The notes under the pieces: generated by a model
Databases searched by the model: none
What the model was told of the DNA's origin: nothing
What the model saw: the letters and a program-made list of their open reading frames with translations, nothing else
Translations under genes and position numbers: made by a program
Shown here: piece by piece, positions 1 through 64,000 of the stretch
Layout: every line of letters begins with the position of its first letter
Position numbering within the stretch: the first letter of the stretch is position 1
Source: Bacteroidaceae bacterium
GTDB taxonomy: Bacteria > Bacteroidota > Bacteroidia > Bacteroidales > Bacteroidaceae
NCBI GenBank assembly: GCA_017938245.1
Contig: JAGBBX010000043.1
Coordinates: 19,736-83,735 of the forward strand
Length of the DNA stretch: 64,000 bases
Reading direction: 5' to 3'

Positions 1-1
1 C

Positions 2-127
2 GGCTTAGAGAGCTACGGACTTGAAATAGTAGAGAACATTGGTTGCGAAATAGAGCCCAACAGCCACAATTCGCGCTATCTGCACACAAAGGCCGACAGA
101 ATGGGACACACACTGCATTTCGATTAA
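2..127 (+). CDS. ribBA: RibBA (GTP cyclohydrolase II) C-terminal end, partial
   Basis: Reading frame 2 from the left edge is open and ends at a TAA. Its last residues, ending [12 protein letters not shown], match the C-terminus of GTP cyclohydrolase II / bifunctional RibBA (family pattern: GYGLEIVE, later RYLxTKxxRMGH). RibBA makes the first riboflavin precursors from GTP and ribulose 5-phosphate in the cytosol. Only about 41 residues are inside the window, with no catalytic zinc cysteines visible, so the call rests on the tail alone. A strong hairpin follows 18 nt downstream, consistent with the end of a transcription unit. Confidence 0.75.
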
Positions 128-145
128 TAGTAAGAATTTATTATA

Positions 146-183
146 CACATAGAGACCACACCGCGCGGTGTGGTCTCTATGTG
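146..183. terminator. Perfect 19-bp-arm palindrome after ribBA
   Basis: Positions 146-164 and 165-183 are exact reverse complements with no unpaired loop bases. The element sits just after the ribBA stop and before the xusA promoter. A short TTT follows. It probably acts as an intrinsic terminator; the absence of a loop also makes it a possible cruciform. Confidence 0.65.
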
Positions 184-280
184 TTTCTATATAGTGCAGA
201 AACTGAATCTAAATATTTTTTAACACACAGAATAATAAAATATAGCGAAAAAAATATAAATAATTAGCAATATTTCGGTA

Positions 281-311
281 TTGCCGACCTTTCTACGGTA
301 AAATATCTTTG
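281..311 (+). promoter_or_regulatory. Bacteroidetes promoter for the xus-like operon
   Basis: TTG at 281-283, a 20-nt spacer and TATCTTTG at 304-311 match the Bacteroidetes -33/-7 consensus (TTTG, about 19-21 nt, TAnnTTTG). The start codon of the receptor lies 28 nt downstream. No Fur-like box is obvious to the eye. Confidence 0.75.
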
Positions 312-338
312 CACTCGTAATTTATAACGAACTGCAAG

Positions 339-2768
339 ATGAATATTAAATATCTGCTACTATTATTGCTTTTTGTACCGTTGGCAACTCTTGCCGAGAA
401 TACCGACGTAACAAAATTCAGGAACCGAGGAGTCATCATTGGCAAACTGATTGCCGAGGATAACACTCCGCTGAGCTATGCCACAATACTTCTTAAAGGT
501 ACACAATATGGCTGTATCACCGACGAAGATGGAATGTTTCGTTTAGAGGTACCGGTAGATAATTATACAATGATTGTATCGGCAATAGGATACGAAGGCA
601 AAGAAAAAAATATACAGATAGAGAGAGGAGAAAAACTAAACCTTAGTATTACTCTAAAGGAGGATAATATTAGACTCGATGCTGTTGAAATTGTAGCGTC
701 CGAAGTAGAGAGAGTGAACCACTCGGCATACAACGCTGTTGCTCTTGATACAAGGGAAATAGCCAACCACAGCAAAAGTCTCAGCGACGCGCTGATAAAA
801 ATTCCGGGTGTAAAAATACGCGAAAGCGGCGGAGTAGGCTCCGATATGCAGCTAATGCTCGACGGATTCAGCGGCAAACACGTAAGAGTATTTATAGATG
901 GAGTACCACAAGAGGGTGCAGGGACAGCCTATAATCTTAACAATATACCCATAAACTATGCAAAAAGAATAGAGGTATACAAGGGAGTAGTACCTGTAGA
1001 GTTTGGTTCGGACGCATTGGGAGGTATTGTAAATATCGTTACAAACCGTCACCGTGGAGATTGGTATGTAGATGCATCCTACTCATTCGGTTCGTTCAAC
1101 ACACACAAGAGTTATGCCAATTTCGGACAGACTCTGAAGAATGGCTTTACATACGAGATAAACGCTTTTCAGAACTACTCGGACAACAGCTACTACACAC
1201 ATAATTGGGTGCGCGAATTTCAGGTAAACAGCGACGGAACGGTTCGTTTTCCGCCCATTGACAAAAGCAATATCCACCGACTGAAACGATTCAACGATAC
1301 TTTTCACAACGAATCGCTGATAGGAAAAATTGGCTTTGTAAATAAAAAATGGGCCGATAGGATTATGCTCAGCTTTGCGTATACAAACTTTTACAAAGAG
1401 ATTCAGACGGGAGTATATCAGGAGACTGTCTTTGGCGACAAGCATAGAAAAGGATACTCCATAATACCCTCCTTCGAATATTTCAAACGTAATCTTTTTA
1501 TTGATAATCTGAACCTTAAATTAACTGCCAATTATAACCACAATATTACAAATAATATTGACACATCGTCGTTGGCATATAATTGGAAAGGAGACTACTA
1601 CTACAAAGGGAGTAAAGGAGAACAATCGTACCAAAGGAGCGAGTCGAAAAACAAGAACTGGAATGTTACGATGAATCTCACCTATCGCATAGGTATGCAT
1701 CATACATTTACCTTTAATCACGTATTCAGCAGTTTCGAGCGTACGAGTCGCCGAAGCGAGGGAGCTGAAACTGTGCTGACAAACTTCGATATTCCAAAGA
1801 TTACACGTAAGAACATAAGCGGAATATCGTACCGCTATTACCCATCGGAGAGGTGGAATATCTCTCTGTTTGGAAAGTATTACAACCAATATAACCGAGG
1901 CCCTGTTTCAGAGTCGGCCGATGGTGTAGGAAACTATATCAACCTATCGAAAAATGTAAGTGCCTGGGGATACGGTGCTGCCGGAACATACCATATAACA
2001 AAAAAGATACAGGCTAAACTTTCGTATGAGAAGGCTTATCGTCTACCCACCAACGACGAACTTTTTGGAGACGAAGACCTTGAAGCAGGAAAAAGCAATC
2101 TGCGTCCCGAGAATAGCAATAATTTCAATTTCAATGTAAGTTACAGCAATAGTTTCGGCAAGAATACAGTATATATCGAGGGAGGAATCATCTACCGCGA
2201 TACAAAAGACTACATTAAGCGTGGAATAGGAAAGTTTGGTGCATTGGAATATGGCATATTCGAGAATCACGGACACGTAAAGACAAAAGGATATAATATT
2301 GGTATGCGATACGGTTACAGCCATTGGTTCAGTGTAGGCGGAACATTCAACAGCATCGATACAAGAGATTATGAGCGATACATTGCAGGCGGTACACTGC
2401 AAGAGAGTATGCACTATAAGGTGCGACTACCCAATATTCCCTATCTGTTTGCCAATGCCGATGCTACAATAACCCTAAAAAATCTATTTACCAAAGGAAG
2501 CCGCCTTAATATTATTTACGATGCATTTTGGCAGCACGATTTTCCTTTGCATTGGGAAAATATAGGCAATACCGACAGCAAAGCAAAAGTTCCAGAGCAG
2601 TTCTCGCACAATATAAGCCTAAGCTACTCTGTTAAGGATGGACGATACAATTTTTCACTCGAATGTCGTAATCTCACCGATGAGAAGCTATACGATAATT
2701 TCAGCCTACAAAAAGCCGGACGAGCTTTCTATGGAAAGATAAGAGTATATATTAACAATAAAAAATAA
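339..2768 (+). CDS. xusA: TonB-dependent outer-membrane receptor, XusA-like
   Basis: An 809-aa TonB-dependent transporter. Residues 1-19 are a signal peptide (hydrophobic [14 protein letters not shown]). Residues about 30-110 form a carboxypeptidase-D regulatory-like beta-sandwich, common in Bacteroidetes receptors. A plug domain follows at about 125-235 ([18 protein letters not shown], then [11 protein letters not shown]), then a 22-strand-type barrel ending in an aromatic-rich C-terminus. It leads a three-gene run with a DUF4374 lipoprotein and a PepSY membrane protein. This order is that of Bacteroides thetaiotaomicron xusABC, which takes up ferric enterobactin made by other bacteria. The match is by gene order and family; substrate specificity is inferred. 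A dedicated promoter lies just upstream. Confidence 0.8.
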
Positions 2769-2773
2769 TAATT

Positions 2774-4156
2774 ATGAAAAAACTATTTTATACCTGCAGC
2801 ATAGCTGCAACCATTTTCGCTCTAAGCTCTTGCAGCAGCGACAGTAACGAACCCGAGTTGCCACATACACCCGAAGCAAATACAAAATCGCTATATGTGA
2901 TTCCTGCTGTCGTGGGCGAAGCAAGCTATCTTATAACAGCCGAGTCGTTAGAGAGCGGTGAGGTAACAGTAGAGGGTAACGGAACCGAGGTTCTTAACGC
3001 CACCTATTGGGTATATAAAGGAATGGACTACGTATTTGCATTGGTATATAACAAAGGAGGTGCAGGAACAGGAGCATCGTATTACCTTAACGCAAACGGA
3101 CAGCCAACAGAGAAATATGCCTATACATACAATAGAATAACCACATACGGTACTTGGGGTGACAACATCATCACCGCCTCAACAGGAAACTCATCAAAGG
3201 CCGACGAGAACGGATACTATCCTCAGATGCTGCTATTTAACTATCTGAACTCGAAAGATGGTTCTCAGAGAGAGTCATCGGTTAATGCCGAGAATTTTTT
3301 GGGTAATGGCGAGAAGGTACACTTTGCCGGAATTGTAGAGGCAAACAACCGCCTTTATACATCGGTAATACCCGGTGGAATGAGCCTTTACGGAATAAGT
3401 CACACACCCGAAATGGTAACCGACCCTTCACTTATAACCACACAAGCAGGCGGCAGCGGAAGCGGTGCTTACACAGCAGGTGTGATACCAAGCACACAGT
3501 ACCCCGACAGAGCATATATTGCAATATACAGTGGTAACAGTTTCGACGAGACACCGATAATTGCCGAGACCGACAAGATTGGCTTTGCCTGCGGTCGTCG
3601 TCGTTCGCAATATTATCAGACTATTTGGGCCACAGAGAATGGCGATGTATATGCCTTCTCACCCGGATACGGACGTTCATTCCTCTCGACCGACGAACTT
3701 AAGAAAACCACAGGAAAACTACCCTCGGGAGTGGTTCGCATAAAGGCCGGTGAGACCTCTTTCGACAAAGATTATTATGTAAATATCGAGGAACTCGGAA
3801 ACAAAAACCCAATATACCGTTGTTGGTATATCGATGACAATAGTTTCTTGTTACAACTTTATAAAAATGGAGCCGAAAGTATGATTAACGACGGAACAAA
3901 TGCCGATGTCAGTGAACTTGCAATATTCGATGCCGAGAAGAAGAGCCTGAAACTTATTACAGGACTACCCGACGGAATCTCCATTGGTGGCGAGCCATAC
4001 GGTGAAGATGGTGCCGTATATATACCTATTAATGTTACAACAGGCGATTTTCCTTCATTCTACAAGGTAGATATTAATACTGCCCAGGCTGTTAAAGGAC
4101 TCACCGTAAAAGCAGAATCTATTCAGACTGTTGGTAAATTGAATTTAAAGAAATAA
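2774..4156 (+). CDS. xusB: DUF4374 surface lipoprotein, XusB-like siderophore binder
   Basis: A 460-aa lipoprotein. The lipobox is LSSC with Cys20 as the predicted lipidated residue. The residues after it (SSDSNEPE) are acidic, as in the export signal that places Bacteroidetes lipoproteins on the cell surface. The body has repeated propeller-like segments (for example the [11 protein letters not shown] region) typical of DUF4374. In B. thetaiotaomicron the equivalent protein captures ferric enterobactin for the TonB receptor. It starts 5 bp after xusA and is followed 27 bp later by the PepSY gene, so the three are probably co-transcribed. Specific ligand unknown here. Confidence 0.75.
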
Positions 4157-4183
4157 CAAACTGTTAATAGAAAAATTCTTGAA

Positions 4184-5299
4184 ATGAAAAAGGGTTTTCG
4201 CAAGATACATTTGTGGTTATCTGTTCCTTTTGGAATACTTATTACACTAATCTGTTTCTCGGGTGCAATGCTTGTATTCGAGAAAGAGGTTACACAAATG
4301 GCAAACCCCACCCTCTTTTATGTCGATAAGATAGAGGGAGAGAAAATACCGCTTGAAGAATTGGCCGAGATAGTATCTTCTACCCTACCCGACAGCATAC
4401 AGGTAACAGGGATAAATGTATTCCCCGAACCCAATCGCACCTATCAGGTAAATTTATCGAAACCACGTAAAGCATCGCTATACATCGACCCCTATACAGG
4501 CGATATAAAAGGTAATTACGAGCGCCTGCCGTTCTTCTCTGTAATGTTCAAGATGCACCGTTGGATGATGGGTAGCGCAAAAGCTCAGGATGGTAGCATT
4601 GGACTGGGAAAATTGATTGTGGGAATAAGTACAATTATGTTTGTGTTTGTTCTAATCTCGGGTGCGGTAATATGGTGGCCTAGAAATAAAAAGGTACTTA
4701 AAAATCATATATCAATTAAGTTTAATAAAGGGTGGAGACGCTTTTGGTACGACCTACACGTAGCAGGCGGAATATATGCACTTCTGCTGTTGTTAGCAAT
4801 GGCACTTACCGGACTCACCTGGTCGTTCCAATGGTACCGAAATGGTTTTTACGCTCTCTTTGGAGTAGAGACAACACAATCTACCACAAACAGCAGTGAG
4901 CCTAATAAAAATATTAAAGAGAGAAAAGGCAAAAGAGAAAAAGAGAACCAATTTGCCTATTGGCAAAAAATATGTGACGAAGTAGCGCAAAAAAATCCCT
5001 CTTTTAAACAGATTACCATTGCAAAGGGAACAGCAACCGTCTCATTCAATAAATTTGGAAACCAAAGAGCATCGGATAAATACTCATTCGATACAAAGAA
5101 TGGCGAGATAACCAAAGTATCGTTATACAAAGAGCAACCAAACTCGGGTAAGATACGTGGTTGGATATACTCGGTTCACGTAGGTAGTTGGGGCGGAATC
5201 TTTACCCGCATACTCACATTCTTGGCAGCACTTTTGGGTGCCACACTTCCGCTGACAGGGTATTATCTCTGGATAAAGAAAATATATAATAAAAAATAG
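4184..5299 (+). CDS. xusC: PepSY-associated TM protein, XusC-like
   Basis: A 371-aa inner-membrane protein of the PepSY-TM family. An N-terminal helix (HLWLSVPFGILITLICFSG) is followed by a periplasmic domain and TM segments near residues 145-165, 190-210 and 345-365. Conserved histidines sit in KMHRWMMG and in YDLHVAGGIYA. Family members are thought to release or reduce iron from imported siderophores, and the B. thetaiotaomicron homologue is needed for xenosiderophore use. It is the third gene of the operon, ending 10 bp before a strong terminator palindrome. Confidence 0.75.
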   Translation: MKKGFRKIHLWLSVPFGILITLICFSGAMLVFEKEVTQMANPTLFYVDKIEGEKIPLEELAEIVSSTLPDSIQVTGINVFPEPNRTYQVNLSKPRKASLYIDPYTGDIKGNYERLPFFSVMFKMHRWMMGSAKAQDGSIGLGKLIVGISTIMFVFVLISGAVIWWPRNKKVLKNHISIKFNKGWRRFWYDLHVAGGIYALLLLLAMALTGLTWSFQWYRNGFYALFGVETTQSTTNSSEPNKNIKERKGKREKENQFAYWQKICDEVAQKNPSFKQITIAKGTATVSFNKFGNQRASDKYSFDTKNGEITKVSLYKEQPNSGKIRGWIYSVHVGSWGGIFTRILTFLAALLGATLPLTGYYLWIKKIYNKK

Positions 5300-5309
5300 A
5301 AATGTAAGA

Positions 5310-5341
5310 AATCCGTTGTCTGATGCATCAGACAACGGATT
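5310..5341. terminator. Bidirectional terminator between xusC and trkA
   Basis: A 32-bp perfect palindrome (16-bp arms, centre TGATGCATCA) is followed on the plus strand by TATTTTTT. It lies between convergent genes and can end transcription from both sides, although the T-run is clearly better for the plus strand. Confidence 0.8.
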
Positions 5342-5372
5342 ATTTTTTGCACATCTACCATTCTCGGAAATT

Positions 5373-5792
5373 CTACAATAACTCTCCTGAATCGTTTGAG
5401 AGTATCTTCTCGGCAAAAATTCGAGCTGCATAACTCTCCGGAATCAAAATTTTCTTAATATCCATAGCTCTAAGAATTGAGGAGTGTGTGTTGTCGAGTG
5501 CACGTGCTATGATATTATTCACCTTTAATTCCTTTAACGAAGCTACAGTTCTTAATGAGCTATCCATACTCTGCCCGATAGCAACAATTACGCAATCAAT
5601 CTCATCCAAAGGCAAGCTTCGCAATGAGACTCTTTCGGTTGCATCCATAATATATGCTAAGTCTATTCTATCTTTAATCTCTTCGATGCAATGCTCATTG
5701 CAATCAACTCCAATGACAGAGTGCCCCATATCAGTAAGAGTGGCAGCAAGAGTACTTCCAAAATTTCCTAATCCTATTACAAGATATTTCAT
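5373..5792 (-). CDS. TrkA/KtrA-type RCK N-domain protein, short
   Basis: A 139-aa cytosolic regulator with a Rossmann fold. GLGNFGS at residues 7-13 is the NAD(H)/ATP-binding glycine motif, and DCNEH at about 31-35 carries the ribose-binding acidic residue. Such RCK proteins gate KtrB/TrkH potassium channels. It starts 15 bp downstream of trkH on the same strand, so it is the gating partner. Typical KtrA is about 220 aa with a C-terminal RCK_C domain. Here the ORF stops straight after the Rossmann domain and the next bases are the terminator, so RCK_C is absent. Confidence 0.8.
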   Translation of the reverse strand: MKYLVIGLGNFGSTLAATLTDMGHSVIGVDCNEHCIEEIKDRIDLAYIMDATERVSLRSLPLDEIDCVIVAIGQSMDSSLRTVASLKELKVNNIIARALDNTHSSILRAMDIKKILIPESYAARIFAEKILSNDSGELL

Positions 5793-5807
5793 ATGTATTC
5801 CTCTTTA

Positions 5808-7643
5808 TTAGTTTATTATTATATCTTCTTTTGGTAAACGGTATTTAGGCTGTTCTTTTTGTGGCAATATGCTCATAAGTACTGTAATAAAACCTACACG
5901 TCCCAAGAACATAAGCAGCACTAACAGAACTTTACTTATATCGCCTAAAAGTGGTGTAATGCCCAAACTGGAGCCTACAGTGGAGAATGCCGACACACTT
6001 TCAAACAGCAAATCAATTGATGGTATGCCCGGCTCCAACAGCAATAGTGCGACAAAGAAAAGCGCAATTACACATATTGAGCCAAAAACTACGACCAGAG
6101 TTCTTCGTATCGAACTATATGTTATTTCACGGTTAAACAGTGTTGTGGAGTGTTCACCTTTAATCAGCGACTTTAACGAAGCGATAGCAACTACAAATGC
6201 ATTTACTTTGATACCTCCAGCCGTAGATTGCGAGCCACCACCTATCCACATCAGCACCAAATATAGTATGATAGTCACTCTCGAAAAATCACTTAGTGAA
6301 ACGCTGTTAAAACCCGCTGTTCGTGGTGCCACGGCATTAAACAGAGACTGCACAATCTTTTCACCAACGGAGAATGAGGCAAACGCTCCATTCCACTCAA
6401 AGAGGGCAATTCCGACAGTTCCGATAAATATCAGAGCCAAAGAGGAATATAGTACAATCTTAGTGTTGATATCGACAATGTGCATATATCGTGACCGCTG
6501 TCCGCTCTTTCTGAACACTTTATGCAATAGTTCTGAGACATAATATGAAAGAATCCTTTTTAAACTCATAAGTATAGGAAATCCGATACCGCCCAAAACT
6601 ATAAGAAGCGAGATTACCAGATAGAAAATGTTATGATTGTATAATATCAAATCATTCCCTAGATTCCCTTCCATCGTGGAGAATCCTGCATTGCAGAATG
6701 CTGATACGGAGTGAAAGATAGAGAAGAATATCTCATCTCGGAGGGTCATTTCCATTGTTGAATGAATACTAAGCCATATAAAGATAGCGCCAATAATCTC
6801 TATCACGAAAGTAAACCCTAAAACATTTGTCAACACCGATTTCAGTGATTCGGAACTTGACGCTATCATATTCTTCAGTGAAAATTGAGAATACAATCCG
6901 ATGCCACCCATAAAAAACAGGGCAAAGAAACTCGTTATAGTCATAATACCCAACCCTCCGATCTGAATCAACAAGGCAATGATTATTTGCCCCTCCATTG
7001 TAAATGTATGAGCAATCTCCAATGGGCTTAATCCTGTTATACATACTGCACTTGTTGAAATAAAAAGTGCGTCTACCACAGGTAGCCTGATATGCTCCAT
7101 CGTCGAACGAGGGAGCAAAAGTAGCAGAGTACCAAAGGCTATTACCGTCATAAAACAGACTACAATTAAAAGTGCAGGATTTGTCCTTTTGTTTACAAAG
7201 TTTACTATCCATTGCGATATTGTAATCAGCGCCAATAGGCCTATGATGCTTATAATAAAATATTTATGAATAATCAAAGACCATAAGATAGTGATAATTT
7301 TACTATCCCCGGGCGCAGTAAAAAACTTCGGTAATGCAGAAGCACAAAGCATAATGCCTAAAATAAGGGTAAATGACATCCCCTTACGCCAAACCTCACT
7401 CCAATGAACGATAATCTTATAAGCAAATGATATGAAATAGACCCACCAACCAACGTTATATACCGACAAGATGAACGACATCTCGTGGGCGTCAAGTTCG
7501 AAACCATAATCAACTATTATGGCTGCGACAACACATATAGATGTCAGTATAGAGACTATTTTTACAATATAGTCTGCTCTTGAAACAATTGGTTTAAGGT
7601 CAATCATTGACTTATTGACTTTGTTGCACCTAAAATATACCAT
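5808..7643 (-). CDS. trkH: TrkH/KtrB family potassium uptake protein
   Basis: A 611-aa polytopic membrane protein that imports K+. Four pore-loop repeats with their selectivity-filter glycines are readable: SAVCITGLS, SAFCNAGFS, NAVAPRTAGFN and SAFSTVGSS. The extra N-terminal membrane segments (about the first 140 residues) explain the length compared with about 450 aa for KtrB. An alternative start (MIDLK) is 12 codons inside, at 7607. It is the first gene of a two-gene operon with the RCK protein, and a matching promoter lies upstream. Confidence 0.9.
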   Translation of the reverse strand: MVYFRCNKVNKSMIDLKPIVSRADYIVKIVSILTSICVVAAIIVDYGFELDAHEMSFILSVYNVGWWVYFISFAYKIIVHWSEVWRKGMSFTLILGIMLCASALPKFFTAPGDSKIITILWSLIIHKYFIISIIGLLALITISQWIVNFVNKRTNPALLIVVCFMTVIAFGTLLLLLPRSTMEHIRLPVVDALFISTSAVCITGLSPLEIAHTFTMEGQIIIALLIQIGGLGIMTITSFFALFFMGGIGLYSQFSLKNMIASSSESLKSVLTNVLGFTFVIEIIGAIFIWLSIHSTMEMTLRDEIFFSIFHSVSAFCNAGFSTMEGNLGNDLILYNHNIFYLVISLLIVLGGIGFPILMSLKRILSYYVSELLHKVFRKSGQRSRYMHIVDINTKIVLYSSLALIFIGTVGIALFEWNGAFASFSVGEKIVQSLFNAVAPRTAGFNSVSLSDFSRVTIILYLVLMWIGGGSQSTAGGIKVNAFVVAIASLKSLIKGEHSTTLFNREITYSSIRRTLVVVFGSICVIALFFVALLLLEPGIPSIDLLFESVSAFSTVGSSLGITPLLGDISKVLLVLLMFLGRVGFITVLMSILPQKEQPKYRLPKEDIIIN

Positions 7644-7669
7644 TTATCAAATTATGGTATAATAATAAG

Positions 7670-7699
7670 CAAATTTAGTAAAATAGGTGTTAAATGCAA
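7670..7699 (-). promoter_or_regulatory. Promoter for trkH-trkA
   Basis: Read on the minus strand: TTG at 7699-7697, a 19-nt spacer, then TAAATTTG at 7677-7670. It agrees with the Bacteroidetes TAnnTTTG consensus and lies 27-56 bp upstream of the annotated trkH start. Confidence 0.65.
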
Positions 7700-7834
7700 T
7701 ACAATATACATAAATTAACTGTTTTAGAATTTCTTATTGTTTTAATCGCTATTTATTATCACTATTTACATATAATACCATCTTTCTTCTTGCATTTATT
7801 ATCAGTGCAAGATGCACTATTATTCTTATTTAGG

Positions 7835-7865
7835 TTGATTATTCCAACGTTTTTGTATAACTTTG
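7835..7865 (+). promoter_or_regulatory. Promoter for the Bax-inhibitor-type gene
   Basis: TTG at 7835-7837, a 20-nt spacer and TAACTTTG at 7858-7865. The start codon is 70 nt downstream. The promoter lies inside a 62-codon hydrophobic open frame (7694-7882), which argues against that frame being a gene. Confidence 0.65.
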
Positions 7866-7935
7866 CTATTGTTATATTATAACAAGAGTATAATATTTCA
7901 AGAAACTGAATATTTTAATTCTAAATACTATAATT

Positions 7936-8640
7936 ATGGATAATTATGTAAAAAATGTTTCGGAAATTAGTGAAAGTGCCATACTGAATAAAGTAATGGC
8001 AAGGGTATTTATGCTTATGACATTTGCACTTGTTGTCACAGGTGCTACATCGTACCTTATAATTGGTAACGAGAATATTTTGATGAGTTTATTCAGCAAT
8101 ATCAGTACTTTCTATATTATTTGTGGTGCCGAGTTATTACTTGTATTTATACTAAGTTTATGTATCAATACAATATCATTTAATACAGCACTTATAATGT
8201 TTGCATTATACTCTATTATGAATGGAGTAACACTTGCACCACTTCTTTTTATGTTTACCGAAGAGTCGGTTACATCTACATTCCTTATTACAGCAGGTAC
8301 TTTTGGAGCAATGGCACTGTTTGGTTACACAACAAAAACAAGTCTCACAAGTATGGGTAAAATACTTATGATGGCACTAATAGGTCTTATAATAGCATCT
8401 ATCGTAAATATTTTCCTTAACAGCAGTGGTTTTGAAATGATATTGAACTATGCAGGAGTACTTATTTTCGTTGGTCTGACAGCTTACGATACACAAAAAG
8501 TAAAAGTTTACATACAAGATGCAATAGAGAATGATACAGTATCCATTCCTAAATTAGCCGTTATGAGCGCACTCACGCTATATCTCGACTTCATAAATCT
8601 TTTCATAAGATTACTTAGCATTCTTGGAAAGAGAAAATAA
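7936..8640 (+). CDS. Bax inhibitor-1 / YbhL family membrane protein
   Basis: A 234-aa protein with about seven hydrophobic segments. The N-terminal cytosolic stretch before TM1 (VMARVFMLMTFALVVTGATSY) and the late motif GLTAYDTQKVK are hallmarks of the BI-1/YccA/YbhL family, where the aspartate of TAYD belongs to the pH-sensing pair in calcium-leak members. It resides in the inner membrane; the bacterial role is poorly defined. It is followed 30 bp later by the aminotransferase gene, probably on the same transcript. Confidence 0.85.
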   Translation: MDNYVKNVSEISESAILNKVMARVFMLMTFALVVTGATSYLIIGNENILMSLFSNISTFYIICGAELLLVFILSLCINTISFNTALIMFALYSIMNGVTLAPLLFMFTEESVTSTFLITAGTFGAMALFGYTTKTSLTSMGKILMMALIGLIIASIVNIFLNSSGFEMILNYAGVLIFVGLTAYDTQKVKVYIQDAIENDTVSIPKLAVMSALTLYLDFINLFIRLLSILGKRK

Positions 8641-8670
8641 AACATATATAACTAACCAATAAATACAACT

Positions 8671-9864
8671 ATGAACAAATTAGCTGACCGTCTTAACCGA
8701 CTATCTCCATCGGCAACACTTGCAATGTCACAGAAGAGCCAAGAACTAAAGGCTCAAGGAGTTGATGTTATCAATATGAGTGTTGGTGAACCCGATTTCA
8801 ACACCCCCGACAATATTAAAGAGGCTGCCAAAAAAGCTGTCGACGACAACTGGTCGCGTTACTCTCCTGTACCCGGCTACCCTACTCTGCGTAAAGCTAT
8901 TGTAGAGAAATTGAAAAATGAGAACGGACTCGAGTTTACCGAGGCACAAATATCGGTATCGAACGGAGCAAAGCAGGCTGTTTGCAACGCTATTATGGCA
9001 CTTGTAAACCCCGGCGAAGAGGTTATTGTGCCTGCACCCTATTGGGTGAGCTACCCCGAGATGGTTAAACTTGCCGATGGTAACCCGGTTATTGTAGGTG
9101 CCGGAATTGAGCAAAATTTCAAGATTACAGGTGCACAGTTAGAGGCAGCAATCACCCCAAAGACAAAGATGCTTATCTTGTGTTCTCCTTCGAATCCTAC
9201 AGGTTCTGTTTATACAAAGGCCGAGCTTAAAGAACTTGCCGATGTACTTGCAAAATACCCCAATATTTATGTTGTTGCCGACGAAATTTACGAGCATATA
9301 AATTATGTTGGAGCACACGAGAGTATAGCACAATTCCCCGAGATTCGCGACCGTGTTATCATTGTAAACGGTGTTTCAAAGGCATACGCAATGACAGGAT
9401 GGCGCATTGGTTATCTTGCCGCTGCCGAGTGGATTGTTAAGGGCTGTAACAAACTACAGGGACAATACACAAGCGGTCCTTGCTCTGTATCGCAGATGGC
9501 ATCGTTAGAGGCTTATAAAGGCTCTCAGCAGGCAGTAGAGGATATGCGTCAGGCTTTCCAGCGTCGTCGCGACCTCATTGTTAAGTTGGCTAAAGAGATT
9601 CCCGGACTCGAGGTAAATGTTCCCGAAGGTGCATTCTATCTGTTCCCCAAATGCAGTTCTTACTATGGCAAAAGCTATAATGGAACTACAATTAACAATA
9701 GCGATGACCTTGCAATGTATCTGCTCACCGAGGCTCACGTTGCCACAGTAGGTGGTGGTTCATTCGGCTCACCCGAGTGCTTTAGAATGAGTTATGCAAC
9801 AAGTGACGAGAATATTATCGAGGCTATCCGCCGCATTAAAGAGGCACTCGCCAAGCTTCAGTAA
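8671..9864 (+). CDS. aspC: Class I/II pyridoxal-phosphate aspartate aminotransferase
   Basis: A 397-aa cytosolic aminotransferase of the subgroup Ib aspartate type. The PLP Schiff-base lysine is K237 in VSKAYAMTGWRIGY; the cofactor-binding NPTG is at about 175-178 and DEIYEH at about 204-209. It interconverts aspartate and oxaloacetate with glutamate/2-oxoglutarate. Length and motifs are complete. A clear terminator follows. Related family members can use aromatic substrates or prephenate, so the exact donor is inferred. Confidence 0.85.
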   Translation: MNKLADRLNRLSPSATLAMSQKSQELKAQGVDVINMSVGEPDFNTPDNIKEAAKKAVDDNWSRYSPVPGYPTLRKAIVEKLKNENGLEFTEAQISVSNGAKQAVCNAIMALVNPGEEVIVPAPYWVSYPEMVKLADGNPVIVGAGIEQNFKITGAQLEAAITPKTKMLILCSPSNPTGSVYTKAELKELADVLAKYPNIYVVADEIYEHINYVGAHESIAQFPEIRDRVIIVNGVSKAYAMTGWRIGYLAAAEWIVKGCNKLQGQYTSGPCSVSQMASLEAYKGSQQAVEDMRQAFQRRRDLIVKLAKEIPGLEVNVPEGAFYLFPKCSSYYGKSYNGTTINNSDDLAMYLLTEAHVATVGGGSFGSPECFRMSYATSDENIIEAIRRIKEALAKLQ

Positions 9865-9883
9865 TAAATTCTATTTATAAATA

Positions 9884-9926
9884 AAAAATGGTGTACCGCT
9901 CTTGATTAGTGGTACACCAATTTTTT
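9884..9926. terminator. Bidirectional terminator between aspC and the 262-aa gene
   Basis: Stem TGGTGTACC (9889-9897) pairs with GGTACACCA (9911-9919). An A-run precedes and a T-run follows, so it can work on both strands between convergent genes. Confidence 0.85.
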
Positions 9927-10713
9927 ATACGAACTTTAAATAATCAGCTATTTTTAAAATAGATTCATCAATAGTCGTTTGTTTTTCATCTATAAAAAAG
10001 AGCATTTTAAGTGGCTCGTAAGAAGATTCTTTGTAAAATTCAATACAGTAACACCCGTTAAATTTTTCTTTTAGCCCGGCATCCAAATTAGGGCAAGAGA
10101 GTTCGGGTAAAGGTCTATGAGTTCCTACTTTCTGAATATAAGGTATTCTCACTATAAAAATGCGGTCACAACCTACATATTTTGTAATTTCATTTTTCTT
10201 TATGCAACGCTCATTTTGCGACCTGAGTATAGAAATTTTTTCTCTAATACTATCCTGCTCTGCTGACGTAAATCTATTATTTACACTCTCATCTATCACT
10301 CCACCACTATTATCAATTAACCATTTTGTCCATAATGTACCACAATTATTAAGCATATAAGCCGTTGACGAGGGAATATTATAATCTCTCTCTTTTGGAT
10401 AAGACTCGGGACGAGGTTTCTTTATATTATCCACACTCATCATTATAACCGAGCAATCCTCGGATAGTTTTAAAATAGGTCCTGCCACGAAGGTTGGAAG
10501 TGCTGATATCTCATTACCCATTTCACCAAAAGTAAACACAGGAAAAGATTGTTCCGATATAAATTCCAATTTATCGGTCGGAGGTGTGAACACTACCTGA
10601 CGTTTTTCCTTTAGCTCGGCGCAATACTTTTTATAATCTCCGCTGTTTGCAAATAGTGATAAATAAGAAGAAAAAACTACTAATAAAAATAAATACAAGT
10701 TTCTCATAATCAT
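9925..10713 (-). CDS. Secreted protein of unknown function
   Basis: A 262-aa protein with a clear N-terminal signal peptide (NLYLFLLVVFSSYLSLFANS, cleavage probably after about residue 23). A second methionine is at codon 3. There is no lipobox cysteine, so a soluble periplasmic or secreted product is likely. I recognise no domain. The mature part is mixed alpha/beta with several cysteines and a repeated proline-rich style (PTDKLEFISEQSFPVFTFG). It is alone on its strand between a terminator and the origin-like gap. A minus-strand TATCTTTG at 10757-10750 could drive it. Confidence 0.65.
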   Translation of the reverse strand: MIMRNLYLFLLVVFSSYLSLFANSGDYKKYCAELKEKRQVVFTPPTDKLEFISEQSFPVFTFGEMGNEISALPTFVAGPILKLSEDCSVIMMSVDNIKKPRPESYPKERDYNIPSSTAYMLNNCGTLWTKWLIDNSGGVIDESVNNRFTSAEQDSIREKISILRSQNERCIKKNEITKYVGCDRIFIVRIPYIQKVGTHRPLPELSCPNLDAGLKEKFNGCYCIEFYKESSYEPLKMLFFIDEKQTTIDESILKIADYLKFV

Positions 10714-10749
10714 ATAACTTTATTCTATCATTTCTATCTTTAAGACGCA

Positions 10750-10757
10750 CAAAGATA
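10750..10757 (-). promoter_or_regulatory. -7 element for the 262-aa secreted protein
   Basis: TATCTTTG on the minus strand, 37 bp upstream of the start codon. No good TTG is seen at the -33 distance, so only half the promoter is supported. Confidence 0.45.
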
Positions 10758-10859
10758 CCGGAATGCTCATAGAAGTGATTAAAAAACAGATGTTTTTAAT
10801 TTATATAGAATATAAAATGGTAATAAATAATGTTTTATGACTCGACCGAAAAATAACAA

Positions 10860-11420
10860 ATTAAATATTAGTCAAGTTATATGAAATTCACCTTATTCAA
10901 ATATCTATTATTTCACTTTCAACAATAGTTGTTAGTAACCTGTTGAAAACTGCTTTAAAAGTTATTATAAAAAAGAGGCTTTAAAATTTTGTTTCACATA
11001 AAATCCTATTATAGTGGCATCGATATTCAAATTCCAAATTATTAATCCACAATTTTACCTCTAATTTTAACCTGTCTTCTCAACCGTTTTTTGGGTTTTA
11101 AACAAAATCTTTTATTCACATAATAAGTTAACCAACTATTGTTGATAAAGTATATATATCTATATGAATCAATATTTTAAACTGTTAATTAAATAGTAAT
11201 AACCTAAACCCTTCTATTGATAACCTCAAATGCAAGTATTTTCTCTTTTTTTTATCCCCACAATTAACAGGAGTTATTGTTCTAATTATTTTTTTCTATT
11301 TAAAAAAGGATAAAAGATAAATATAGTTTGTGAATTGTGTGGATAACCTGTCTATGATCTACTTCATAAAACAGACTAAAAAAAATATATATAAATAAGA
11401 ATACTATCATACATCAATAT
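10860..11420. other. Candidate chromosomal replication origin (oriC)
   Basis: An 819-bp gap (10714-11532) with no convincing gene and very low GC. It holds one exact DnaA box (TGTGGATAA, 11338-11346) and four single-mismatch boxes: TAATCCACA (11043-11051), TTATTCACA (11112-11120), TGTTGATAA (11140-11148) and TTATCCCCA (11252-11260). Runs of A/T between and after the boxes could serve as an unwinding element. Codon third positions on the plus strand lean to A and C in genes left of the gap and toward T in several (not all) genes right of it, hinting at a strand-skew switch. dnaA itself is not adjacent. Confidence 0.45.
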
Positions 11421-11460
11421 TATTATGTATAATATAATGTATAGCGCACAGCAAATATAT

Positions 11461-11501
11461 AAAAACATAAGTACAAACTCACCTCTTGCAAGCTTGTACT
11501 T
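11461..11501 (-). terminator. Terminator after the leuS-porZ operon
   Basis: AAGTACAA (11469-11476) pairs with TTGTACTT (11494-11501). On the minus strand the stem is followed by ATGTTTTT. It lies 32 bp beyond the porZ stop. Confidence 0.5.
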
Positions 11502-11532
11502 ATTATAAAAGTATTAACCTATGATTGTTAAT

Positions 11533-13833
11533 TTATCGTATGAATAGAATCTTAGTGGCTACTCCCTCGTTACCCTCTTGGTCGTATGCAAGGACATAAT
11601 AGATTCCGGCGGCTACCCTATCGCCTTTTTTGTTACGTCCGTCCCATTTGAACGAGCCACCAACCGAGGTGCCCTCAAAAATGAGCGAGCCTGCCGTATC
11701 GACGATTTTTACGTTGCAGTCGAATGTGAGTCCGACGATGCTTATTTCGCCGCTGTAATCGGGTCTCACAGGGTTAGGATAGGCATATACGTTACTCTCA
11801 TCGAGCTGTTCGAATGGTTCGGTGGCATCGGCAATAAAACTTGCTATTCCATTCTCTGTTCCAAAGAATACCTCGCCGCTCTTTTCGTTAATGGCAATTC
11901 CCATTACGCTGTTCGATGGCAGAGGGCTGTTCTCTGTAGTAAAGTGATGTATCGTCTCAAGTCCATCGGCCGAGATAAGATATACTCCATTATGCTTTGT
12001 ACCTATCCATTTGCGGTTGGCTCCATCGACTAAAATGCTTTGTATATATACTCCGCTCATAAGATAGTCGGCAAGGCCTGTACCATCGTTGCGTGGTACC
12101 TTTATCTGTGTGAATCGGCCATCCTCGAAGAATTTCTTTGGATTGTCTATAACAAACAATCCTGTGTTGGTACCTACCCACAGAGCACCGTTACGGTCCT
12201 CTGTGAAGGCATAAATCTGGTAAATATCGTAACCTATTCCATCCTGATTGGTAAACTTATTGAACCAGGTTTTTACTTCGTCGTCGCTTGTGTCAAGTGC
12301 GGTACCATTTATCTTGGCGCAGAAGAGTCCTGCATCGGATTGCAGCGATACTACCCATAGCCATCCTCGTGAGTCTATTGTAATGTCCGATACGGTAGGT
12401 AATTTGTCGAGTTGGGGATAATATATCTTATTCCAACTGCCATCCTTCATAAGTATTTTTATAGGTGTCTTTGTTCCTGTGTTAATAGTCCAAAGATTGC
12501 CGTTGGTGTCGAACTCTATTTTTGGCAGACGTATGTATCGGTAATCGTATTGTCCGGTTATAACGCTCTCCAATGCCGAGTTTTTATTGCTATAATGCTT
12601 TACGAATTTACCGTCGCGGAACTCATAAAGTCCGAATCCGAATGAGCTTGCAAAGTAATGATTTTCTTCGGTTGGGTCTTCATCTATTGAGCATACATTA
12701 AGATAATCTACACCCGTAGAACTCTTTATAATCTCTTCGGGAAGGTTGGTCCAATGGTCGTTGTCATAGTCGTAAACCATTGCCGTACCTTCATAGAATT
12801 TAGTGTCAAGATAGTTTATGTTACCGCCTGCAACAAGCAGTTTATCGCCCGAGAATTTTATAAACTCCGAGTAGTTTCTTATTGGGCAGTTGGGTATAAT
12901 ACCCGATGCTTTTTCAACTATTTTTCCACTCTCGATGGCGCAGGGAACAAGGCCGCTGTAGCCTTTGCAGTTCCACACTCTGTTGCCTTTTTTGCGTATG
13001 AAATTGCTGCCCTTTTCAAGCGGATAGATTGTGAATTTTGTGCTGCTGTCGAAGAATATTACCTTATCGGTACCGCCTGTAATAAGTTGTGTACCGTCGT
13101 TATACATATATTTATATATTGTACCATTATTTTTTTCGAGTAGTGTAAGGCGGTTTCTCTGTGTATCAAGGGTGTATATACCAAGATTCTCGATAACACA
13201 GTAGAGTTCGTTTTTAAAGGTCTCAAAGAGGGTTGTTTTATAGTTGTTCATCTGCTTCCAATTACTGTTGTCGAGCAGATTATCTTTTCTATCTCCACAC
13301 ACTACTCCATCTTTGGTTCCTGCATAAATGGCGCCATTGAACTCTTTGGCACAATAGACCTCTTTATTAATAGTATATGTATTTGTAAATTCTTTACGTG
13401 CGATGTCAAGTTCTACAATTCCAAATCCTGTAGATAAAAGCGCTGTATTGCCGTTTATAGAGATACTGTTTATATTCTTTGTGGCAAGTGTCTTATTCTT
13501 GAAATCAGAGATATTATATACACTCTCGTCGTCGTAGAAAATGTCTATATTGGCATTCTTGTATACAATGACAAGAGCCTCATTCTCCTTGCTGTAGGCA
13601 ATGAGGCTGATGTCTATATCGCTCAGGTGCGATATTTTATCGAAGGTACGTAACTCTTCATCCTCTTCGCTATAAGTAAAAAGTGCTCCCGATGCAAGAA
13701 CGTAAACTTTTCCATCGATAGTCTCACAGCGTGTGGCATTGTGATACGATGTATGTAGTCTCCAATCTCCTATTGCTGCATCGGCTGCCATTGAGACGAT
13801 AAGTACCAATGATAAAATAATGCTCCTAATCAT
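11533..13833 (-). CDS. porZ: PorZ-like beta-propeller protein with C-terminal sorting-like domain
   Basis: A 766-aa secreted protein. A signal peptide (IILSLVLIVSMAADA) is followed by IGDWRLHTSYHNATR and by LSDIDIS, the typical PorZ N-terminal propeller start. Further two-component-regulator-type propeller repeats run to about residue 670, and the C-terminus is a FlgD/Por-type Ig domain (VYAYPNPVRPDYSG through AAGIYYVLAY). In Porphyromonas PorZ is a surface part of the type IX secretion sortase complex. It is last in a leuS-yitT-rdgB-porZ run, 9 bp after rdgB. The organism may or may not have a full T9SS; this window shows no other components. Confidence 0.75.
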   Translation of the reverse strand: MIRSIILSLVLIVSMAADAAIGDWRLHTSYHNATRCETIDGKVYVLASGALFTYSEEDEELRTFDKISHLSDIDISLIAYSKENEALVIVYKNANIDIFYDDESVYNISDFKNKTLATKNINSISINGNTALLSTGFGIVELDIARKEFTNTYTINKEVYCAKEFNGAIYAGTKDGVVCGDRKDNLLDNSNWKQMNNYKTTLFETFKNELYCVIENLGIYTLDTQRNRLTLLEKNNGTIYKYMYNDGTQLITGGTDKVIFFDSSTKFTIYPLEKGSNFIRKKGNRVWNCKGYSGLVPCAIESGKIVEKASGIIPNCPIRNYSEFIKFSGDKLLVAGGNINYLDTKFYEGTAMVYDYDNDHWTNLPEEIIKSSTGVDYLNVCSIDEDPTEENHYFASSFGFGLYEFRDGKFVKHYSNKNSALESVITGQYDYRYIRLPKIEFDTNGNLWTINTGTKTPIKILMKDGSWNKIYYPQLDKLPTVSDITIDSRGWLWVVSLQSDAGLFCAKINGTALDTSDDEVKTWFNKFTNQDGIGYDIYQIYAFTEDRNGALWVGTNTGLFVIDNPKKFFEDGRFTQIKVPRNDGTGLADYLMSGVYIQSILVDGANRKWIGTKHNGVYLISADGLETIHHFTTENSPLPSNSVMGIAINEKSGEVFFGTENGIASFIADATEPFEQLDESNVYAYPNPVRPDYSGEISIVGLTFDCNVKIVDTAGSLIFEGTSVGGSFKWDGRNKKGDRVAAGIYYVLAYDQEGNEGVATKILFIR

Positions 13834-13842
13834 ATAATTCCT

Positions 13843-14418
13843 TTATAAAGCTTCTAAATAATCGCTTAACTGCTTTGTTGCACGGTAGCGATGGCTTATG
13901 CTGTTCTTGGTGCTGCTATCCATCTGTGCAAAACTTTCGGAGTATCCTTCGGGAACAAATATTGGGTCGTAACCGAATCCCGAGTCGCCTCGTTTCTCTT
14001 CTGTTATTCTGCCTTTTACAATTCCGTTGAACAATTTCTCCTCTCCGTCTATTATTAACGCAATAACTGTACGAAATTGTGCGTCGCGGTTATTTTTTCC
14101 TGTTAAATTCTCTAAAAGTTTTCTCATATTGGCCTCGGAGTCGTGTCCGTCGCCTGCGTATCGGGCCGAGTATACGCCCGGAGCACCATCAAGAGCATCC
14201 ACTTCAAGTCCTGTGTCGTCGGCAAAGCAGTTTACATTATATTTCTCGTAAATGTAACGTGCCTTTATAAGAGCGTTTCCATCGAGTGTGTCGGCTGTCT
14301 CGGGAATATCATCGTTACAATTTATATCGGCGAGTGAGAGTATCTCTACCCCACTCCCGATAATATCACGTACCTCTTGCAGCTTGTGCTTATTGTTTGT
14401 TGCAAATACTAATTTCAT
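13843..14418 (-). CDS. rdgB: XTP/dITP diphosphatase (RdgB/HAM1)
   Basis: A 191-aa cytosolic pyrophosphatase that hydrolyses non-canonical purine triphosphates (dITP, XTP) and so keeps them out of DNA. The start [13 protein letters not shown] contains the substrate-binding TNNxx[12 protein letters not shown] carries metal-binding acids; [12 protein letters not shown] and SHRYRA are the C-terminal family motifs. Full length. Its start overlaps the stop of yitT by 4 bp (ATGA), implying translational coupling. Confidence 0.93.
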
Positions 14419-15383
14419 AATTTTTCGTCGTTTGCTTCCAACTCTTCGGCAGTTTTCAATTTCTTCGATTTTGCCTTTATCTTATCGAATCCGTTGCCAT
14501 AAACACCCATTACTTTCATTTGTGAGACAAGAGCATTGGGGTCTATCTGTTTAACGATATTGTAAAGTTCGTTTGTCTGGTTGGCACGTGTGATTGTTGT
14601 TATTACCTTACTCTCGCTCTTTGAGTAGAACCCTACCGAATCGAGCAGTGTAACACCACGACGCATCTGTCGGGTAATGTAGTAACCAATCTCTTCGTAT
14701 TTATTCGAGAATATAAAGAACTGCACCATCTGACGATTGCTGTTCACCATATAATCGAGCGATACATTCACTATCACAAGGTTAATGTATCCATAGAATA
14801 CCTTTGCAAGGCCTATCGACTCTGAACCATTCGAGGGTACCAGAAAATAACCACTTGTAATTATACAAATATCGATGTAAAGCATTGCTCTACCAAAACT
14901 TACATCCTTGTATTTGTTTACTATTGCCGCTACAATATCTACACCTCCTGTACTACCGTTGCTAAGGAAGCAGAGTGCAATTCCTATTCCTGTGAATATG
15001 GAACCTACCAAACACGATTCAAGCTGTTTGGTTGGACCAAGAATGGTAAATGCATTCTGCTCTTTGAATATTTCCTGAAAAAGACTCAGGAACAGCGTCA
15101 GCATTATAATGGCATAAATAGTCTTTATGCAGAATTTGAATCCGAGCTGCCATATAGCAATGATAATAAGTACAACATTTATGCAGAAGTAAGTATACTG
15201 CATAGATATTCCTACCGAATATTGTATGATGGCACCAATACCTGTAACACCTCCAATTAGGAATTGGAACGGACTCATAAAAAAGTTCCACGAAATAGCA
15301 TAGATAATAAGTCCTATGGTTATTGTGAGGTAACTTTTGATTTCACTGGCAATGTCAGTCTTTGGGATGAATAACTTAGCCAT
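14415..15383 (-). CDS. yitT: YitT family membrane protein (DUF161/DUF2179)
   Basis: A 322-aa protein with about five TM helices in residues 20-200 (for example [20 protein letters not shown] and [15 protein letters not shown]) and a soluble C-terminal DUF2179 domain (about 215-300, containing [15 protein letters not shown] and VITTITRAN). The family is widespread; its transport or regulatory role is unproven. It lies between leuS and rdgB in one minus-strand operon. The first 15 residues are charged and probably cytosolic. Confidence 0.85.
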
Positions 15384-15401
15384 AATTATTAAAGTTTATA
15401 A

Positions 15402-18233
15402 TCAGAAAACTATGTTTACAATCTTCTTTGGTACCACAATCATCTTCTTCACCGCCTTACCATCGAGATATTTGTTTGTCTGTTCATTGGCAAGAACGGT
15501 ACTTTCTATATAAGACTTGTCGGCATCGGCGGCAAAATCCATTGTTAAGCGTGCCTTTCCGTTGAAAGAGATAGTATACTTTATTGTATCCTCCTTAAGA
15601 TACTCTTCGTTGAATTTGGGCCACTGAGCATCGCAAACCGATGTTGTGTGTCCAAGAGCCTCCCACAACTCCTCGCAAATATGAGGTGCAAAAGGAGCAA
15701 GAACAATTACAAAGAGTTCCAATACCTCGCGCTTGTTGCATTTGAGCGAACCAAGCTCATTGGCACATATCATAAATGCACTTACGGTAGTATTGTACGA
15801 GAATGCAGGAATATCCTCGGTTGTCTTTTTTATCAGTTTGTGTATAGATTTAAGTTCCTCTTTTGTGGCAGCCTCGTCGCTTACTATAAAGTTATCGTCC
15901 TTGTCGAAATACATACCCCACAGCTTACGCAGGAAGCGGTGACAACCGTCGATACCGTTTGTATCCCAAGGCTTCGATTGCTCTACAGGTCCCAGGAACA
16001 TTTCGTACATACGCAATGTATCGGCACCATATTTCTCTACAATTACATCGGGGTTCACTACGTTATACATCGACTTACTCATCTTCTCAACTGCCCATCC
16101 GCAGATATATTTGTCATTCTCGAGAATGAATTCGGCATTGGCATATTCGGGACGCCAAGCGCGGAATGCATCAATGTCGAGAACATCGTTTGTTACAATA
16201 TTTACATCTACGTGTATAGGTGTAACATCGTAATCCTTTGAAAGGTTAAGCGATACAAATGTGTTTGTATTCTTAATGCGATATACAAAGTTGCTTCGAC
16301 CCTGAATCATACCCTGATTTACCAATTTCCGGAAAGGCTCTTCCTTAACGCTTACGCCAAGGTCGAAGAGGAACATATTCCAGAAACGAGAGTAGATAAG
16401 GTGTCCTGTAGCGTGCTCTGTTCCACCAACATAAAGGTCGACATTCTGCCAATATTTATCGGCCTCGGTCGATACAAGTGCTGTGTGGTTGCGAGGATCC
16501 ATATAACGCAGATAGTAGGCGCTTGAACCTGCAAATCCGGGCATTGTATTAAGTTCGAGTGGGAATATTGTCTCGTTATCGATATTTTCCTTATTGGTGA
16601 TACACTTGTTTACAGTATCCCAAGCCCAAACTTTTGCGTGACCCAATGGAGGCTCGCCGCTCTCGGTGGGAAGGAATTTCTCTACCTCGGGAAGTTCAAT
16701 GGGCAGACACTCCTCGGGTACAGTGTATGGTGTTCCGTTTTTGTAGTAAATGGGGAACGGCTCACCCCAGTAACGTTGACGACTGAAGATGGCGTCGCGC
16801 AGACGGTAGTTAACCTTCACACGACCAAGATTATTCTCGGTAACAAAGGTTTTTGTAGCTGCTATGGCCTCTTTAACGGTAAGTCCGTTAAGATTCAGTT
16901 TGCAATCGGCAAAAGCTGCTGTGGGTGAATTGGTCATTATACCCTCTTTTGCGTCGAAGCTCTCTTCGCTAACATCGCAACCCTCGATAAGCGGACGTAT
17001 CTCAATGCCGAAATGCTTTGCAAAAGCATAGTCGCGACTGTCGTGTGCAGGAACAGCCATTATGGCTCCTGTTCCGTACCCCGATAGTACATAGTCGCTT
17101 ACCCATACAGGAATCTCCTCGCCTGTAATGGGGTTAATAGCATACGACCCGGTAAATACTCCTGTTACTTTACGGTCTATCATACGCTCGCGCTCGGTAC
17201 GTTTCTTAGTACGGTCGATATATGCCTCTACCTCCTCTTTTTGTGCCTCTGTGGTGAGCTGTGCCACAAGCTCGCTCTCGGGTGCAAGTACCATAAACGT
17301 TACACCGAATATTGTATCGGCACGAGTGGTGAAAATAGTAAATTCAATGTCACTATCCTTTATGCGGAACTGCATTTCGGTACCTTCGCTGCGTCCTATC
17401 CAGTTGCGCTGTGTCTCTTTTATAGAGTCGCTCCAATCTATCTTATCAAGACCGTCGAGCAGGCGCTGTGCGTAGGCCGATACACGCAGACACCACTGTT
17501 TCATCTTCTTCTGCACAACGGGGTAACCACCACGCTCCGATACTCCATCGACAACCTCATCGTTGGCAAGAACGGTACCGAGCATAGGACACCAGTTTAC
17601 CATTGTTTCGCTGAGGAAAGCTATACGCCAGTTCATAAGTGTCTCTTGCTGAGCCTTTTCGTCCATAGCGTTCCACTCGGCGGCAGTTATGTTAAGTTCC
17701 TCGGTGCAGGCAGCATCAATGTTTGCACTACCCTCTTTCGATAGTATCTCAACAAGTTCGCTGATGGGCTTGCAGCACTTTGCTTTGTTGTCGTAGTAGT
17801 GGTTGAACATCTTTATGAATGCCCACTGTGTCCAATGATAGTACTCTGGGTCGCAGGTGCGAATTTCGCGGTCCCAATCGAAGCAGAATCCTATTTTATC
17901 GAGCTGTTCGCGGTATCGTGCGATATTCTGTTCGGTTGTTATTGCGGGGTGCTGTCCTGTCTGAATGGCATACTGCTCGGCCGGCAATCCGTATGCATCG
18001 TAACCCATTGGATTAAGTACGTTATATCCTTGCAGACGTTTGAAACGTGCGAAAATATCCGATGCAATGTATCCAAGCGGGTGTCCGACGTGCAATCCGG
18101 CTCCCGATGGATAGGGGAACATATTCAGTACATAAAATTTCTCTTTCTCACTGTTTTCGGTAACGCGATATATCTTGTTCTCTTTCCATCGCTGTTGCCA
18201 CTTTTTCTCAATTCCATTGAAATTGTATCCCAT
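15402..18233 (-). CDS. leuS: Leucyl-tRNA synthetase
   Basis: A 943-aa class I aminoacyl-tRNA synthetase that charges tRNA-Leu. The ATP-binding HVGH (HIGH variant) is at residues 48-51 and KMSKS at about 717-721. The CP1 editing domain with its threonine-rich motif ([12 protein letters not shown]) and the [13 protein letters not shown] segment is intact. It is about 80 residues longer than the E. coli enzyme, with inserts near residues 655-700 usual in Bacteroidetes. First gene of the minus-strand operon, with its own promoter. Confidence 0.97.
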
Positions 18234-18294
18234 AATTTTATCTCTTTTTAAATTTTTTCAATTCTGTTCTCCTTATACTTTGTATAAGAACTTG

Positions 18295-18324
18295 CAAAAG
18301 TATATAAAAAAAGTAACACTTCAA
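18295..18324 (-). promoter_or_regulatory. Promoter for leuS
   Basis: Minus strand: TTG at 18324-18322, a 19-nt spacer, TACTTTTG at 18302-18295. The start codon of leuS lies 62 nt downstream. Confidence 0.7.
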
Positions 18325-18453
18325 GGAAAATAGAGATTTATCGAATTAAAGATTTGTTTTTCTATCTGTTTGTTAACAACTTCCCTATTTCCGAAACAGA
18401 ATGTTTGGAAAAATAGTGCTATCTTCGCATAATTATTTTTCGAGTATATTTTT

Positions 18454-21081
18454 ATGGCAGAGAAAGAGGTAGCAATGACGCCAATGATGCGGCAGTTTTA
18501 CGACCTGAAGGCGAAACATCCCGATGCGATAATGCTGTTCCGTTGCGGCGATTTTTACGAGACATATTGTGACGATGCTATTTTGGCATCGGAAATTTTG
18601 GGAATCACCCTTACCAAACGTTCAAATGGTAAGACCGATACTTTTGCGCCCATCGAGATGGCGGGCTTTCCTTTTCACGCTCTCGATACCTATCTGCCTA
18701 AACTCATACGCGCCGGAAAACGTGTGGCAATATGCGACCAGCTCGAAGACCCCAAACTCACAAAGAAACTTGTGAAACGCGGCATAACAGAGCTTGTTAC
18801 ACCCGGTGTATCAATAAATGACAATGTACTCGATTATAAAGAGAATAATTTCCTTGCGGCTGTGCATTTTGGTAAACCAATGTGCGGAGTTGCCTTTCTC
18901 GATATTTCGACAGGAGAGTTTCTCACTGCCGAGGGAACATTCGATTATATCGATAAGTTGCTTATAAATTTCCAACCAAAGGAGGTACTTTATGAGCGCG
19001 GAATGAAAAGCCGTTTCGAAGAGTGTTTCGGCAGTAAGCATCTTACTTTTGAACTTGATGATTGGGTATTTACCGATGAGTTTGCCTATGAGAGGCTTAC
19101 AAAACATTTCGAGACAAAGAATCTGAAAGGATTCGGAATATCGCATCTGCGCAGTGGAGTCATTGCGGCAGGCGCTGTGCTTCACTATCTTAGCGTTACG
19201 CTGCACACACAAATTTCGCATATACGTAATATTTCTCGTATCGAGGAGGAGCGTTACGTGAGACTCGACAAATTTACCATTCGCAGCCTCGAACTTCTTG
19301 GCTCTATGCACGAAGGCGGTTCATCGCTTCTATCGGTTATCGACCGAACGGTAACAGCAATGGGTGCCCGTTTGCTAAAACGCTGGATGGTTTTTCCTCT
19401 GAAAGATAAAAAGCCAATAGAAGAGCGTCTCGATATTGTGGAGTACTATTTCCGTGAGCCCGAATTTCGCGATATTATAGATGAAAATTTGCGACAAATT
19501 GGCGACCTCGAGCGTATTATCTCAAAGGTTGCAGCGGCGCGTGTCTCTCCACGCGAACTTGTGCAGCTGAAATTGGCTTTGCAAGCAATTGAACCAATAA
19601 AAAAAGCCTGTGAAGCATCGTCAAATGCAGTGCTTAAACAGATTGGAGCACAACTCGACTGTTGTGCCGATATTCGCGATAGAATAGCCCGAGAGATAGT
19701 TCCTGAGCCGCCTCTTCTCCTAAATAAAGGCGGTGTAATTGCCGATGGAATAAATGAGGAACTCGACGAACTAAGAGCTATTGCATATAACGGCAAAGAT
19801 TACCTTATGCAGCTACAGCAACGCGAGAGCGAGCGCACAGGTATTCCCAGCCTAAAGATATCTTTCAATAATGTTTTTGGATATTATATAGAGGTAAGAA
19901 ATGCTTACAAAGACAATGTGCCCGACGAGTGGATACGTAAGCAGACACTCGTAAACGCCGAGCGTTACATTACCCAAGAACTTAAACAATACGAAGAGAA
20001 AATTCTTGGTGCCGAAGAGAAAATACTTTCGCTTGAGAACAGAATCTACAGCGAACTTGTCTCTTCGCTTGCCGAGTATATAAACTCTATTCAGGTAGAT
20101 GCTTCACACCTTGCACGTCTTGATGTTCTCTTATCGTTTGCCAATATCTCACGTGCCTATAAATATATACGTCCACAGATAAGTGAGGGCGATATTCTTG
20201 ATATTAAACAGGGTCGTCATCCTGTTATTGAGCGTCAGATGGCAGTGGGCGAGTCATATATTCCCAATGATTTGTATCTCGATAGTGAAAAACAGCAGAT
20301 TATTATTGTTACCGGCCCCAATATGGCAGGTAAGTCGGCCTTGCTTCGTCAGACGGCGCTTATAACGCTTCTTGCACAGATTGGTTGTTTTGTCCCTGCC
20401 GATAGTGCCACAATAGGATTAGTTGACAAAATTTTTACACGCGTTGGTGCAAGCGATAATATATCGGCAGGAGAGTCTACCTTTATGGTCGAGATGACCG
20501 AGGCAGCGAATATTCTTAACAACCTGTCGCCTCGCAGCCTTGTGCTTTTCGACGAGCTTGGTCGCGGAACATCAACATACGATGGAATGTCTATAGCGTG
20601 GGCTATCGTAGAGCATATACACGAGTCGCAGAAGGGTAGGGCGCGTACTCTTTTTGCCACACACTATCACGAGCTTAACGAGATGGAGAAAAGCTTCTCG
20701 CGAATAAAAAATTACAATGTATCGGTAAAAGAAATTGACGGACGAGTAATTTTCCTTCGCAAACTTATGCCGGGTGGAAGCGAGCACTCCTTTGGTATCC
20801 ACGTTGCGAAATTGGCAGGAATGCCCAAGAGCATTGTTAAACGCAGCGAACAGATTCTTGCTAAGTTAGAGGCATCGAGCAGTCGTGGAGATATAAGAAC
20901 TGTTCCCACAAGCGAGATTGCAGACAGCCGCGAGGGTGTTCAATTAAGTTTCTTCCAGCTCGATGACCCGGTTCTTGCAAGTGTGCGCGACGAGATTCTT
21001 GGCATCGATATAAATAATCTTACTCCTATTGAAGCACTTAACAAACTGAATGAGATTAAGCGAATAGTTAAGGGAAAATAA
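18454..21081 (+). CDS. mutS: DNA mismatch repair protein MutS
   Basis: An 875-aa mismatch-recognition ATPase. The DNA-binding Phe-X-Glu motif is visible near residues 38-40 (CGDFYET), followed by connector, lever and clamp domains. The ATPase carries Walker A GPNMAGKS (about 619-626), Walker [12 protein letters not shown] (about 695-705) and the signature STFMVEM. It acts with MutL in post-replication repair. It stands alone, divergent from leuS. TATCTTCG at 18420-18427 is a possible -7 element, but no -33 is seen at the right distance. Confidence 0.96.
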
Positions 21082-21205
21082 ATGTTATCTATTTTCTTTA
21101 AATATTTGATTAACAACAAGGGTGAGTTTTAAAAATATTAGCGTTATTCGAACTCCTCAGTCGCTTTGCGCGCTGTTTTCTAATTTTACGGGTCGAACAA
21201 AAATA

Positions 21206-21250
21206 TATATATTGCTGTTAAGATTGAAAAATTCTTAACAGCAGTATATA
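21206..21250 (+). promoter_or_regulatory. Hairpin ending at the catalase start codon
   Basis: Arms at 21206-21223 and 21233-21250 pair over 18 bp with a single G-U wobble and a 9-nt loop. The last paired base is the A of the catalase ATG, so the entire ribosome-landing region would be in a stem if the transcript starts upstream. It could be a translational switch, or a terminator/attenuator that lacks a T-run. Confidence 0.6.
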
Positions 21251-22755
21251 TGAAGAAGAAAAAACTAACCACCGAAGTTGGAGCACCTGTAATTGACAAT
21301 ACAAACTCTCTTACAGCAGGAAGCCGAGGCCCTATCCTCTTAGAAGATAATTGGTTATTGGAAAAATTAGCACATTTCGACCGCGAGGTAATCCCCGAGC
21401 GACGTATGCACGCAAAGGGTAGTGGGGCATTCGGAACATTTACTACCACACACGATGTAACGCAATATACCTGCGCATCGCTATTCTCTCAGATAGGAAA
21501 AACAACCGATGTCTTTGTACGTTTCTCGACCGTTGCCGGAGAACGCGGTGCCGCCGATGCCGAGCGAGATATTCGTGGCTTTGCGATAAAATTTTACACC
21601 GATGAAGGAAATTGGGATCTTGTGGGCAACAACACTCCTGTATTTTTCTTACGCGACCCACTGCAATTCCCCGACCTTAATCACGCCATTAAGCGCGATC
21701 CACAGACCAATCTGCGCTCGCCACAGAGTAACTGGGATTTCTGGACAATGCTGCCCGAGGCACTGCATCAGGTGACTATTGTAATGTCCGATAGAGGAAT
21801 ACCCGCATCTTATCGTAATATGCACGGCTTCGGGTCCCACACCTACAGCCTTATAAACAGCGAGGGAAAAAGAGTGTGGGTGAAATTTCATTTCCGCACA
21901 CAGCAAGGTATAAAAAACCTTACAAACGCCGAGGCAGCAGCAATAATTGCAAAAGACCGCGAGAGTCACGGACGCGACCTTTATAACGCCATCGCAGCAG
22001 GAAATTTCCCACGCTGGATACTCTATTTTCAGATTATGACCGAGGAGCAGGCGCGTAAGCACAAAGAGAATCCCTTTGACATTACAAAGGTGTGGAGTCA
22101 TAAGGAGTATCCGCTTATCGAGGTGGGTGTACTTGAACTTAACCGTAACCCCGAGAACTATTTTGCCGATGTTGAGCAGGCCGCATTTAACCCCGCGCAT
22201 ATTGTTCCGGGAATAGGTCTCTCGCCCGATAAACTGCTTCAGGGACGACTATTCTCGTATGGCGACGCACAGCGCTACCGCTTGGGTGTCAATCACGACC
22301 AGATACCCGTTAACCGCGCACACTGCCCTGTGCACAGCTTCCACCGCGACGGTACAATGCGTGTCGATGGCAATGCAGGAGCAACAAAAGGTTATTCGCC
22401 CAACAGTATAGGGGAGTGGGAGACAGGCGCGGCACATTACAGCTACTCTGCGGTAACGGGCGAGAGTATGCGATATAACCCGTATGAAGAGCGCGTAGAC
22501 GACTGTTTCATCCAGCCGGGTAATCTTTATCGTCTGATGACCGAAGAGAAGCGCAGAGAACTTATTTCGAATACAGCCGAGGATATTATGCCCGTGACCG
22601 ATAATATAAAGTACCGCCACGCTGCCCACTGCTACCTTGCCGACACCGAGTATGGCACACGCCTTGCCGATGCCTTGAAACTCGATTTAAACGAGGTTAA
22701 GAGACTTGCTGCAATGAGTGAGAAGGAGCGTTTATACGAGACAAGGACGATGTAA
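21250..22755 (+). CDS. katA: Heme catalase, clade 3 type (KatA)
   Basis: A 501-aa monofunctional catalase that converts hydrogen peroxide to water and oxygen. Catalytic His54 is in RRMHAKG, Asn127 in [11 protein letters not shown], and the proximal heme ligand Tyr337 in [12 protein letters not shown]. There is no C-terminal flavodoxin-like domain, so it is a small-subunit enzyme. In Bacteroides katA is under OxyR control; no OxyR gene is in this window. Plus-strand third positions are richer in A and C than in neighbouring genes. A long hairpin covers the start codon region. Confidence 0.95.
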
Positions 22756-22810
22756 GAATAGGCATAAAGCGCTAATTAACATACTTGCTTTAAAAACCCC
22801 AACCGTAGGC

Positions 22811-22833
22811 GGGCGATTGAAAATCGCCCCTAC
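22811..22833. repeat. GGGCGATT palindromic repeat, copy 1
   Basis: GGGCGATT-GAA-AATCGCCC followed by CTAC. This small hairpin repeats at 22906-22930 (inverted) and 31170-31192, with decayed versions near 63.5 kb. It lies between the convergent catalase and lgt genes. Confidence 0.75.
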
Positions 22834-22905
22834 TGTCCGCGAGTATTATATAATGTCGGGATAAATTATTGATATTTAATCACTTGCAGATAATTATCAT
22901 TGCGA

Positions 22906-22930
22906 GTAGGGGCGATTTGTAATCGCCCGA
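22906..22930. repeat. GGGCGATT palindromic repeat, copy 2 (inverted)
   Basis: Read on the minus strand, TTTCGGGCGATT through CGCAATGAT matches the copy near 31.17 kb over about 40 bp with few differences. The loop differs (ACA against GCA) while both stems are perfect. Confidence 0.75.
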
Positions 22931-22967
22931 AACATAGCAAAGAGTTGTGGACTTATGTGGGCGAATA

Positions 22968-23005
22968 TAAAAAAACTGCTGAATACATTCTTTGTACTCA
23001 GCAGT
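22968..23005 (-). terminator. Terminator after lgt
   Basis: ACTGCTGA (22975-22982) pairs with TCAGCAGT (22998-23005). On the minus strand the stem is followed by a run of seven T. It sits 7 bp past the lgt stop. Confidence 0.8.
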
Positions 23006-23011
23006 CATTAT

Positions 23012-23833
23012 TTATCTCTTTTTCCATCCATAGACCATACAGGCGGTTCCTATTATCATAAACGGAATACTCAGCCATTGTCCCATATCGAGCATCATTC
23101 CCTGTTCAAAATCAACCTGAACCTCCTTTAAGAACTCTACAAAGAAGCGGAAGGTGAAGATTGTTGCAAGGCAGTAGCCAAAATAGAACAGCGTGCCCAC
23201 TTTCTGTGGGAATTTCTTATACAGCAGCCATCCGCCGACGAAGAAGAGCAGATAGGCTATTGCCTCGTACAGCTGCGCAGGGTGGCGCGGTATGTCATCG
23301 ACACGTGCAAAAACAACCCCCAGAGGGCCATCGGTGGCGCGTCCCAAAATCTCGCTGTTCATAAAATTTCCCAAGCGAATCATTGCCGCTACAACGGGTG
23401 TTGTTATGGCAATATTATCGAGTACAGTGGCAAATTTCAGTTTTGTCTTACGGCAATAGAGCCATAGGGCGGTAAAGAGTCCTATTGTTCCGCCGTGGCT
23501 GGCAAGTCCCATATAACCAACGAATTTCCATCCTGTGTCGGTGAATTTTACTGGAAGAATCATCTCCCAAAAGTGCGACAGATAGTAGTCGGGCTCGTAG
23601 AACAGGCAGTGTCCCAGACGTGCTCCAATGAGTATGCCAAAGAAGCAGTACATAAACAATGGGTCAAAAAGCTCGTCGGCAATCTTCTGCTTTTTATAAA
23701 GATACTGCATTATGTAATATCCCAATGCAAGGCCCGCCATCCAGCAGATGGCATAGTAACGTATCTCGAATCCGAATATCGAGAACGGACTAAGTGCGGG
23801 GTCCCAAACAAATGCGCAGGGTAGGGTAGTCAT
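23012..23833 (-). CDS. lgt: Prolipoprotein diacylglyceryl transferase
   Basis: A 273-aa inner-membrane enzyme that moves diacylglycerol from phosphatidylglycerol to the lipobox cysteine of prolipoproteins. Seven TM segments are visible. The family signature is GARLGHCLFYEPDYY (about 92-106), the second conserved block is RLGNFMNSEILGR (about 150-162), and RHPAQLYEA carries further conserved residues. It starts 12 bp after ychF on the same strand. It serves lipoproteins such as the XusB-like one in this window. Confidence 0.95.
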   Translation of the reverse strand: MTTLPCAFVWDPALSPFSIFGFEIRYYAICWMAGLALGYYIMQYLYKKQKIADELFDPLFMYCFFGILIGARLGHCLFYEPDYYLSHFWEMILPVKFTDTGWKFVGYMGLASHGGTIGLFTALWLYCRKTKLKFATVLDNIAITTPVVAAMIRLGNFMNSEILGRATDGPLGVVFARVDDIPRHPAQLYEAIAYLLFFVGGWLLYKKFPQKVGTLFYFGYCLATIFTFRFFVEFLKEVQVDFEQGMMLDMGQWLSIPFMIIGTACMVYGWKKR

Positions 23834-23845
23834 TCTTTTACTCCT

Positions 23846-24949
23846 TTATACGTTGAAACGGAAGTGCATAATGTCGCCATCCTGCACAACATACTCTTTA
23901 CCCTCGACACCCATTTTGCCTGCCTCTTTAACGGCAGCCTCGGAGCCAAGAGCAATGTAATCGTCGTACTTGATAACCTCGGCGCGGATGAATCCCTTCT
24001 CGAAGTCGGTGTGAATAACACCTGCACACTGCGGTGCTTTCCATCCCTTGCGGAAAGTCCACGCTTTTACCTCCATTTCACCGGCTGTGATGAATGTCTG
24101 AAGGTTCAGGAGGCTGTAGATAGCCTTTATAAGGCGGTCGCAGCCCGACTCGCTGAGGCCCATATCTTCGAGGAACATCTGTTTCTCCTCGTAGCTTTCG
24201 AGCTCGGCAATGTCCGACTCGGTCTGTGCCGAGATAATCAGTAGCTCGGCATTCTCGTCCTTGATAGCCTCGCGCACAGCATCGACATATTTGTTACCCT
24301 TTGCTGCCGAGGTATCATCTACGTTGCACACATAGAGCACAGGCTTCGATGTAAGCAAGAAAAGGTTCTTTGCGGCCTGTACCTCGTCGATGGTGTCAAA
24401 AACCACTGTACGGGCCGATTTTCCACCCTCTAAGGCCTCTTTGTAACGCATAAGCACCTCGTACTCTATCTTTGCCTGCTTGTCGCCACCTACACGAGCC
24501 TGCTTCTCAACTCTCTTTATGCGGTTCTCGACAGTCTCAAGGTCTTTCAGCTGAAGCTCTATATCTATAATCTCTTTATCGCGAACAGGGTCGACCGAGC
24601 CATTGACGTGAACAATATTGTCGTTGTCGAAGCAGCGAAGAACGTGTATAATTGCATCGGTCTCGCGTATGTTACCCAGGAACTGGTTACCCAATCCCTC
24701 GCCTTTGCTGGCACCTTTTACAAGGCCTGCAATATCTACAATATCGCAGGTTGCGGGGACGATGCGTCCGGGGTGAACAAGTTCGGCAAGTTTGTTGAGT
24801 CTCTCGTCGGGTACGGTAATCTGTCCCATCTGTGCATCAATAGTACAGAAAGGGAAGTTTGCTGCCTGTGCCTTCGCACTTGAGAGACAGTTGAAAAGTG
24901 TCGATTTTCCTACATTGGGTAGGCCTACAATTCCTGCTTTAAGAGCCAT
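23846..24949 (-). CDS. ychF: Redox-regulated ATPase YchF (Obg family)
   Basis: A 367-aa P-loop NTPase. The G1 motif GLPNVGKS is at residues 9-16, G3 [14 protein letters not shown] at about 68-81, and the G4 position reads NVDD (about 208-211), consistent with ATP preference in this family. A coiled-coil insertion (about 127-165) and a C-terminal TGS domain are present. It associates with ribosomes and has been linked to oxidative-stress control. First gene of the ychF-lgt pair. Confidence 0.95.
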
Positions 24950-24977
24950 ATTTTCAATATATTGTTTCGTTAATAAA

Positions 24978-25021
24978 ATCTTTGCACAACCTTTCTTTTT
25001 AAGAAAAGCTGTGCAAAGATA
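24978..25021 (-). promoter_or_regulatory. ychF leader: -7 box inside an inverted repeat
   Basis: Minus-strand TATCTTTG at 25021-25014 is a good -7 element. The sequence ATCTTTGCACA (24978-24988) is repeated inverted as TGTGCAAAGAT (25010-25020), so the -7 box forms one arm of an 11-bp palindrome, with a 21-bp spacer rich in T then A. It may be an operator or a leader hairpin. Confidence 0.5.
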
Positions 25022-25045
25022 GTTATTACTTTTGTAAGTTGAAAA

Positions 25046-25435
25046 TTATTCTTTACCCCTTAGTGTCTGTATCATAATATCTTCGTTCTTGATGCAGTAG
25101 TAATCGTCGATAAAACTTAGAACTTGCCAAACAATGATAAATCCTACAAGCATTATACCCAAGATATATGCTATTGTATCACCTTTATCAACCATTGGAG
25201 AAACTACGAATTTCTGTAAATTTTCAATAATTGCCGAAACATTGTTCCACTGAACAAGCATAAAAGTGCTTGTTATAACAATTGTTGCGACAAATGTTAT
25301 AAGCAGAAATACATTTGTACGGCTGCGTGGAGGTAGATTATTCTCTATCCTGTGGCATAATTCTATGTTTTTTCGACTCTCCTGCGTAAAACTTTTTTGC
25401 AATACACGGGCTATTATCTTATCTTTCTCGTTCAT
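25046..25435 (-). CDS. Two-TM membrane protein downstream of the ECF sigma gene
   Basis: A 129-aa protein. The N-terminal 40 residues are charged and cytosolic-like, followed by TM helices at about 43-62 (VFLLITFVATIVITSTFMLV) and about 90-110 (YILGIMLVGFIIVWQVLSF). The start overlaps the sigma factor stop by 4 bp. Position and topology fit a membrane anti-sigma partner, but no known anti-sigma domain is recognised, so this is inference from context. Confidence 0.7.
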   Translation of the reverse strand: MNEKDKIIARVLQKSFTQESRKNIELCHRIENNLPPRSRTNVFLLITFVATIVITSTFMLVQWNNVSAIIENLQKFVVSPMVDKGDTIAYILGIMLVGFIIVWQVLSFIDDYYCIKNEDIMIQTLRGKE

Positions 25436-25974
25436 TCTTTTATGAGTATTTTTTCAAGGTTGTTTCGTCCGCGTGACAGATAGACTTTTATGCTGCCTTC
25501 GGAGTAACCGGTTATTTTTGCTATCTCTTTAATCTTTTTCTCTTCGAGGTAGAACAGTGTCACACACTGTCTCTCTTTCAGATTCAGGCGGTAGATGGCA
25601 CGGTGCAGCGCATCCTCGCTCTCGGGTCGAGGGGCTTCGTCGTCCATTATCTCGTATGTACCAATATCATCGTCGATAGATTCAATTAATTCCTCTTTCT
25701 TGTTCTCCCGCATATAGCTTAAGAAAGTGTTAAAAGCAATCTTTAGTAGCCAATTACGGAACGATGAAATCTGTTTGAAACTGCTAAGTCCTTGCCACGC
25801 TTTTATGAATGTCTCTTGCGTGAGGTCGTCGCTTACAGCCTGGTTGCCTTTTGTCTGTATGATAAAATATCGCTGTATGTGTGGCAGATATTTATTCATT
25901 AAAGACGAGTAGGCCCGTTGGTCGTTTAAAAGAAGCACCCTTGTTACCCACAGAATATCTTCGGGGTCTTTCAT
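25432..25974 (-). CDS. ECF-type RNA polymerase sigma-70 factor
   Basis: A 180-aa sigma factor. Region 2 (about 20-90) contains DDLTQETFIKAWQGL, the polymerase-binding DLxQExF pattern; region 4 (about 125-178) holds LKERQCVTLFYLEEKKIKEIA and the helix-turn-helix GYSEGSIKVYLSRGR. It overlaps both neighbours by 4 bp, so it is coupled to the 221-aa membrane protein upstream and the 129-aa membrane protein downstream. The signal it responds to is unknown; the flanking membrane proteins suggest an envelope cue. Confidence 0.9.
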   Translation of the reverse strand: MKDPEDILWVTRVLLLNDQRAYSSLMNKYLPHIQRYFIIQTKGNQAVSDDLTQETFIKAWQGLSSFKQISSFRNWLLKIAFNTFLSYMRENKKEELIESIDDDIGTYEIMDDEAPRPESEDALHRAIYRLNLKERQCVTLFYLEEKKIKEIAKITGYSEGSIKVYLSRGRNNLEKILIKE

Positions 25975-26636
25975 TGTTGCTCCTGTTGAGTTTCGTTACT
26001 TTTTACTTCGATTACTTCGATACTGTTATTATCTGCGTTTTTTCTTTTTTTCTTCTTTATCTCAATTATAAGAAATATAGTGCGTACAATAAGGCGCAAC
26101 AGCCCCGAGAAGAATAGGATAATGGCGATGAGTAGAATAAAATCATCAATACGTGCACCGCAGGCAAATTCGCTAAACATTACAGCAAAGCCTATTCCAA
26201 GCATTGTGGCATCGACAAGGAACTTATTTTGTGCTGTGATACTTTTTTCTCTCTTTGCATTGATTATGGAATTTAAATTTTCGTTATTGGCATTGTTGAT
26301 TGCTCCTTTATCTACCAATCCCATAAGAAACTCTTTTTCGCGAACATCCTTTTTACCAAGATAGCGGAAGAAATAGACTATCGATAGTAATATAGGTAGT
26401 GCTATAAGTATTATTACTATACAAATAGAGACAAGTTCTATAATATGATCTATTCTGTGCTGTTCTTCAACCATTAAATAGTGTTGGTCTGCTTGTTGCT
26501 GCTGAATTATTTTTTCAGCTTGTTGAACACTGATAACACTGTCTTTTACCAATTGTGTAATGTTATGCTGTGCTTGTGATAGGGTGGGGAGCAGCATAAT
26601 AAATGTCACGAGAATAATTCTTAGAAAGTTTTTCAT
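25971..26636 (-). CDS. DUF6249-like membrane protein, first gene of the ECF operon
   Basis: A 221-aa protein with a signal peptide (LRIILVTFIMLLPTLSQAQ), a short periplasmic glutamine-rich stretch (AEKIIQQQQADQ), a TM at about 68-92, then two more TM segments at about 140-195 and a lysine-rich cytosolic tail (KKKKRKN). The arrangement resembles DUF6249 proteins found next to ECF sigma factors in Bacteroidetes. The 3' end overlaps the sigma start by 4 bp. Function unknown; the glutamine-rich periplasmic segment is a candidate sensor part. Confidence 0.65.
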   Translation of the reverse strand: MKNFLRIILVTFIMLLPTLSQAQHNITQLVKDSVISVQQAEKIIQQQQADQHYLMVEEQHRIDHIIELVSICIVIILIALPILLSIVYFFRYLGKKDVREKEFLMGLVDKGAINNANNENLNSIINAKREKSITAQNKFLVDATMLGIGFAVMFSEFACGARIDDFILLIAIILFFSGLLRLIVRTIFLIIEIKKKKRKNADNNSIEVIEVKSNETQQEQQ

Positions 26637-26777
26637 ATTATTATGTTTTTATTGGTTAATAATCGTCTTGTATCTATAAGACGAAAGTTTGGGTCAAAAG
26701 GTTACAATTCTCTTCTGTTTTTTTTCTTGCCGATGTTTCGGGCAATAATAAACAGTCGCTCTAAGAGTATTGTCACT

Positions 26778-26812
26778 AAAAAATGCGAGCAACCTTTCAG
26801 CAGTTACTCGCA
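26778..26812 (-). terminator. Terminator after the 105-aa gene
   Basis: TGCGAGCAAC (26784-26793) pairs, with one mismatch, with GTTACTCGCA (26803-26812). The minus-strand exit is a run of six T (26783-26778). Confidence 0.75.
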
Positions 26813-26838
26813 ATAAATTCGGTCTTTTAAAAAACTTC

Positions 26839-27156
26839 TTAATCCCAATAAATATTCATATAGTACGTGTCACCGTTCCACAGTACACCATCGTGATCTT
26901 CGTATCCGTCTACCTCGCTCCTAAACGAGACAAATGAGCCGGGAGTAAGGTGCTCTATGCTGTTAAAAGATTCAATGGTGATGCATTCCTCACTGATACT
27001 CGATATATTCAGTTTACCGAATCCCTCTATAAACTCGGTCTCTCCAATAACGGCATCTATAGTGCCCTCTCTTCTTGTGTCCTCGTCTTTACCGCCGATG
27101 TCCCACGAGTTGCAGTGCCACTCATAGCGCAACTCCTTAATCTCATTGTTACCCAT
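26839..27156 (-). CDS. Small acidic protein of unknown function
   Basis: A 105-aa protein, strongly acidic, with many aromatic residues and no signal peptide or TM segment. The C-terminal part (VLWNGDTYYMNIYWD) looks beta-rich. It starts 27 bp after the polA stop on the same strand and has its own terminator, so it is probably the last gene on the polA transcript. I recognise no family. Confidence 0.6.
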   Translation of the reverse strand: MGNNEIKELRYEWHCNSWDIGGKDEDTRREGTIDAVIGETEFIEGFGKLNISSISEECITIESFNSIEHLTPGSFVSFRSEVDGYEDHDGVLWNGDTYYMNIYWD

Positions 27157-27183
27157 AGCTTGAATATTTTAAGTTTATAATAA

Positions 27184-30018
27184 TCAATGTGCCTCTAACC
27201 AGTTGTTGCCCCAGCCATAGTCGGCAACAAGGGGAACGCTCATTGTAAAGGCTCGTTGCATCTCCTCTAATACTAATGCCTGCACTATCTCTCTCTCCTC
27301 GGGCAGCACGCTGAAGTTTAGTTCGTCGTGCACCTGAAGTATCATTGTCGATTGCAGGTTAAGCTCCCTCATACGGCGGTAGATATTTATCATTGCTACC
27401 TTTATTATGTCGGCAGCACTACCCTGTATCGGGGCATTTACTGCGTTGCGTTCGGCATATCCGCGTACCACTGCATTGCGTGAATTTATATCGGGCAGGA
27501 AACGTTTGCGGTTGAATATTGTCTCGACGTATCCGTTCTTCTTTGCCTCCTCTTTGCACTGCTCTATATACTCTTTTACACCGCTGTAGGTTGCGAAATA
27601 GTTCTCGATAAGCTCTTTTGCTTCGCGACGGTCGACGTTCATACGCTCGGCAAGACCAAAGACCGATATTCCATATATTATTCCGAAATTGGCAACCTTT
27701 GCCTTTCTGCGCTCATCCTTTGTAACCTCTTCAATAGGCTTCTTGTATATTTTGGCGGCTGTGGCGGCGTGGATATCGTGTCCGCTACAGAAATCCTCAA
27801 TCATATTCTTATCGCCGCTCAGATGGGCCATTATGCGCAGCTCAATCTGTGAGTAGTCGGCAGAGAGGAACAGACACCCCTGCTCGGGGACAAATGCTTT
27901 GCGCACCTCCTTGCCATCCTCGTCGCGTATGGGGATGTTCTGAAGATTGGGGTTACTCGAACTCAGTCGTCCTGTGGCTGTCACTGTCTGGTTGTACGAC
28001 GTGTGTATCTTTCCTGTCTCGGGGTTCACAAGGGCGGGTAGGGCATCGACGTATGTACTCAGCAGTTTCTTCAATCCTCGGTATTGAAGAATTTTCTTTA
28101 CAATGGGGTGACGGTTCTGTACCTGTGCAAGCACCTCCTCTGATGTCACGAATTGTCCTGTCTTTGTCTTTTTGGGTTTCTCAATTATTTTCAGCTTGCC
28201 AAAGAGAATGTCTCCAACCTGCTTGGGTGACGCAATATTGAACTGTTCGCCTGCAAGAGTATAAATCTCATTCTCTATCGTTAGCAGTCGTTGACCGAAG
28301 AGTGCCGATGTCTCGGCAAGTGAGTTGCTGTCGATGCGTGCACCGTTACGTTCCATATATGCAAGTACGGGAACAAGGGGCATCTCAATTTCATAGAACA
28401 ATTTTTCGACTCCCTCTCTCTGTAGCTCTTTCTCTAAAATATTTTTCAGGCGCAGGGTGATGTCGGCATCTTCGCAGGCATAGTCGCAAACATCTTGCGG
28501 TGTAAGGTCGCGCATATTTTTCTGGTGCTTTCCTTTTTCTCCGATAAGCTCTTCAATTTTTATTGTGTTGTAGTTGAGGTATACTTCGGCGAGGTAGTCC
28601 ATCGAGTGATGTAGCTCTGGTTGCAGAAGGTAGTGTGCTATCATTGTGTCGAAGAGTGGGCCACGAAGCTCGATGCCGTAGTTTGCAAGCATCGTAAGGT
28701 CATACTTTATGTTGTGTCCCACTTTTGTAATTGTCTCGCTCTCGAAGATTGCGCGCAGTGGCTCCAATATTTTTTTTACTTCGTCGCGATTTTTTGGAAC
28801 AGGAATGTAAAATGCCTTTCCCTCCTCGGTCGAGAGGCTCAAGCCAACCAATTCGGCCAAAATTGCGTTCGTTCCTGTAGTCTCAGTGTCGAAGCACACA
28901 GTTTGGCAATTTTTTATAGCAGTGGTTAAATTATGTATATCCTCTTCTGTATCAACGAGTTTATAGGTGTGATTGGTGCTTTTTAAGCTCGCGAGAGTCG
29001 AATTTTTTTCTTCGCCCGCATCCTCGGTCGGAAATAAATCAAAGAGAGTGCCTTTAAAAATGTCGTCTTGTTGAGGCTTCTTGTTCTCGTTTGTCGTTCC
29101 TGAATTATTCTCATTTTCTTCGGGGGTGTCGAATAGGGTGGGGGCGGCGCTTCTTTTTTTCACTCGCTCTTTCAGTGCACGAAGCTCGTAGTAGTCGAAC
29201 AGTCGGGTGAGTTCCTGTTCGTTTGCCTGCTCGCGACGCAGCTCCTCTAAATTAAGTTCTATGGGAACGTCGGTTTTTATCGTTGCAAGGAATTTGCTGA
29301 AAATAATCTTTTCTCGGTTCTCCTCTATTTTAGTGCGTAATGCTCCTTTTATCTCGGCGGTGTGTTCAAGCATCTGCTCGATGCTGCCGAACTGCTCCAA
29401 TAATTTTTGTGCAGTCTTTTCTCCCACTCCGGGGCAGCCGGGGATATTATCGCTCGAGTCACCCATCAATCCCAACAGGTCGATTATCTGCATCGTGTTG
29501 CTAACGCCGAACTTTTCCTTTACCCGTTGGGTGTCCATTATCTCAAATTCTTTGTCGCCATATTTGGGCCGGTAGATAAATGTCCTCTCCGATACTAACT
29601 GTCCGTAGTCCTTATCGGGAGTCATCATATATGTTAAAACTCCCTTTTCTTCGGCTTTTTTTGCCAATGTACCAACGACGTCATCTGCCTCGTACCCCGG
29701 GACCTCAAGGATTGGAATATTATATGCCTTTATGAACTCCTTTATCACAGGTACCGACTCGCGAATAACCTCGGGGGTCTCCTCGCGCTGTGCCTTGTAA
29801 GCTTCGAATGCCTCGTGGCGAAATGTTTTTCCTTTAGGGTCAAAAGCAATTCCAATGTATGTGGGGTTCTCTTTTTTCAGAACATCTTCCAATGTATTTA
29901 TAAAGCCCAATATCGCCGATGTATTGAATCCTTTTGAATTGATTCGTGGATTTCTTATAAGGGCGTAGTAGGCACGGTATATCAACGCGTATGCATCCAA
30001 TAAAAATAGTTTTTCCAT
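27184..30018 (-). CDS. polA: DNA polymerase I
   Basis: A 944-aa enzyme for Okazaki-fragment processing and repair. The N-terminal 5'-3' exonuclease starts at LFLLDAYALIYRAYYAL; a linker of low complexity is at about 290-330; the 3'-5' proofreading domain keeps FDTETTG with its metal-binding Asp and Glu. Polymerase motif A is DYSQIELRIMAHLSG, motif B RRKAKVANFGIIYG, motif C QVHDE. All three activities appear intact. It is divergent from the polyprenyl synthase gene. Confidence 0.97.
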   Translation of the reverse strand: MEKLFLLDAYALIYRAYYALIRNPRINSKGFNTSAILGFINTLEDVLKKENPTYIGIAFDPKGKTFRHEAFEAYKAQREETPEVIRESVPVIKEFIKAYNIPILEVPGYEADDVVGTLAKKAEEKGVLTYMMTPDKDYGQLVSERTFIYRPKYGDKEFEIMDTQRVKEKFGVSNTMQIIDLLGLMGDSSDNIPGCPGVGEKTAQKLLEQFGSIEQMLEHTAEIKGALRTKIEENREKIIFSKFLATIKTDVPIELNLEELRREQANEQELTRLFDYYELRALKERVKKRSAAPTLFDTPEENENNSGTTNENKKPQQDDIFKGTLFDLFPTEDAGEEKNSTLASLKSTNHTYKLVDTEEDIHNLTTAIKNCQTVCFDTETTGTNAILAELVGLSLSTEEGKAFYIPVPKNRDEVKKILEPLRAIFESETITKVGHNIKYDLTMLANYGIELRGPLFDTMIAHYLLQPELHHSMDYLAEVYLNYNTIKIEELIGEKGKHQKNMRDLTPQDVCDYACEDADITLRLKNILEKELQREGVEKLFYEIEMPLVPVLAYMERNGARIDSNSLAETSALFGQRLLTIENEIYTLAGEQFNIASPKQVGDILFGKLKIIEKPKKTKTGQFVTSEEVLAQVQNRHPIVKKILQYRGLKKLLSTYVDALPALVNPETGKIHTSYNQTVTATGRLSSSNPNLQNIPIRDEDGKEVRKAFVPEQGCLFLSADYSQIELRIMAHLSGDKNMIEDFCSGHDIHAATAAKIYKKPIEEVTKDERRKAKVANFGIIYGISVFGLAERMNVDRREAKELIENYFATYSGVKEYIEQCKEEAKKNGYVETIFNRKRFLPDINSRNAVVRGYAERNAVNAPIQGSAADIIKVAMINIYRRMRELNLQSTMILQVHDELNFSVLPEEREIVQALVLEEMQRAFTMSVPLVADYGWGNNWLEAH

Positions 30019-30065
30019 CTTTAGAAGCTTCTAAAATTTATTATCGAATGTAAAAATACAGAAAA

Positions 30066-30099
30066 TTTGCTTTTAACACTATACTTTTTATTACTTTTG
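30066..30099 (+). promoter_or_regulatory. Promoter for the polyprenyl synthase gene
   Basis: TTTG at 30066-30069, a 22-nt spacer and TACTTTTG at 30092-30099. Transcription would start near 30106, which supports the downstream ATG at 30174 as the start. Confidence 0.55.
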
Positions 30100-30173
30100 C
30101 AATACTAATGCAAAAATAGGCTCTGTTTGTTCACTGTTCCTTTTTGTATTTCCAATGTAAATGTTTCCAAAAT

Positions 30174-31151
30174 ATGGATATAAAAAGTATAATAAAAAAG
30201 CCCATTGTAGAGGAGTTCGAGGCATTCAGGCAATTCTATCTGCAACAGTTCAGCAGCAATCAGTCGCTGCTCGATAGTGCGCTGAAACACGTTGCGAGTA
30301 CCTCGGGTAAGATGATGCGCCCTATGCTCATTCTTTTGTCGGCAAAAAGTTGTGGCAATGTCAATGACTCGGCTTTTGCTGCTGCCGCTGCATTGGAGTT
30401 GCTACACACTGCCAGTCTGCTTCACGACGATGTTGTCGACGAGAGTAATATGCGTCGCGGTGTCTCGTCGTTGAATGCTGTCTATAGTAACCGTATCGCA
30501 ATTCTTACAGGTGACTATCTTCTCTCGACCTCGCTTTATAATGTTGCACAAACAAAAAACAACGAAATAATCGAGGGTTTGTCGCAGTTGGGACGCGTTC
30601 TCTCTACCGGTGAGATGTTACAACTCGAACTTCAACGTTCCGGCGACTTCAGCGAGGAAAAATACTTTGATGTGGTGCGTAATAAGACCGCTTCTCTTTT
30701 TGCTTCTTGTGGACGCTTTGGTGCACTGGCAGCGGGTGCCGATGTTTCTGTCGTAGAGCGCTTCGACCGCTTTGGTGAGATTTTGGGAATATGTTTCCAG
30801 ATAAAGGATGATATTTTCGATTACTATTCTCAGGATGTGGGTAAGCCTACCGGCAGTGATATAAGAGAGGGTAAGGTGACGCTTCCGGCGCTCTATGCAC
30901 TATCGCATAGTGCCGATGAGAATATTCTATCTATTGCCAAAAAACTTAAGAATGGTACCGTTTTAACCGAAGAAGAGATTGCTTCGCTTATAGAGGCTGC
31001 AAAGAGTGTCGGAGGAATAGAATACTCGCTTAAACGTATCGAGGAGTTCCGCACCGAGGCACTTGCTTTGCTTGCTTCTTTGGATATCCCCGATGATTGT
31101 CGCGCGGCACTCGAAGCCTACCTTGAATATGTTATTTCAAGAGAAAAATAA
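30174..31151 (+). CDS. ispB: trans-Polyprenyl diphosphate synthase
   Basis: A 325-aa prenyl synthase that extends farnesyl diphosphate with isopentenyl diphosphate, most likely for the menaquinone side chain. The first aspartate-rich motif is LLHDDVVDESNMRRG and the second FQIKDDIFDY; GKMMRPMLILLSAKS holds the conserved Arg region. An in-frame ATG at 30144 would add ten residues (MYFQCKCFQN); I chose 30174 because MDIKSIIKKPI resembles the family N-terminus. Chain length (octaprenyl or other) cannot be read from sequence by eye. Menaquinone would feed the FrdCAB complex encoded in this window. Confidence 0.88.
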   Translation: MDIKSIIKKPIVEEFEAFRQFYLQQFSSNQSLLDSALKHVASTSGKMMRPMLILLSAKSCGNVNDSAFAAAAALELLHTASLLHDDVVDESNMRRGVSSLNAVYSNRIAILTGDYLLSTSLYNVAQTKNNEIIEGLSQLGRVLSTGEMLQLELQRSGDFSEEKYFDVVRNKTASLFASCGRFGALAAGADVSVVERFDRFGEILGICFQIKDDIFDYYSQDVGKPTGSDIREGKVTLPALYALSHSADENILSIAKKLKNGTVLTEEEIASLIEAAKSVGGIEYSLKRIEEFRTEALALLASLDIPDDCRAALEAYLEYVISREK

Positions 31152-31167
31152 GTAACTGTGTGTAACT

Positions 31168-31192
31168 TTCGGGCGATTGCAAATCGCCCCTA
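31168..31192. repeat. GGGCGATT palindromic repeat, copy 3
   Basis: TCGGGCGATT-GCA-AATCGCCCC with flanks nearly identical, in inverse orientation, to the copy at 22906-22930 (shared tail CTACnCGCAATGAT). It lies between the convergent ispB-type and deoC genes. Confidence 0.75.
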
Positions 31193-31236
31193 CACGCAAT
31201 GATTCTCTAATGGATTGCATAGCCGTTTTAAAATAG

Positions 31237-31266
31237 AAAAAGTCCGCATTTGAGCGGACTTTTTTT
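31237..31266. terminator. Bidirectional terminator between ispB and deoC
   Basis: AAAAGTCCGC (31237-31246) pairs with GCGGACTTTT; a run of seven T follows on the plus strand and A-runs give T on the minus strand. Confidence 0.88.
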
Positions 31267-31290
31267 GTGTAGGGTGGGGTAGTGTTGTTA

Positions 31291-32232
31291 TCAGAAGAAT
31301 TTTGTCTCCTCGCCAACTATCTCACTAAGCAGCAGGTTGGCCAGACGGCTTGTGCCCAGACGGAATAGTTCATTTGTGAGCCACTCCTCGCCAAGAACCT
31401 CTTTAACGATTGTGTAGTACACGAGTGCATCGTTCACGCAGTTGATTCCTCCTGCGGGTTTAAAGCCAATCTTTGTACCTGTCTTTGTATAGTACTCTTT
31501 TATGGTGTTGCACATTACGTATGCTGCTTCGGGAGTTGCTGCTGGGCTCTCTTTTCCTGTGGATGTTTTAATAAAATCGGCACCCGAATATATCGATAAA
31601 ATCGATGCCTTTTTAATGTTCTCCGAAGTCTTTAATGCGCCTGTTTCAAGGATGACTTTAAGGTGCTTTTCGCCACAGATGCTCTTCAGCTCCTGAATCT
31701 CGTCGCACACGCTCTCGTAGTCGCCGCTGAGGAATTTTCCAACACTCAGAACAATATCAATCTCGGTGGCACCATCGTGCAGTGCGAGAGCTGTCTCGGC
31801 AACCTTTATCTCTTGAAAAGTCTGTGACGAAGGGAAACCTCCCGATACGCAGGCGATACCAACCTTCTCTACCTCGAGCGATTGGCTTACTATCTTTGCA
31901 AAGTTGGGATATACGCATATTGCTGCTACATTTTCAAGGTCGGGGTAGCGGTCGTCGAACTCATTTACTTTCTCGGTAAATGCAAGCACACTCTCCTCGC
32001 TGTCGGTGCATTTCAGCGTTGTCAGGTCGATGCAGTTGAAGAGGAATCTCTTTACCTCGGGAGTGTTATTCCCCGCTACCTTTGTGTCGATAATTTCCTT
32101 AACTTTTGCAGCTACCTCGGCATCGCTCATTGCTGCTGTATACTCCTTAAGTACATAGTCGTACTTGCTCTCTTCTTCGGCGTGATGATGGTGGTGATGT
32201 TCACCGCATCCGCAGTTACAATTCTCGCTCAT
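31291..32232 (-). CDS. deoC: Deoxyribose-phosphate aldolase with Cys/His-rich N-terminus
   Basis: A 313-aa class I aldolase that splits 2-deoxyribose 5-phosphate into glyceraldehyde 3-phosphate and acetaldehyde. The Schiff-base lysine is in GADFIKTSTG; VILETGAL and GFKPAGGI are further barrel motifs. Odd feature: the first 17 residues are MSENCNCGCGEHHHHHH, followed by an acidic linker, a likely metal-binding head not needed for catalysis. An internal start would remove it, but no ATG precedes the conserved KYDYVLKEY except the annotated one. It is the last gene of the mnmG-deoC cluster. Confidence 0.92.
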   Translation of the reverse strand: MSENCNCGCGEHHHHHHAEEESKYDYVLKEYTAAMSDAEVAAKVKEIIDTKVAGNNTPEVKRFLFNCIDLTTLKCTDSEESVLAFTEKVNEFDDRYPDLENVAAICVYPNFAKIVSQSLEVEKVGIACVSGGFPSSQTFQEIKVAETALALHDGATEIDIVLSVGKFLSGDYESVCDEIQELKSICGEKHLKVILETGALKTSENIKKASILSIYSGADFIKTSTGKESPAATPEAAYVMCNTIKEYYTKTGTKIGFKPAGGINCVNDALVYYTIVKEVLGEEWLTNELFRLGTSRLANLLLSEIVGEETKFF

Positions 32233-32265
32233 AATGATATTTTTTTTGATTATTAATACTCCTTT

Positions 32266-32604
32266 TTAACGCTCTTCTTGCTCCTTTAGTTTAGGATTAT
32301 CGAGGTGTCGTCTGTTATCTCTTTTTGTCTTTTTATCGATGTTTCTTTGTAGCGCTTCGGTGAGGTCTACCCCTGTCTGGTTGGCTATGCAGATAAGTAC
32401 CCAAAGTACGTCGGCAAGCTCGTCCGAGAGGTCGCTTTTCTCTCCCTCTTTGAACGACTGTTCGCCATATTTTCGTGCCATAATCCTGGCAACCTCGCCA
32501 ACCTCCTCGGTGAGTATTGCAAGGTTTGTCATCTCGTCGAAATAGCGCACGCCATACTCCTTTATCCAGCCGTCGACTATCTTTTGTGCTTCACTTATTG
32601 TCAT
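32266..32604 (-). CDS. MazG-like nucleotide pyrophosphohydrolase
   Basis: A 112-aa all-alpha NTP pyrophosphatase. The metal-binding motif TEEVGEVARIMARKYGEQ and the later DELADVLWVLICIAN give the ExxE...ExxD pattern of MazG/iMazG enzymes that remove unwanted nucleotides. The C-terminal tail is highly charged (KKTKRDNRR). It is 3 bp downstream of dtd, in the same operon. Confidence 0.85.
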   Translation of the reverse strand: MTISEAQKIVDGWIKEYGVRYFDEMTNLAILTEEVGEVARIMARKYGEQSFKEGEKSDLSDELADVLWVLICIANQTGVDLTEALQRNIDKKTKRDNRRHLDNPKLKEQEER

Positions 32605-32607
32605 ACT

Positions 32608-33060
32608 CTATTCGCGATTTTTCGAGTCAATGAATATCGTTACAGGGCCGTCGTTCAGCAGCTCCACTTTCATATCTGCACCGAACTCCCCGGTGCCAAT
32701 AGGTTTGTTTATTGCGCTCTCCAATGCAGCGCAGAATTTCTCGTATAGAGGAACCGATATTTCGGGCTTTGCTGCTTTTATGTACGATGGTCGGTTACCC
32801 TTCTTTGTCGATGCCATAAGTGTGAACTGGCTAACTGCGAGCAGCTCTCCGTTTACATCTGTTACCGAGCGATTCATCACCCCGTTTTCATCGTCGAAAA
32901 GGCGGATATTTGCTATTTTCTTAACAAGCCATTCAATATCTTCGTTGTTGTCCTCTTCGCATATTCCGACGAAGATAAGCAGGCCGTTTCCTATGCTCGA
33001 TTTTATATTTCCATCGATAGTTACCGATGCTTTTTTTACTCTTTGTATAAGTACTCTCAT
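32608..33060 (-). CDS. dtd: D-aminoacyl-tRNA deacylase
   Basis: A 150-aa enzyme that hydrolyses D-aminoacyl-tRNAs and mischarged glycyl-tRNA. The family SQFTL motif appears as VSQFTLMAST (about 77-86) with the following KGNRPSY, and the second Gly-cisPro-like block lies at LNDGPVTI near the C-terminus. Complete length. It follows uvrC by 85 bp and may also have its own promoter. Confidence 0.93.
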   Translation of the reverse strand: MRVLIQRVKKASVTIDGNIKSSIGNGLLIFVGICEEDNNEDIEWLVKKIANIRLFDDENGVMNRSVTDVNGELLAVSQFTLMASTKKGNRPSYIKAAKPEISVPLYEKFCAALESAINKPIGTGEFGADMKVELLNDGPVTIFIDSKNRE

Positions 33061-33088
33061 AATCTAAGTCTCTCTCTTATGCGAACAG

Positions 33089-33096
33089 CAAAGATA
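33089..33096 (-). promoter_or_regulatory. -7 element in the uvrC-dtd gap
   Basis: TATCTTTG on the minus strand, 29 nt upstream of dtd. No clear TTG at the -33 distance. It may give dtd-mazG-deoC an internal promoter. Confidence 0.45.
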
Positions 33097-33145
33097 TACT
33101 CTTTTTTTATCTTTTTACCGATAAAACAGATATTTCTTTTTCTCT

Positions 33146-34975
33146 CTAAAAATCTTTTTTCAGCGCCTCGAAAATAATTTTAGCCTTAGATTCACCGATG
33201 ATATTGGATAGCTGTTCAAGGCTTGCTTCTCTTATTCTTTTTACGCTCTTGAACTCTTTCAGAAGCGCACTCTTGCTCTTCTCTCCGATGCCCTTTATAG
33301 TGTCCAATTTCGATGCTGTCTGGCGCTTGCTTCGCTTGTCGCGGTGGAATGTTATGGCAAAGCGGTGAACTTCGTCCTGTATCTGTGTCATAAGTCTGAA
33401 GAGCGTTGTCTGCTGCTTAAGTCCGATACTCTCTCCACACTTTCCTATTATCAGTTCCGATGTTCTGTGTCTGCCATCTTTTACCAGTCCTGCGATAGCA
33501 ATATTAAGATGCAGTTCGTCCTCGACAATCTCTCTTATTGCCTCCATTTGCCCCTTTCCTCCGTCGGCAAGAATGAGGTTGGGTAGGGGAGTTTGCTCTT
33601 CAATCGCACGGCTGTAGCGGCGTCGGACAACCTCGCGCATCGAGGCGTAATCATCGGCTCCCGTAACGGTTTTTATGTTGTATTTACGATAATCCTTTTT
33701 CGATGGTTTCAGCTTTTTGAATACGACACAAGCTGCAACAGCATCGGTGCCTTGTATGTTTGAGTTATCGAAACACTCTATGATTAGCGGCAGATTTTCC
33801 ATCTTTAAATCCTGCTTTATTTCGCTCATCAAGCGTGTTGTTTTTTGCTCGGGGTTAAGTTTGTCCTCCTGTTTCAGTCGGTCGGCCTTATACTGTTTTA
33901 CGTTCAGTTTTGATAGCGATAGCAGGCGCATCTTTTCGCCTTTTTGGGGAATGGTGAGTGAGACTCCGTCGAGTGGAAGATTAACCTTGAACGGCACGAT
34001 TATCTCCTTTGCTTCGCTGTGAAAACGCTCACGCATCTCAACAATTCCTAAGACAAGAATCTCTTCGTCGCTCTCGTCTAATCGCTTCTTATATTCAACG
34101 GTGAAGGCCTGGTTTATGCATCCGTTTGTAATGTGCAGGAAGTTTATGAAGGCGCTTTTTTCGTCGCTCTCGATGTTGAATACATCAAGGTTTGTGAGCG
34201 ATGAATTTACAACCTCGCTTCGCGTGCGGAAGTTCTCGATAAGCAGGTATCTCTCTTTTATTTTCTGTGCCTCCTCGAACTTCATTTCCGATGCCTTTGC
34301 CTGTATCTCTCTCATCAGATTCTCTTGCAAAGGACGGATGTCTCCCTTTAAAATTGAGACAATTTCAGTTATGAATTTGTTATATTCGTCGTGCGAAATG
34401 CAGCCTATGCAGGGGGCGCAGCAGTTGTGAATCTGGTGTTCAAGACAGGCCGAGAATCGTCCCTCTCTCACTCCCTCGGGAGTTATCTTAAGGTTGCAGG
34501 TGCGCAGTGGATAAAGCTCCTTTATCAGTTGCAGCATTGCGTTCAGTGCGCCGGCATTGCTGTAGGGTCCGAAATATCTTCCTGCTCCTTTTATAATCTT
34601 TCTTGTCTTGAAAATTTTTGGAAAATATTCGTTGCTTATGCAAATAGATGGGTAGGTTTTGTCGTCCTTAAGCAGTATATTATAGCGAGGCTGATGCTGC
34701 TTTATAAGGTTGTTTTCCAAAAGCAGTGCATCGGCCTCGCTGTTTACTACAATGTATCTTATATCGCAAATTTTGGATACCAGCAGACGGGTCTTTAGTG
34801 TCTGCTGTTCTTTGTTGAAATAGGACGATACGCGACGCTTCAAGTTCTTTGCTTTTCCTACATAAATTATAGCTCCTTTGTCGCTCAGATACTGATAGCA
34901 TCCCGGCGACTCGGGCAGGTTGCTTACTATGCCTTTTAGGTAAGCTTCTCTTTTATCGCGCTCGTCGTTCCTCAT
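33146..34975 (-). CDS. uvrC: Excinuclease ABC subunit C
   Basis: A 609-aa nuclease of nucleotide excision repair that cuts on both sides of the lesion. An N-terminal GIY-YIG domain starts at SPGCYQYLSDKGAIIYVGKAKNL; the UVR motif is at about 205-240; the RNase H-like C-terminal nuclease has IECFDNSNIQG and LILADGGKGQ with the catalytic acids; two helix-hairpin-helix motifs (IKGIGEKSKSALL) close the protein. In the mnmG-apt-uvrC-dtd run. Confidence 0.96.
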   Translation of the reverse strand: MRNDERDKREAYLKGIVSNLPESPGCYQYLSDKGAIIYVGKAKNLKRRVSSYFNKEQQTLKTRLLVSKICDIRYIVVNSEADALLLENNLIKQHQPRYNILLKDDKTYPSICISNEYFPKIFKTRKIIKGAGRYFGPYSNAGALNAMLQLIKELYPLRTCNLKITPEGVREGRFSACLEHQIHNCCAPCIGCISHDEYNKFITEIVSILKGDIRPLQENLMREIQAKASEMKFEEAQKIKERYLLIENFRTRSEVVNSSLTNLDVFNIESDEKSAFINFLHITNGCINQAFTVEYKKRLDESDEEILVLGIVEMRERFHSEAKEIIVPFKVNLPLDGVSLTIPQKGEKMRLLSLSKLNVKQYKADRLKQEDKLNPEQKTTRLMSEIKQDLKMENLPLIIECFDNSNIQGTDAVAACVVFKKLKPSKKDYRKYNIKTVTGADDYASMREVVRRRYSRAIEEQTPLPNLILADGGKGQMEAIREIVEDELHLNIAIAGLVKDGRHRTSELIIGKCGESIGLKQQTTLFRLMTQIQDEVHRFAITFHRDKRSKRQTASKLDTIKGIGEKSKSALLKEFKSVKRIREASLEQLSNIIGESKAKIIFEALKKDF

Positions 34976-34981
34976 CGTTTT

Positions 34982-35518
34982 TTATTCGTCTACCTCTACA
35001 ACCAACAGAGTCTTTACGTCGGCCTCTTCGGGGAAAATTGCACGACCGCCTAATCCGTCAAGCTCTATTATGAAGTTTATCATAACCTTTTTTGGATTCA
35101 ATTTTTTTACGAGGTTGTATGCCGCAAGCATTGTTCCTCCTGTTGCCAAAAGGTCGTCGTGGATGAGTACAACGTCGCCCTCTTCAATGGCGTCTTTGTG
35201 TATCTCTATTGTGTCGGTGCCATACTCCTTGCTGTAGCTTTCGCTAATTGTTTCGGCGGGTAGTTTGCCGGGCTTACGGATGGGTACAAAACCGGCGCCT
35301 AATCTTACAGCAAGTGCCGAACCCATAACAAAACCGCGTGACTCAATTCCTACGACTTTTGTGATGCCGCAATCTTTGTACATTTCGTACAGCGAGTCGT
35401 CGAGCTCCTTAAGGCAAGCCGGGTTCTTGAAGAGTGAGGTTACGTCTTTAAACTGTATTCCTGGGATGGGAAAATCGGGGATGTTTCTAAGGTTTTTTAG
35501 TAGTAGTTCCTGGTTCAT
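34982..35518 (-). CDS. apt: Adenine phosphoribosyltransferase
   Basis: A 178-aa purine salvage enzyme making AMP from adenine and PRPP. The PRPP-binding motif is VVLIHDDLLATGGTMLAA (about 119-136); the adenine-site region contains IESRGFVMGSALA. It lies 6 bp upstream of uvrC and 63 bp downstream of mnmG. Confidence 0.95.
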   Translation of the reverse strand: MNQELLLKNLRNIPDFPIPGIQFKDVTSLFKNPACLKELDDSLYEMYKDCGITKVVGIESRGFVMGSALAVRLGAGFVPIRKPGKLPAETISESYSKEYGTDTIEIHKDAIEEGDVVLIHDDLLATGGTMLAAYNLVKKLNPKKVMINFIIELDGLGGRAIFPEEADVKTLLVVEVDE

Positions 35519-35581
35519 AACATATCTGTTTTTATTAGTTCTTTTTTCTTCTTTTTGTACTGTTCCACGTGGAACAATTTG

Positions 35582-37453
35582 CTATTTGTGGGCAAGCACC
35601 ATTAGTACATTTATGTCGCTTGGAGAGACTCCGGGGATGCGACTTGCCTGTGCTATTGTTTCGGGTTGTATGGCGGTGAGCTTTTGTCGTGCCTCGGTCG
35701 ATAGCGACTCGATGCTGTTGTAGTCGAAGCGTCCTTTTATTCGGATGTTCTCTAGGCGTTGCATCTTCTCGGCAAGTTCTCGTTCGCGTTGAATGTAGCC
35801 GCTGTATTTAATCTCAATTTCTGTTGCCTCTACAATTTCGTCGCGGCTGTTGCCCAACTTTTTTAAACGCGATTCCAATTGTCCGATAAATGGCGCGATG
35901 CTCTCTATAGTCACTTGCGGGCGTTCTATTATTGACGCTAGTTTGCATCCGCGAGTGAGTGGGGTAGTGCCTAAGCTTTCGAGGCCCTCGTTTATGTATT
36001 GTGCTTTCACCGAGAAGTTCTCGATAAACTCGGTGAGTTCGGCAATCTTCTTTTGCTTGTCGAGCAGACGGTGATATCGCTCTTCGCTTGCGAGTCCAAT
36101 CTCGTAAGAGCGTTTGGTGAGTCGTGCATCGGCGTTGTCCGACCTTAGCAGTATTCTATATTCGGCACGTGAGGTAAACATTCGATAAGGTTCGTCCACG
36201 CCTTTGGTAACAAGGTCGTCGATGAGTACTCCAATATATGCTTCGTCGCGATGCAGAATAAACGGCTCGTTGCCTTTTAGTTTTTGTGCTGCGTTTATTC
36301 CTGCAACGATACCCTGTCCGGCCGCCTCTTCGTATCCGGTTGTTCCGTTCACCTGTCCGGCGAAATAGAGGTTTTCTATTATCTTCGATTCCAACGTGTG
36401 CTTTAGTTGTGTGGGGTCGAAGTAATCGTACTCTATTGCGTAGCCGGGACGATAGGCAACAGCATCTTTCAGCGCAGGAATTTTGCGCAGTGCGTTGAGT
36501 TGAATTTCCATCGGTAAAGAGGATGAAAAACCATTTACATAAATCTCTTGTGTTGTCTCGCCCTCGGGTTCAAGGAAAAGCAGGTGACGGTCGCGTTCGG
36601 CAAAGGTTACAATCTTTGTTTCGATGCTGGGGCAATAACGCGGGCCGATGCTTTGTATCTGTCCGTTGTATAGTGGCGACTCATCGAGGCCGCTGCGCAG
36701 TGTCTCGTGTACTTCGGGATTGGTGTAGCAGCCCCAACAGGGATTTTGTTTCAGTTTTCTCTCGATTGGTTCGTAAGAGAAACGATGAAAATCGTTGTCA
36801 CCTTCTTGAATATCAGTGAGTTGTAGGTTTATTGAGCGCTTGTCAAGCCTCACGGGAGTGCCGGTTTTCATTCTTTCGGCCAAAATACCGTGTCTTGTGA
36901 GCGATTCGGTGAGTCCTTTTGCGGCAGGTTCGGCAATTCTGCCTCCTTCAATCTGTACGCGGCCAATGTGCATAAGTCCATTAAGGAATGTGCCGGCTGT
37001 GATGATAATACTCTTTGCGCGAAACTCGGCGCCGAGTTGTGTGCGCACACCGACGGCTTTACCCTCCTCGACGATTAGTTCGTTGGCGCAGTCTTGCCAC
37101 ATATAAAGATTGGGTATGTTCTCTAGTTTCTCTCTCCAGAGGATGCTGAACTTTGTTCGGTCGCACTGTGCTCGGGGGCTCCACATTGCAGGGCCTTTCG
37201 AACGGTTCAGCATACGGAACTGTATCGAGGCTTCGTCGGCAATAATTCCTGTGTATCCGCCAAGCGCATCAATCTCGCGTACAATCTGTCCTTTGGCAAT
37301 TCCTCCAATAGCAGGGTTGCAACTCATCTGTGCAATCTTGTTCATATCAATTGTCATCAGGCAGGTCTTCATTCCAAGATTCGCTGCCGCTGCCGCCGCC
37401 TCGCATCCCGCATGGCCGGCACCAATAACCAATATGTCGTAATAGAATTTCAC
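35582..37453 (-). CDS. mnmG: tRNA uridine-5-carboxymethylaminomethyl modification enzyme MnmG
   Basis: A 623-aa FAD enzyme that, with MnmE, installs the cmnm5 modification at wobble uridine 34. The FAD-binding GAGHAGCEAAAAAANLG is at about 12-28; RSKGPAMWSPRAQ and NPAIGGIAKG are family signatures; the catalytic cysteine region is NPCWGCYTN. Full length. First gene of the six-gene minus-strand cluster, with a consensus promoter upstream. Confidence 0.97.
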   Translation of the reverse strand: MKFYYDILVIGAGHAGCEAAAAAANLGMKTCLMTIDMNKIAQMSCNPAIGGIAKGQIVREIDALGGYTGIIADEASIQFRMLNRSKGPAMWSPRAQCDRTKFSILWREKLENIPNLYMWQDCANELIVEEGKAVGVRTQLGAEFRAKSIIITAGTFLNGLMHIGRVQIEGGRIAEPAAKGLTESLTRHGILAERMKTGTPVRLDKRSINLQLTDIQEGDNDFHRFSYEPIERKLKQNPCWGCYTNPEVHETLRSGLDESPLYNGQIQSIGPRYCPSIETKIVTFAERDRHLLFLEPEGETTQEIYVNGFSSSLPMEIQLNALRKIPALKDAVAYRPGYAIEYDYFDPTQLKHTLESKIIENLYFAGQVNGTTGYEEAAGQGIVAGINAAQKLKGNEPFILHRDEAYIGVLIDDLVTKGVDEPYRMFTSRAEYRILLRSDNADARLTKRSYEIGLASEERYHRLLDKQKKIAELTEFIENFSVKAQYINEGLESLGTTPLTRGCKLASIIERPQVTIESIAPFIGQLESRLKKLGNSRDEIVEATEIEIKYSGYIQRERELAEKMQRLENIRIKGRFDYNSIESLSTEARQKLTAIQPETIAQASRIPGVSPSDINVLMVLAHK

Positions 37454-37501
37454 TCTTATCTGTTTTTTCTTGGGGAAATAATACCCTCTTGATTAAGCAT
37501 A

Positions 37502-37532
37502 CAAAAGTAATACAAGTTGCGGTTAATACCAA
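37502..37532 (-). promoter_or_regulatory. Promoter for the mnmG cluster
   Basis: Minus strand: TTG at 37532-37530, a 20-nt spacer, TACTTTTG at 37509-37502. It lies 49 nt upstream of the mnmG start. The rest of the 367-bp gap (37454-37820) before frdC is AT-rich; it holds possible plus-strand -7 boxes (TATCTTCG at 37562, TATTTTTG at 37742) but no coding frame I would defend. Confidence 0.7.
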
Positions 37533-37820
37533 GATGTTGAAATTTTTTTTGTTCGCTACTTTATCTTCGAATTAGAGTGCAGAGGTGATAGAGTATTCTC
37601 TTTTTTTGCCCAATAGGTATAAAACAATTTGCTTTGTCGAACTTCTCTACACGGTAGTTTTGTTATTATGTGATTATCTCCTATTCCTGCAATTTGTAGC
37701 AAAAAAACAGTGTAATTTTCCTTTTTTATAAAAAAAACATTTATTTTTGCTATTTGTAAAAGGTATATAATGCGAATTTATAAACAATTTATTCATTAAA
37801 TAATTTAATATCAATTCATT

Positions 37821-38510
37821 ATGTGGTTACTTAATTCTTCTGTGGGAAAAAAGGTAATTATGAGTGTATCGGGCGTTGCCCTTGTTCTCTTCCTTCTTTT
37901 CCACATGTCAATGAACTTGGTCGCACTTTTCAGTGGCGACGCTTACAACATGATTTGTGAGTTCTTGGGTGCAAACTGGTATGCACTTGTAGCAACAGCC
38001 GGCCTTGCTGCGCTTGTTGTTCTGCACTTTGTTTACGCCTTCATCCTCACTATGCAGAACCGTAAGGCTCGTGGTGAGCAGCGCTATGCTTACACCAAGC
38101 AGCCCAAAGAGGTTGAGTGGGCATCACAGAATATGTTTGTTCTTGGTGTTATCGTTCTTTTGGGTATGGGTCTTCATCTTTACAATTTCTGGGCTAATAT
38201 GCAGCTTGTCGAGGTTATGCATATGCTTGGTGCTAATGTCGATGTTTCTCTTGCTGCCGATGGTACACATTACATCAAGGAGACATTCGCTTGTGTTGTG
38301 TATGTAGTTCTTTACCTTGTTTGGTTGGTTGCTCTTTGGTTCCACCTTACACACGGTTTCTGGAGTGCTATGCAGACTCTCGGTTGGAACAATCAGGTAT
38401 GGTTCAACCGTTGGCGTTGCATTGGTAACATTGTTTCAAGCGTTATCATTCTTGGCTTTGCTGCCGTAGTACTTGTTTATGCTTTCTGTCCCTGTGCAGG
38501 AGGTTGTTAA
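37821..38510 (+). CDS. frdC: Fumarate reductase/succinate dehydrogenase cytochrome b subunit
   Basis: A 229-aa inner-membrane subunit with five TM helices. Histidines in helix positions (LLFHMSMNL near 27-35, LHFVYAFIL near 69-77, HLYNFWANM near 121-129, LWFHLTHGFWSAMQ near 173-186) are candidates for two heme b groups, as in the Wolinella-type quinol:fumarate reductase. It anchors FrdAB and exchanges electrons with menaquinone. First gene of frdCAB. In Bacteroidales this complex mainly reduces fumarate to succinate. Confidence 0.93.
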   Translation: MWLLNSSVGKKVIMSVSGVALVLFLLFHMSMNLVALFSGDAYNMICEFLGANWYALVATAGLAALVVLHFVYAFILTMQNRKARGEQRYAYTKQPKEVEWASQNMFVLGVIVLLGMGLHLYNFWANMQLVEVMHMLGANVDVSLAADGTHYIKETFACVVYVVLYLVWLVALWFHLTHGFWSAMQTLGWNNQVWFNRWRCIGNIVSSVIILGFAAVVLVYAFCPCAGGC

Positions 38511-38550
38511 GCACAATTACCAATTTGTAAATTTATAAAAACATTATATT

Positions 38551-40509
38551 ATGGCTAAGATTAGTTCAGTTAAACTGGATTCTAAAATTCCCGAGGGTCC
38601 CTTGGCCGAAAAGTGGACCAATTACAAGGCTCATCAGAAATTGGTGAACCCCGCAAACAAACGTAACCTCGATATCATCGTTGTTGGTACAGGTCTTGCA
38701 GGTGCTTCGGCTGCTGCATCACTTGGTGCAATGGGTTTCAACGTGCTTAACTTCTGTATTCAGGATTCTCCCCGTCGTGCACACTCTATCGCTGCACAGG
38801 GAGGTATCAATGCTGCCAAGAACTATCAGAACGATGGTGACTCGGTTTATCGTCTTTTCTACGATACTATCAAGGGTGGTGACTACCGTGCACGTGAGGC
38901 TAACGTTCATCGTCTTGCCGAGGTTTCGGGTGCTATTATCGACCAGTGCGTAGCTCAGGGTGTTCCTTTTGCTCGTGAGTACGGCGGTCTTTTGGCTAAC
39001 CGTTCATTCGGTGGTGCTCAGGTATCGCGTACATTCTATGCTCGCGGTCAGACCGGTCAGCAGCTTCTTCTTGGTGCTTACTCGGCACTCAACTATCAGG
39101 TGAACCTCGGTAAGGTTAAGCTCTATACACGTTACGAGATGCTCGACGTTGTTGTTATCGACGGTCGTGCTCGTGGTATCATCGCTCGTAACCTTGTTAC
39201 AGGTAAGATAGAGCGTTTCGCTGCTCACGCTGTTGTTATCGCTACCGGTGGTTATGGTAATACATTCTTCCTCTCTACAAATGCAATGGGAAGCAACGGT
39301 TCGGCTGCTCTTCAGTGCTACCGCAAGGGTGCTTATTTTGCTAACCCCTGTTTTGCACAGATTCACCCCACCTGTATCCCCGTACACGGCGACAAGCAGT
39401 CGAAGTTGACTCTTATGTCCGAGTCACTGCGTAACGACGGTCGCATCTGGGTTCCCAAGAAGTTGGAGGATGCAAAGGCGCTTCAGGCAGGTACAAAGAA
39501 GGCAAGCGATATTCCCGATGAGGATCGCGACTTCTACCTCGAGCGTCGTTATCCCGCATTTGGTAACCTTGTTCCCCGCGACGTTGCATCACGTGCGGCA
39601 AAAGAGCGTTGCGATAAGGGCTTCGGTGTAAACAACACCGGTCTTGCTGTGTTCCTCGACTTTAAGTATGCTATTGAGCGTTTGGGTAAAGAGGTTGTTA
39701 AGCAGCGTTACGGAAACCTCTTCGATATGTACGAAGAGATTACCGACGTAAGCCCCTACGAGGCTCCTATGATGATTTATCCCGCTATCCACTACACAAT
39801 GGGTGGTATCTGGGTCGACTACGAGCTTCAGACTTCAATCCCCGGATTGTTCGCAATTGGTGAGGCTAACTTCAGCGACCACGGTGCTAACCGTCTTGGT
39901 GCTTCGGCTCTTATGCAGGGTCTTGCCGACGGTTACTTCGTACTTCCCTACACAATGCAGAACTATCTGAGCGACCAGATTCAGGTTAAGCGCTTCAGCA
40001 CCGATGCTCCCGAGTTCGTTGCTGCCGAGAAGGCTGTTAACGACAAGATTGCCAAACTGATGGCTATCAAGGGCAAGCGCAGTGTCGATTCTATCCACAA
40101 GGAGCTTGGTCACGTAATGTGGGAGTATGTAGGTATGGCACGTACCAAGGAGTCTTTGGAGACCGCAATCAAGAAGATTGCCGAGGTCGAGAAGATTTTC
40201 TGGAGCGAGCTTCGTATCCCCGGTGTTGCCGATTCACTGAACGTAGAGCTCGAGAAAGCACTTCGTCTGCTCGACTTCATCGAGATTGGCAAGCTTATGG
40301 CATACGACGCACTCAACCGTGAGGAGTCTTGCGGTGGTCACTTCCGCGAGGAGCATCAGACCGAGGAGGGTGAGGCTAAGCGTAACGACGAAGAATTCTC
40401 TTACGTGGCTTGTTGGAAGTACACAGGCGAGGGTAACGAGCCCGAACTTCTCAAAGAGGACCTCAACTACCAGTATATTAAGGTACAGCAGCGTAACTAC
40501 AAGAACTAA
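38551..40509 (+). CDS. frdA: Fumarate reductase/succinate dehydrogenase flavoprotein subunit
   Basis: A 652-aa flavoprotein that carries the fumarate/succinate active site. FAD-binding [16 protein letters not shown] is at about 45-60; [12 protein letters not shown] (from residue 78) contains the histidine that bonds covalently to FAD; HPTCIPV and [17 protein letters not shown] are substrate and FAD contact motifs. It lies 40 bp after frdC and 18 bp before frdB. Codon use is strongly biased (NNT/NNC), typical of a highly expressed gene. Confidence 0.96.
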
Positions 40510-40527
40510 TTAAAAAAGATCGTAACA

Positions 40528-41283
40528 ATGGACAAGAATATCAGTTTTAATTTGAAAGTATGGCGTCAGAGAGGTCCCAAAGAACCCGGAAAGTTTGTGA
40601 CCTATCCGATGAAAGATATCCCCGGTGATACCTCATTCCTTGAGATGCTCGACATCCTGAACGAGGAGCTCATCAACAAGGGCGAGGAGCCCATAGTATT
40701 CGACCACGACTGCCGCGAGGGTATCTGCGGTATGTGCTCGCTCTATGTAAACGGCCATCCTCACGGCCCCGCAACAGGTGCTACAACTTGTCAGCTCTAT
40801 ATGCGTCGCTTCAACGACGGCGACACAATCACTGTAGAGCCTTGGCGTTCGGCAGCATTCCCCGTAATCCGCGACCTTATGGTCGACCGTACTGCATTTG
40901 ACAAGATTCAGCAGGCAGGTGGTTATGTATCAATCAACACAGGTGGTATCCCCGATGCTAATGCAATTCCCATTGGTAAGGACATTGCCGAGGAGGCTAT
41001 GGACGCTGCTGCTTGTATCGGTTGCGGTGCTTGTGTAGCTGCTTGTAAGAATGGTTCGGCAATGTTGTTCGTTTCGGCTAAGGTGAGCCAGTTTGCGCTC
41101 CTTCCTCAGGGACAGGCCGAGGCTGCACGTCGTGTTAAGTCGATGGTTGCCAAGATGGACGAGCTTGGATTCGGTAACTGTACCAACACCCGCGCCTGCG
41201 AGGCCGAGTGTCCCAAGTGCATCTCAATCAGCAATATCGCTCGCTTGAACCGCGAGTTCATCAAAGCAAAATTGGGTGACTAA
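40528..41283 (+). CDS. frdB: Fumarate reductase/succinate dehydrogenase iron-sulfur subunit
   Basis: A 251-aa electron-transfer subunit. The [2Fe-2S] cysteines are in [13 protein letters not shown] with a distal C in GATTCQLY; the [4Fe-4S] motif is [14 protein letters not shown]; the [3Fe-4S] site is in [15 protein letters not shown]. It passes electrons between the FrdC hemes and the FrdA flavin. Last gene of the operon, followed by a strong terminator. Confidence 0.96.
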
Positions 41284-41309
41284 TTTTTAAATCCCGATAG
41301 TATCTTGGA

Positions 41310-41338
41310 TGGGGGCTGCACGTGCAGCCCCCATTTTG
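41310..41338 (+). terminator. Terminator after frdB
   Basis: A perfect 24-bp GC-rich palindrome (TGGGGGCTGCAC and its complement, 41310-41333) followed by TTTTG, 27 bp after the frdB stop. Confidence 0.88.
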
Positions 41339-41438
41339 TGTATAACCTCTATAAAGGAGTGTGAAATGTAATTTTTATGGTGGTTCGTCGTCTTTTTTAG
41401 ATAATCTTTTTATTCTGTGTAAAATAATTATCGAAAAA

Positions 41439-41470
41439 TTTGCACATTTGAAAATAACACTATATCTTTG
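41439..41470 (+). promoter_or_regulatory. Promoter for tRNA-Asp
   Basis: TTTG at 41439-41442, a 20-nt spacer and TATCTTTG at 41463-41470, a textbook Bacteroidetes promoter, 33 bp upstream of the mature tRNA 5' end. Confidence 0.8.
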
Positions 41471-41503
41471 CACTCGCTTTCAGATGAGAAAAGCAGACAT
41501 ATT

Positions 41504-41577
41504 GGTGCGTTAGTTCAGTTGGTTAGAATACATGCCTGTCACGCATGGGGTCACGGGTTCGAGTCCCGTACGCACCG
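41504..41577 (+). tRNA. tRNA-Asp (anticodon GTC)
   Basis: A 74-nt cloverleaf. The acceptor stem GGTGCGT pairs with ACGCACC, discriminator G at 41577; the anticodon loop reads CTGTCAC with GTC; the T loop is GGTTCGAGTCC. No CCA is encoded. The 3' end is duplicated 103 bp downstream, which marks it as a probable integration site. Confidence 0.95.
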
Positions 41578-41579
41578 CA
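41560..41579 (+). repeat. Attachment-site core inside tRNA-Asp
   Basis: The 20 bp CGAGTCCCGTACGCACCGCA at the tRNA 3' end recur exactly at 41683-41702. Duplication of a tRNA 3' end is the classic trace of site-specific integration. Confidence 0.7.
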
Positions 41580-41611
41580 AAAGCCTTTCAGTTACACTGA
41601 GAGGCTTTTTT
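41579..41611 (+). terminator. Terminator of tRNA-Asp
   Basis: GCCTTTCAG pairs with CTGAGAGGC (one G-T pair) with a short loop, followed by TTTTTTG. A second hairpin with the same TTTTTTGTTT tail follows the duplicated tRNA end at about 41707-41740. Confidence 0.8.
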
Positions 41612-42077
41612 GTTTATATAACACAACGACCCGAGACCTAGGGTCAGGGTTCTTTGCAAGCAAAGCGTCCAAAGGACGATTACGAGTCCCGTACGCACCG
41701 CAGGAAGAGTTCCAAAGAAATTTGGGACTCTTTTTTGTTTCAATAAAGCAAGGGGGGAAGGATGGAGTATAAAGACCACCCTTCTCAACATCCCAATAGC
41801 AAACACAGTTCACAGAGTCACGTGAAACGCCTCTGCCGTTTACATTTGCCTTAACGAGGTTGTTTGCAGTAGTACCCCACGCCTCGCGCAAAGAACCGTC
41901 TTTCTTGAGGAACAAAAAGTGTGCTATGCCACTCTGCAACTTTGCTTTTAGCACATCAATCATCTGTGCCTTAACAACACCCATTACATCGCTGTTTGTA
42001 CGCTTAGCGATTACGTTTGCTCTGCGACTTGTACTGCTGTTGATTACCACTGCATTGTTGTTAACTATTGCTATCAT
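41592..42077 (-). pseudogene. DUF2693-type small protein, 3' end replaced at the island edge
   Basis: The open frame is 161 aa. Residues from about 55 to 100 (LFLKKDGSLREAWGT, then CYWDVEKGG) match the SH3-like DUF2693 family seen on Bacteroidales phages and mobile elements, where the pattern is REAWGT followed by YFDVEKGxWRSF. Here the match stops at about 41775. The remaining 60 residues read antisense through the terminator and duplicated tRNA end, so they are not native. I infer a gene truncated by the recombination that made this border. The true functional extent is unknown. Confidence 0.55.
41683..41702 (+). repeat. Second copy of the tRNA-Asp 3' end (att-like)
   Basis: Exact 20-bp copy of 41560-41579, followed by its own hairpin and T-run (about 41707-41740). 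The 5' part of a tRNA is absent, so it is not a second tRNA gene. Between the two copies lie the first terminator and three tiny hairpins (41635-41645, 41652-41665, 41666-41678). Confidence 0.7.
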
Positions 42078-42161
42078 AATATCTGTTGTTTGAAGGTTAA
42101 TACTCTGTGTTTGTTTGCTGTGTTCATTATTTACACAGCAAGGATATGGAATATATTTAAT

Positions 42162-42213
42162 ATAATCAAATGTTTCGCAATATTTTTATGGAATATTTTG
42201 ATTATTTTCCATA
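42162..42213. promoter_or_regulatory. Overlapping palindromes covering the 74-aa gene promoter
   Basis: ATAATCAAA (42162-42170) is inverted at 42197-42205, and TATGGAA (42187-42193) is inverted as TTCCATA (42207-42213). The two pairs interlock across the -33 element, as operators or alternative stems would. Confidence 0.45.
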
Positions 42214-42227
42214 AACGACTATATTTG
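42197..42227 (+). promoter_or_regulatory. Promoter for the 74-aa gene
   Basis: TTTG at 42197-42200, a 19-nt spacer, TATATTTG at 42220-42227; the start codon is 19 nt downstream. Confidence 0.7.
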
Positions 42228-42245
42228 CCATAAAACATATAGATA

Positions 42246-42470
42246 ATGGAGGCGAATAAACAAGAAAGGTCGGTGATACACTTGGAAATCGACGGACAAC
42301 ACCACTATTTTGGTAGTGTAAAAGCACTTTGCGACAACTTTAGCAAAGAACAGATAGGAATAGGATATAAAAGTCTTGCGAACTATGGTATTACAGCAGA
42401 GAAACCATATAGGAACAAATATTGCACTGTTCGCAAAGGTGTATTGATAACCGCCCCAAAGGCAGAATAA
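42246..42470 (+). CDS. Small protein of unknown function (mobile-element type)
   Basis: A 74-aa soluble protein. The central LALCDNF-like helix (SVKALCDNFSKEQIGIGYKS) and the basic C-terminal YRNKYCTVRKGVLI suggest a nucleic-acid-binding fold of the kind found in Bacteroidales phages and conjugative elements. That link is from general resemblance only. It has its own promoter and is followed 12 bp later by the Fic remnant. Confidence 0.6.
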   Translation: MEANKQERSVIHLEIDGQHHYFGSVKALCDNFSKEQIGIGYKSLANYGITAEKPYRNKYCTVRKGVLITAPKAE

Positions 42471-42482
42471 AGTAATAGAGAT

Positions 42483-43006
42483 ATGAATTTGAAATGTACA
42501 TATAATATACCAACATTGCCATTCGATTTCGATGTTGAAACAAAAGAGATATTAAAGCAACTTAGCAAATCCCGTGGAGCACTTGCAGAACTAAAAGGAT
42601 TTGCAAGAATTATACCCAACGAAGAGATTTTGATAAGCACGCTTACATTACAAGAAGCAAAAGAGAGCTCTGCCGTTGAGAATATTGTTACCACCCACGA
42701 TGAACTATACAAAGCGGATTTGAATGTAAAAGACTATTATTCGGCAAACTATACAAATACGAACTTCTGAATAACCTTTTCTTTCACCCATATACTAAAT
42801 TTGAATATATAGAAAGGGATATGCAAGTTACTAGAAATACCGCATCAAAATATCTTCAAATGATAATAAATACAGGATTGGTAGAAAAGGTAAAGGTTGG
42901 GAAGACTAACTATTATTTTAACACAAGACTTATAGATTTATTCCTAAATCATAATTCAACAGAAAAGACTAGCGTTGAATCTATTGAATCTGTATTAGAT
43001 ATGTAA
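42483..43006 (+). pseudogene. Fic/DOC family AMP-transferase, internally deleted
   Basis: The first part (42483 to about 42745) is a Fic N-terminal domain: LKQLSKSRGALAELKGFA, then LQEAKESSAVENI with the inhibitory-helix-like SSAVENI, then THDELYKADL. After a frame change at about 42750 the frame 42752-43006 encodes the C-terminal winged-helix part (LFFHPYTKFEYIE, then TRNTASKYLQMII and KVKVGKTNYYFN). The catalytic core with HxFxxGNGR, roughly 180-200 residues, is missing. Intact relatives are about 360-380 aa. The product cannot be an active AMPylator. Confidence 0.8.
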
Positions 43007-43007
43007 T

Positions 43008-43079
43008 ATGCACAAGAAATGGCAAAAATTTGTGCATATAAATAATAATATGCACAAAAAATAGTCAAACCTTGTGCAT
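43008..43079. promoter_or_regulatory. Two identical spaced palindromes upstream of the type III R-M genes
   Basis: ATGCACAA-N14-TTGTGCAT occurs at 43008-43037 and again at 43050-43079. The repeats start 42 bp apart, four helical turns. TATCTTTA at 43100-43107 is a likely -7 box just after them. The layout fits cooperative repressor sites, perhaps for the XRE protein encoded 4.7 kb downstream. Confidence 0.6.
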
Positions 43080-43176
43080 AAGAATAGGAAAAGAAGGTCT
43101 ATCTTTACCAATAATAAAACAGACTAATTTTTGAAATAAATATAAGCGTTTACGCTAACAATATAAAACTGCAAAT

Positions 43177-44808
43177 ATGCCTACACTAAATTGGATAGGA
43201 AAAGATAAGGTTGTAACACACCATCAAGAAGTTCCATACAAAGTTTTGGAACATCAATATGGTTTTCGCTCAAATGACAAAGACAACAAGAGCGAAACCA
43301 AAAGTGGCAATATGATTATTCACGGTGATAATCTTGAAGCACTGAAATCTCTGTTGCCTAAATGCGAGAACAAAATCAAATGTATATACATCGACCCACC
43401 TTACAATACGGGTAACGAGAAGTGGGTATATAATGATAATGTAAACGACCCTAAAATTAAAAAGTGGTTAGGCGAAGTTGTGGGTGCGCAAGGCGAGGAT
43501 TTGAGCAGACACGATAAATGGTTGTGTATGATGTACCCACGCTTGACACTGCTACAAAAATTATTGGCGGATGATGGCGTTATATTCATTTCAATAGATG
43601 ATAATGAATTAGCAAATCTCAAATTACTTTGCGATGAAGTTTTCGGGATAAATAATTTTGTAGGACAATGGATGTGGTTTAAGTCTAAAACACCACCAAA
43701 CCTTTCTTATAAAATAAAAAAGAATCTTGAGTATGTACTATGTTATGAAAAGAAACGCAATAACAATAGATATAGAGGGGTTCAAAAAGTAAGTAGTAGT
43801 GATGACCCAATGACTAAACCTCAGAACTCCTTTAAGGTTTTGACATTTCCACCCCATAGCATAAATGTTAAGGGTGAAGATAGAGTTATACCTGAGGGAG
43901 TATATGGAACATCAAAGTTCCCTAACAAACTGTTAAACCAACTAGTTGTAAAAAATGGAACAAATGAAAATGAAGTTTCTTTTGAGAATCGTTTTATATG
44001 GTTGCAAGAAAAATTAAATACAGAAATACAAAATGGAACAGTAATAAACTGCTCTAAATCACTAGTACTTTCATATAAAAAATCAAATTACGACCCAGAA
44101 GTTCCACCTAATCTAATTGATATATCTGTTGGAGTAAACACAACAGAAGAAGCAGGGAAGGCATTATTCAATATATTTGGTAAAACAGTTTTTGATTATC
44201 CTAAAGATGTATCATTGGTAGAGTATTTAATCAATTTTATATGTAAAGATGATTCTATTATCCTTGATTCCTTTGCAGGTTCGGGTACAACTGCCCACGC
44301 CGTATTAAACCTCAACAAGAAAGACGGAGGCAATCGCAAATTTATACTTGTTGAAATGGAGGATTACGCTGAGAGTATTACAGCAGAGCGTGTACGCAGA
44401 GTAACACAAGGGTATGGCGAAGGTGCTAAGGCGGTTGAAGGAACAGAGGGTGAATTTGATTTCTACGAGTTGGGAGAAAAACTGTTCAAAGATGATAATC
44501 ATTTGAATGAGAATGTAGATGATGAAAAGATTAGAGAGTTTATATATTACTCTGAAACCAAAGAAGCATTAACTAGGGAGCGTACCGAGGAGGCAAAATA
44601 TCTACTAGATACATACAACTCAACAGGGTATTATTTCTATTACGAAAAGAATAGATTGACAACTTTGAGTTATGACACGCTCAATATTGTAACAGAGAAG
44701 GCGGAGCAGTATGTAATATATGCAGATATATGTACATTGCCACAAGAAATGATGGCAAAGAATGGTATTGTATTCAAGAAGATTCCACGAGATATAAAGA
44801 AGTTTTAA
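43177..44808 (+). CDS. mod: Type III restriction-modification methyltransferase (Mod)
   Basis: A 543-aa beta-class N6-adenine methyltransferase. The catalytic DPPYNTG starts at residue 73 and the SAM-binding FAGSGTT is at 366-372, so motif IV precedes motif I as in type III Mod and type I-like beta enzymes. The stretch between (about 180-340) is the target-recognition domain. It modifies host DNA and, with Res, recognises the site. Res begins 3 bp downstream. The gene is AT-rich compared with the chromosome. No repeat tract for phase variation is seen. Confidence 0.93.
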   Translation: MPTLNWIGKDKVVTHHQEVPYKVLEHQYGFRSNDKDNKSETKSGNMIIHGDNLEALKSLLPKCENKIKCIYIDPPYNTGNEKWVYNDNVNDPKIKKWLGEVVGAQGEDLSRHDKWLCMMYPRLTLLQKLLADDGVIFISIDDNELANLKLLCDEVFGINNFVGQWMWFKSKTPPNLSYKIKKNLEYVLCYEKKRNNNRYRGVQKVSSSDDPMTKPQNSFKVLTFPPHSINVKGEDRVIPEGVYGTSKFPNKLLNQLVVKNGTNENEVSFENRFIWLQEKLNTEIQNGTVINCSKSLVLSYKKSNYDPEVPPNLIDISVGVNTTEEAGKALFNIFGKTVFDYPKDVSLVEYLINFICKDDSIILDSFAGSGTTAHAVLNLNKKDGGNRKFILVEMEDYAESITAERVRRVTQGYGEGAKAVEGTEGEFDFYELGEKLFKDDNHLNENVDDEKIREFIYYSETKEALTRERTEEAKYLLDTYNSTGYYFYYEKNRLTTLSYDTLNIVTEKAEQYVIYADICTLPQEMMAKNGIVFKKIPRDIKKF

Positions 44809-44811
44809 GTT

Positions 44812-47466
44812 ATGGAATTAAAGAAATATCAACAGGAGGTTATCACAGACCTTTCAGATTTTATTGATGAAATAGATAAGCATAATCGACTTGATATAGC
44901 GTTTAGAGAGTTTTGGGCGAAAAAGGGTATATCTGTAAACGATTATGATAATGACTATCTGCACCCTTACGACAATAGTGTCAAGGGTGTACCTCGTGTA
45001 ACTGTAAAGGTGCCGACAGCAGGAGGAAAAACATTCATTGCTTGTAATGCTTTACAGACAATTTTCAAGAATATGCCAATGGGTAAACCAAAGGTTGTTG
45101 CTTGGTTCGTTCCTTCTGACACAATTCTTAAACAGACATACAAGAATCTTAGCGACCCTTCACACCCTTATAGACAGAAAATAGACAGTCATTTCAATGG
45201 CAGAGTTCAAGTTGTGGATAAGGAAGGGGCGTTAATGGGACACAATATTAAACCTAACCAAATAGGCGAACAACTCACGATATTTGTGCTTAGTGTACAA
45301 TCTTTTGCCACTAACACCAAAGATGGCAAAAGGGTCTATCGAGAAAACGAAAACCTTGAAGAATACACAAAGTTATATGACAGTATGACTAAGCGTGTAG
45401 ATGGTTCAGATGAAACAGGTTTTATTCAGGTTCTTTCGTATCTTAATCCCGTTGTTATTATAGATGAAAGTCATAATTTTGAGGCAAACTTGCGTGTTGA
45501 AATGCTCAACGCTATCAACCCTTGCTTTATTATAGACTTGACTGCAACACCTCGCAAAAAGAGTAATATAATAAGTTTTGTAGATGCTATAAAGTTGAAG
45601 CGTGCCAATATGGTTAAACTCCCTGTGATTGTATATAACCACCGCTCAACAGATGAAGTTATCTCAAAAGCAATCAACCTACAAAGAAGTCTTGAAATAA
45701 AAGCAAAAGAACAAGAATCCAATGGTGGTAGATACATAAGACCTATTGTTTTGTTCCAAGCACAACCAAGAACTAACGATGACAATATAACATTTGAGAA
45801 GATTAAGCAAAGATTGGTTGAAGTTGGCATACCCGAAGAGCAGATAAAAATAAAAACGGCAGATAAAGATGAATTGAAATCTGTTGATTTGATGGGTAAG
45901 GATTGCCCCGTACGCTATATTATAACAGTAAATGCGCTGAAGGAGGGTTGGGATTGCCCATTTGCTTATATACTCGCCTCGCTTGCTAATAAGACTTCTC
46001 GTGTAGATGTAGAGCAGATTTTGGGTAGAGTGTTAAGATTGCCATATACTACGAAGCACAAAGATGATTTGCTGAATCTATCCTATGTGTTTACGGCGTC
46101 TAATGACTTCAAAGATACGTTAGAAAATATTGTAAGAAGTCTAAACAAGGCGGGTTATAGTAAGAGAGATTATAGAATCTCTGAAACCCAAGAAACACAA
46201 CTGAATGATAATACACAAGAATTATCACTTAGTGATTTGTTTGGAACAGGTACCGAACCACAACCTTATAAAAGCAACGATGAAACCACATCTATTCTCT
46301 GCGATAATGCAGAAGTTGAGTTCAACACAGAAGCAATAAAGGCATCAATCAATAGTGTAGAAGCTCAAAGCGATATAGATGAAATTGAACAGTTTGCCAA
46401 GAATACAAATAGTCTATTCGAGGCAGAAATGAATGAGGCGGAAAAAGAAAATGATGATACTCCAAACGAAATTAAAGATATGACAAAATACTATAAGATA
46501 AAGGACGCTTTTGCTGAATATGCAAGTAATGTGAAACTGCCTATTTTTGTCAAGAAGGTAAATACTGCATCTTTTTTTGAACCTGAAGGTGCAGTTGTTC
46601 CTCTTGATAAGAAAATGCTTTCTGAAGGATTTGACTTGAATATTGCTGATAAAACAATAAACTTTGCTAGAACAGAGGCGGAGGCACGAATGATTGATTT
46701 GGATTCAACGAATGAATATATTCCTGTACCAAAGAAAATTAATTCAAGTATTTTAGAAAACATTAGAAACTACTTCAATGCACTGCCTGCAGAAAGTAAA
46801 AAGAAAGAATTATCAAAATCTATTGCAAAAGATATTAAGATAGATGAGATTTCGGAACCACAGATAGCAAACTACATTTATGATGTTATAGAAAAGTTTG
46901 ATGATGAGGCATTGTCTGATATGATGTTCTATCGAACGGAAACAACTAAAAAAATCAAACAGAAGATAGATTCCCTTTTGGCAGCACATCAAGAAAAGGT
47001 ATTCAATGATTTGCTCGATATTGGAGAAATCAAATGCGGTATGCCTTATGAGTTTCCACCTCGTATTACACACAAGAAAATCGCTATTGGAGTATATAAG
47101 GGATTATACACAGAGGAGGAAGGCGATATGAATGATTATGAATCTAAAGTCATCGATGCTGTTGCAAATCTTGACAATGTGGTTTTTTGGCATAGAAATC
47201 CACAATATTCAAAAGGATTCTTAATAAATGGGTATATAAATCACTATCCAGACTTTATTATTTATTTAAAAAGTGGGATGACTATTGTTTTGGAGACTAA
47301 AGGTGATGACAGAGATAATTCCGACACTAAAAAGAAAGTTGATATTGGAAAGAAATGGGCAAGCAAAGCTGGTGATAAATTTAGATATTTTGTGGTTTTT
47401 GAGAAAACTAAAATGGAGGGCACGATGACTTTTCCCGAGTTTGTTGACAAAATAAAAAGAATGTAA
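44812..47466 (+). CDS. res: Type III restriction enzyme, Res subunit
   Basis: An 884-aa translocase/endonuclease. Walker A PTAGGKT is at 68-74, DESH (motif II) at 218-221, TATPRK follows as motif III, and the helicase C-terminal motif QILGRVLRLP (motif VI) is at about 401-410. The C-terminal nuclease carries PDFIIYL with Asp814 and LETKGDD with Glu828/Lys830, a complete PD-ExK site. It cuts unmodified DNA with Mod after ATP-driven diffusion. Intact by eye. Confidence 0.93.
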   Translation: MELKKYQQEVITDLSDFIDEIDKHNRLDIAFREFWAKKGISVNDYDNDYLHPYDNSVKGVPRVTVKVPTAGGKTFIACNALQTIFKNMPMGKPKVVAWFVPSDTILKQTYKNLSDPSHPYRQKIDSHFNGRVQVVDKEGALMGHNIKPNQIGEQLTIFVLSVQSFATNTKDGKRVYRENENLEEYTKLYDSMTKRVDGSDETGFIQVLSYLNPVVIIDESHNFEANLRVEMLNAINPCFIIDLTATPRKKSNIISFVDAIKLKRANMVKLPVIVYNHRSTDEVISKAINLQRSLEIKAKEQESNGGRYIRPIVLFQAQPRTNDDNITFEKIKQRLVEVGIPEEQIKIKTADKDELKSVDLMGKDCPVRYIITVNALKEGWDCPFAYILASLANKTSRVDVEQILGRVLRLPYTTKHKDDLLNLSYVFTASNDFKDTLENIVRSLNKAGYSKRDYRISETQETQLNDNTQELSLSDLFGTGTEPQPYKSNDETTSILCDNAEVEFNTEAIKASINSVEAQSDIDEIEQFAKNTNSLFEAEMNEAEKENDDTPNEIKDMTKYYKIKDAFAEYASNVKLPIFVKKVNTASFFEPEGAVVPLDKKMLSEGFDLNIADKTINFARTEAEARMIDLDSTNEYIPVPKKINSSILENIRNYFNALPAESKKKELSKSIAKDIKIDEISEPQIANYIYDVIEKFDDEALSDMMFYRTETTKKIKQKIDSLLAAHQEKVFNDLLDIGEIKCGMPYEFPPRITHKKIAIGVYKGLYTEEEGDMNDYESKVIDAVANLDNVVFWHRNPQYSKGFLINGYINHYPDFIIYLKSGMTIVLETKGDDRDNSDTKKKVDIGKKWASKAGDKFRYFVVFEKTKMEGTMTFPEFVDKIKRM

Positions 47467-47468
47467 AT

Positions 47469-47720
47469 ATGCCAAAGGTTTATGAGTATGCAACCTATGT
47501 TGCAAATAAGGAAAGTAACAAAAAGGTCGGTGCACCATATTATGATATTGCAACTGATGTAATCTTCGAATGGGAAGAAAAGGGTATTAAATTCGATAAT
47601 GAAAAAGAACATATTGAATATATAAGGTCGAAGCGTTGTGGCAATGATAAGACAAATGCAATAAACGCTTTTATACGCAATTATAAAAATTGGAGCAAAC
47701 ACCGTATCGGAAAGCACTGA
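47469..47720 (+). CDS. Small protein coupled to the Res gene
   Basis: An 83-aa charged, soluble protein starting 2 bp after the res stop, so its translation is probably coupled. It is predicted to be mainly helical (EWEEKGIKFDNEKEHIEYIRS) with a basic C-terminus (RNYKNWSKHRIGKH). I recognise no family. Its position makes it a candidate accessory or anti-toxin-like partner of the R-M system; this is inference from spacing alone. Confidence 0.65.
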   Translation: MPKVYEYATYVANKESNKKVGAPYYDIATDVIFEWEEKGIKFDNEKEHIEYIRSKRCGNDKTNAINAFIRNYKNWSKHRIGKH

Positions 47721-47812
47721 AACTGTGGTAAATTTTAAGTTTCCAAAAAATATGTTGTTGTATTAGCGTTTAATTAGCAAAAACGCTAACCAAAATAAGA
47801 AAAATAAACATT

Positions 47813-48043
47813 ATGACTACCGCAGATAAAATAAGGGAACTGATAGAGGAAAAAGGAGTAACTCAGCGAGAATTTACCGAGTTAGTCGGCATACATTATA
47901 TAACACTATGCAACAACCTCAAAAACGACAATTTCAGTCATAACAGCATTGAGAAGATTGCTAACGCTTTCCATTTGTCTATATATGATTTACTTGCCGA
48001 TGAGGCCCAAAGCAACCTTCTCGAATGTGGAAGGTTATATTGA
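47813..48043 (+). CDS. XRE-family helix-turn-helix regulator, possibly frameshifted
   Basis: A 76-aa Cro/CI-type protein. The DNA-binding HTH is at about 14-60 (VTQREFTELVGIHYITLCNNL, then KIANAFHLSIYDLLA). After LADEA the frame runs into a short tail and stops at 48043. In the +1 frame the sequence continues as FSNVEGYIEYNGKIQKI, a segment that in many Bacteroidales phage regulators follows the HTH directly. One extra base in the GGCCC run near 48004 would explain it. Either a frameshift mutation or two overlapping cistrons. Confidence 0.75.
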   Translation: MTTADKIRELIEEKGVTQREFTELVGIHYITLCNNLKNDNFSHNSIEKIANAFHLSIYDLLADEAQSNLLECGRLY

Positions 48044-48845
48044 ATATAACGGCAAGATTCAAAAGATAATGGATTTCAGAAATCTTAAAAAACTTGTCAA
48101 TGACATCGAACAACAAGAGTTATATATGAAGGCAAGGCAAGCGAAACTGCCCAAACAGAACGCTATTGAACTAGAAGATATAACCCTTCTGCAATGGGAG
48201 GAATATAATGCTACACAAGTAGAGGTAAAGAGTTTCAGGCACAATTACGATATTGTTGATGAAAGCGTTTTCAATGTTGGCAATATGTGTGCCGGATACC
48301 CATTTGAACTGAATGGTATCACTTTCAACAACTCAGAGAGTGCTTATATTGCAGGAATTTACTCCAACAACACTGCCGAACATCGCAGATTAAAAGAGGC
48401 GTTGATTGCCAACAATGACGGTTACAGAGCAAAAAAGGAGTATCGACACAAGCAGAAGTGTAAAGGTAATCAAGAGTTTGCAAACCTACTTAAAACAATA
48501 CCCGACACAGCAATGATTGTGGAGAACTCTACGTGTATGACGGGAGCAACAGCACAAGTATGGGGTTGTTTCAATAAAGAGTTGGAAGAATTAAGAAACG
48601 CCAAAGAAACACGATTTGAGATAGAACACTCCAACGATAAGGAGTTCAGAAATAAAAAGTCCACTATGCTAAACATTGAACGTAACAAGTGGAACAACTA
48701 TGGTATTTGGAGTGGCAAGAACTATATGGGAAAGATTATAAAGATGTGTTCTATATGCCTTAAAAAGGGCATTGAACGGCCTATTGACTACGAACTGTTA
48801 AGAAGCAAGCATATTCACCTATTAGGGCAAGAAATTTTATTCTAA
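48000..48845 (+). CDS. NADAR-like domain protein (putative ADP-ribosyl glycosidase)
   Basis: A 281-aa frame, taking the ATG at 48000 that lies within the XRE gene. The first 30 residues (VEGYIEYNGKIQKIMDF) belong by type to the XRE protein. Residues from about 85 to the end look like YbiA/NADAR: AGYPFELNGITFNNSESAYIAG (with the conserved SE), a middle helical part, then GIWSGKNYMGKIIKM, matching the GKNxLGxLLM end of that family. NADAR proteins remove ADP-ribose from DNA or protein and occur in phage-defence loci. Homology is by motif reading, so moderate confidence. Confidence 0.6.
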   Translation: MRPKATFSNVEGYIEYNGKIQKIMDFRNLKKLVNDIEQQELYMKARQAKLPKQNAIELEDITLLQWEEYNATQVEVKSFRHNYDIVDESVFNVGNMCAGYPFELNGITFNNSESAYIAGIYSNNTAEHRRLKEALIANNDGYRAKKEYRHKQKCKGNQEFANLLKTIPDTAMIVENSTCMTGATAQVWGCFNKELEELRNAKETRFEIEHSNDKEFRNKKSTMLNIERNKWNNYGIWSGKNYMGKIIKMCSICLKKGIERPIDYELLRSKHIHLLGQEILF

Positions 48846-48921
48846 TCAAAGCATTTGGTAATGCGATTTTATCACTTTTAAGTTGTTTTTCGTACGTTTT
48901 ATACAAAAATCGTTTAAACAG

Positions 48922-48954
48922 TTTGCTTTTTTGGTTTGTTTATCATTATATTTG
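48922..48954 (+). promoter_or_regulatory. Promoter for the AAA-ATPase/RloB pair
   Basis: TTTG at 48922-48925, a 21-nt spacer, TATATTTG at 48947-48954. It lies within the upstream extension of the long open frame and so supports the start at 49024. Confidence 0.7.
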
Positions 48955-49023
48955 CATAACAAATCAGATAACAGAATCAATAAAAGATTCTATAATACAC
49001 AGATTACAACTAACCTAAATATT

Positions 49024-50304
49024 ATGATTCATTCTTTTTATGTAGAGAATTTCTTGTCTATTAGAGATAGACAGGAGATTTCTTTTGCAACCACATCTGA
49101 TAAAACCGTAAGGGATTTTGTGGCTGTGGAGGTTAAACCCAATGTATATATTAATAAGTTGGGTGTATTCTATGGTGCAAACGCTTCTGGAAAATCGAAT
49201 GTTCTTTTTGCAATGGAGGCACTGTTCTATTTATTGTACGCTCCTCAATATGATAAAAGTAATGAGGTTGCAAAATATCTGCCGTTTGCATTATGTAAAA
49301 ACAAACCAACAACTTTGGGAGTAGTCTTTTTTAGGAACGGAATTAGATATGATTATGAGGTATCATACTGCAATACTCATATAATTAGTGAGAAATTAGA
49401 GTTTTATCCTACTAGAACTCGTGCAGAGTTCTATACAAGAGAGTTTATTGGTATAGACAAACAACCAAAAATCAAAATTGGGGGCAAAACAAAAGTATTG
49501 TCAAAAACAAGAAACGATATAATCACAAACACCTTTAACAATCATACAGTGTTAAGCACCATTGGAAAAACTTCATTAAATGATGATGCCTATTTGTTTG
49601 TTGATTTATACAATTGGATTAAAACAAATGTGCATAATGTTGATGGAGATTCTAAAGGAAAATCAATGATAACAGAAATCAACAAGGTATGTAAAGATGG
49701 TACAAAGAAGGATTTCTATCTAAGTCTTCTACGTAAAGCAGACTTTAACATTACCAACTTTTCTGTTGTTGATAGGACCGATAATTTGCCATCTGACTTT
49801 GTAAAAGAAATAATCTCTTCTGGTTTATCAGATGAGGATAAATTCAGTATATTAAATGATGTTGCATTTACCAACCATTCACAAAATGGAGATTTTGATA
49901 TTGAATCAAGATTCCAATCGGATGGAACAAGAAGATTTACAGAACTGCTTAAGTATCTATATGATTTGGTAAGCGAAAATCATATTTACTTTTTTGATGA
50001 GTTGGGTAATCGTATGCACTATGATTTAATGGTATATTACATTGCACTAATGTTGCATAACTCTGACCAGTCGCAGTTATTTTTCTCTACACATAATATT
50101 TTATTATTAGAGGAAGATTTTATTCGTAGAGATATGGTCTATCTTGTTGATAAAGATAAGGAAAATGCCACATCTTCGTACACTCGTGTTAGTGATATGG
50201 GATTACATAAGAATCTGTCATTGTATAATGCCTACAAAATTGGCAAATTGGGTGCAAAACCCGAATTAGGCTCTCCTTATATAGATGACGTGAACGAGTG
50301 TTGA
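49024..50304 (+). CDS. AAA15-type ATPase (RloA/AbiLi-like)
   Basis: A 426-aa SMC-like ATPase. Walker A GANASGKS is at 51-58, Walker B IYFFDELG with Asp325/Glu326, and the switch histidine in FFSTHN at about 360. The frame is open from 48883, but the promoter at 48922-48954 and the usual family start (MIHSFYVENFLSIRD) place the start at 49024. It is paired with an RloB protein 12 bp downstream, the layout of AbiL/RloAB systems thought to cause abortive infection. Operates in the cytosol; trigger unknown. Confidence 0.82.
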   Translation: MIHSFYVENFLSIRDRQEISFATTSDKTVRDFVAVEVKPNVYINKLGVFYGANASGKSNVLFAMEALFYLLYAPQYDKSNEVAKYLPFALCKNKPTTLGVVFFRNGIRYDYEVSYCNTHIISEKLEFYPTRTRAEFYTREFIGIDKQPKIKIGGKTKVLSKTRNDIITNTFNNHTVLSTIGKTSLNDDAYLFVDLYNWIKTNVHNVDGDSKGKSMITEINKVCKDGTKKDFYLSLLRKADFNITNFSVVDRTDNLPSDFVKEIISSGLSDEDKFSILNDVAFTNHSQNGDFDIESRFQSDGTRRFTELLKYLYDLVSENHIYFFDELGNRMHYDLMVYYIALMLHNSDQSQLFFSTHNILLLEEDFIRRDMVYLVDKDKENATSSYTRVSDMGLHKNLSLYNAYKIGKLGAKPELGSPYIDDVNEC

Positions 50305-50316
50305 AATATTATCGCT

Positions 50317-50913
50317 ATGAATAATGTTGAGATTATAATCGGTGAGGGTATAACTGAAGAATATTATTTCAAGTCGGTTAGGGATGTTGTATATATCAAA
50401 CCCCTAGCAAAGCGCATAAAACCATATAACTTAAAAGAATTGGAGAAAGCAATAAAACAATATGCAGGGGGTGGGTATACTACGATTCATTGTCTTATTG
50501 ATATGGATAACAAAGTTAAAAAGGCAGAAACGCTTTCAAACTATATAAAACTAAAGGAAAAATATCATAACAAAACAATATCCGATGGCAAAAAAGGAGT
50601 AAACTGCAAAGTTTTCTTCTATGAATCATATCCTTGTACAGAAGCTTTCTTCTACTATTACTTTGAATATTCTACCGCTGAAAAAACAAACGAAGGATTA
50701 AAAAGTTGGTTGAACAATAGGTGTGGATATGAAACAAGCGAAAGATATTTAAGCACCCATTCTCTACACAAAGAATTCAAAAAGCACGGTGGTTGTCTTA
50801 AAAAGGCAATTGAAAACTCAAACAAATCGGTTAAATCTAGAGAAGAAGGCAATTACAGCTTTACATATACCGAAATTGGTGGATTAGTAGAGAAACTTGG
50901 AATAAAAGAATAG
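50317..50913 (+). CDS. RloB-like TOPRIM protein (AbiLii-like)
   Basis: A 198-aa protein. GEGITEEYYF at 8-17 gives the first TOPRIM glutamate, LIDMDNK at about 60-66 the Asp-X-Asp, and FFYESYPCTEAFFYYYF at about 103-119 the following SYPCxE block typical of RloB. TOPRIM members of this class are probably nucleases activated by the partner ATPase. The pair closes the island; an inverted repeat (50934-50960) and the MITE-like element follow. Confidence 0.8.
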   Translation: MNNVEIIIGEGITEEYYFKSVRDVVYIKPLAKRIKPYNLKELEKAIKQYAGGGYTTIHCLIDMDNKVKKAETLSNYIKLKEKYHNKTISDGKKGVNCKVFFYESYPCTEAFFYYYFEYSTAEKTNEGLKSWLNNRCGYETSERYLSTHSLHKEFKKHGGCLKKAIENSNKSVKSREEGNYSFTYTEIGGLVEKLGIKE

Positions 50914-50933
50914 TATCCTCTTATGTAGATATT

Positions 50934-50960
50934 CAAACGGTTACAAAATGTAACCATTTG
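50934..50960. repeat. Inverted repeat after the RloB gene
   Basis: CAAACGGTTACA pairs with TGTAACCATTTG (one mismatch) around an AAA loop. There is no T-run, so an operator or a weak terminator. Confidence 0.5.
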
Positions 50961-50981
50961 ATATAATAACAAGATATTGAA

Positions 50982-51100
50982 GGGGATGACCCAAAAGTCG
51001 AAAATTTACAAATTTGAGGTTGATTTATTCGGACACCTATCGGAGATAGTTTTCAAATATTCAATTCTCGCGAAGTAAAAAATACTTTTGGGTCAGCCCC
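50982..51100. mobile_element. 119-bp MITE-like element, copy A
   Basis: Ends GGGGATGACCCAAAAGT and, inverted, GGGGCTGACCCAAAAGT (17 bp, one mismatch). An almost identical element lies inverted at 63554-63672. No coding capacity. It sits exactly at the right border of the AT-rich island and is followed by TTTTT, so the outer pair may also end transcription. Confidence 0.75.
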
Positions 51101-51115
51101 TTTTTGTTTATATGC

Positions 51116-51146
51116 TTGACAAAGTTTCTTTGATTCATTATTTTTG
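51116..51146 (+). promoter_or_regulatory. Promoter for glycerate kinase
   Basis: TTG at 51116-51118, a 20-nt spacer and TATTTTTG at 51139-51146. The ATG used here (51189) is 42 nt downstream; the earlier in-frame ATG at 51144 overlaps the -7 element. Confidence 0.75.
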
Positions 51147-51188
51147 CATATCACGCAGCTTTGCAATAGTAGTGCTATATTATTTGGT

Positions 51189-52304
51189 ATGAAAATTACG
51201 CTTGCTTTCGATTCATTTAAGGGTTCGCTCTCGTCACTCGAGGTTGCTGAGGCTTTCGAGGAGGGTTTGCGTACTGTATATGACGATTGCGAAATACTAA
51301 AATTTCCCATTGCCGATGGCGGCGAGGGCACTGCCGGGGCGCTTGTCTCGGCACTTGGTGGTGCTATGGTCGAGTGTAGCGTGGGTGACCCCTTGGGACG
51401 CCCTGTCGCTGCACGCTACGGAATAATCAATGATGGGTCGACTGCTGTTATCGAGATGGCCGAGGCGAGTGGATTGACGCTTCTTCGGCCCGAGGAGAGG
51501 AATCCTCTTTATACTTCTACCCGAGGATTTGGTGAACTTATTCTTGATGCTCTTTCGCGCGGTTGTCGTCGTCTGCTTTTGGGTATTGGTGGTAGTGCTA
51601 CCAACGACGCAGGAATGGGGATGATGCAGGCTTTGGGGTACCGTTTCCTCGATTCGTCGGGCACCGAACTTCCTGCTTGTGGTCTCTCTTTAGGGAGCGT
51701 CGCCAAGATAGATGCCTCGCTGGTGCCCGGTATCGTCAGAGAGGCCGAGTTTATTGTTGCGTGTGATGTTGTTAACCCTTTTTGTGGCAGGGAGGGTGTA
51801 GCATATATTTTTGCGCCACAGAAAGGTGCCGACGATGCTATGGTGTCTCTCTTGGATAAGGGATTGTACCATTTTGCCAAGCGTATAAAAGAGTATACGG
51901 GAGTTGATGTGATAAATATGCAGGGAGCGGGTGCTGCCGGAGGGGTGGGCGGTGCTCTCGCTGCGATGCTTGGTGCGCAGCTGATGCCCGGTGCACAAAT
52001 GGTGCTCGATGCTCTTCATTTTGACGAGCGTGTAACAGGCAGCGACTTTATAGTCACAGGCGAGGGGCGCATTGATGCTCAGACGCTTATGGGAAAGGCT
52101 CCCGCAGTAATTCTGCAAAGAGCCTTACGCCTTGATATTCCTGTTATTGCAGTTGGTGGCACTGTGGTGTGGTGCGACGAACTGCGTAAAAGCTCTTTTA
52201 AGGCAATAGTGCCGCTTGTCACCGATGACACACCGTTAGAGGAGGCAATGAAACCTTCTGTTACGCGCGAGAATCTTCGTCGTGTGGCAAGAGAAGTTCG
52301 TTAA
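51189..52304 (+). CDS. glxK: Glycerate 2-kinase (GarK/GlxK family)
   Basis: A 371-aa type I glycerate kinase that phosphorylates D-glycerate for entry to glycolysis. The N-terminus ITLAFDSFKGSLSS is the family signature; GGEGTAGALV and GATNDAGMGM-like GGSATNDAGMGMMQALG form the glycine-rich regions. The start is chosen at 51189 by the promoter position and family length. Its last 44 bp overlap, tail to tail, with the ArgE-type gene. Confidence 0.92.
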   Translation: MKITLAFDSFKGSLSSLEVAEAFEEGLRTVYDDCEILKFPIADGGEGTAGALVSALGGAMVECSVGDPLGRPVAARYGIINDGSTAVIEMAEASGLTLLRPEERNPLYTSTRGFGELILDALSRGCRRLLLGIGGSATNDAGMGMMQALGYRFLDSSGTELPACGLSLGSVAKIDASLVPGIVREAEFIVACDVVNPFCGREGVAYIFAPQKGADDAMVSLLDKGLYHFAKRIKEYTGVDVINMQGAGAAGGVGGALAAMLGAQLMPGAQMVLDALHFDERVTGSDFIVTGEGRIDAQTLMGKAPAVILQRALRLDIPVIAVGGTVVWCDELRKSSFKAIVPLVTDDTPLEEAMKPSVTRENLRRVAREVR

Positions 52305-53358
52305 GGAGTTTAAGATAGGTATTCATTCCCTGTTCAATCTCGCTGATAAGGATATACTCATTTGCGGTGTGCGAACGGGTAGAGTCGCCCGGGCCTATCT
52401 TCAGCGTGGGGATGTCGAGCAGCGCCTGGTTCGATAGAGTGGGCGAGCCGAAGGGTTTTAGTCCAAGCTCTACAGCGCGTTGAACAATGGGATGATTCTC
52501 GGGGATGCTCGATGAATTAAGACGCAGCGAGCGTGCTGTTACATCCGACTGAGTGTGTTCCTTGATAATATCCAACAGACGGCTGTTGCTGTAACATTCG
52601 TTGCTGCGCACGTCAACCACAAATGAGCAGCTGTCGGGGATAACATTGTGTTGTGTACCTGCGTTAATCTGTGTAACACTCATACGCACGTCGCCAAGAA
52701 GTGGTGAACTCTCGGGGAACTTATAGCTGCGCAACCAGTCAATATCTCTCATTGCTTCGTAGATGGCGTTCTTGCCGTTGTTGCGCGCTGCGTGTCCTGC
52801 AATACCGTGTGCAACGCAGTCAAGCACCATAAGTCCCTTTTCGGCTATGGCGGGTTGCATTGCGGTTGGTTCGCCAACAATAGCACAAGATATAGGTGGT
52901 AGCAGCGGCAGCACCGCTTCGATGCCGTTTTTTCCCGATACCTCCTCCTCGGCCGAAGCAAGGAATATGGTATTATATTTCTGTTCGCTCTTACAGAGAG
53001 TATAGAATACCTGCAGCAGGGCTACCAACGAACCGCCGTCGTCGTTACTGCCAAGACCGGTGATGCGGTCGCCCTCTATTTTGGGTGTAAAGGGTGGTGT
53101 GCTCCAGTTGGCAACAGGCTTGACGGTGTCGATGTGTGCGTCGAGCAATAGTGTGGGACGGTTAGCATCGAAATCGGGGCAGATGCACCATACATTATTA
53201 AAGTGTCGGCGAACATCCACTCTGAAAGGAGCTCCCCTTGTGATGAATGTTTGCAGTCGGTCGGCAGCATCGCTCTCTTCGCGGCTTGTCGACGGAGTAC
53301 TGATAAGTACCTGCAATAGCTCTATTGCCTGTTGTAATTGCTGATGTGTAATCTCCAT
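52261..53358 (-). CDS. argE: M20 family N-acyl-ornithine/citrulline deacetylase (ArgE-like)
   Basis: A 365-aa zinc hydrolase using the start MEITHQQL; an in-frame ATG 18 codons upstream (53412) is less like the family. Metal-binding residues are seen in DAHIDTV, GSNDDGGS (Asp), ASAEEEVSG (Glu-Glu) and the C-terminal TRSHTANE (His). It removes the acyl group in arginine synthesis; in Bacteroidales this may be succinyl rather than acetyl. Convergent with glycerate kinase with a 44-bp coding overlap; divergent from prfB. Confidence 0.88.
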   Translation of the reverse strand: MEITHQQLQQAIELLQVLISTPSTSREESDAADRLQTFITRGAPFRVDVRRHFNNVWCICPDFDANRPTLLLDAHIDTVKPVANWSTPPFTPKIEGDRITGLGSNDDGGSLVALLQVFYTLCKSEQKYNTIFLASAEEEVSGKNGIEAVLPLLPPISCAIVGEPTAMQPAIAEKGLMVLDCVAHGIAGHAARNNGKNAIYEAMRDIDWLRSYKFPESSPLLGDVRMSVTQINAGTQHNVIPDSCSFVVDVRSNECYSNSRLLDIIKEHTQSDVTARSLRLNSSSIPENHPIVQRAVELGLKPFGSPTLSNQALLDIPTLKIGPGDSTRSHTANEYILISEIEQGMNTYLKLLNELLLPHDEDSRA

Positions 53359-53528
53359 TCCCTGTAATACGTTAGACGTTGTCTGCTTTGCGGACACGAA
53401 GTTACGAAACATTTTTCATTCTGCATACAAAATAACCTCCTTTTGTGTCGAAAGGTGCTCGGGTCTCTCTTTAATCTCAAATAAAAGTTGTATCTTCGCG
53501 CTCGGAAACTAAAGAAATAGAATGTAAT

Positions 53529-54641
53529 ATGATAACTTCCGATCAATTAAAGGATATTAAGGATAGGACAGCGGCGCTTAAGCAGTATCTGTCTATCGAC
53601 GAGAAGATAATACAGGTCGAGGAGGAGCAGTTGCGTACACAGGCCCCCGGATTCTGGGACGACGCTAAAGCTGCCGAGGCACAAATGAAGAAGGTTAAGG
53701 CTTTGCAGGCTTGGATAGATGGCTACAAAGAGGTAAACAATAATACCGAGGAGGTTGAGATAGCAATGGAACTGTGCCGCGAGGAGGTTGTCACCGAGGC
53801 CGAGTTGGATGAAGCGTATGCTCGTGCCCTGACATCTATCGAGGAGCTTGAACTAAAGAATATGCTGCGTCAAGAGGCTGATGAGATGGATTGCGTGTTG
53901 AAGATAAACTCGGGTGCAGGTGGTACCGAGGCGCAGGACTGGGCTAGTATGCTTATGCGTATGTATATGCGTTGGGCCGAGGCCAATGGTTATAAGGTAG
54001 CTGTTGCCAACCTTCAGGAGGCCGAGGACGCAGGTATAAAAACCGTTACCCTTGAGCTTCAGGGGCCCTATGCATACGGCTATCTGAAGGGCGAGAATGG
54101 TGTGCATCGTTTGGTGCGTGTGAGTCCATACAATGCGCAGGGTAAACGTATGACATCTTTTAGTTCGGTGTTTGTCACCCCCCTTGTCGACGATAGCATC
54201 GAGGTTGTTATTGAGCCTGCACGTGTGTCGTGGGATACTTTCCGAAGCGGTGGTGCCGGTGGACAGAATGTGAACAAAGTGGAGTCGGGAGTGCGTCTGC
54301 GCTATCAGTATAAAGACCCTTATACAGGTGCCGAAGAGGAGATTCTCATCGAGAATACCGAGACTCGCGACCAACCCAAGAACAAAGAGAATGCTATGCG
54401 TCAGTTGCGTTCAATTCTTTATAACAAGGAGATGCAGCACCGTATGGAGGAGCAGTCGAAGGTCGAGGCCGGTAAAAAGAAAATCGAGTGGGGTTCGCAG
54501 ATTCGCAGCTACGTGTTCGACGACCGTCGAGTGAAAGACCACCGCACAGGACACCAGACGTCGGATGTGGGCGGTGTGATGGACGGCAAGATAGACGGCT
54601 TTATAAAAGCCTATCTGATGGAGTTTGGCGGCGAGGAGTAA
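53529..54641 (+). CDS. prfB: Peptide chain release factor 2
   Basis: A 370-aa class I release factor for UAA and UGA stops. The peptidyl-hydrolysis GGQ is in SGGAGGQNVNK; the stop-recognition tripeptide position reads SPY (in VRVSPYNAQGK) where E. coli has SPF. The frame is continuous from the start: the region that holds the in-frame UGA and +1 shift in many bacteria (LKQYLSIDEK) has no stop, so there is no autoregulatory frameshift. TATCTTCG at 53491-53498 is a possible -7 element. Confidence 0.95.
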   Translation: MITSDQLKDIKDRTAALKQYLSIDEKIIQVEEEQLRTQAPGFWDDAKAAEAQMKKVKALQAWIDGYKEVNNNTEEVEIAMELCREEVVTEAELDEAYARALTSIEELELKNMLRQEADEMDCVLKINSGAGGTEAQDWASMLMRMYMRWAEANGYKVAVANLQEAEDAGIKTVTLELQGPYAYGYLKGENGVHRLVRVSPYNAQGKRMTSFSSVFVTPLVDDSIEVVIEPARVSWDTFRSGGAGGQNVNKVESGVRLRYQYKDPYTGAEEEILIENTETRDQPKNKENAMRQLRSILYNKEMQHRMEEQSKVEAGKKKIEWGSQIRSYVFDDRRVKDHRTGHQTSDVGGVMDGKIDGFIKAYLMEFGGEE

Positions 54642-54647
54642 AAGTCT

Positions 54648-55118
54648 ATGGCTGTAGAGATTGAGAGGAAATTCCTTGTCGAGGGAACCGAGTATCGAGA
54701 GATGGCATATAGCAGCGACCGCATTGTGCAGGGATATATTTGCCGCGCTGATGGAAATTCGGTGCGTGTTCGCATACGTGACGGACGAGGCTATCTTACC
54801 ATAAAGGGCCCCTCGTTGGATGGTGGACTCAGTCGCTACGAGTGGGAGCGCGAAATTTCGCTCTCCGAGGCCGAGGATTTATTATTACTGTGCCGGGATG
54901 CAAAAATAGATAAGCGTCGCTATCTTGTAAAATGTGGTAATCACACCTACGAGGTGGATGAGTTCTACGGCGACAACGAAGGACTTGTAGTTGCTGAGAT
55001 AGAGCTATCCGATAAAGATGAGCCTTTCGAGCATCCATCGTTCTTGGGGCGCGAGGTTACGGGTGAGGCACGATATTACAACGGACACCTCACACGTTTC
55101 CCTTATAAAGATTGGTAA
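54648..55118 (+). CDS. CYTH domain protein (triphosphate tunnel metalloenzyme)
   Basis: A 156-aa single-domain CYTH protein. The signature EIERKF is at residues 4-9 (ExExK); IKGPSLDGGLSRYEWEREI and VAEIELSDKDEPF supply further tunnel acids and bases. Relatives hydrolyse inorganic triphosphate or nucleotide triphosphates. It begins 6 bp after prfB and is probably co-transcribed. Confidence 0.9.
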   Translation: MAVEIERKFLVEGTEYREMAYSSDRIVQGYICRADGNSVRVRIRDGRGYLTIKGPSLDGGLSRYEWEREISLSEAEDLLLLCRDAKIDKRRYLVKCGNHTYEVDEFYGDNEGLVVAEIELSDKDEPFEHPSFLGREVTGEARYYNGHLTRFPYKDW

Positions 55119-55350
55119 AAACGAGCAAAATAATATCAAGCTTGCTTGAATATTTTGCAGCGGCAACGCGAAAAAAGCGTTGCTTGCGACGACTGAACCT
55201 TTAGGTTCACAAAGGAGTGTCGCTTGCGACCCCAAAGGTAAATTTTCGAGTTTCTCTCAAAGATTGCTAAAACGAGCCTTGCAAGGACGTAGGTCGTTAA
55301 CCTACGGATAGGGTTCGAGTAGCAATGCTGTCCTGTGAGGACGAAATTGT
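55119..55350. repeat. Array of seven short perfect hairpins
   Basis: No gene is seen in 55119-55429. Seven hairpins follow each other: 55125-55158 (nested), 55163-55183 (GCAACGC/GCGTTGC), 55195-55208 (GAACCT-TT-AGGTTC), 55219-55230 (GTCGC-TT-GCGAC), 55277-55286 (CCTTGCAAGG), 55288-55306 (CGTAGGT-CGTTA-ACCTACG) and 55330-55342 (GTCCT-GTG-AGGAC). Stems are perfect, loops 0-7 nt, and the sequences differ from one another. Could be a structured RNA or a cluster of small palindromic elements. Confidence 0.6.
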
Positions 55351-55410
55351 ATTCTCTTGATGGATGTTTCTATTTTCACTAGTGCAAATTCAACGAGACG
55401 TTTATAATAC

Positions 55411-55442
55411 AAAGGAGGAGTGAGCCGGGTTACTCCTCCTTT
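55411..55442 (-). terminator. Hairpin overlapping the VanZ stop codon
   Basis: AAAGGAGGAGT (55411-55421) pairs with ACTCCTCCTTT (55432-55442). The right arm contains the last codons and the stop of the VanZ gene. There is no long T-run. Confidence 0.5.
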
Positions 55443-55861
55443 ATCTGTTTTTTGTAAAGATGGTATTTCTTTATAATGGGCCTCGATACATAAAGACTGA
55501 ATAAGATGGCCGACAACACCCCGAGCGTGTTAAAGAGAAAATCGTATATATCTCCTTTGCGTGTTGTCGTTATTGTTGACTGTGCAATCTCCAGTCCTCC
55601 GCTAAAGAGAATGGGCAGTACCACCGCTCCTAATGTTATGTTTGTGAAATTGATTCTTTTGTGCGAACACATATACTCGAACCACAGCACCGAACATAAT
55701 CCTGCGTACATTGTAAAATGCACTATTTTATCGAGGTGCTGAAAAGTTGGTGTTTTGTCATCCGACTTGTAGAATAGTGTGAGATAGATTATTACAGCTA
55801 TTGTCAGAAGCGAAAGAGGATAGCGGTATAGAATATTGTATATGTTTTGGAATAATTTCAT
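55430..55861 (-). CDS. VanZ-like membrane protein
   Basis: A 143-aa protein with four TM segments, starting at MKLFQNIYN (55861); an upstream in-frame ATG (55918) adds a non-family 19-residue leader. The conserved block is DKIVHFTMYAGLCSVLW (VanZ: DKxxHxxxYxxL), followed by FSGGLEIAQSTITTTRKGDIYDFLFNTLG with the family's GxxxExxQ and RxxDxxDxxxNxxG pattern. Physiological role in Bacteroidales unknown; VanZ gives low-level teicoplanin resistance in enterococci. Confidence 0.85.
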   Translation of the reverse strand: MKLFQNIYNILYRYPLSLLTIAVIIYLTLFYKSDDKTPTFQHLDKIVHFTMYAGLCSVLWFEYMCSHKRINFTNITLGAVVLPILFSGGLEIAQSTITTTRKGDIYDFLFNTLGVLSAILFSLYVSRPIIKKYHLYKKQIKEE

Positions 55862-55976
55862 TGTATATTCTTTGTATTTAATGTGAAGCTGTATACATTT
55901 GCGAATAGATGTTACCAATTCATTTGCAAAGGTATAACAAAAAGAGTGATATATAATTGTATTACAATATTAAAAA

Positions 55977-56075
55977 ATGAAAGAATATCTTTATTTTTCA
56001 AAAAGTCAGCGTCGGGGGATTATAATTTTACTTTTGTTGATTATTCTGCTTGTTTGTGCAGTGCATATTTTTTGA
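55977..56075 (+). pseudogene. 32-codon TM peptide, likely N-terminal remnant of a ComEA-like protein
   Basis: The frame reads MKEYLYFSKSQRRG, then a hydrophobic helix and a stop. The start matches the typical head of Bacteroidales helix-hairpin-helix (ComEA-like) proteins, in which a short cytosolic FSKSQRRGI motif precedes one TM helix and then the HHH domain. No HHH-coding sequence follows. Either a truncated gene or a true small membrane protein. Confidence 0.5.
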
Positions 56076-56182
56076 TACTGCTGTTTTGTTTTACATAAGG
56101 TCTTTTTTGTAAAAAACTCTGAAATTAATTTTATTATCGTTAATTATATATAATGAGATGTAATTTTTATTTTCGCTTGTTG

Positions 56183-56190
56183 TATATTTG
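56183..56190 (+). promoter_or_regulatory. -7 element for the M60 protease gene
   Basis: TATATTTG, 89 nt upstream of the start codon. The -33 position is AT-rich without a clear TTG. Confidence 0.45.
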
Positions 56191-56278
56191 CCTAATGCGC
56201 CGATATTCGGCAACTGTGCATTTTTTTAGTATCTAAACTATTTTTAAACAGCTGCTAATTACCTTTAAACAATAACCT

Positions 56279-59200
56279 ATGAAAAAACTTTTATCTTTTA
56301 CACTGCTTCTTTTTGCAGCAGTGCAAGCGTGGGCTGTAGCTCCCGAAGAGGGAAAAGTTTACAAGATTGTAAGCCCTACAAGAGGTAATCTTAAGATTGC
56401 CGAGGATATTTTGGAACACACAGTCTACTGTCCTGTCGACCTTAATGGTAAAGTCTATCAGTATTGGATTCTCGAGAAGAGCGGAAGCCTTTGGACAATA
56501 AAGAATGCCTACACCGGTCGTTACCTTCAGAACCACAACACTTTCTATCAGAATTTTACAACAGGTACAAACGCTGCAACATTCGATATTATAGAAAATA
56601 AAAGTGTAGGTGCCGACTATTACACAATTAAGAACGGCAACGGTGGTATGGGTCTGCACTGCGATGCAGGTGCAGCTCTTGTGCCTTATATGGCCGACTC
56701 GGACTCTCCCGGTGGTTCGTCGTGGAAGTTCGAGCTTGTAAATATCAGCGACGAGGAGCTTGCTGCTGCACAAAAGGAGTATGCCGACTTTGCTAAGGTT
56801 TCAGAAGGAACCGAAGCTCTTGTGGCAAACTACTCGTCATTTTTTACCGACGAGCTTTGTATGCAGCTCAAAGGTGAGTATGCTTCGATGAGCGACGAGC
56901 AGCTCACTGCCGCAATGGCCGAGATTCCTGCCGACCTTGTGGCTGCTGCACTTAAGGTAAAGAACGATAAGTGGGCCGAGTACGAGAAGGAGTTCCGCGT
57001 ACACACCTACGAGCCCTATACCGACCCCGATACCTGGGGAACAAAGCTCCTTACCAAGAAATTTACTTGGCAGAACAACCCTACAGGTATCTATGCCAAT
57101 ACAGCCGAGATTCTTTATGTATTTGTAAAGGAGGATGTCCCTGCGGGTGCAACATTGGAGATTGAGACTCTTACCGACAATGGTTCACGCGGAAACCGTA
57201 CTGCTGTTGTAAAGGGTATGAATGTTATTCCTGTATCGCGCGACCTGCAGACAATTTTTGTTATCTACAATGCCAATACAATGAACGGCAAGGCAATTGC
57301 CGACTATCCCGATATTGATATTCGCATCGAGGGTGGTGTGCTCAACGGTTATTGGGATGTCGAGCGTCACGACGATGCCGACTGGGTAAACATAAGCCAA
57401 AAGTTGGCTACACACCCTTATATCATTGTAAAGGGTCGTAACTTCATCTTCAATATGGTTCGCGACTATATGATTCTCGATGGCTACTGCAAGAACAAGA
57501 TTACCGATGCTATCGGTTGGTGGGACAATATGGCCGATTGGCAGTGGAGCATTATGGGCCTTGAGGATGTACGTCCCTCGCATTTTAACAACAAATTGTG
57601 TGCACGTACACTGCCTACAGGCTATCAGTCGGCTACAAACTACTACACACAGTATCTTGCATCGTACATAAACAATCTGCTTCCCTACGAGCAGATGATG
57701 AGCAATGCCGACAACTGCTGGGGCCCTGCGCACGAGAATGGTCACGTGCACCAGGAGGCTATCACTCCCATCAACTGCTCCGAGGTGTCGAACAACCTCT
57801 TCTCGAACCTTGTACTCTACAAACTGGGTCGTTGGCAGTCGCGTGGTGGTTCAATCAGCGAGATTGCCGCCGAGTATGTAAAGGGGCTCTCTTGGCCTTC
57901 ACACTCGAATCACCTTATGCTGCGTATGTATTGGCAGCTCTATCTCTACTATCACGTAGCAGGTAACAATCCCGACTTCTATCCCACGCTGTTCAAGCTT
58001 TTGCGTGAGGATCCCATCGTAAAGGTCGGCAGTTCGAACAAATCTTATATCAACAAGGGTAGTGACGACCTTCTTCACTTTGCCGAGAAATGCTGCGAGG
58101 CTTCGGGCGAGGATATGACAAACTTCTTCGAGGCGTGGGGATTTTTTGTTCCTATGCACGAGAATCACTATGGCGACTATGCCGACTACTATCTGACATC
58201 TACCGAGGAGATGATTGCCGAAACAAAGGCTAAGATGGCTACATATAAGAAGAAAGCCGGCGCCATTGAGTTTATCGAGGACCGTGTAAAGGGTGTTCCC
58301 CGTACCGATGGTGGCAGTGGTAACAAACTATCGCACAGTGCAAGTGTAAGCAACGCAGGTGAGCTGGGACACTTTACCGATTTTACTCCCGAGAAGCAGA
58401 ACGTGGTGGCTAAGGATTATGTGTATACAAAGAGCTCTACCGTTGTAACTATTACATCGGGAACAGGTGCTGTCGGATTCAAGGTGATTGGTGCCGATGG
58501 CAAGATGCTCACCTACTCTAACACGCATAAGATTCAGCTTACAGCCCTTCAGATGGCAAGCGACTTTACCGTTGTTGCAGTGCAGGCAAATGGTGAGTAT
58601 GTAAATGTTCCTTCGGCTGCCGAGGCCGGCACCGAGGAGCAGCAGCTCACAGCTCTTAACAGTGCTCTTACTGCTGCCAACACCTGTATCTCGAATGTTT
58701 CGGCTACAGGAACTCAGGTGGGTTATTTCTACAGCGAGGCTGTCGAGGAGTTAAAGACCCTCTATGCACAGGCATTGGCCGCTCGCGACAATAAAGACCA
58801 GAGTGTAAATACATACGGTAAGTGGGCTGTATTGCTCGAAGAGGCTGTAAAAGAGCTTAAGAACAACAAATATGCATACATAGGCATTAAAGAAAAGAAT
58901 ATCCACACACTCATTAACCGTGCCTATCCCGCGTATGGTGTTGCTTGTGACAACGGCATACTTGCCGGTGCAGCGACATCGGCTGTTCCTCGCGATGACG
59001 AGCGTCGTAATTGGGAATTTGTATCGACAGGTACACCCGATGAGTTCTATATAAAGAGTTCAAACGGAAGCTATATCTCATCGGTAGCAGCCGATGCACA
59101 GGTCTCTGCAACAGCAAAACAGCAGAGTTTGGCGGTTATCTTTGTTGCACAGAACAATGGCGATGCAACATACAGCTTTAGTCTAAAGAGTAATCCTGCT

Positions 59201-60064
59201 CTCTATCTTGGAATGAACAAGGACCGCGATGTAATAGGTACAAGCAACAGCAATACAAAATGGCGCTTGACCATTGTCGAGGATAATGCAACAGCTTACG
59301 AGAAAGAGTTGCTTGGCGAGCTTGTTACACGTGCCAATAACATTATTGTAGAGCTTGGTGGCAGGGTTGTTCCTCTTGTTGATAATATCGACGGATACAA
59401 GGCTGCCCTTCAAGCTCTTGCCGGGGAGGCCGAGGCTGCAAAGACACCTATGGCAATAGCAAAGGCTCTTGACGCTCTCAAAGCCGAGAATGCCAAGGCC
59501 GAGGAGATTTATATTTTATTGCCTCAGGAGAGTGCAAATGGCCTTGTATGGCGTTATCGCATAAAGAGTGCCGATGGACTCTATTGCTATGTTGATACCG
59601 AGAACACCGCTTCGACATACTCAAATACAATCAGCCTGACATCGAATCCCGAGGATGAGTATTCTGTTTGGGAGGTTCGTGCCACAGAGAACGAGAATGA
59701 GTTCTACCTCTATAATGTGAGAGCCGATAAGCTTGTATATTCGAGCAATCGCTCTTATATAAAGGTCGATGGTAAGGAGGATGCTACTCCCTATCTCTTT
59801 GAAGCAGATAAAGAGAATGGTGCTCTTGTAATAATGGAGGGTAAAAAGTATTGGGGAGTACTGAATACAGGTTACATTAAGCTTATGACACAGGTCGCAA
59901 ATTGGCGTTTGGAGTATATAGGCAGTGTAACCGAGGGTATCGAAGAGGTTCTTGGCGACGATGCTGCTTCAGAAGGTGTATATGACCTGCAGGGCCGTCG
60001 TATCAAGGATATTACCGCTCCCGGACTTTACATAGTTAATGGTAAAAAGGTCTTGGTTAAGTAA
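56279..60064 (+). CDS. Secreted M60-like (enhancin) metallopeptidase
   Basis: A 1261-aa exported protein. Signal peptide at 1-20 (LLSFTLLLFAAVQAWA). The catalytic HENGH is at 485-489 (His485, Glu486, His489) with Glu502 in SEVSNN as the third zinc ligand, giving the HExGH...E pattern of gut mucin-active M60 proteases. Lectin-like beta-rich regions are at about 22-160, 870-1010 and 1085-1210, with a helical FIVAR-like segment at about 790-865. The tail GVYDLQGRRIKD...GLYIVNGKKVLVK is the Por-type C-terminal sorting-like motif. It probably degrades mucin-type glycoproteins; substrate is inferred. Confidence 0.85.
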   Translation: MKKLLSFTLLLFAAVQAWAVAPEEGKVYKIVSPTRGNLKIAEDILEHTVYCPVDLNGKVYQYWILEKSGSLWTIKNAYTGRYLQNHNTFYQNFTTGTNAATFDIIENKSVGADYYTIKNGNGGMGLHCDAGAALVPYMADSDSPGGSSWKFELVNISDEELAAAQKEYADFAKVSEGTEALVANYSSFFTDELCMQLKGEYASMSDEQLTAAMAEIPADLVAAALKVKNDKWAEYEKEFRVHTYEPYTDPDTWGTKLLTKKFTWQNNPTGIYANTAEILYVFVKEDVPAGATLEIETLTDNGSRGNRTAVVKGMNVIPVSRDLQTIFVIYNANTMNGKAIADYPDIDIRIEGGVLNGYWDVERHDDADWVNISQKLATHPYIIVKGRNFIFNMVRDYMILDGYCKNKITDAIGWWDNMADWQWSIMGLEDVRPSHFNNKLCARTLPTGYQSATNYYTQYLASYINNLLPYEQMMSNADNCWGPAHENGHVHQEAITPINCSEVSNNLFSNLVLYKLGRWQSRGGSISEIAAEYVKGLSWPSHSNHLMLRMYWQLYLYYHVAGNNPDFYPTLFKLLREDPIVKVGSSNKSYINKGSDDLLHFAEKCCEASGEDMTNFFEAWGFFVPMHENHYGDYADYYLTSTEEMIAETKAKMATYKKKAGAIEFIEDRVKGVPRTDGGSGNKLSHSASVSNAGELGHFTDFTPEKQNVVAKDYVYTKSSTVVTITSGTGAVGFKVIGADGKMLTYSNTHKIQLTALQMASDFTVVAVQANGEYVNVPSAAEAGTEEQQLTALNSALTAANTCISNVSATGTQVGYFYSEAVEELKTLYAQALAARDNKDQSVNTYGKWAVLLEEAVKELKNNKYAYIGIKEKNIHTLINRAYPAYGVACDNGILAGAATSAVPRDDERRNWEFVSTGTPDEFYIKSSNGSYISSVAADAQVSATAKQQSLAVIFVAQNNGDATYSFSLKSNPALYLGMNKDRDVIGTSNSNTKWRLTIVEDNATAYEKELLGELVTRANNIIVELGGRVVPLVDNIDGYKAALQALAGEAEAAKTPMAIAKALDALKAENAKAEEIYILLPQESANGLVWRYRIKSADGLYCYVDTENTASTYSNTISLTSNPEDEYSVWEVRATENENEFYLYNVRADKLVYSSNRSYIKVDGKEDATPYLFEADKENGALVIMEGKKYWGVLNTGYIKLMTQVANWRLEYIGSVTEGIEEVLGDDAASEGVYDLQGRRIKDITAPGLYIVNGKKVLVK

Positions 60065-60100
60065 GTCCAACCCGTACTGGTAAAATAAGTAAAAAATAAT

Positions 60101-60139
60101 GTACTCGACTGCTGTTAAAAGTGGTCGAGTACTTTTTTT
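60101..60139 (+). terminator. Terminator after the M60 gene
   Basis: GTACTCGAC (60101-60109) pairs with GTCGAGTAC (60124-60132), followed by seven T. Confidence 0.88.
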
Positions 60140-60280
60140 AATTTAAGTTTCTTATTTAACGAAGCTGCCCGATAAAAACGTAAATATTCTATTAGTTGTT
60201 TATTATTCAAGGATTTTTGCAGTAATAAAATAGTAATATACATTGAAAAAACCTCTTGTTTTAAAATTGTTTTACATTTC

Positions 60281-60312
60281 TTGTAAAATGTGGTTGAGAT
60301 TAACTATCTTCG
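60281..60312 (+). promoter_or_regulatory. Promoter for the aldo/keto reductase operon
   Basis: TTG at 60281-60283, a 21-nt spacer and TATCTTCG at 60305-60312 (C replacing T at the seventh position). The same TATCTTCG variant precedes mutS and prfB. Confidence 0.6.
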
Positions 60313-60347
60313 CATTTGGTAGCTTCTTATATTATAACTTTTGACCA

Positions 60348-61727
60348 ATGAAAGAACATAAGGATGGATGCGATGCCGGGCGTCGTAGTTTTTTAAAGCA
60401 TTTGGGTGCGGGTGCAGCTGTTGCTGCCTCTTCGTCACTTGTTGGCTGCAATGAAAATAATGCAAAAGTAAAATATGTTGCCGAGGGTGTCGGCGGCGAT
60501 GTTCCTAAGGATAAGATGGAGTATCGTAAACATCCTTGTGGCGATAATGTATCGTTGCTGGGCTATGGTATGATGCGTCTGCCAATGAAAAAGGACGATT
60601 CGGGTGCCGATGTAATTGACCAGGAGAGGGTTAATGAGCTTGTCGACTATGCCATTGAGCACGGTGTGAACTATTTCGATACGGCACCGGTGTATTGCCG
60701 AGGAAAATCAGAGCAGGCTACGGGAATCGCTCTCAGTCGCCATCCGAGGGATAAATATTTCGTTGCCACCAAGCTCTCGAATATGCGCGGAAATAACACA
60801 CTGGAATTTGGTAAGGAGATGTTTAACAACTCTTTAAAGGAGCTACAGGTCGATTACATCGACTACCTGTTGCTGCATAATCTTGGTAATCTCGATGCCT
60901 ATAAGAAACGCTTTATCGATAATGGCCTGCTCGACTATCTCTTGGAGCAGAAGAAAAAAGGTGTCATAAGAAATCTAGGATGGTCGTTTCACGGCAGCAA
61001 AGAGTTCTTCGATTATATGCTCGATGAAGCGGGTGTTCATTGGGATTTTATACAGATTCAGATGAATTACGTCGACTGGGAACGTGGTAACCCTACTGCC
61101 GAGTATATGTATAAGCGCCTCACCGAGAAGAGTATCCCTGTGGTTATTATGGAGCCTCTTTTGGGTGGTTCATTGGCTACGATGAATTATCAGGCGATGG
61201 CGATGCTCAAAGAGCGCGAGCCGCAGCTTAGTGTTGCTTCGTGGGCCTTCCGCTTTGTGGGCAGCTTCGATAATGTGCTCACCGCTCTCAGCGGAATGAC
61301 CTATATGGAGCATCTGCAGGATAATATTCGTACATACTCGCCATTAAGATGGCTCAGCGACGAGGAGTTTGCTCTTCTTAGCGATGTTGCCCGCCGCAAG
61401 ATGAGTTTCCGAAATGTCGATTGTACCGACTGTAAATATTGTATGCCTTGTCCCTATGGTCTTGATATCCCATCTATCTTCAAGCATTACAACCGCTGCC
61501 TGAACGAGGGTACTATGCCGCAGAACGAGCTCGATGAGGATTACCGCGAACAGCGTCGAGCTTTCCTAATCGGTCTCGACCGCACTGTGCCCCGTATGCG
61601 TCAGGCCGATAAGTGCGTAGGCTGCCGCGAGTGTGAGCCGCATTGTCCGCAGAAGATAAAGATTGCACACGAGATGCGCCGCATCGATGAGTTTGTGCAG
61701 ACGGTAAAGGGTGACGGACTTATTTAA
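60348..61727 (+). CDS. Tat-exported aldo/keto reductase with ferredoxin domain
   Basis: A 459-aa protein. The N-terminus has a twin-arginine signal RRSFLKHLGAGAAVAASSSLVGC, in which the C fits a lipobox, so it may be an exported lipoprotein. The AKR barrel follows with GYGMMRLP, FDTAPVYCRGKSE (catalytic Asp/Tyr) and LLLHNLG. Cysteines CTDCKYCMPCPYG at about 360-372 and CVGCRECEPHCP near the C-terminus are for [4Fe-4S] clusters. The next gene starts 25 bp later and encodes a membrane polyferredoxin, a likely electron partner. Substrate unknown. Confidence 0.85.
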   Translation: MKEHKDGCDAGRRSFLKHLGAGAAVAASSSLVGCNENNAKVKYVAEGVGGDVPKDKMEYRKHPCGDNVSLLGYGMMRLPMKKDDSGADVIDQERVNELVDYAIEHGVNYFDTAPVYCRGKSEQATGIALSRHPRDKYFVATKLSNMRGNNTLEFGKEMFNNSLKELQVDYIDYLLLHNLGNLDAYKKRFIDNGLLDYLLEQKKKGVIRNLGWSFHGSKEFFDYMLDEAGVHWDFIQIQMNYVDWERGNPTAEYMYKRLTEKSIPVVIMEPLLGGSLATMNYQAMAMLKEREPQLSVASWAFRFVGSFDNVLTALSGMTYMEHLQDNIRTYSPLRWLSDEEFALLSDVARRKMSFRNVDCTDCKYCMPCPYGLDIPSIFKHYNRCLNEGTMPQNELDEDYREQRRAFLIGLDRTVPRMRQADKCVGCRECEPHCPQKIKIAHEMRRIDEFVQTVKGDGLI

Positions 61728-61752
61728 TAACCAATATTACAGTTTGAATATT

Positions 61753-63237
61753 ATGTTACGCAAGATAAGAATATTTTTTGCAGCGCTGTTTTTCCTCTCG
61801 ATAACAGCTGTTTTCCTCGATTTCACCGGTGTTCTTCACGTGTGGTTGGGGTGGATGGCAAAAGTTCAGCTTCTGCCGGCTATCCTCTCGCTTAATGTGA
61901 TTGCTATTGTGGCGGTCTTTCTTCTCACGCTGCTCTTCGGCCGTGTCTACTGCTCGGTAATATGTCCGCTAGGTGTGATGCAGGATATTGTCTCCAATCT
62001 GTCGGGACGACGCAAAGGAAAAAAGATGCGCTTCAGTTTTTCAAAGGAGAATCGTTGGCTGCGCATAGTGGTGCTTGTGCTGTTTGTCGTAGCTCTTGTT
62101 GCAGGATTCTCGTGGGTGGCAGCGCTTATAGAACCTTATAGCGCCTACGGACGTATTGTGAATAATCTGCTCTCTCCGCTTTATTTTTGGGCGAATAATT
62201 TGCTTGCTTATTTTGCCGAGCGTGCCGATAGCTATGCCTTCTACTCGGTAGATGTGTGGATGCGCAGCGGTATTGCTCTTGCAGTGTCGGTGGTCACATT
62301 TCTTCTGCTTGCATTGCTTGCGTGGCGCGGTGGCCGCACTTGGTGCAATAATATCTGCCCTGTTGGTACGCTGTTGGGATTTGTGTCGCGCTTCTCGCTC
62401 TTCAGAATGGTTGTCGATACCTCAAAGTGCAACGGTTGTAAGGTGTGCGAGCGCAGTTGTAAGAGTTCTTGTATAAATTCGGCCGAGCATAGCATCGACT
62501 ACAGTCGCTGTGTGGCTTGTATGAACTGTGTCGATAAGTGTAAGCGTGGCGCAATCTCGTATAAATATGTCGGCTTTAGTAAGACGGTGACAGAGAACGC
62601 TGAAAATACTGACGCAGCACGTCGTTCGTTTCTTGCCATCGGAGGCGCCTTTGTTGCATCGTCGCTGATGGCACAGAAAGATAAAAAGGTCGATGGTGGA
62701 TTGGCTGTCTTAGAGGATAAACGTGTGCCAGAGCGCGCTGTCCCCGTTGTTCCTGTGGGTGCGCAGAGTCTGAAATCATTTACACAGCACTGCACCTCGT
62801 GTCAGCTGTGTGTCTCTAAGTGCCCCAATGATGTATTACGCCCCTCGCAGAACTTAGAGCGTCTTATGCAGCCCGAAATGTCTTTTGAGCGCGGATTCTG
62901 TCGTCCTTCGTGCAATATCTGTTCGCAGGTGTGTCCCAATGGCGCAATAAAACCCATTGAAAAGGAGATGAAGAGTGCTGTTAAGATAGGTACAGCTGTG
63001 TGGATTGCCGATAACTGCATATCGTACCGCGACGGTGTGTCGTGTGGCAACTGCGAACGTCATTGTCCCAATGGCGCAATAAAAATGATTGAGTGCAAGG
63101 ATAAACCCGGTACTGCTAAAATCCCTATGGTCGATGCCGAGCGTTGTCTGGGTTGCGGTGCCTGCGAATATGTCTGTCCTGCCCGTCCTTTCAGTGCAAT
63201 ATTTGTCGAGGGTATCGAGGTGCATCGCACTATATAA
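61753..63237 (+). CDS. Membrane polyferredoxin (NapH/CcoG-like) with internal Tat-like motif
   Basis: A 494-aa protein, starting at MLRKIRIFF (61753) rather than at the in-frame ATG 14 codons earlier, which overlaps the AKR stop. About four TM helices lie in residues 5-215; two NapH-type CxxxCP motifs face the cytosol (VYCSVICPLGVM, TWCNNICPVGTL). Ferredoxin cysteines follow (CNGCKVCERSCKSSC, CVACMNCVDKCKRG). At about residue 292 RRSFLAIGGAFVASSLMAQ looks like a Tat signal, then a further multi-cluster ferredoxin domain with at least four CxxC groups. It probably passes electrons from the quinone pool to the exported AKR. Confidence 0.85.
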   Translation: MLRKIRIFFAALFFLSITAVFLDFTGVLHVWLGWMAKVQLLPAILSLNVIAIVAVFLLTLLFGRVYCSVICPLGVMQDIVSNLSGRRKGKKMRFSFSKENRWLRIVVLVLFVVALVAGFSWVAALIEPYSAYGRIVNNLLSPLYFWANNLLAYFAERADSYAFYSVDVWMRSGIALAVSVVTFLLLALLAWRGGRTWCNNICPVGTLLGFVSRFSLFRMVVDTSKCNGCKVCERSCKSSCINSAEHSIDYSRCVACMNCVDKCKRGAISYKYVGFSKTVTENAENTDAARRSFLAIGGAFVASSLMAQKDKKVDGGLAVLEDKRVPERAVPVVPVGAQSLKSFTQHCTSCQLCVSKCPNDVLRPSQNLERLMQPEMSFERGFCRPSCNICSQVCPNGAIKPIEKEMKSAVKIGTAVWIADNCISYRDGVSCGNCERHCPNGAIKMIECKDKPGTAKIPMVDAERCLGCGACEYVCPARPFSAIFVEGIEVHRTI

Positions 63238-63272
63238 TCTCACGTATTATAATAAGAACATAATAGATATAT

Positions 63273-63416
63273 ATGAGTCTATTAAGCCGAAAAGATACCG
63301 CCTCGATGAGAGGAGTTGCAATATTTTTTATTGTTGTTCATAATCTAATACATTTGGTGCACCCAATTAGTGTGTTCATATTTTATTGTTTGTGTATTAG
63401 TTGCTGTAGGCTATAA
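63273..63416 (+). pseudogene. N-terminal fragment of an acyltransferase
   Basis: Forty-seven codons. The first 30 residues (RKDTASMRGVAIFFIVVHNL and following IHLVHP) match the start of Bacteroidales acyltransferase-3/OafA-type membrane proteins (RRDTxxMRGxAIxxIVxHN). The match stops after HPIS and the frame closes. The downstream DNA holds repeat remnants, a MITE and a transposase, so the gene was probably cut by these insertions. Confidence 0.6.
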
Positions 63417-63485
63417 GTTTTTGCATAAAAAAACTTTTTGCGAGCCGATAATCAAGAAGTCCAAGAACTTTGCTCTTAGACTTCG

Positions 63486-63556
63486 TCAAATTGCCCCTAT
63501 GTGCAATGGGTTTTATCAATGAATATAAAGTGTAGATATATCGCGGACAGTAGGGG
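63486..63556. repeat. Decayed GGGCGATT-family sequences
   Basis: AAATTGCCCCTATGTGCAAT at about 63488 resembles the tail of the copies at 22.9 and 31.2 kb, and GCGGACAGTAGGGG (about 63543-63556) is the inverse of the tail of the copy at 22.8 kb. The GGGCGATT stems themselves are lost. Confidence 0.5.
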
Positions 63557-63672
63557 GGTGACCCAAAAGTCTTTTTTACTTCGCGAGAATTGAATATTTG
63601 AAAGCTATCTCAGATAGGTGTCCGAATAAATCAACCGCAAATTCGTAAATTTTCGACTTTTGGGTCACCCTC
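63554..63672. mobile_element. 119-bp MITE-like element, copy B (inverted)
   Basis: Reverse complement of 50982-51100 with only about eight differences. The terminal repeats here are GGGTGACCCAAAAGTC, perfect. The centre has CTATC/GATAG complementarity. It is 130 bp from the transposase gene, whose product might mobilise such elements. Confidence 0.75.
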
Positions 63673-63693
63673 GCAACCTAAGTGATGAGCAAA

Positions 63694-63722
63694 GCAAAGA
63701 TTCGAGGCCGGGTCAAAAGTGT
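63694..63722. repeat. GC-rich inverted repeat at the IS1182-type element end
   Basis: GAGGCCGG and CCGGCCTC flank GTCAAAAGTGTTTTTGCT, then CTATTTTTG follows. It is a terminator-like hairpin near the probable left boundary of the IS; the terminal repeat of the IS may begin at GGCCGGGTCAAAAGTG. Confidence 0.5.
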
Positions 63723-63799
63723 TTTTGCTCCGGCCTCTCTATTTTTGCTTCATCGGTCAGATTTTAGTCAAAAAATCGTATTTCGGCTTAAATGAGCTC

Positions 63800-64000
63800 T
63801 TATGCAGCCATATTGCACTCCATATACGTACCAAAAGCGCCGATAATGGGTTTCTTATAGCTGTTATTGCCCATATTTCGACCAATATACTTCCTTAGAT
63901 TATGGGCAATGGCCACGAGTCCCCATTCGACTGTTACTTTTTCAGTCGATTTCAATCTGAAACGCTTAAATCCGTGATTGAACTTTATGTTTCCGAATAC
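63800..64000 (-). CDS. IS1182-family transposase, C-terminal part (cut by window edge)
   Basis: The minus strand from the right edge is open for 66 codons to a TAA at 63800-63802. It reads FNHGFKRFRLKS, then TVEWGLVAIAHNLRKY, the typical end of IS1182/IS5-like DDE transposases (VEWGLxxxAHNLxK, carrying the catalytic Glu). The rest lies outside the window. It marks an insertion sequence at the end of the truncated acyltransferase region. Confidence 0.85.
   Translation of the reverse strand, partial: VFGNIKFNHGFKRFRLKSTEKVTVEWGLVAIAHNLRKYIGRNMGNNSYKKPIIGAFGTYMECNMAA

Follow-up and report, generated by a model that had tools for sequence, protein, structure and literature searches.

A probable decaying copy of a fused HTH–NADAR regulator in an AT-rich defence island of a Bacteroidaceae bacterium

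The locus and its genomic surroundings

The window (the whole stretch of 64,000 nucleotides analyzed here) contains a short open reading frame with an ATG start, encoding 76 aa, which matched Pfam HTH_26 with 28.6 bits (cut-off 22). It is followed by a second frame, listed from TTG 47949 to 48845, which lies one base out of register with the HTH frame, as the sequence-only reading had described. The two frames overlap only briefly, exactly at the linker between the HTH and a predicted hairpin, and in-frame ATGs of the second frame overlap the HTH frame. Another frame of 83 aa (47469-47720), located between res and the HTH frame, displayed no convincing family match and no match in the related loci.

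The locus was also correctly placed between a type III restriction-modification (RM) system and an RloAB pair (Table 1). The mod, res, RloA and RloB genes are all uninterrupted frames. Mod and RloB span nearly all of a profile, and the best single stretch of Res (884 aa) covers about half of an 898-position model. The region from about 41.6 to 51.1 kb has a G+C content of 34.5% (31.5-37.5% per kb), compared with 39-51% per kb on either side. This AT-rich stretch starts beside a tRNA-Asp gene (41504-41578), the 3' end of which is repeated about 105 bp downstream at 41684-41702, with no third copy within the window. The stretch therefore looks like an acquired island. Near its start is a fic remnant (42483-43003), in which a Fic N-terminal domain (42483-42770) and a SoFic-like C-terminal domain (42764-43003) are encoded in different frames. 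There is no room between the two domains, and the catalytic core of this fic has been lost.

Table 1. Features of the locus and its neighbours in the window
Feature	Position	Strand	Basis
Candidate second operator: palindrome upstream of mod, with the half-site of the inverted repeat at 47763..47789	43145..43156		
Type III RM: mod 43177-44808, res 44812-47466	43177..47466	+	
Candidate operator: inverted repeat upstream of the HTH start, its 9-bp arms separated by 9 bp	47763..47789		
XRE-type HTH frame, 76 aa; probable first half of a former fused gene	47813..48043	+	ORF, Pfam HTH_26
Second frame, encoding a hairpin, a long helix and a damaged NADAR-like domain; 280 open codons before the stop	48003..48845	+	
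Bridge VEGYIEYNGKIQKI, predicted beta hairpin, after the HTH in fused relatives	48027..48068	+	Alignment, model strands
Long helix that follows the hairpin; putative dimerisation stalk	48075..48143	+	Models; dimerisation inferred
Junction where about 24 NADAR core residues are missing in frame	48447..48458	+	Block in 34/34 aligned relatives; low pLDDT
RloA/AbiLi-like ATPase 49024-50304, RloB 50317-50913	49024..50913	+	

NADAR identity and the fused family in Bacteroidales

The second frame itself was poorly recognized by profiles. No Pfam match was obtained at E 0.1 and none with PADLOC, PHROGs gave a single match (E 0.043), and PF08719 had no match in the window's own genome. The one relevant NCBIfam match was a weak one to NF053876, the DS32_2 'NADAR family anti-phage protein' (E 2.2e-4). 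Each of the six NADAR relatives that were scanned had this model as its best NCBIfam match (E 1e-9 to 1e-17), over the NADAR part only, yet the model's curated cut-off of 240 bits was far from being reached by either the window (20 bits) or these relatives (38-64 bits). For PF08719 (cut-off 35.1), five of seven relatives scored 16-34 bits, L019 gave no match, and L042 exceeded the cut-off through a second NADAR domain.

The structural comparison was clearer. The predicted structure of the intact relative L019 has a YbiA-like fold, as in E. coli YbiA (2b3w) and the Phytophthora nicotianae NADAR (8bau), so the similarity to NADAR proposed from sequence was found. The active-site glutamates E190 and E273, mapped to E43 and E125 of P. 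nicotianae through the YbiA alignment, are each present in 32 of 34 relatives and both are kept in the window; the active-site tryptophan is conserved in most relatives. The relatives differ from the NADAR/YbiA superfamily at the lysine position seven residues after the first glutamate (K50/K95), a lysine needed for guanine-ADPr hydrolysis (PMC11543638). It is replaced in all 34 relatives (E in 26, Q in three, L in three, I and A in one each) and is I in the window. A further difference is that the fused relatives carry an extra HTH, hairpin and long helix. Together, the relatives and the structure make the NADAR assignment of the second frame firm.

Matches to the second frame were detected in nine of 301 genomes of the GTDB family, the own genome included, and within the GTDB genus in the own genome alone (1 of 44). 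A profile scan of genome contigs with an alignment of seven relatives yielded 43 loci, all titled Bacteroidales. At four of these the HTH, the bridge and the NADAR domain are encoded in one frame, namely Bacteroides sp. Marseille-P3684 (L019), B. mediterraneensis (L020), a Porphyromonadaceae MAG (L021) and a Bacteroidaceae MAG (L024). A fifth fused gene (L076) was found in an IMG/VR contig. The search for homologous single-frame genes was thus successful, and the proposal that the bridge is normally fused to the HTH holds in all five. The other 39 loci showed no HTH-and-bridge arrangement in the printed frame; the majority consist of a NADAR-like frame some 245-280 residues long, and some are longer fusions or fragments. 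No relative was seen to encode its HTH and NADAR domain as a pair of separate adjacent genes; at the other 39 loci this covers the printed frame rather than each neighbouring gene. The window keeps the order of elements seen in the fused gene, but splits them between two frames and lacks part of the NADAR core.

The L021 fused protein, searched within the order, matched one of 393 genomes, the own genome (E 1e-12), while its tail alone matched four of 201 family genomes, own included. Neither the window NADAR nor the L021 fused protein detected phage or plasmid relatives by tblastn. In IMG/VR, the window protein gave three stretches, none of which was confirmed, and the alignment of relatives gave 28, of which one (L076) was confirmed. 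The L076 contig has 38,653 bases, and the 11 kb around the fused gene (1-11176) shows a type I RM system and zinc-ribbon-like proteins. Its viral label is doubtful because no phage structural gene was recognized in these 11 kb.

RM genes are located beside three of the five readable fused-type loci (window, L019 and L076), and their types differ (III, II and I, respectively). None were found at L021 and L024. At the remaining loci the search for RM genes consisted of tblastn with RM proteins from the window, L019 and L076, an approach that reaches near kin only. No ART toxin was present among the neighbours covered by a general, not DarT-specific, scan.

Inverted repeats precede the fused gene in the window, L019, L020 and L021, and those of L019 and L020 differ from that of the window; L024 has no inverted repeat upstream. 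For the repeat in front of the HTH frame, 0.05 occurrences were expected in the window with up to three mismatches and one was found; the own genome has one further repeat of this kind, on another contig. For the palindrome in front of mod, 0.06 were expected and one was found, with the pattern chosen after the palindrome had been seen. These inverted repeats could be chance.

Some further features were observed around the related loci. A small integrase and a WYL_2-like protein are common to L019 (1160-2660), L021 (2009-3586) and L042 (1308-2949). The window also encodes a WYL_2-like protein (41592-42077), but has no match to the integrase of these loci. The fused gene of L019 (7193-8083, G008 C1) ends beside the 3' part of a gene that we take to be comM/yifB-like. 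About 10.6 kb upstream of the fused gene, on the same strand, there is a ChlI domain, so comM may be interrupted at this locus by an element that carries a small tyrosine integrase. In L042, a frame of 1273 residues (4408-8229) combines a NADAR of the window type, a YbiA-like NADAR and an ADP-ribosylglycohydrolase. In L038 (5225-7645), a stand-alone NADAR frame is followed by an RloA/AbiLi-like match (25% identity), as in the window.

Two lesions and the descent of the window copy

Relative to the fused genes, the window copy has two lesions: a one-base change of register between the HTH and the hairpin, and the in-frame absence of about 24 residues comprising two NADAR core helices, with the junction near 48452/48453. 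The second of these had escaped the sequence-only reading, whose interpretation is thus mostly right but incomplete. The missing block centres on the motif R.D(W/F)..F...WML..W and is present in all 34 aligned relatives. Among the 45 most conserved columns, six fall in the gap, 35 are kept and four are changed, so that 35 of 39 are kept outside the gap. In the window model, pLDDT is below 50 at model residues 144-154, the join. The two core helices of L019 are absent from the model of the window fragment, and its Z to NADAR falls to 7.2. The long helix has 39 residues in the predicted structure of L019 versus 23 in that of the window. Pyrophosphate contacts in the P. nicotianae structure are made by W89 and R93 (PMC11543638). 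By our own mapping through the motif, these two residues would correspond to the missing block. With two core helices lost, the NADAR part of the window would probably not function, even if it were made on its own.

The count of this block refers to 34 of the 43 loci, since nine were dropped from the alignment (L030, L042, L050, L054, L056, L057, L059, L060 and L061). In the first six of these the block was seen by eye, as it was in L018, the ninth locus of the family search, which was also left out. L059-L061 have only C-terminal pieces in the printed frame, and other damaged copies may therefore exist among the relatives. One of the two patterns behind the 43 loci was the WML block itself, so the relatives found in this way lean towards having it. 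The block is also present in all eight relatives found with the window protein, which are free of this bias, at least six of them being genomes found by both searches.

Phylogenetic analysis of the NADAR domain alone (37 rows) grouped the window with L024 and L076 (support 96/82), within a clade of the five fused proteins and the window (84/95, with the bootstrap below the 95 mark). The branch of the window is long (1.04), and its exact place is therefore unsure. The tree supports descent of the window copy from a Bacteroidales HTH–NADAR fusion, and the simplest history is a fused ancestor that was split later. The five single-frame homologues, the structure and this tree all agree with the original suggestion of one HTH-linker-NADAR gene that is now out of register.

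The sequence-only reading had also proposed a deliberately overlapping pair. In a working pair of this kind, the HTH would act together with a shortened NADAR protein that has its own start, and their translation would be coupled. The second frame is indeed open for 280 codons, has in-frame ATGs overlapping the HTH frame and retains most of its conserved columns. Nevertheless, the NADAR part also lacks two core helices and the homologues are fused in a single frame in five cases; this proposal was left unsupported and was rejected as very unlikely. Programmed ribosomal frameshifting, joining both frames into one regulated product, would agree with a short overlap placed exactly at the HTH-hairpin linker. 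It was rejected as extremely improbable, given that five relatives encode the junction in one frame, that no slippery-site hallmark was seen by eye, and that the missing core block would be left unexplained.

It is unlikely, too, that one or both lesions are assembly errors and that the cell has an intact fused gene. The sequence comes from a metagenome-type assembly (85.95% complete, 6.91% contamination) and the second frame is otherwise well kept, which would suit such errors. Both differences are seen in the assembled sequence. For them to be errors, one gene would have had to suffer two independent mistakes of different kinds, while mod, res, RloA and RloB remained uninterrupted and the nearby fic shows a similar internal loss. 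We therefore consider it quite probable that the locus is a decaying copy, with two lesions, of a fused Bacteroidales HTH-hairpin-long helix-NADAR regulator in an AT-rich defence island at tRNA-Asp. The open second frame and its conserved columns count against decay, and on this account either the decay is recent or some constraint remains on the second frame. The closest matches among relatives sought to date the damage were 40-48% identical.

Known NADAR systems and a proposed role of the intact family

NADAR domains are named among the defence systems of PMC13092281, the main text of which contains no occurrence of DS-32. The DarT1–NADAR toxin-antitoxin system also places a NADAR domain in phage conflict (PMC11543638), but its architecture differs from that of the HTH–NADAR fusion. 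RM controller (C) proteins such as C.Esp1396I were matched by the fold of the HTH; the controllers in the list of fold matches are small and have no NADAR, and this match is common to many XRE proteins, with many other XRE domains within 1 Z. NrtR regulators consist of a Nudix domain and an HTH. They offer an analogy only, as regulators with a domain of an ADP-ribose-processing family; the domains are unrelated and no homology is claimed.

The coupling of a regulator to a NADAR domain had initially been regarded as an unfamiliar arrangement. The fusion is not peculiar to the window and recurs in Bacteroidales, although no description of an HTH–NADAR regulator was found among the best 10-20 matches of each search of an open-access library, a limited negative. 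The intact family thus appears to be a variant of a known NADAR kind for which we found no prior description.

The intact members may dimerise through the long helix and bind an inverted repeat that precedes both their own gene and nearby restriction genes, which would make them self-regulating. The NADAR pocket might sense an ADP-ribose-linked molecule that arises when phages or toxins attack, perhaps also hydrolysing it at a slow rate, and this sensing could change DNA binding. We infer that intact members would act as dimeric, self-regulating switches that read an ADP-ribose-linked signal and control restriction or defence genes. All that the window copy could still make as a folded unit is the short HTH peptide, which has neither stalk nor sensor, and control by this regulator has therefore probably been lost. 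The more specific idea, that this Bacteroidales family uses a NADAR without the usual catalytic lysine as an ADP-ribose signal sensor controlling adjacent restriction and defence genes, and that the window holds a disarmed copy, is tentative and rather doubtful. If it is true, NAD-derived alarm molecules would be wired directly to restriction systems.

The copy in the window matters mainly for its indication that a regulator of this type can disappear from among defence genes whose frames stay open. The intact fused family is the more interesting object, and a regulator–NADAR fusion beside restriction systems suggests a testable role in which ADP-ribose-derived signals would control the expression of defence genes.
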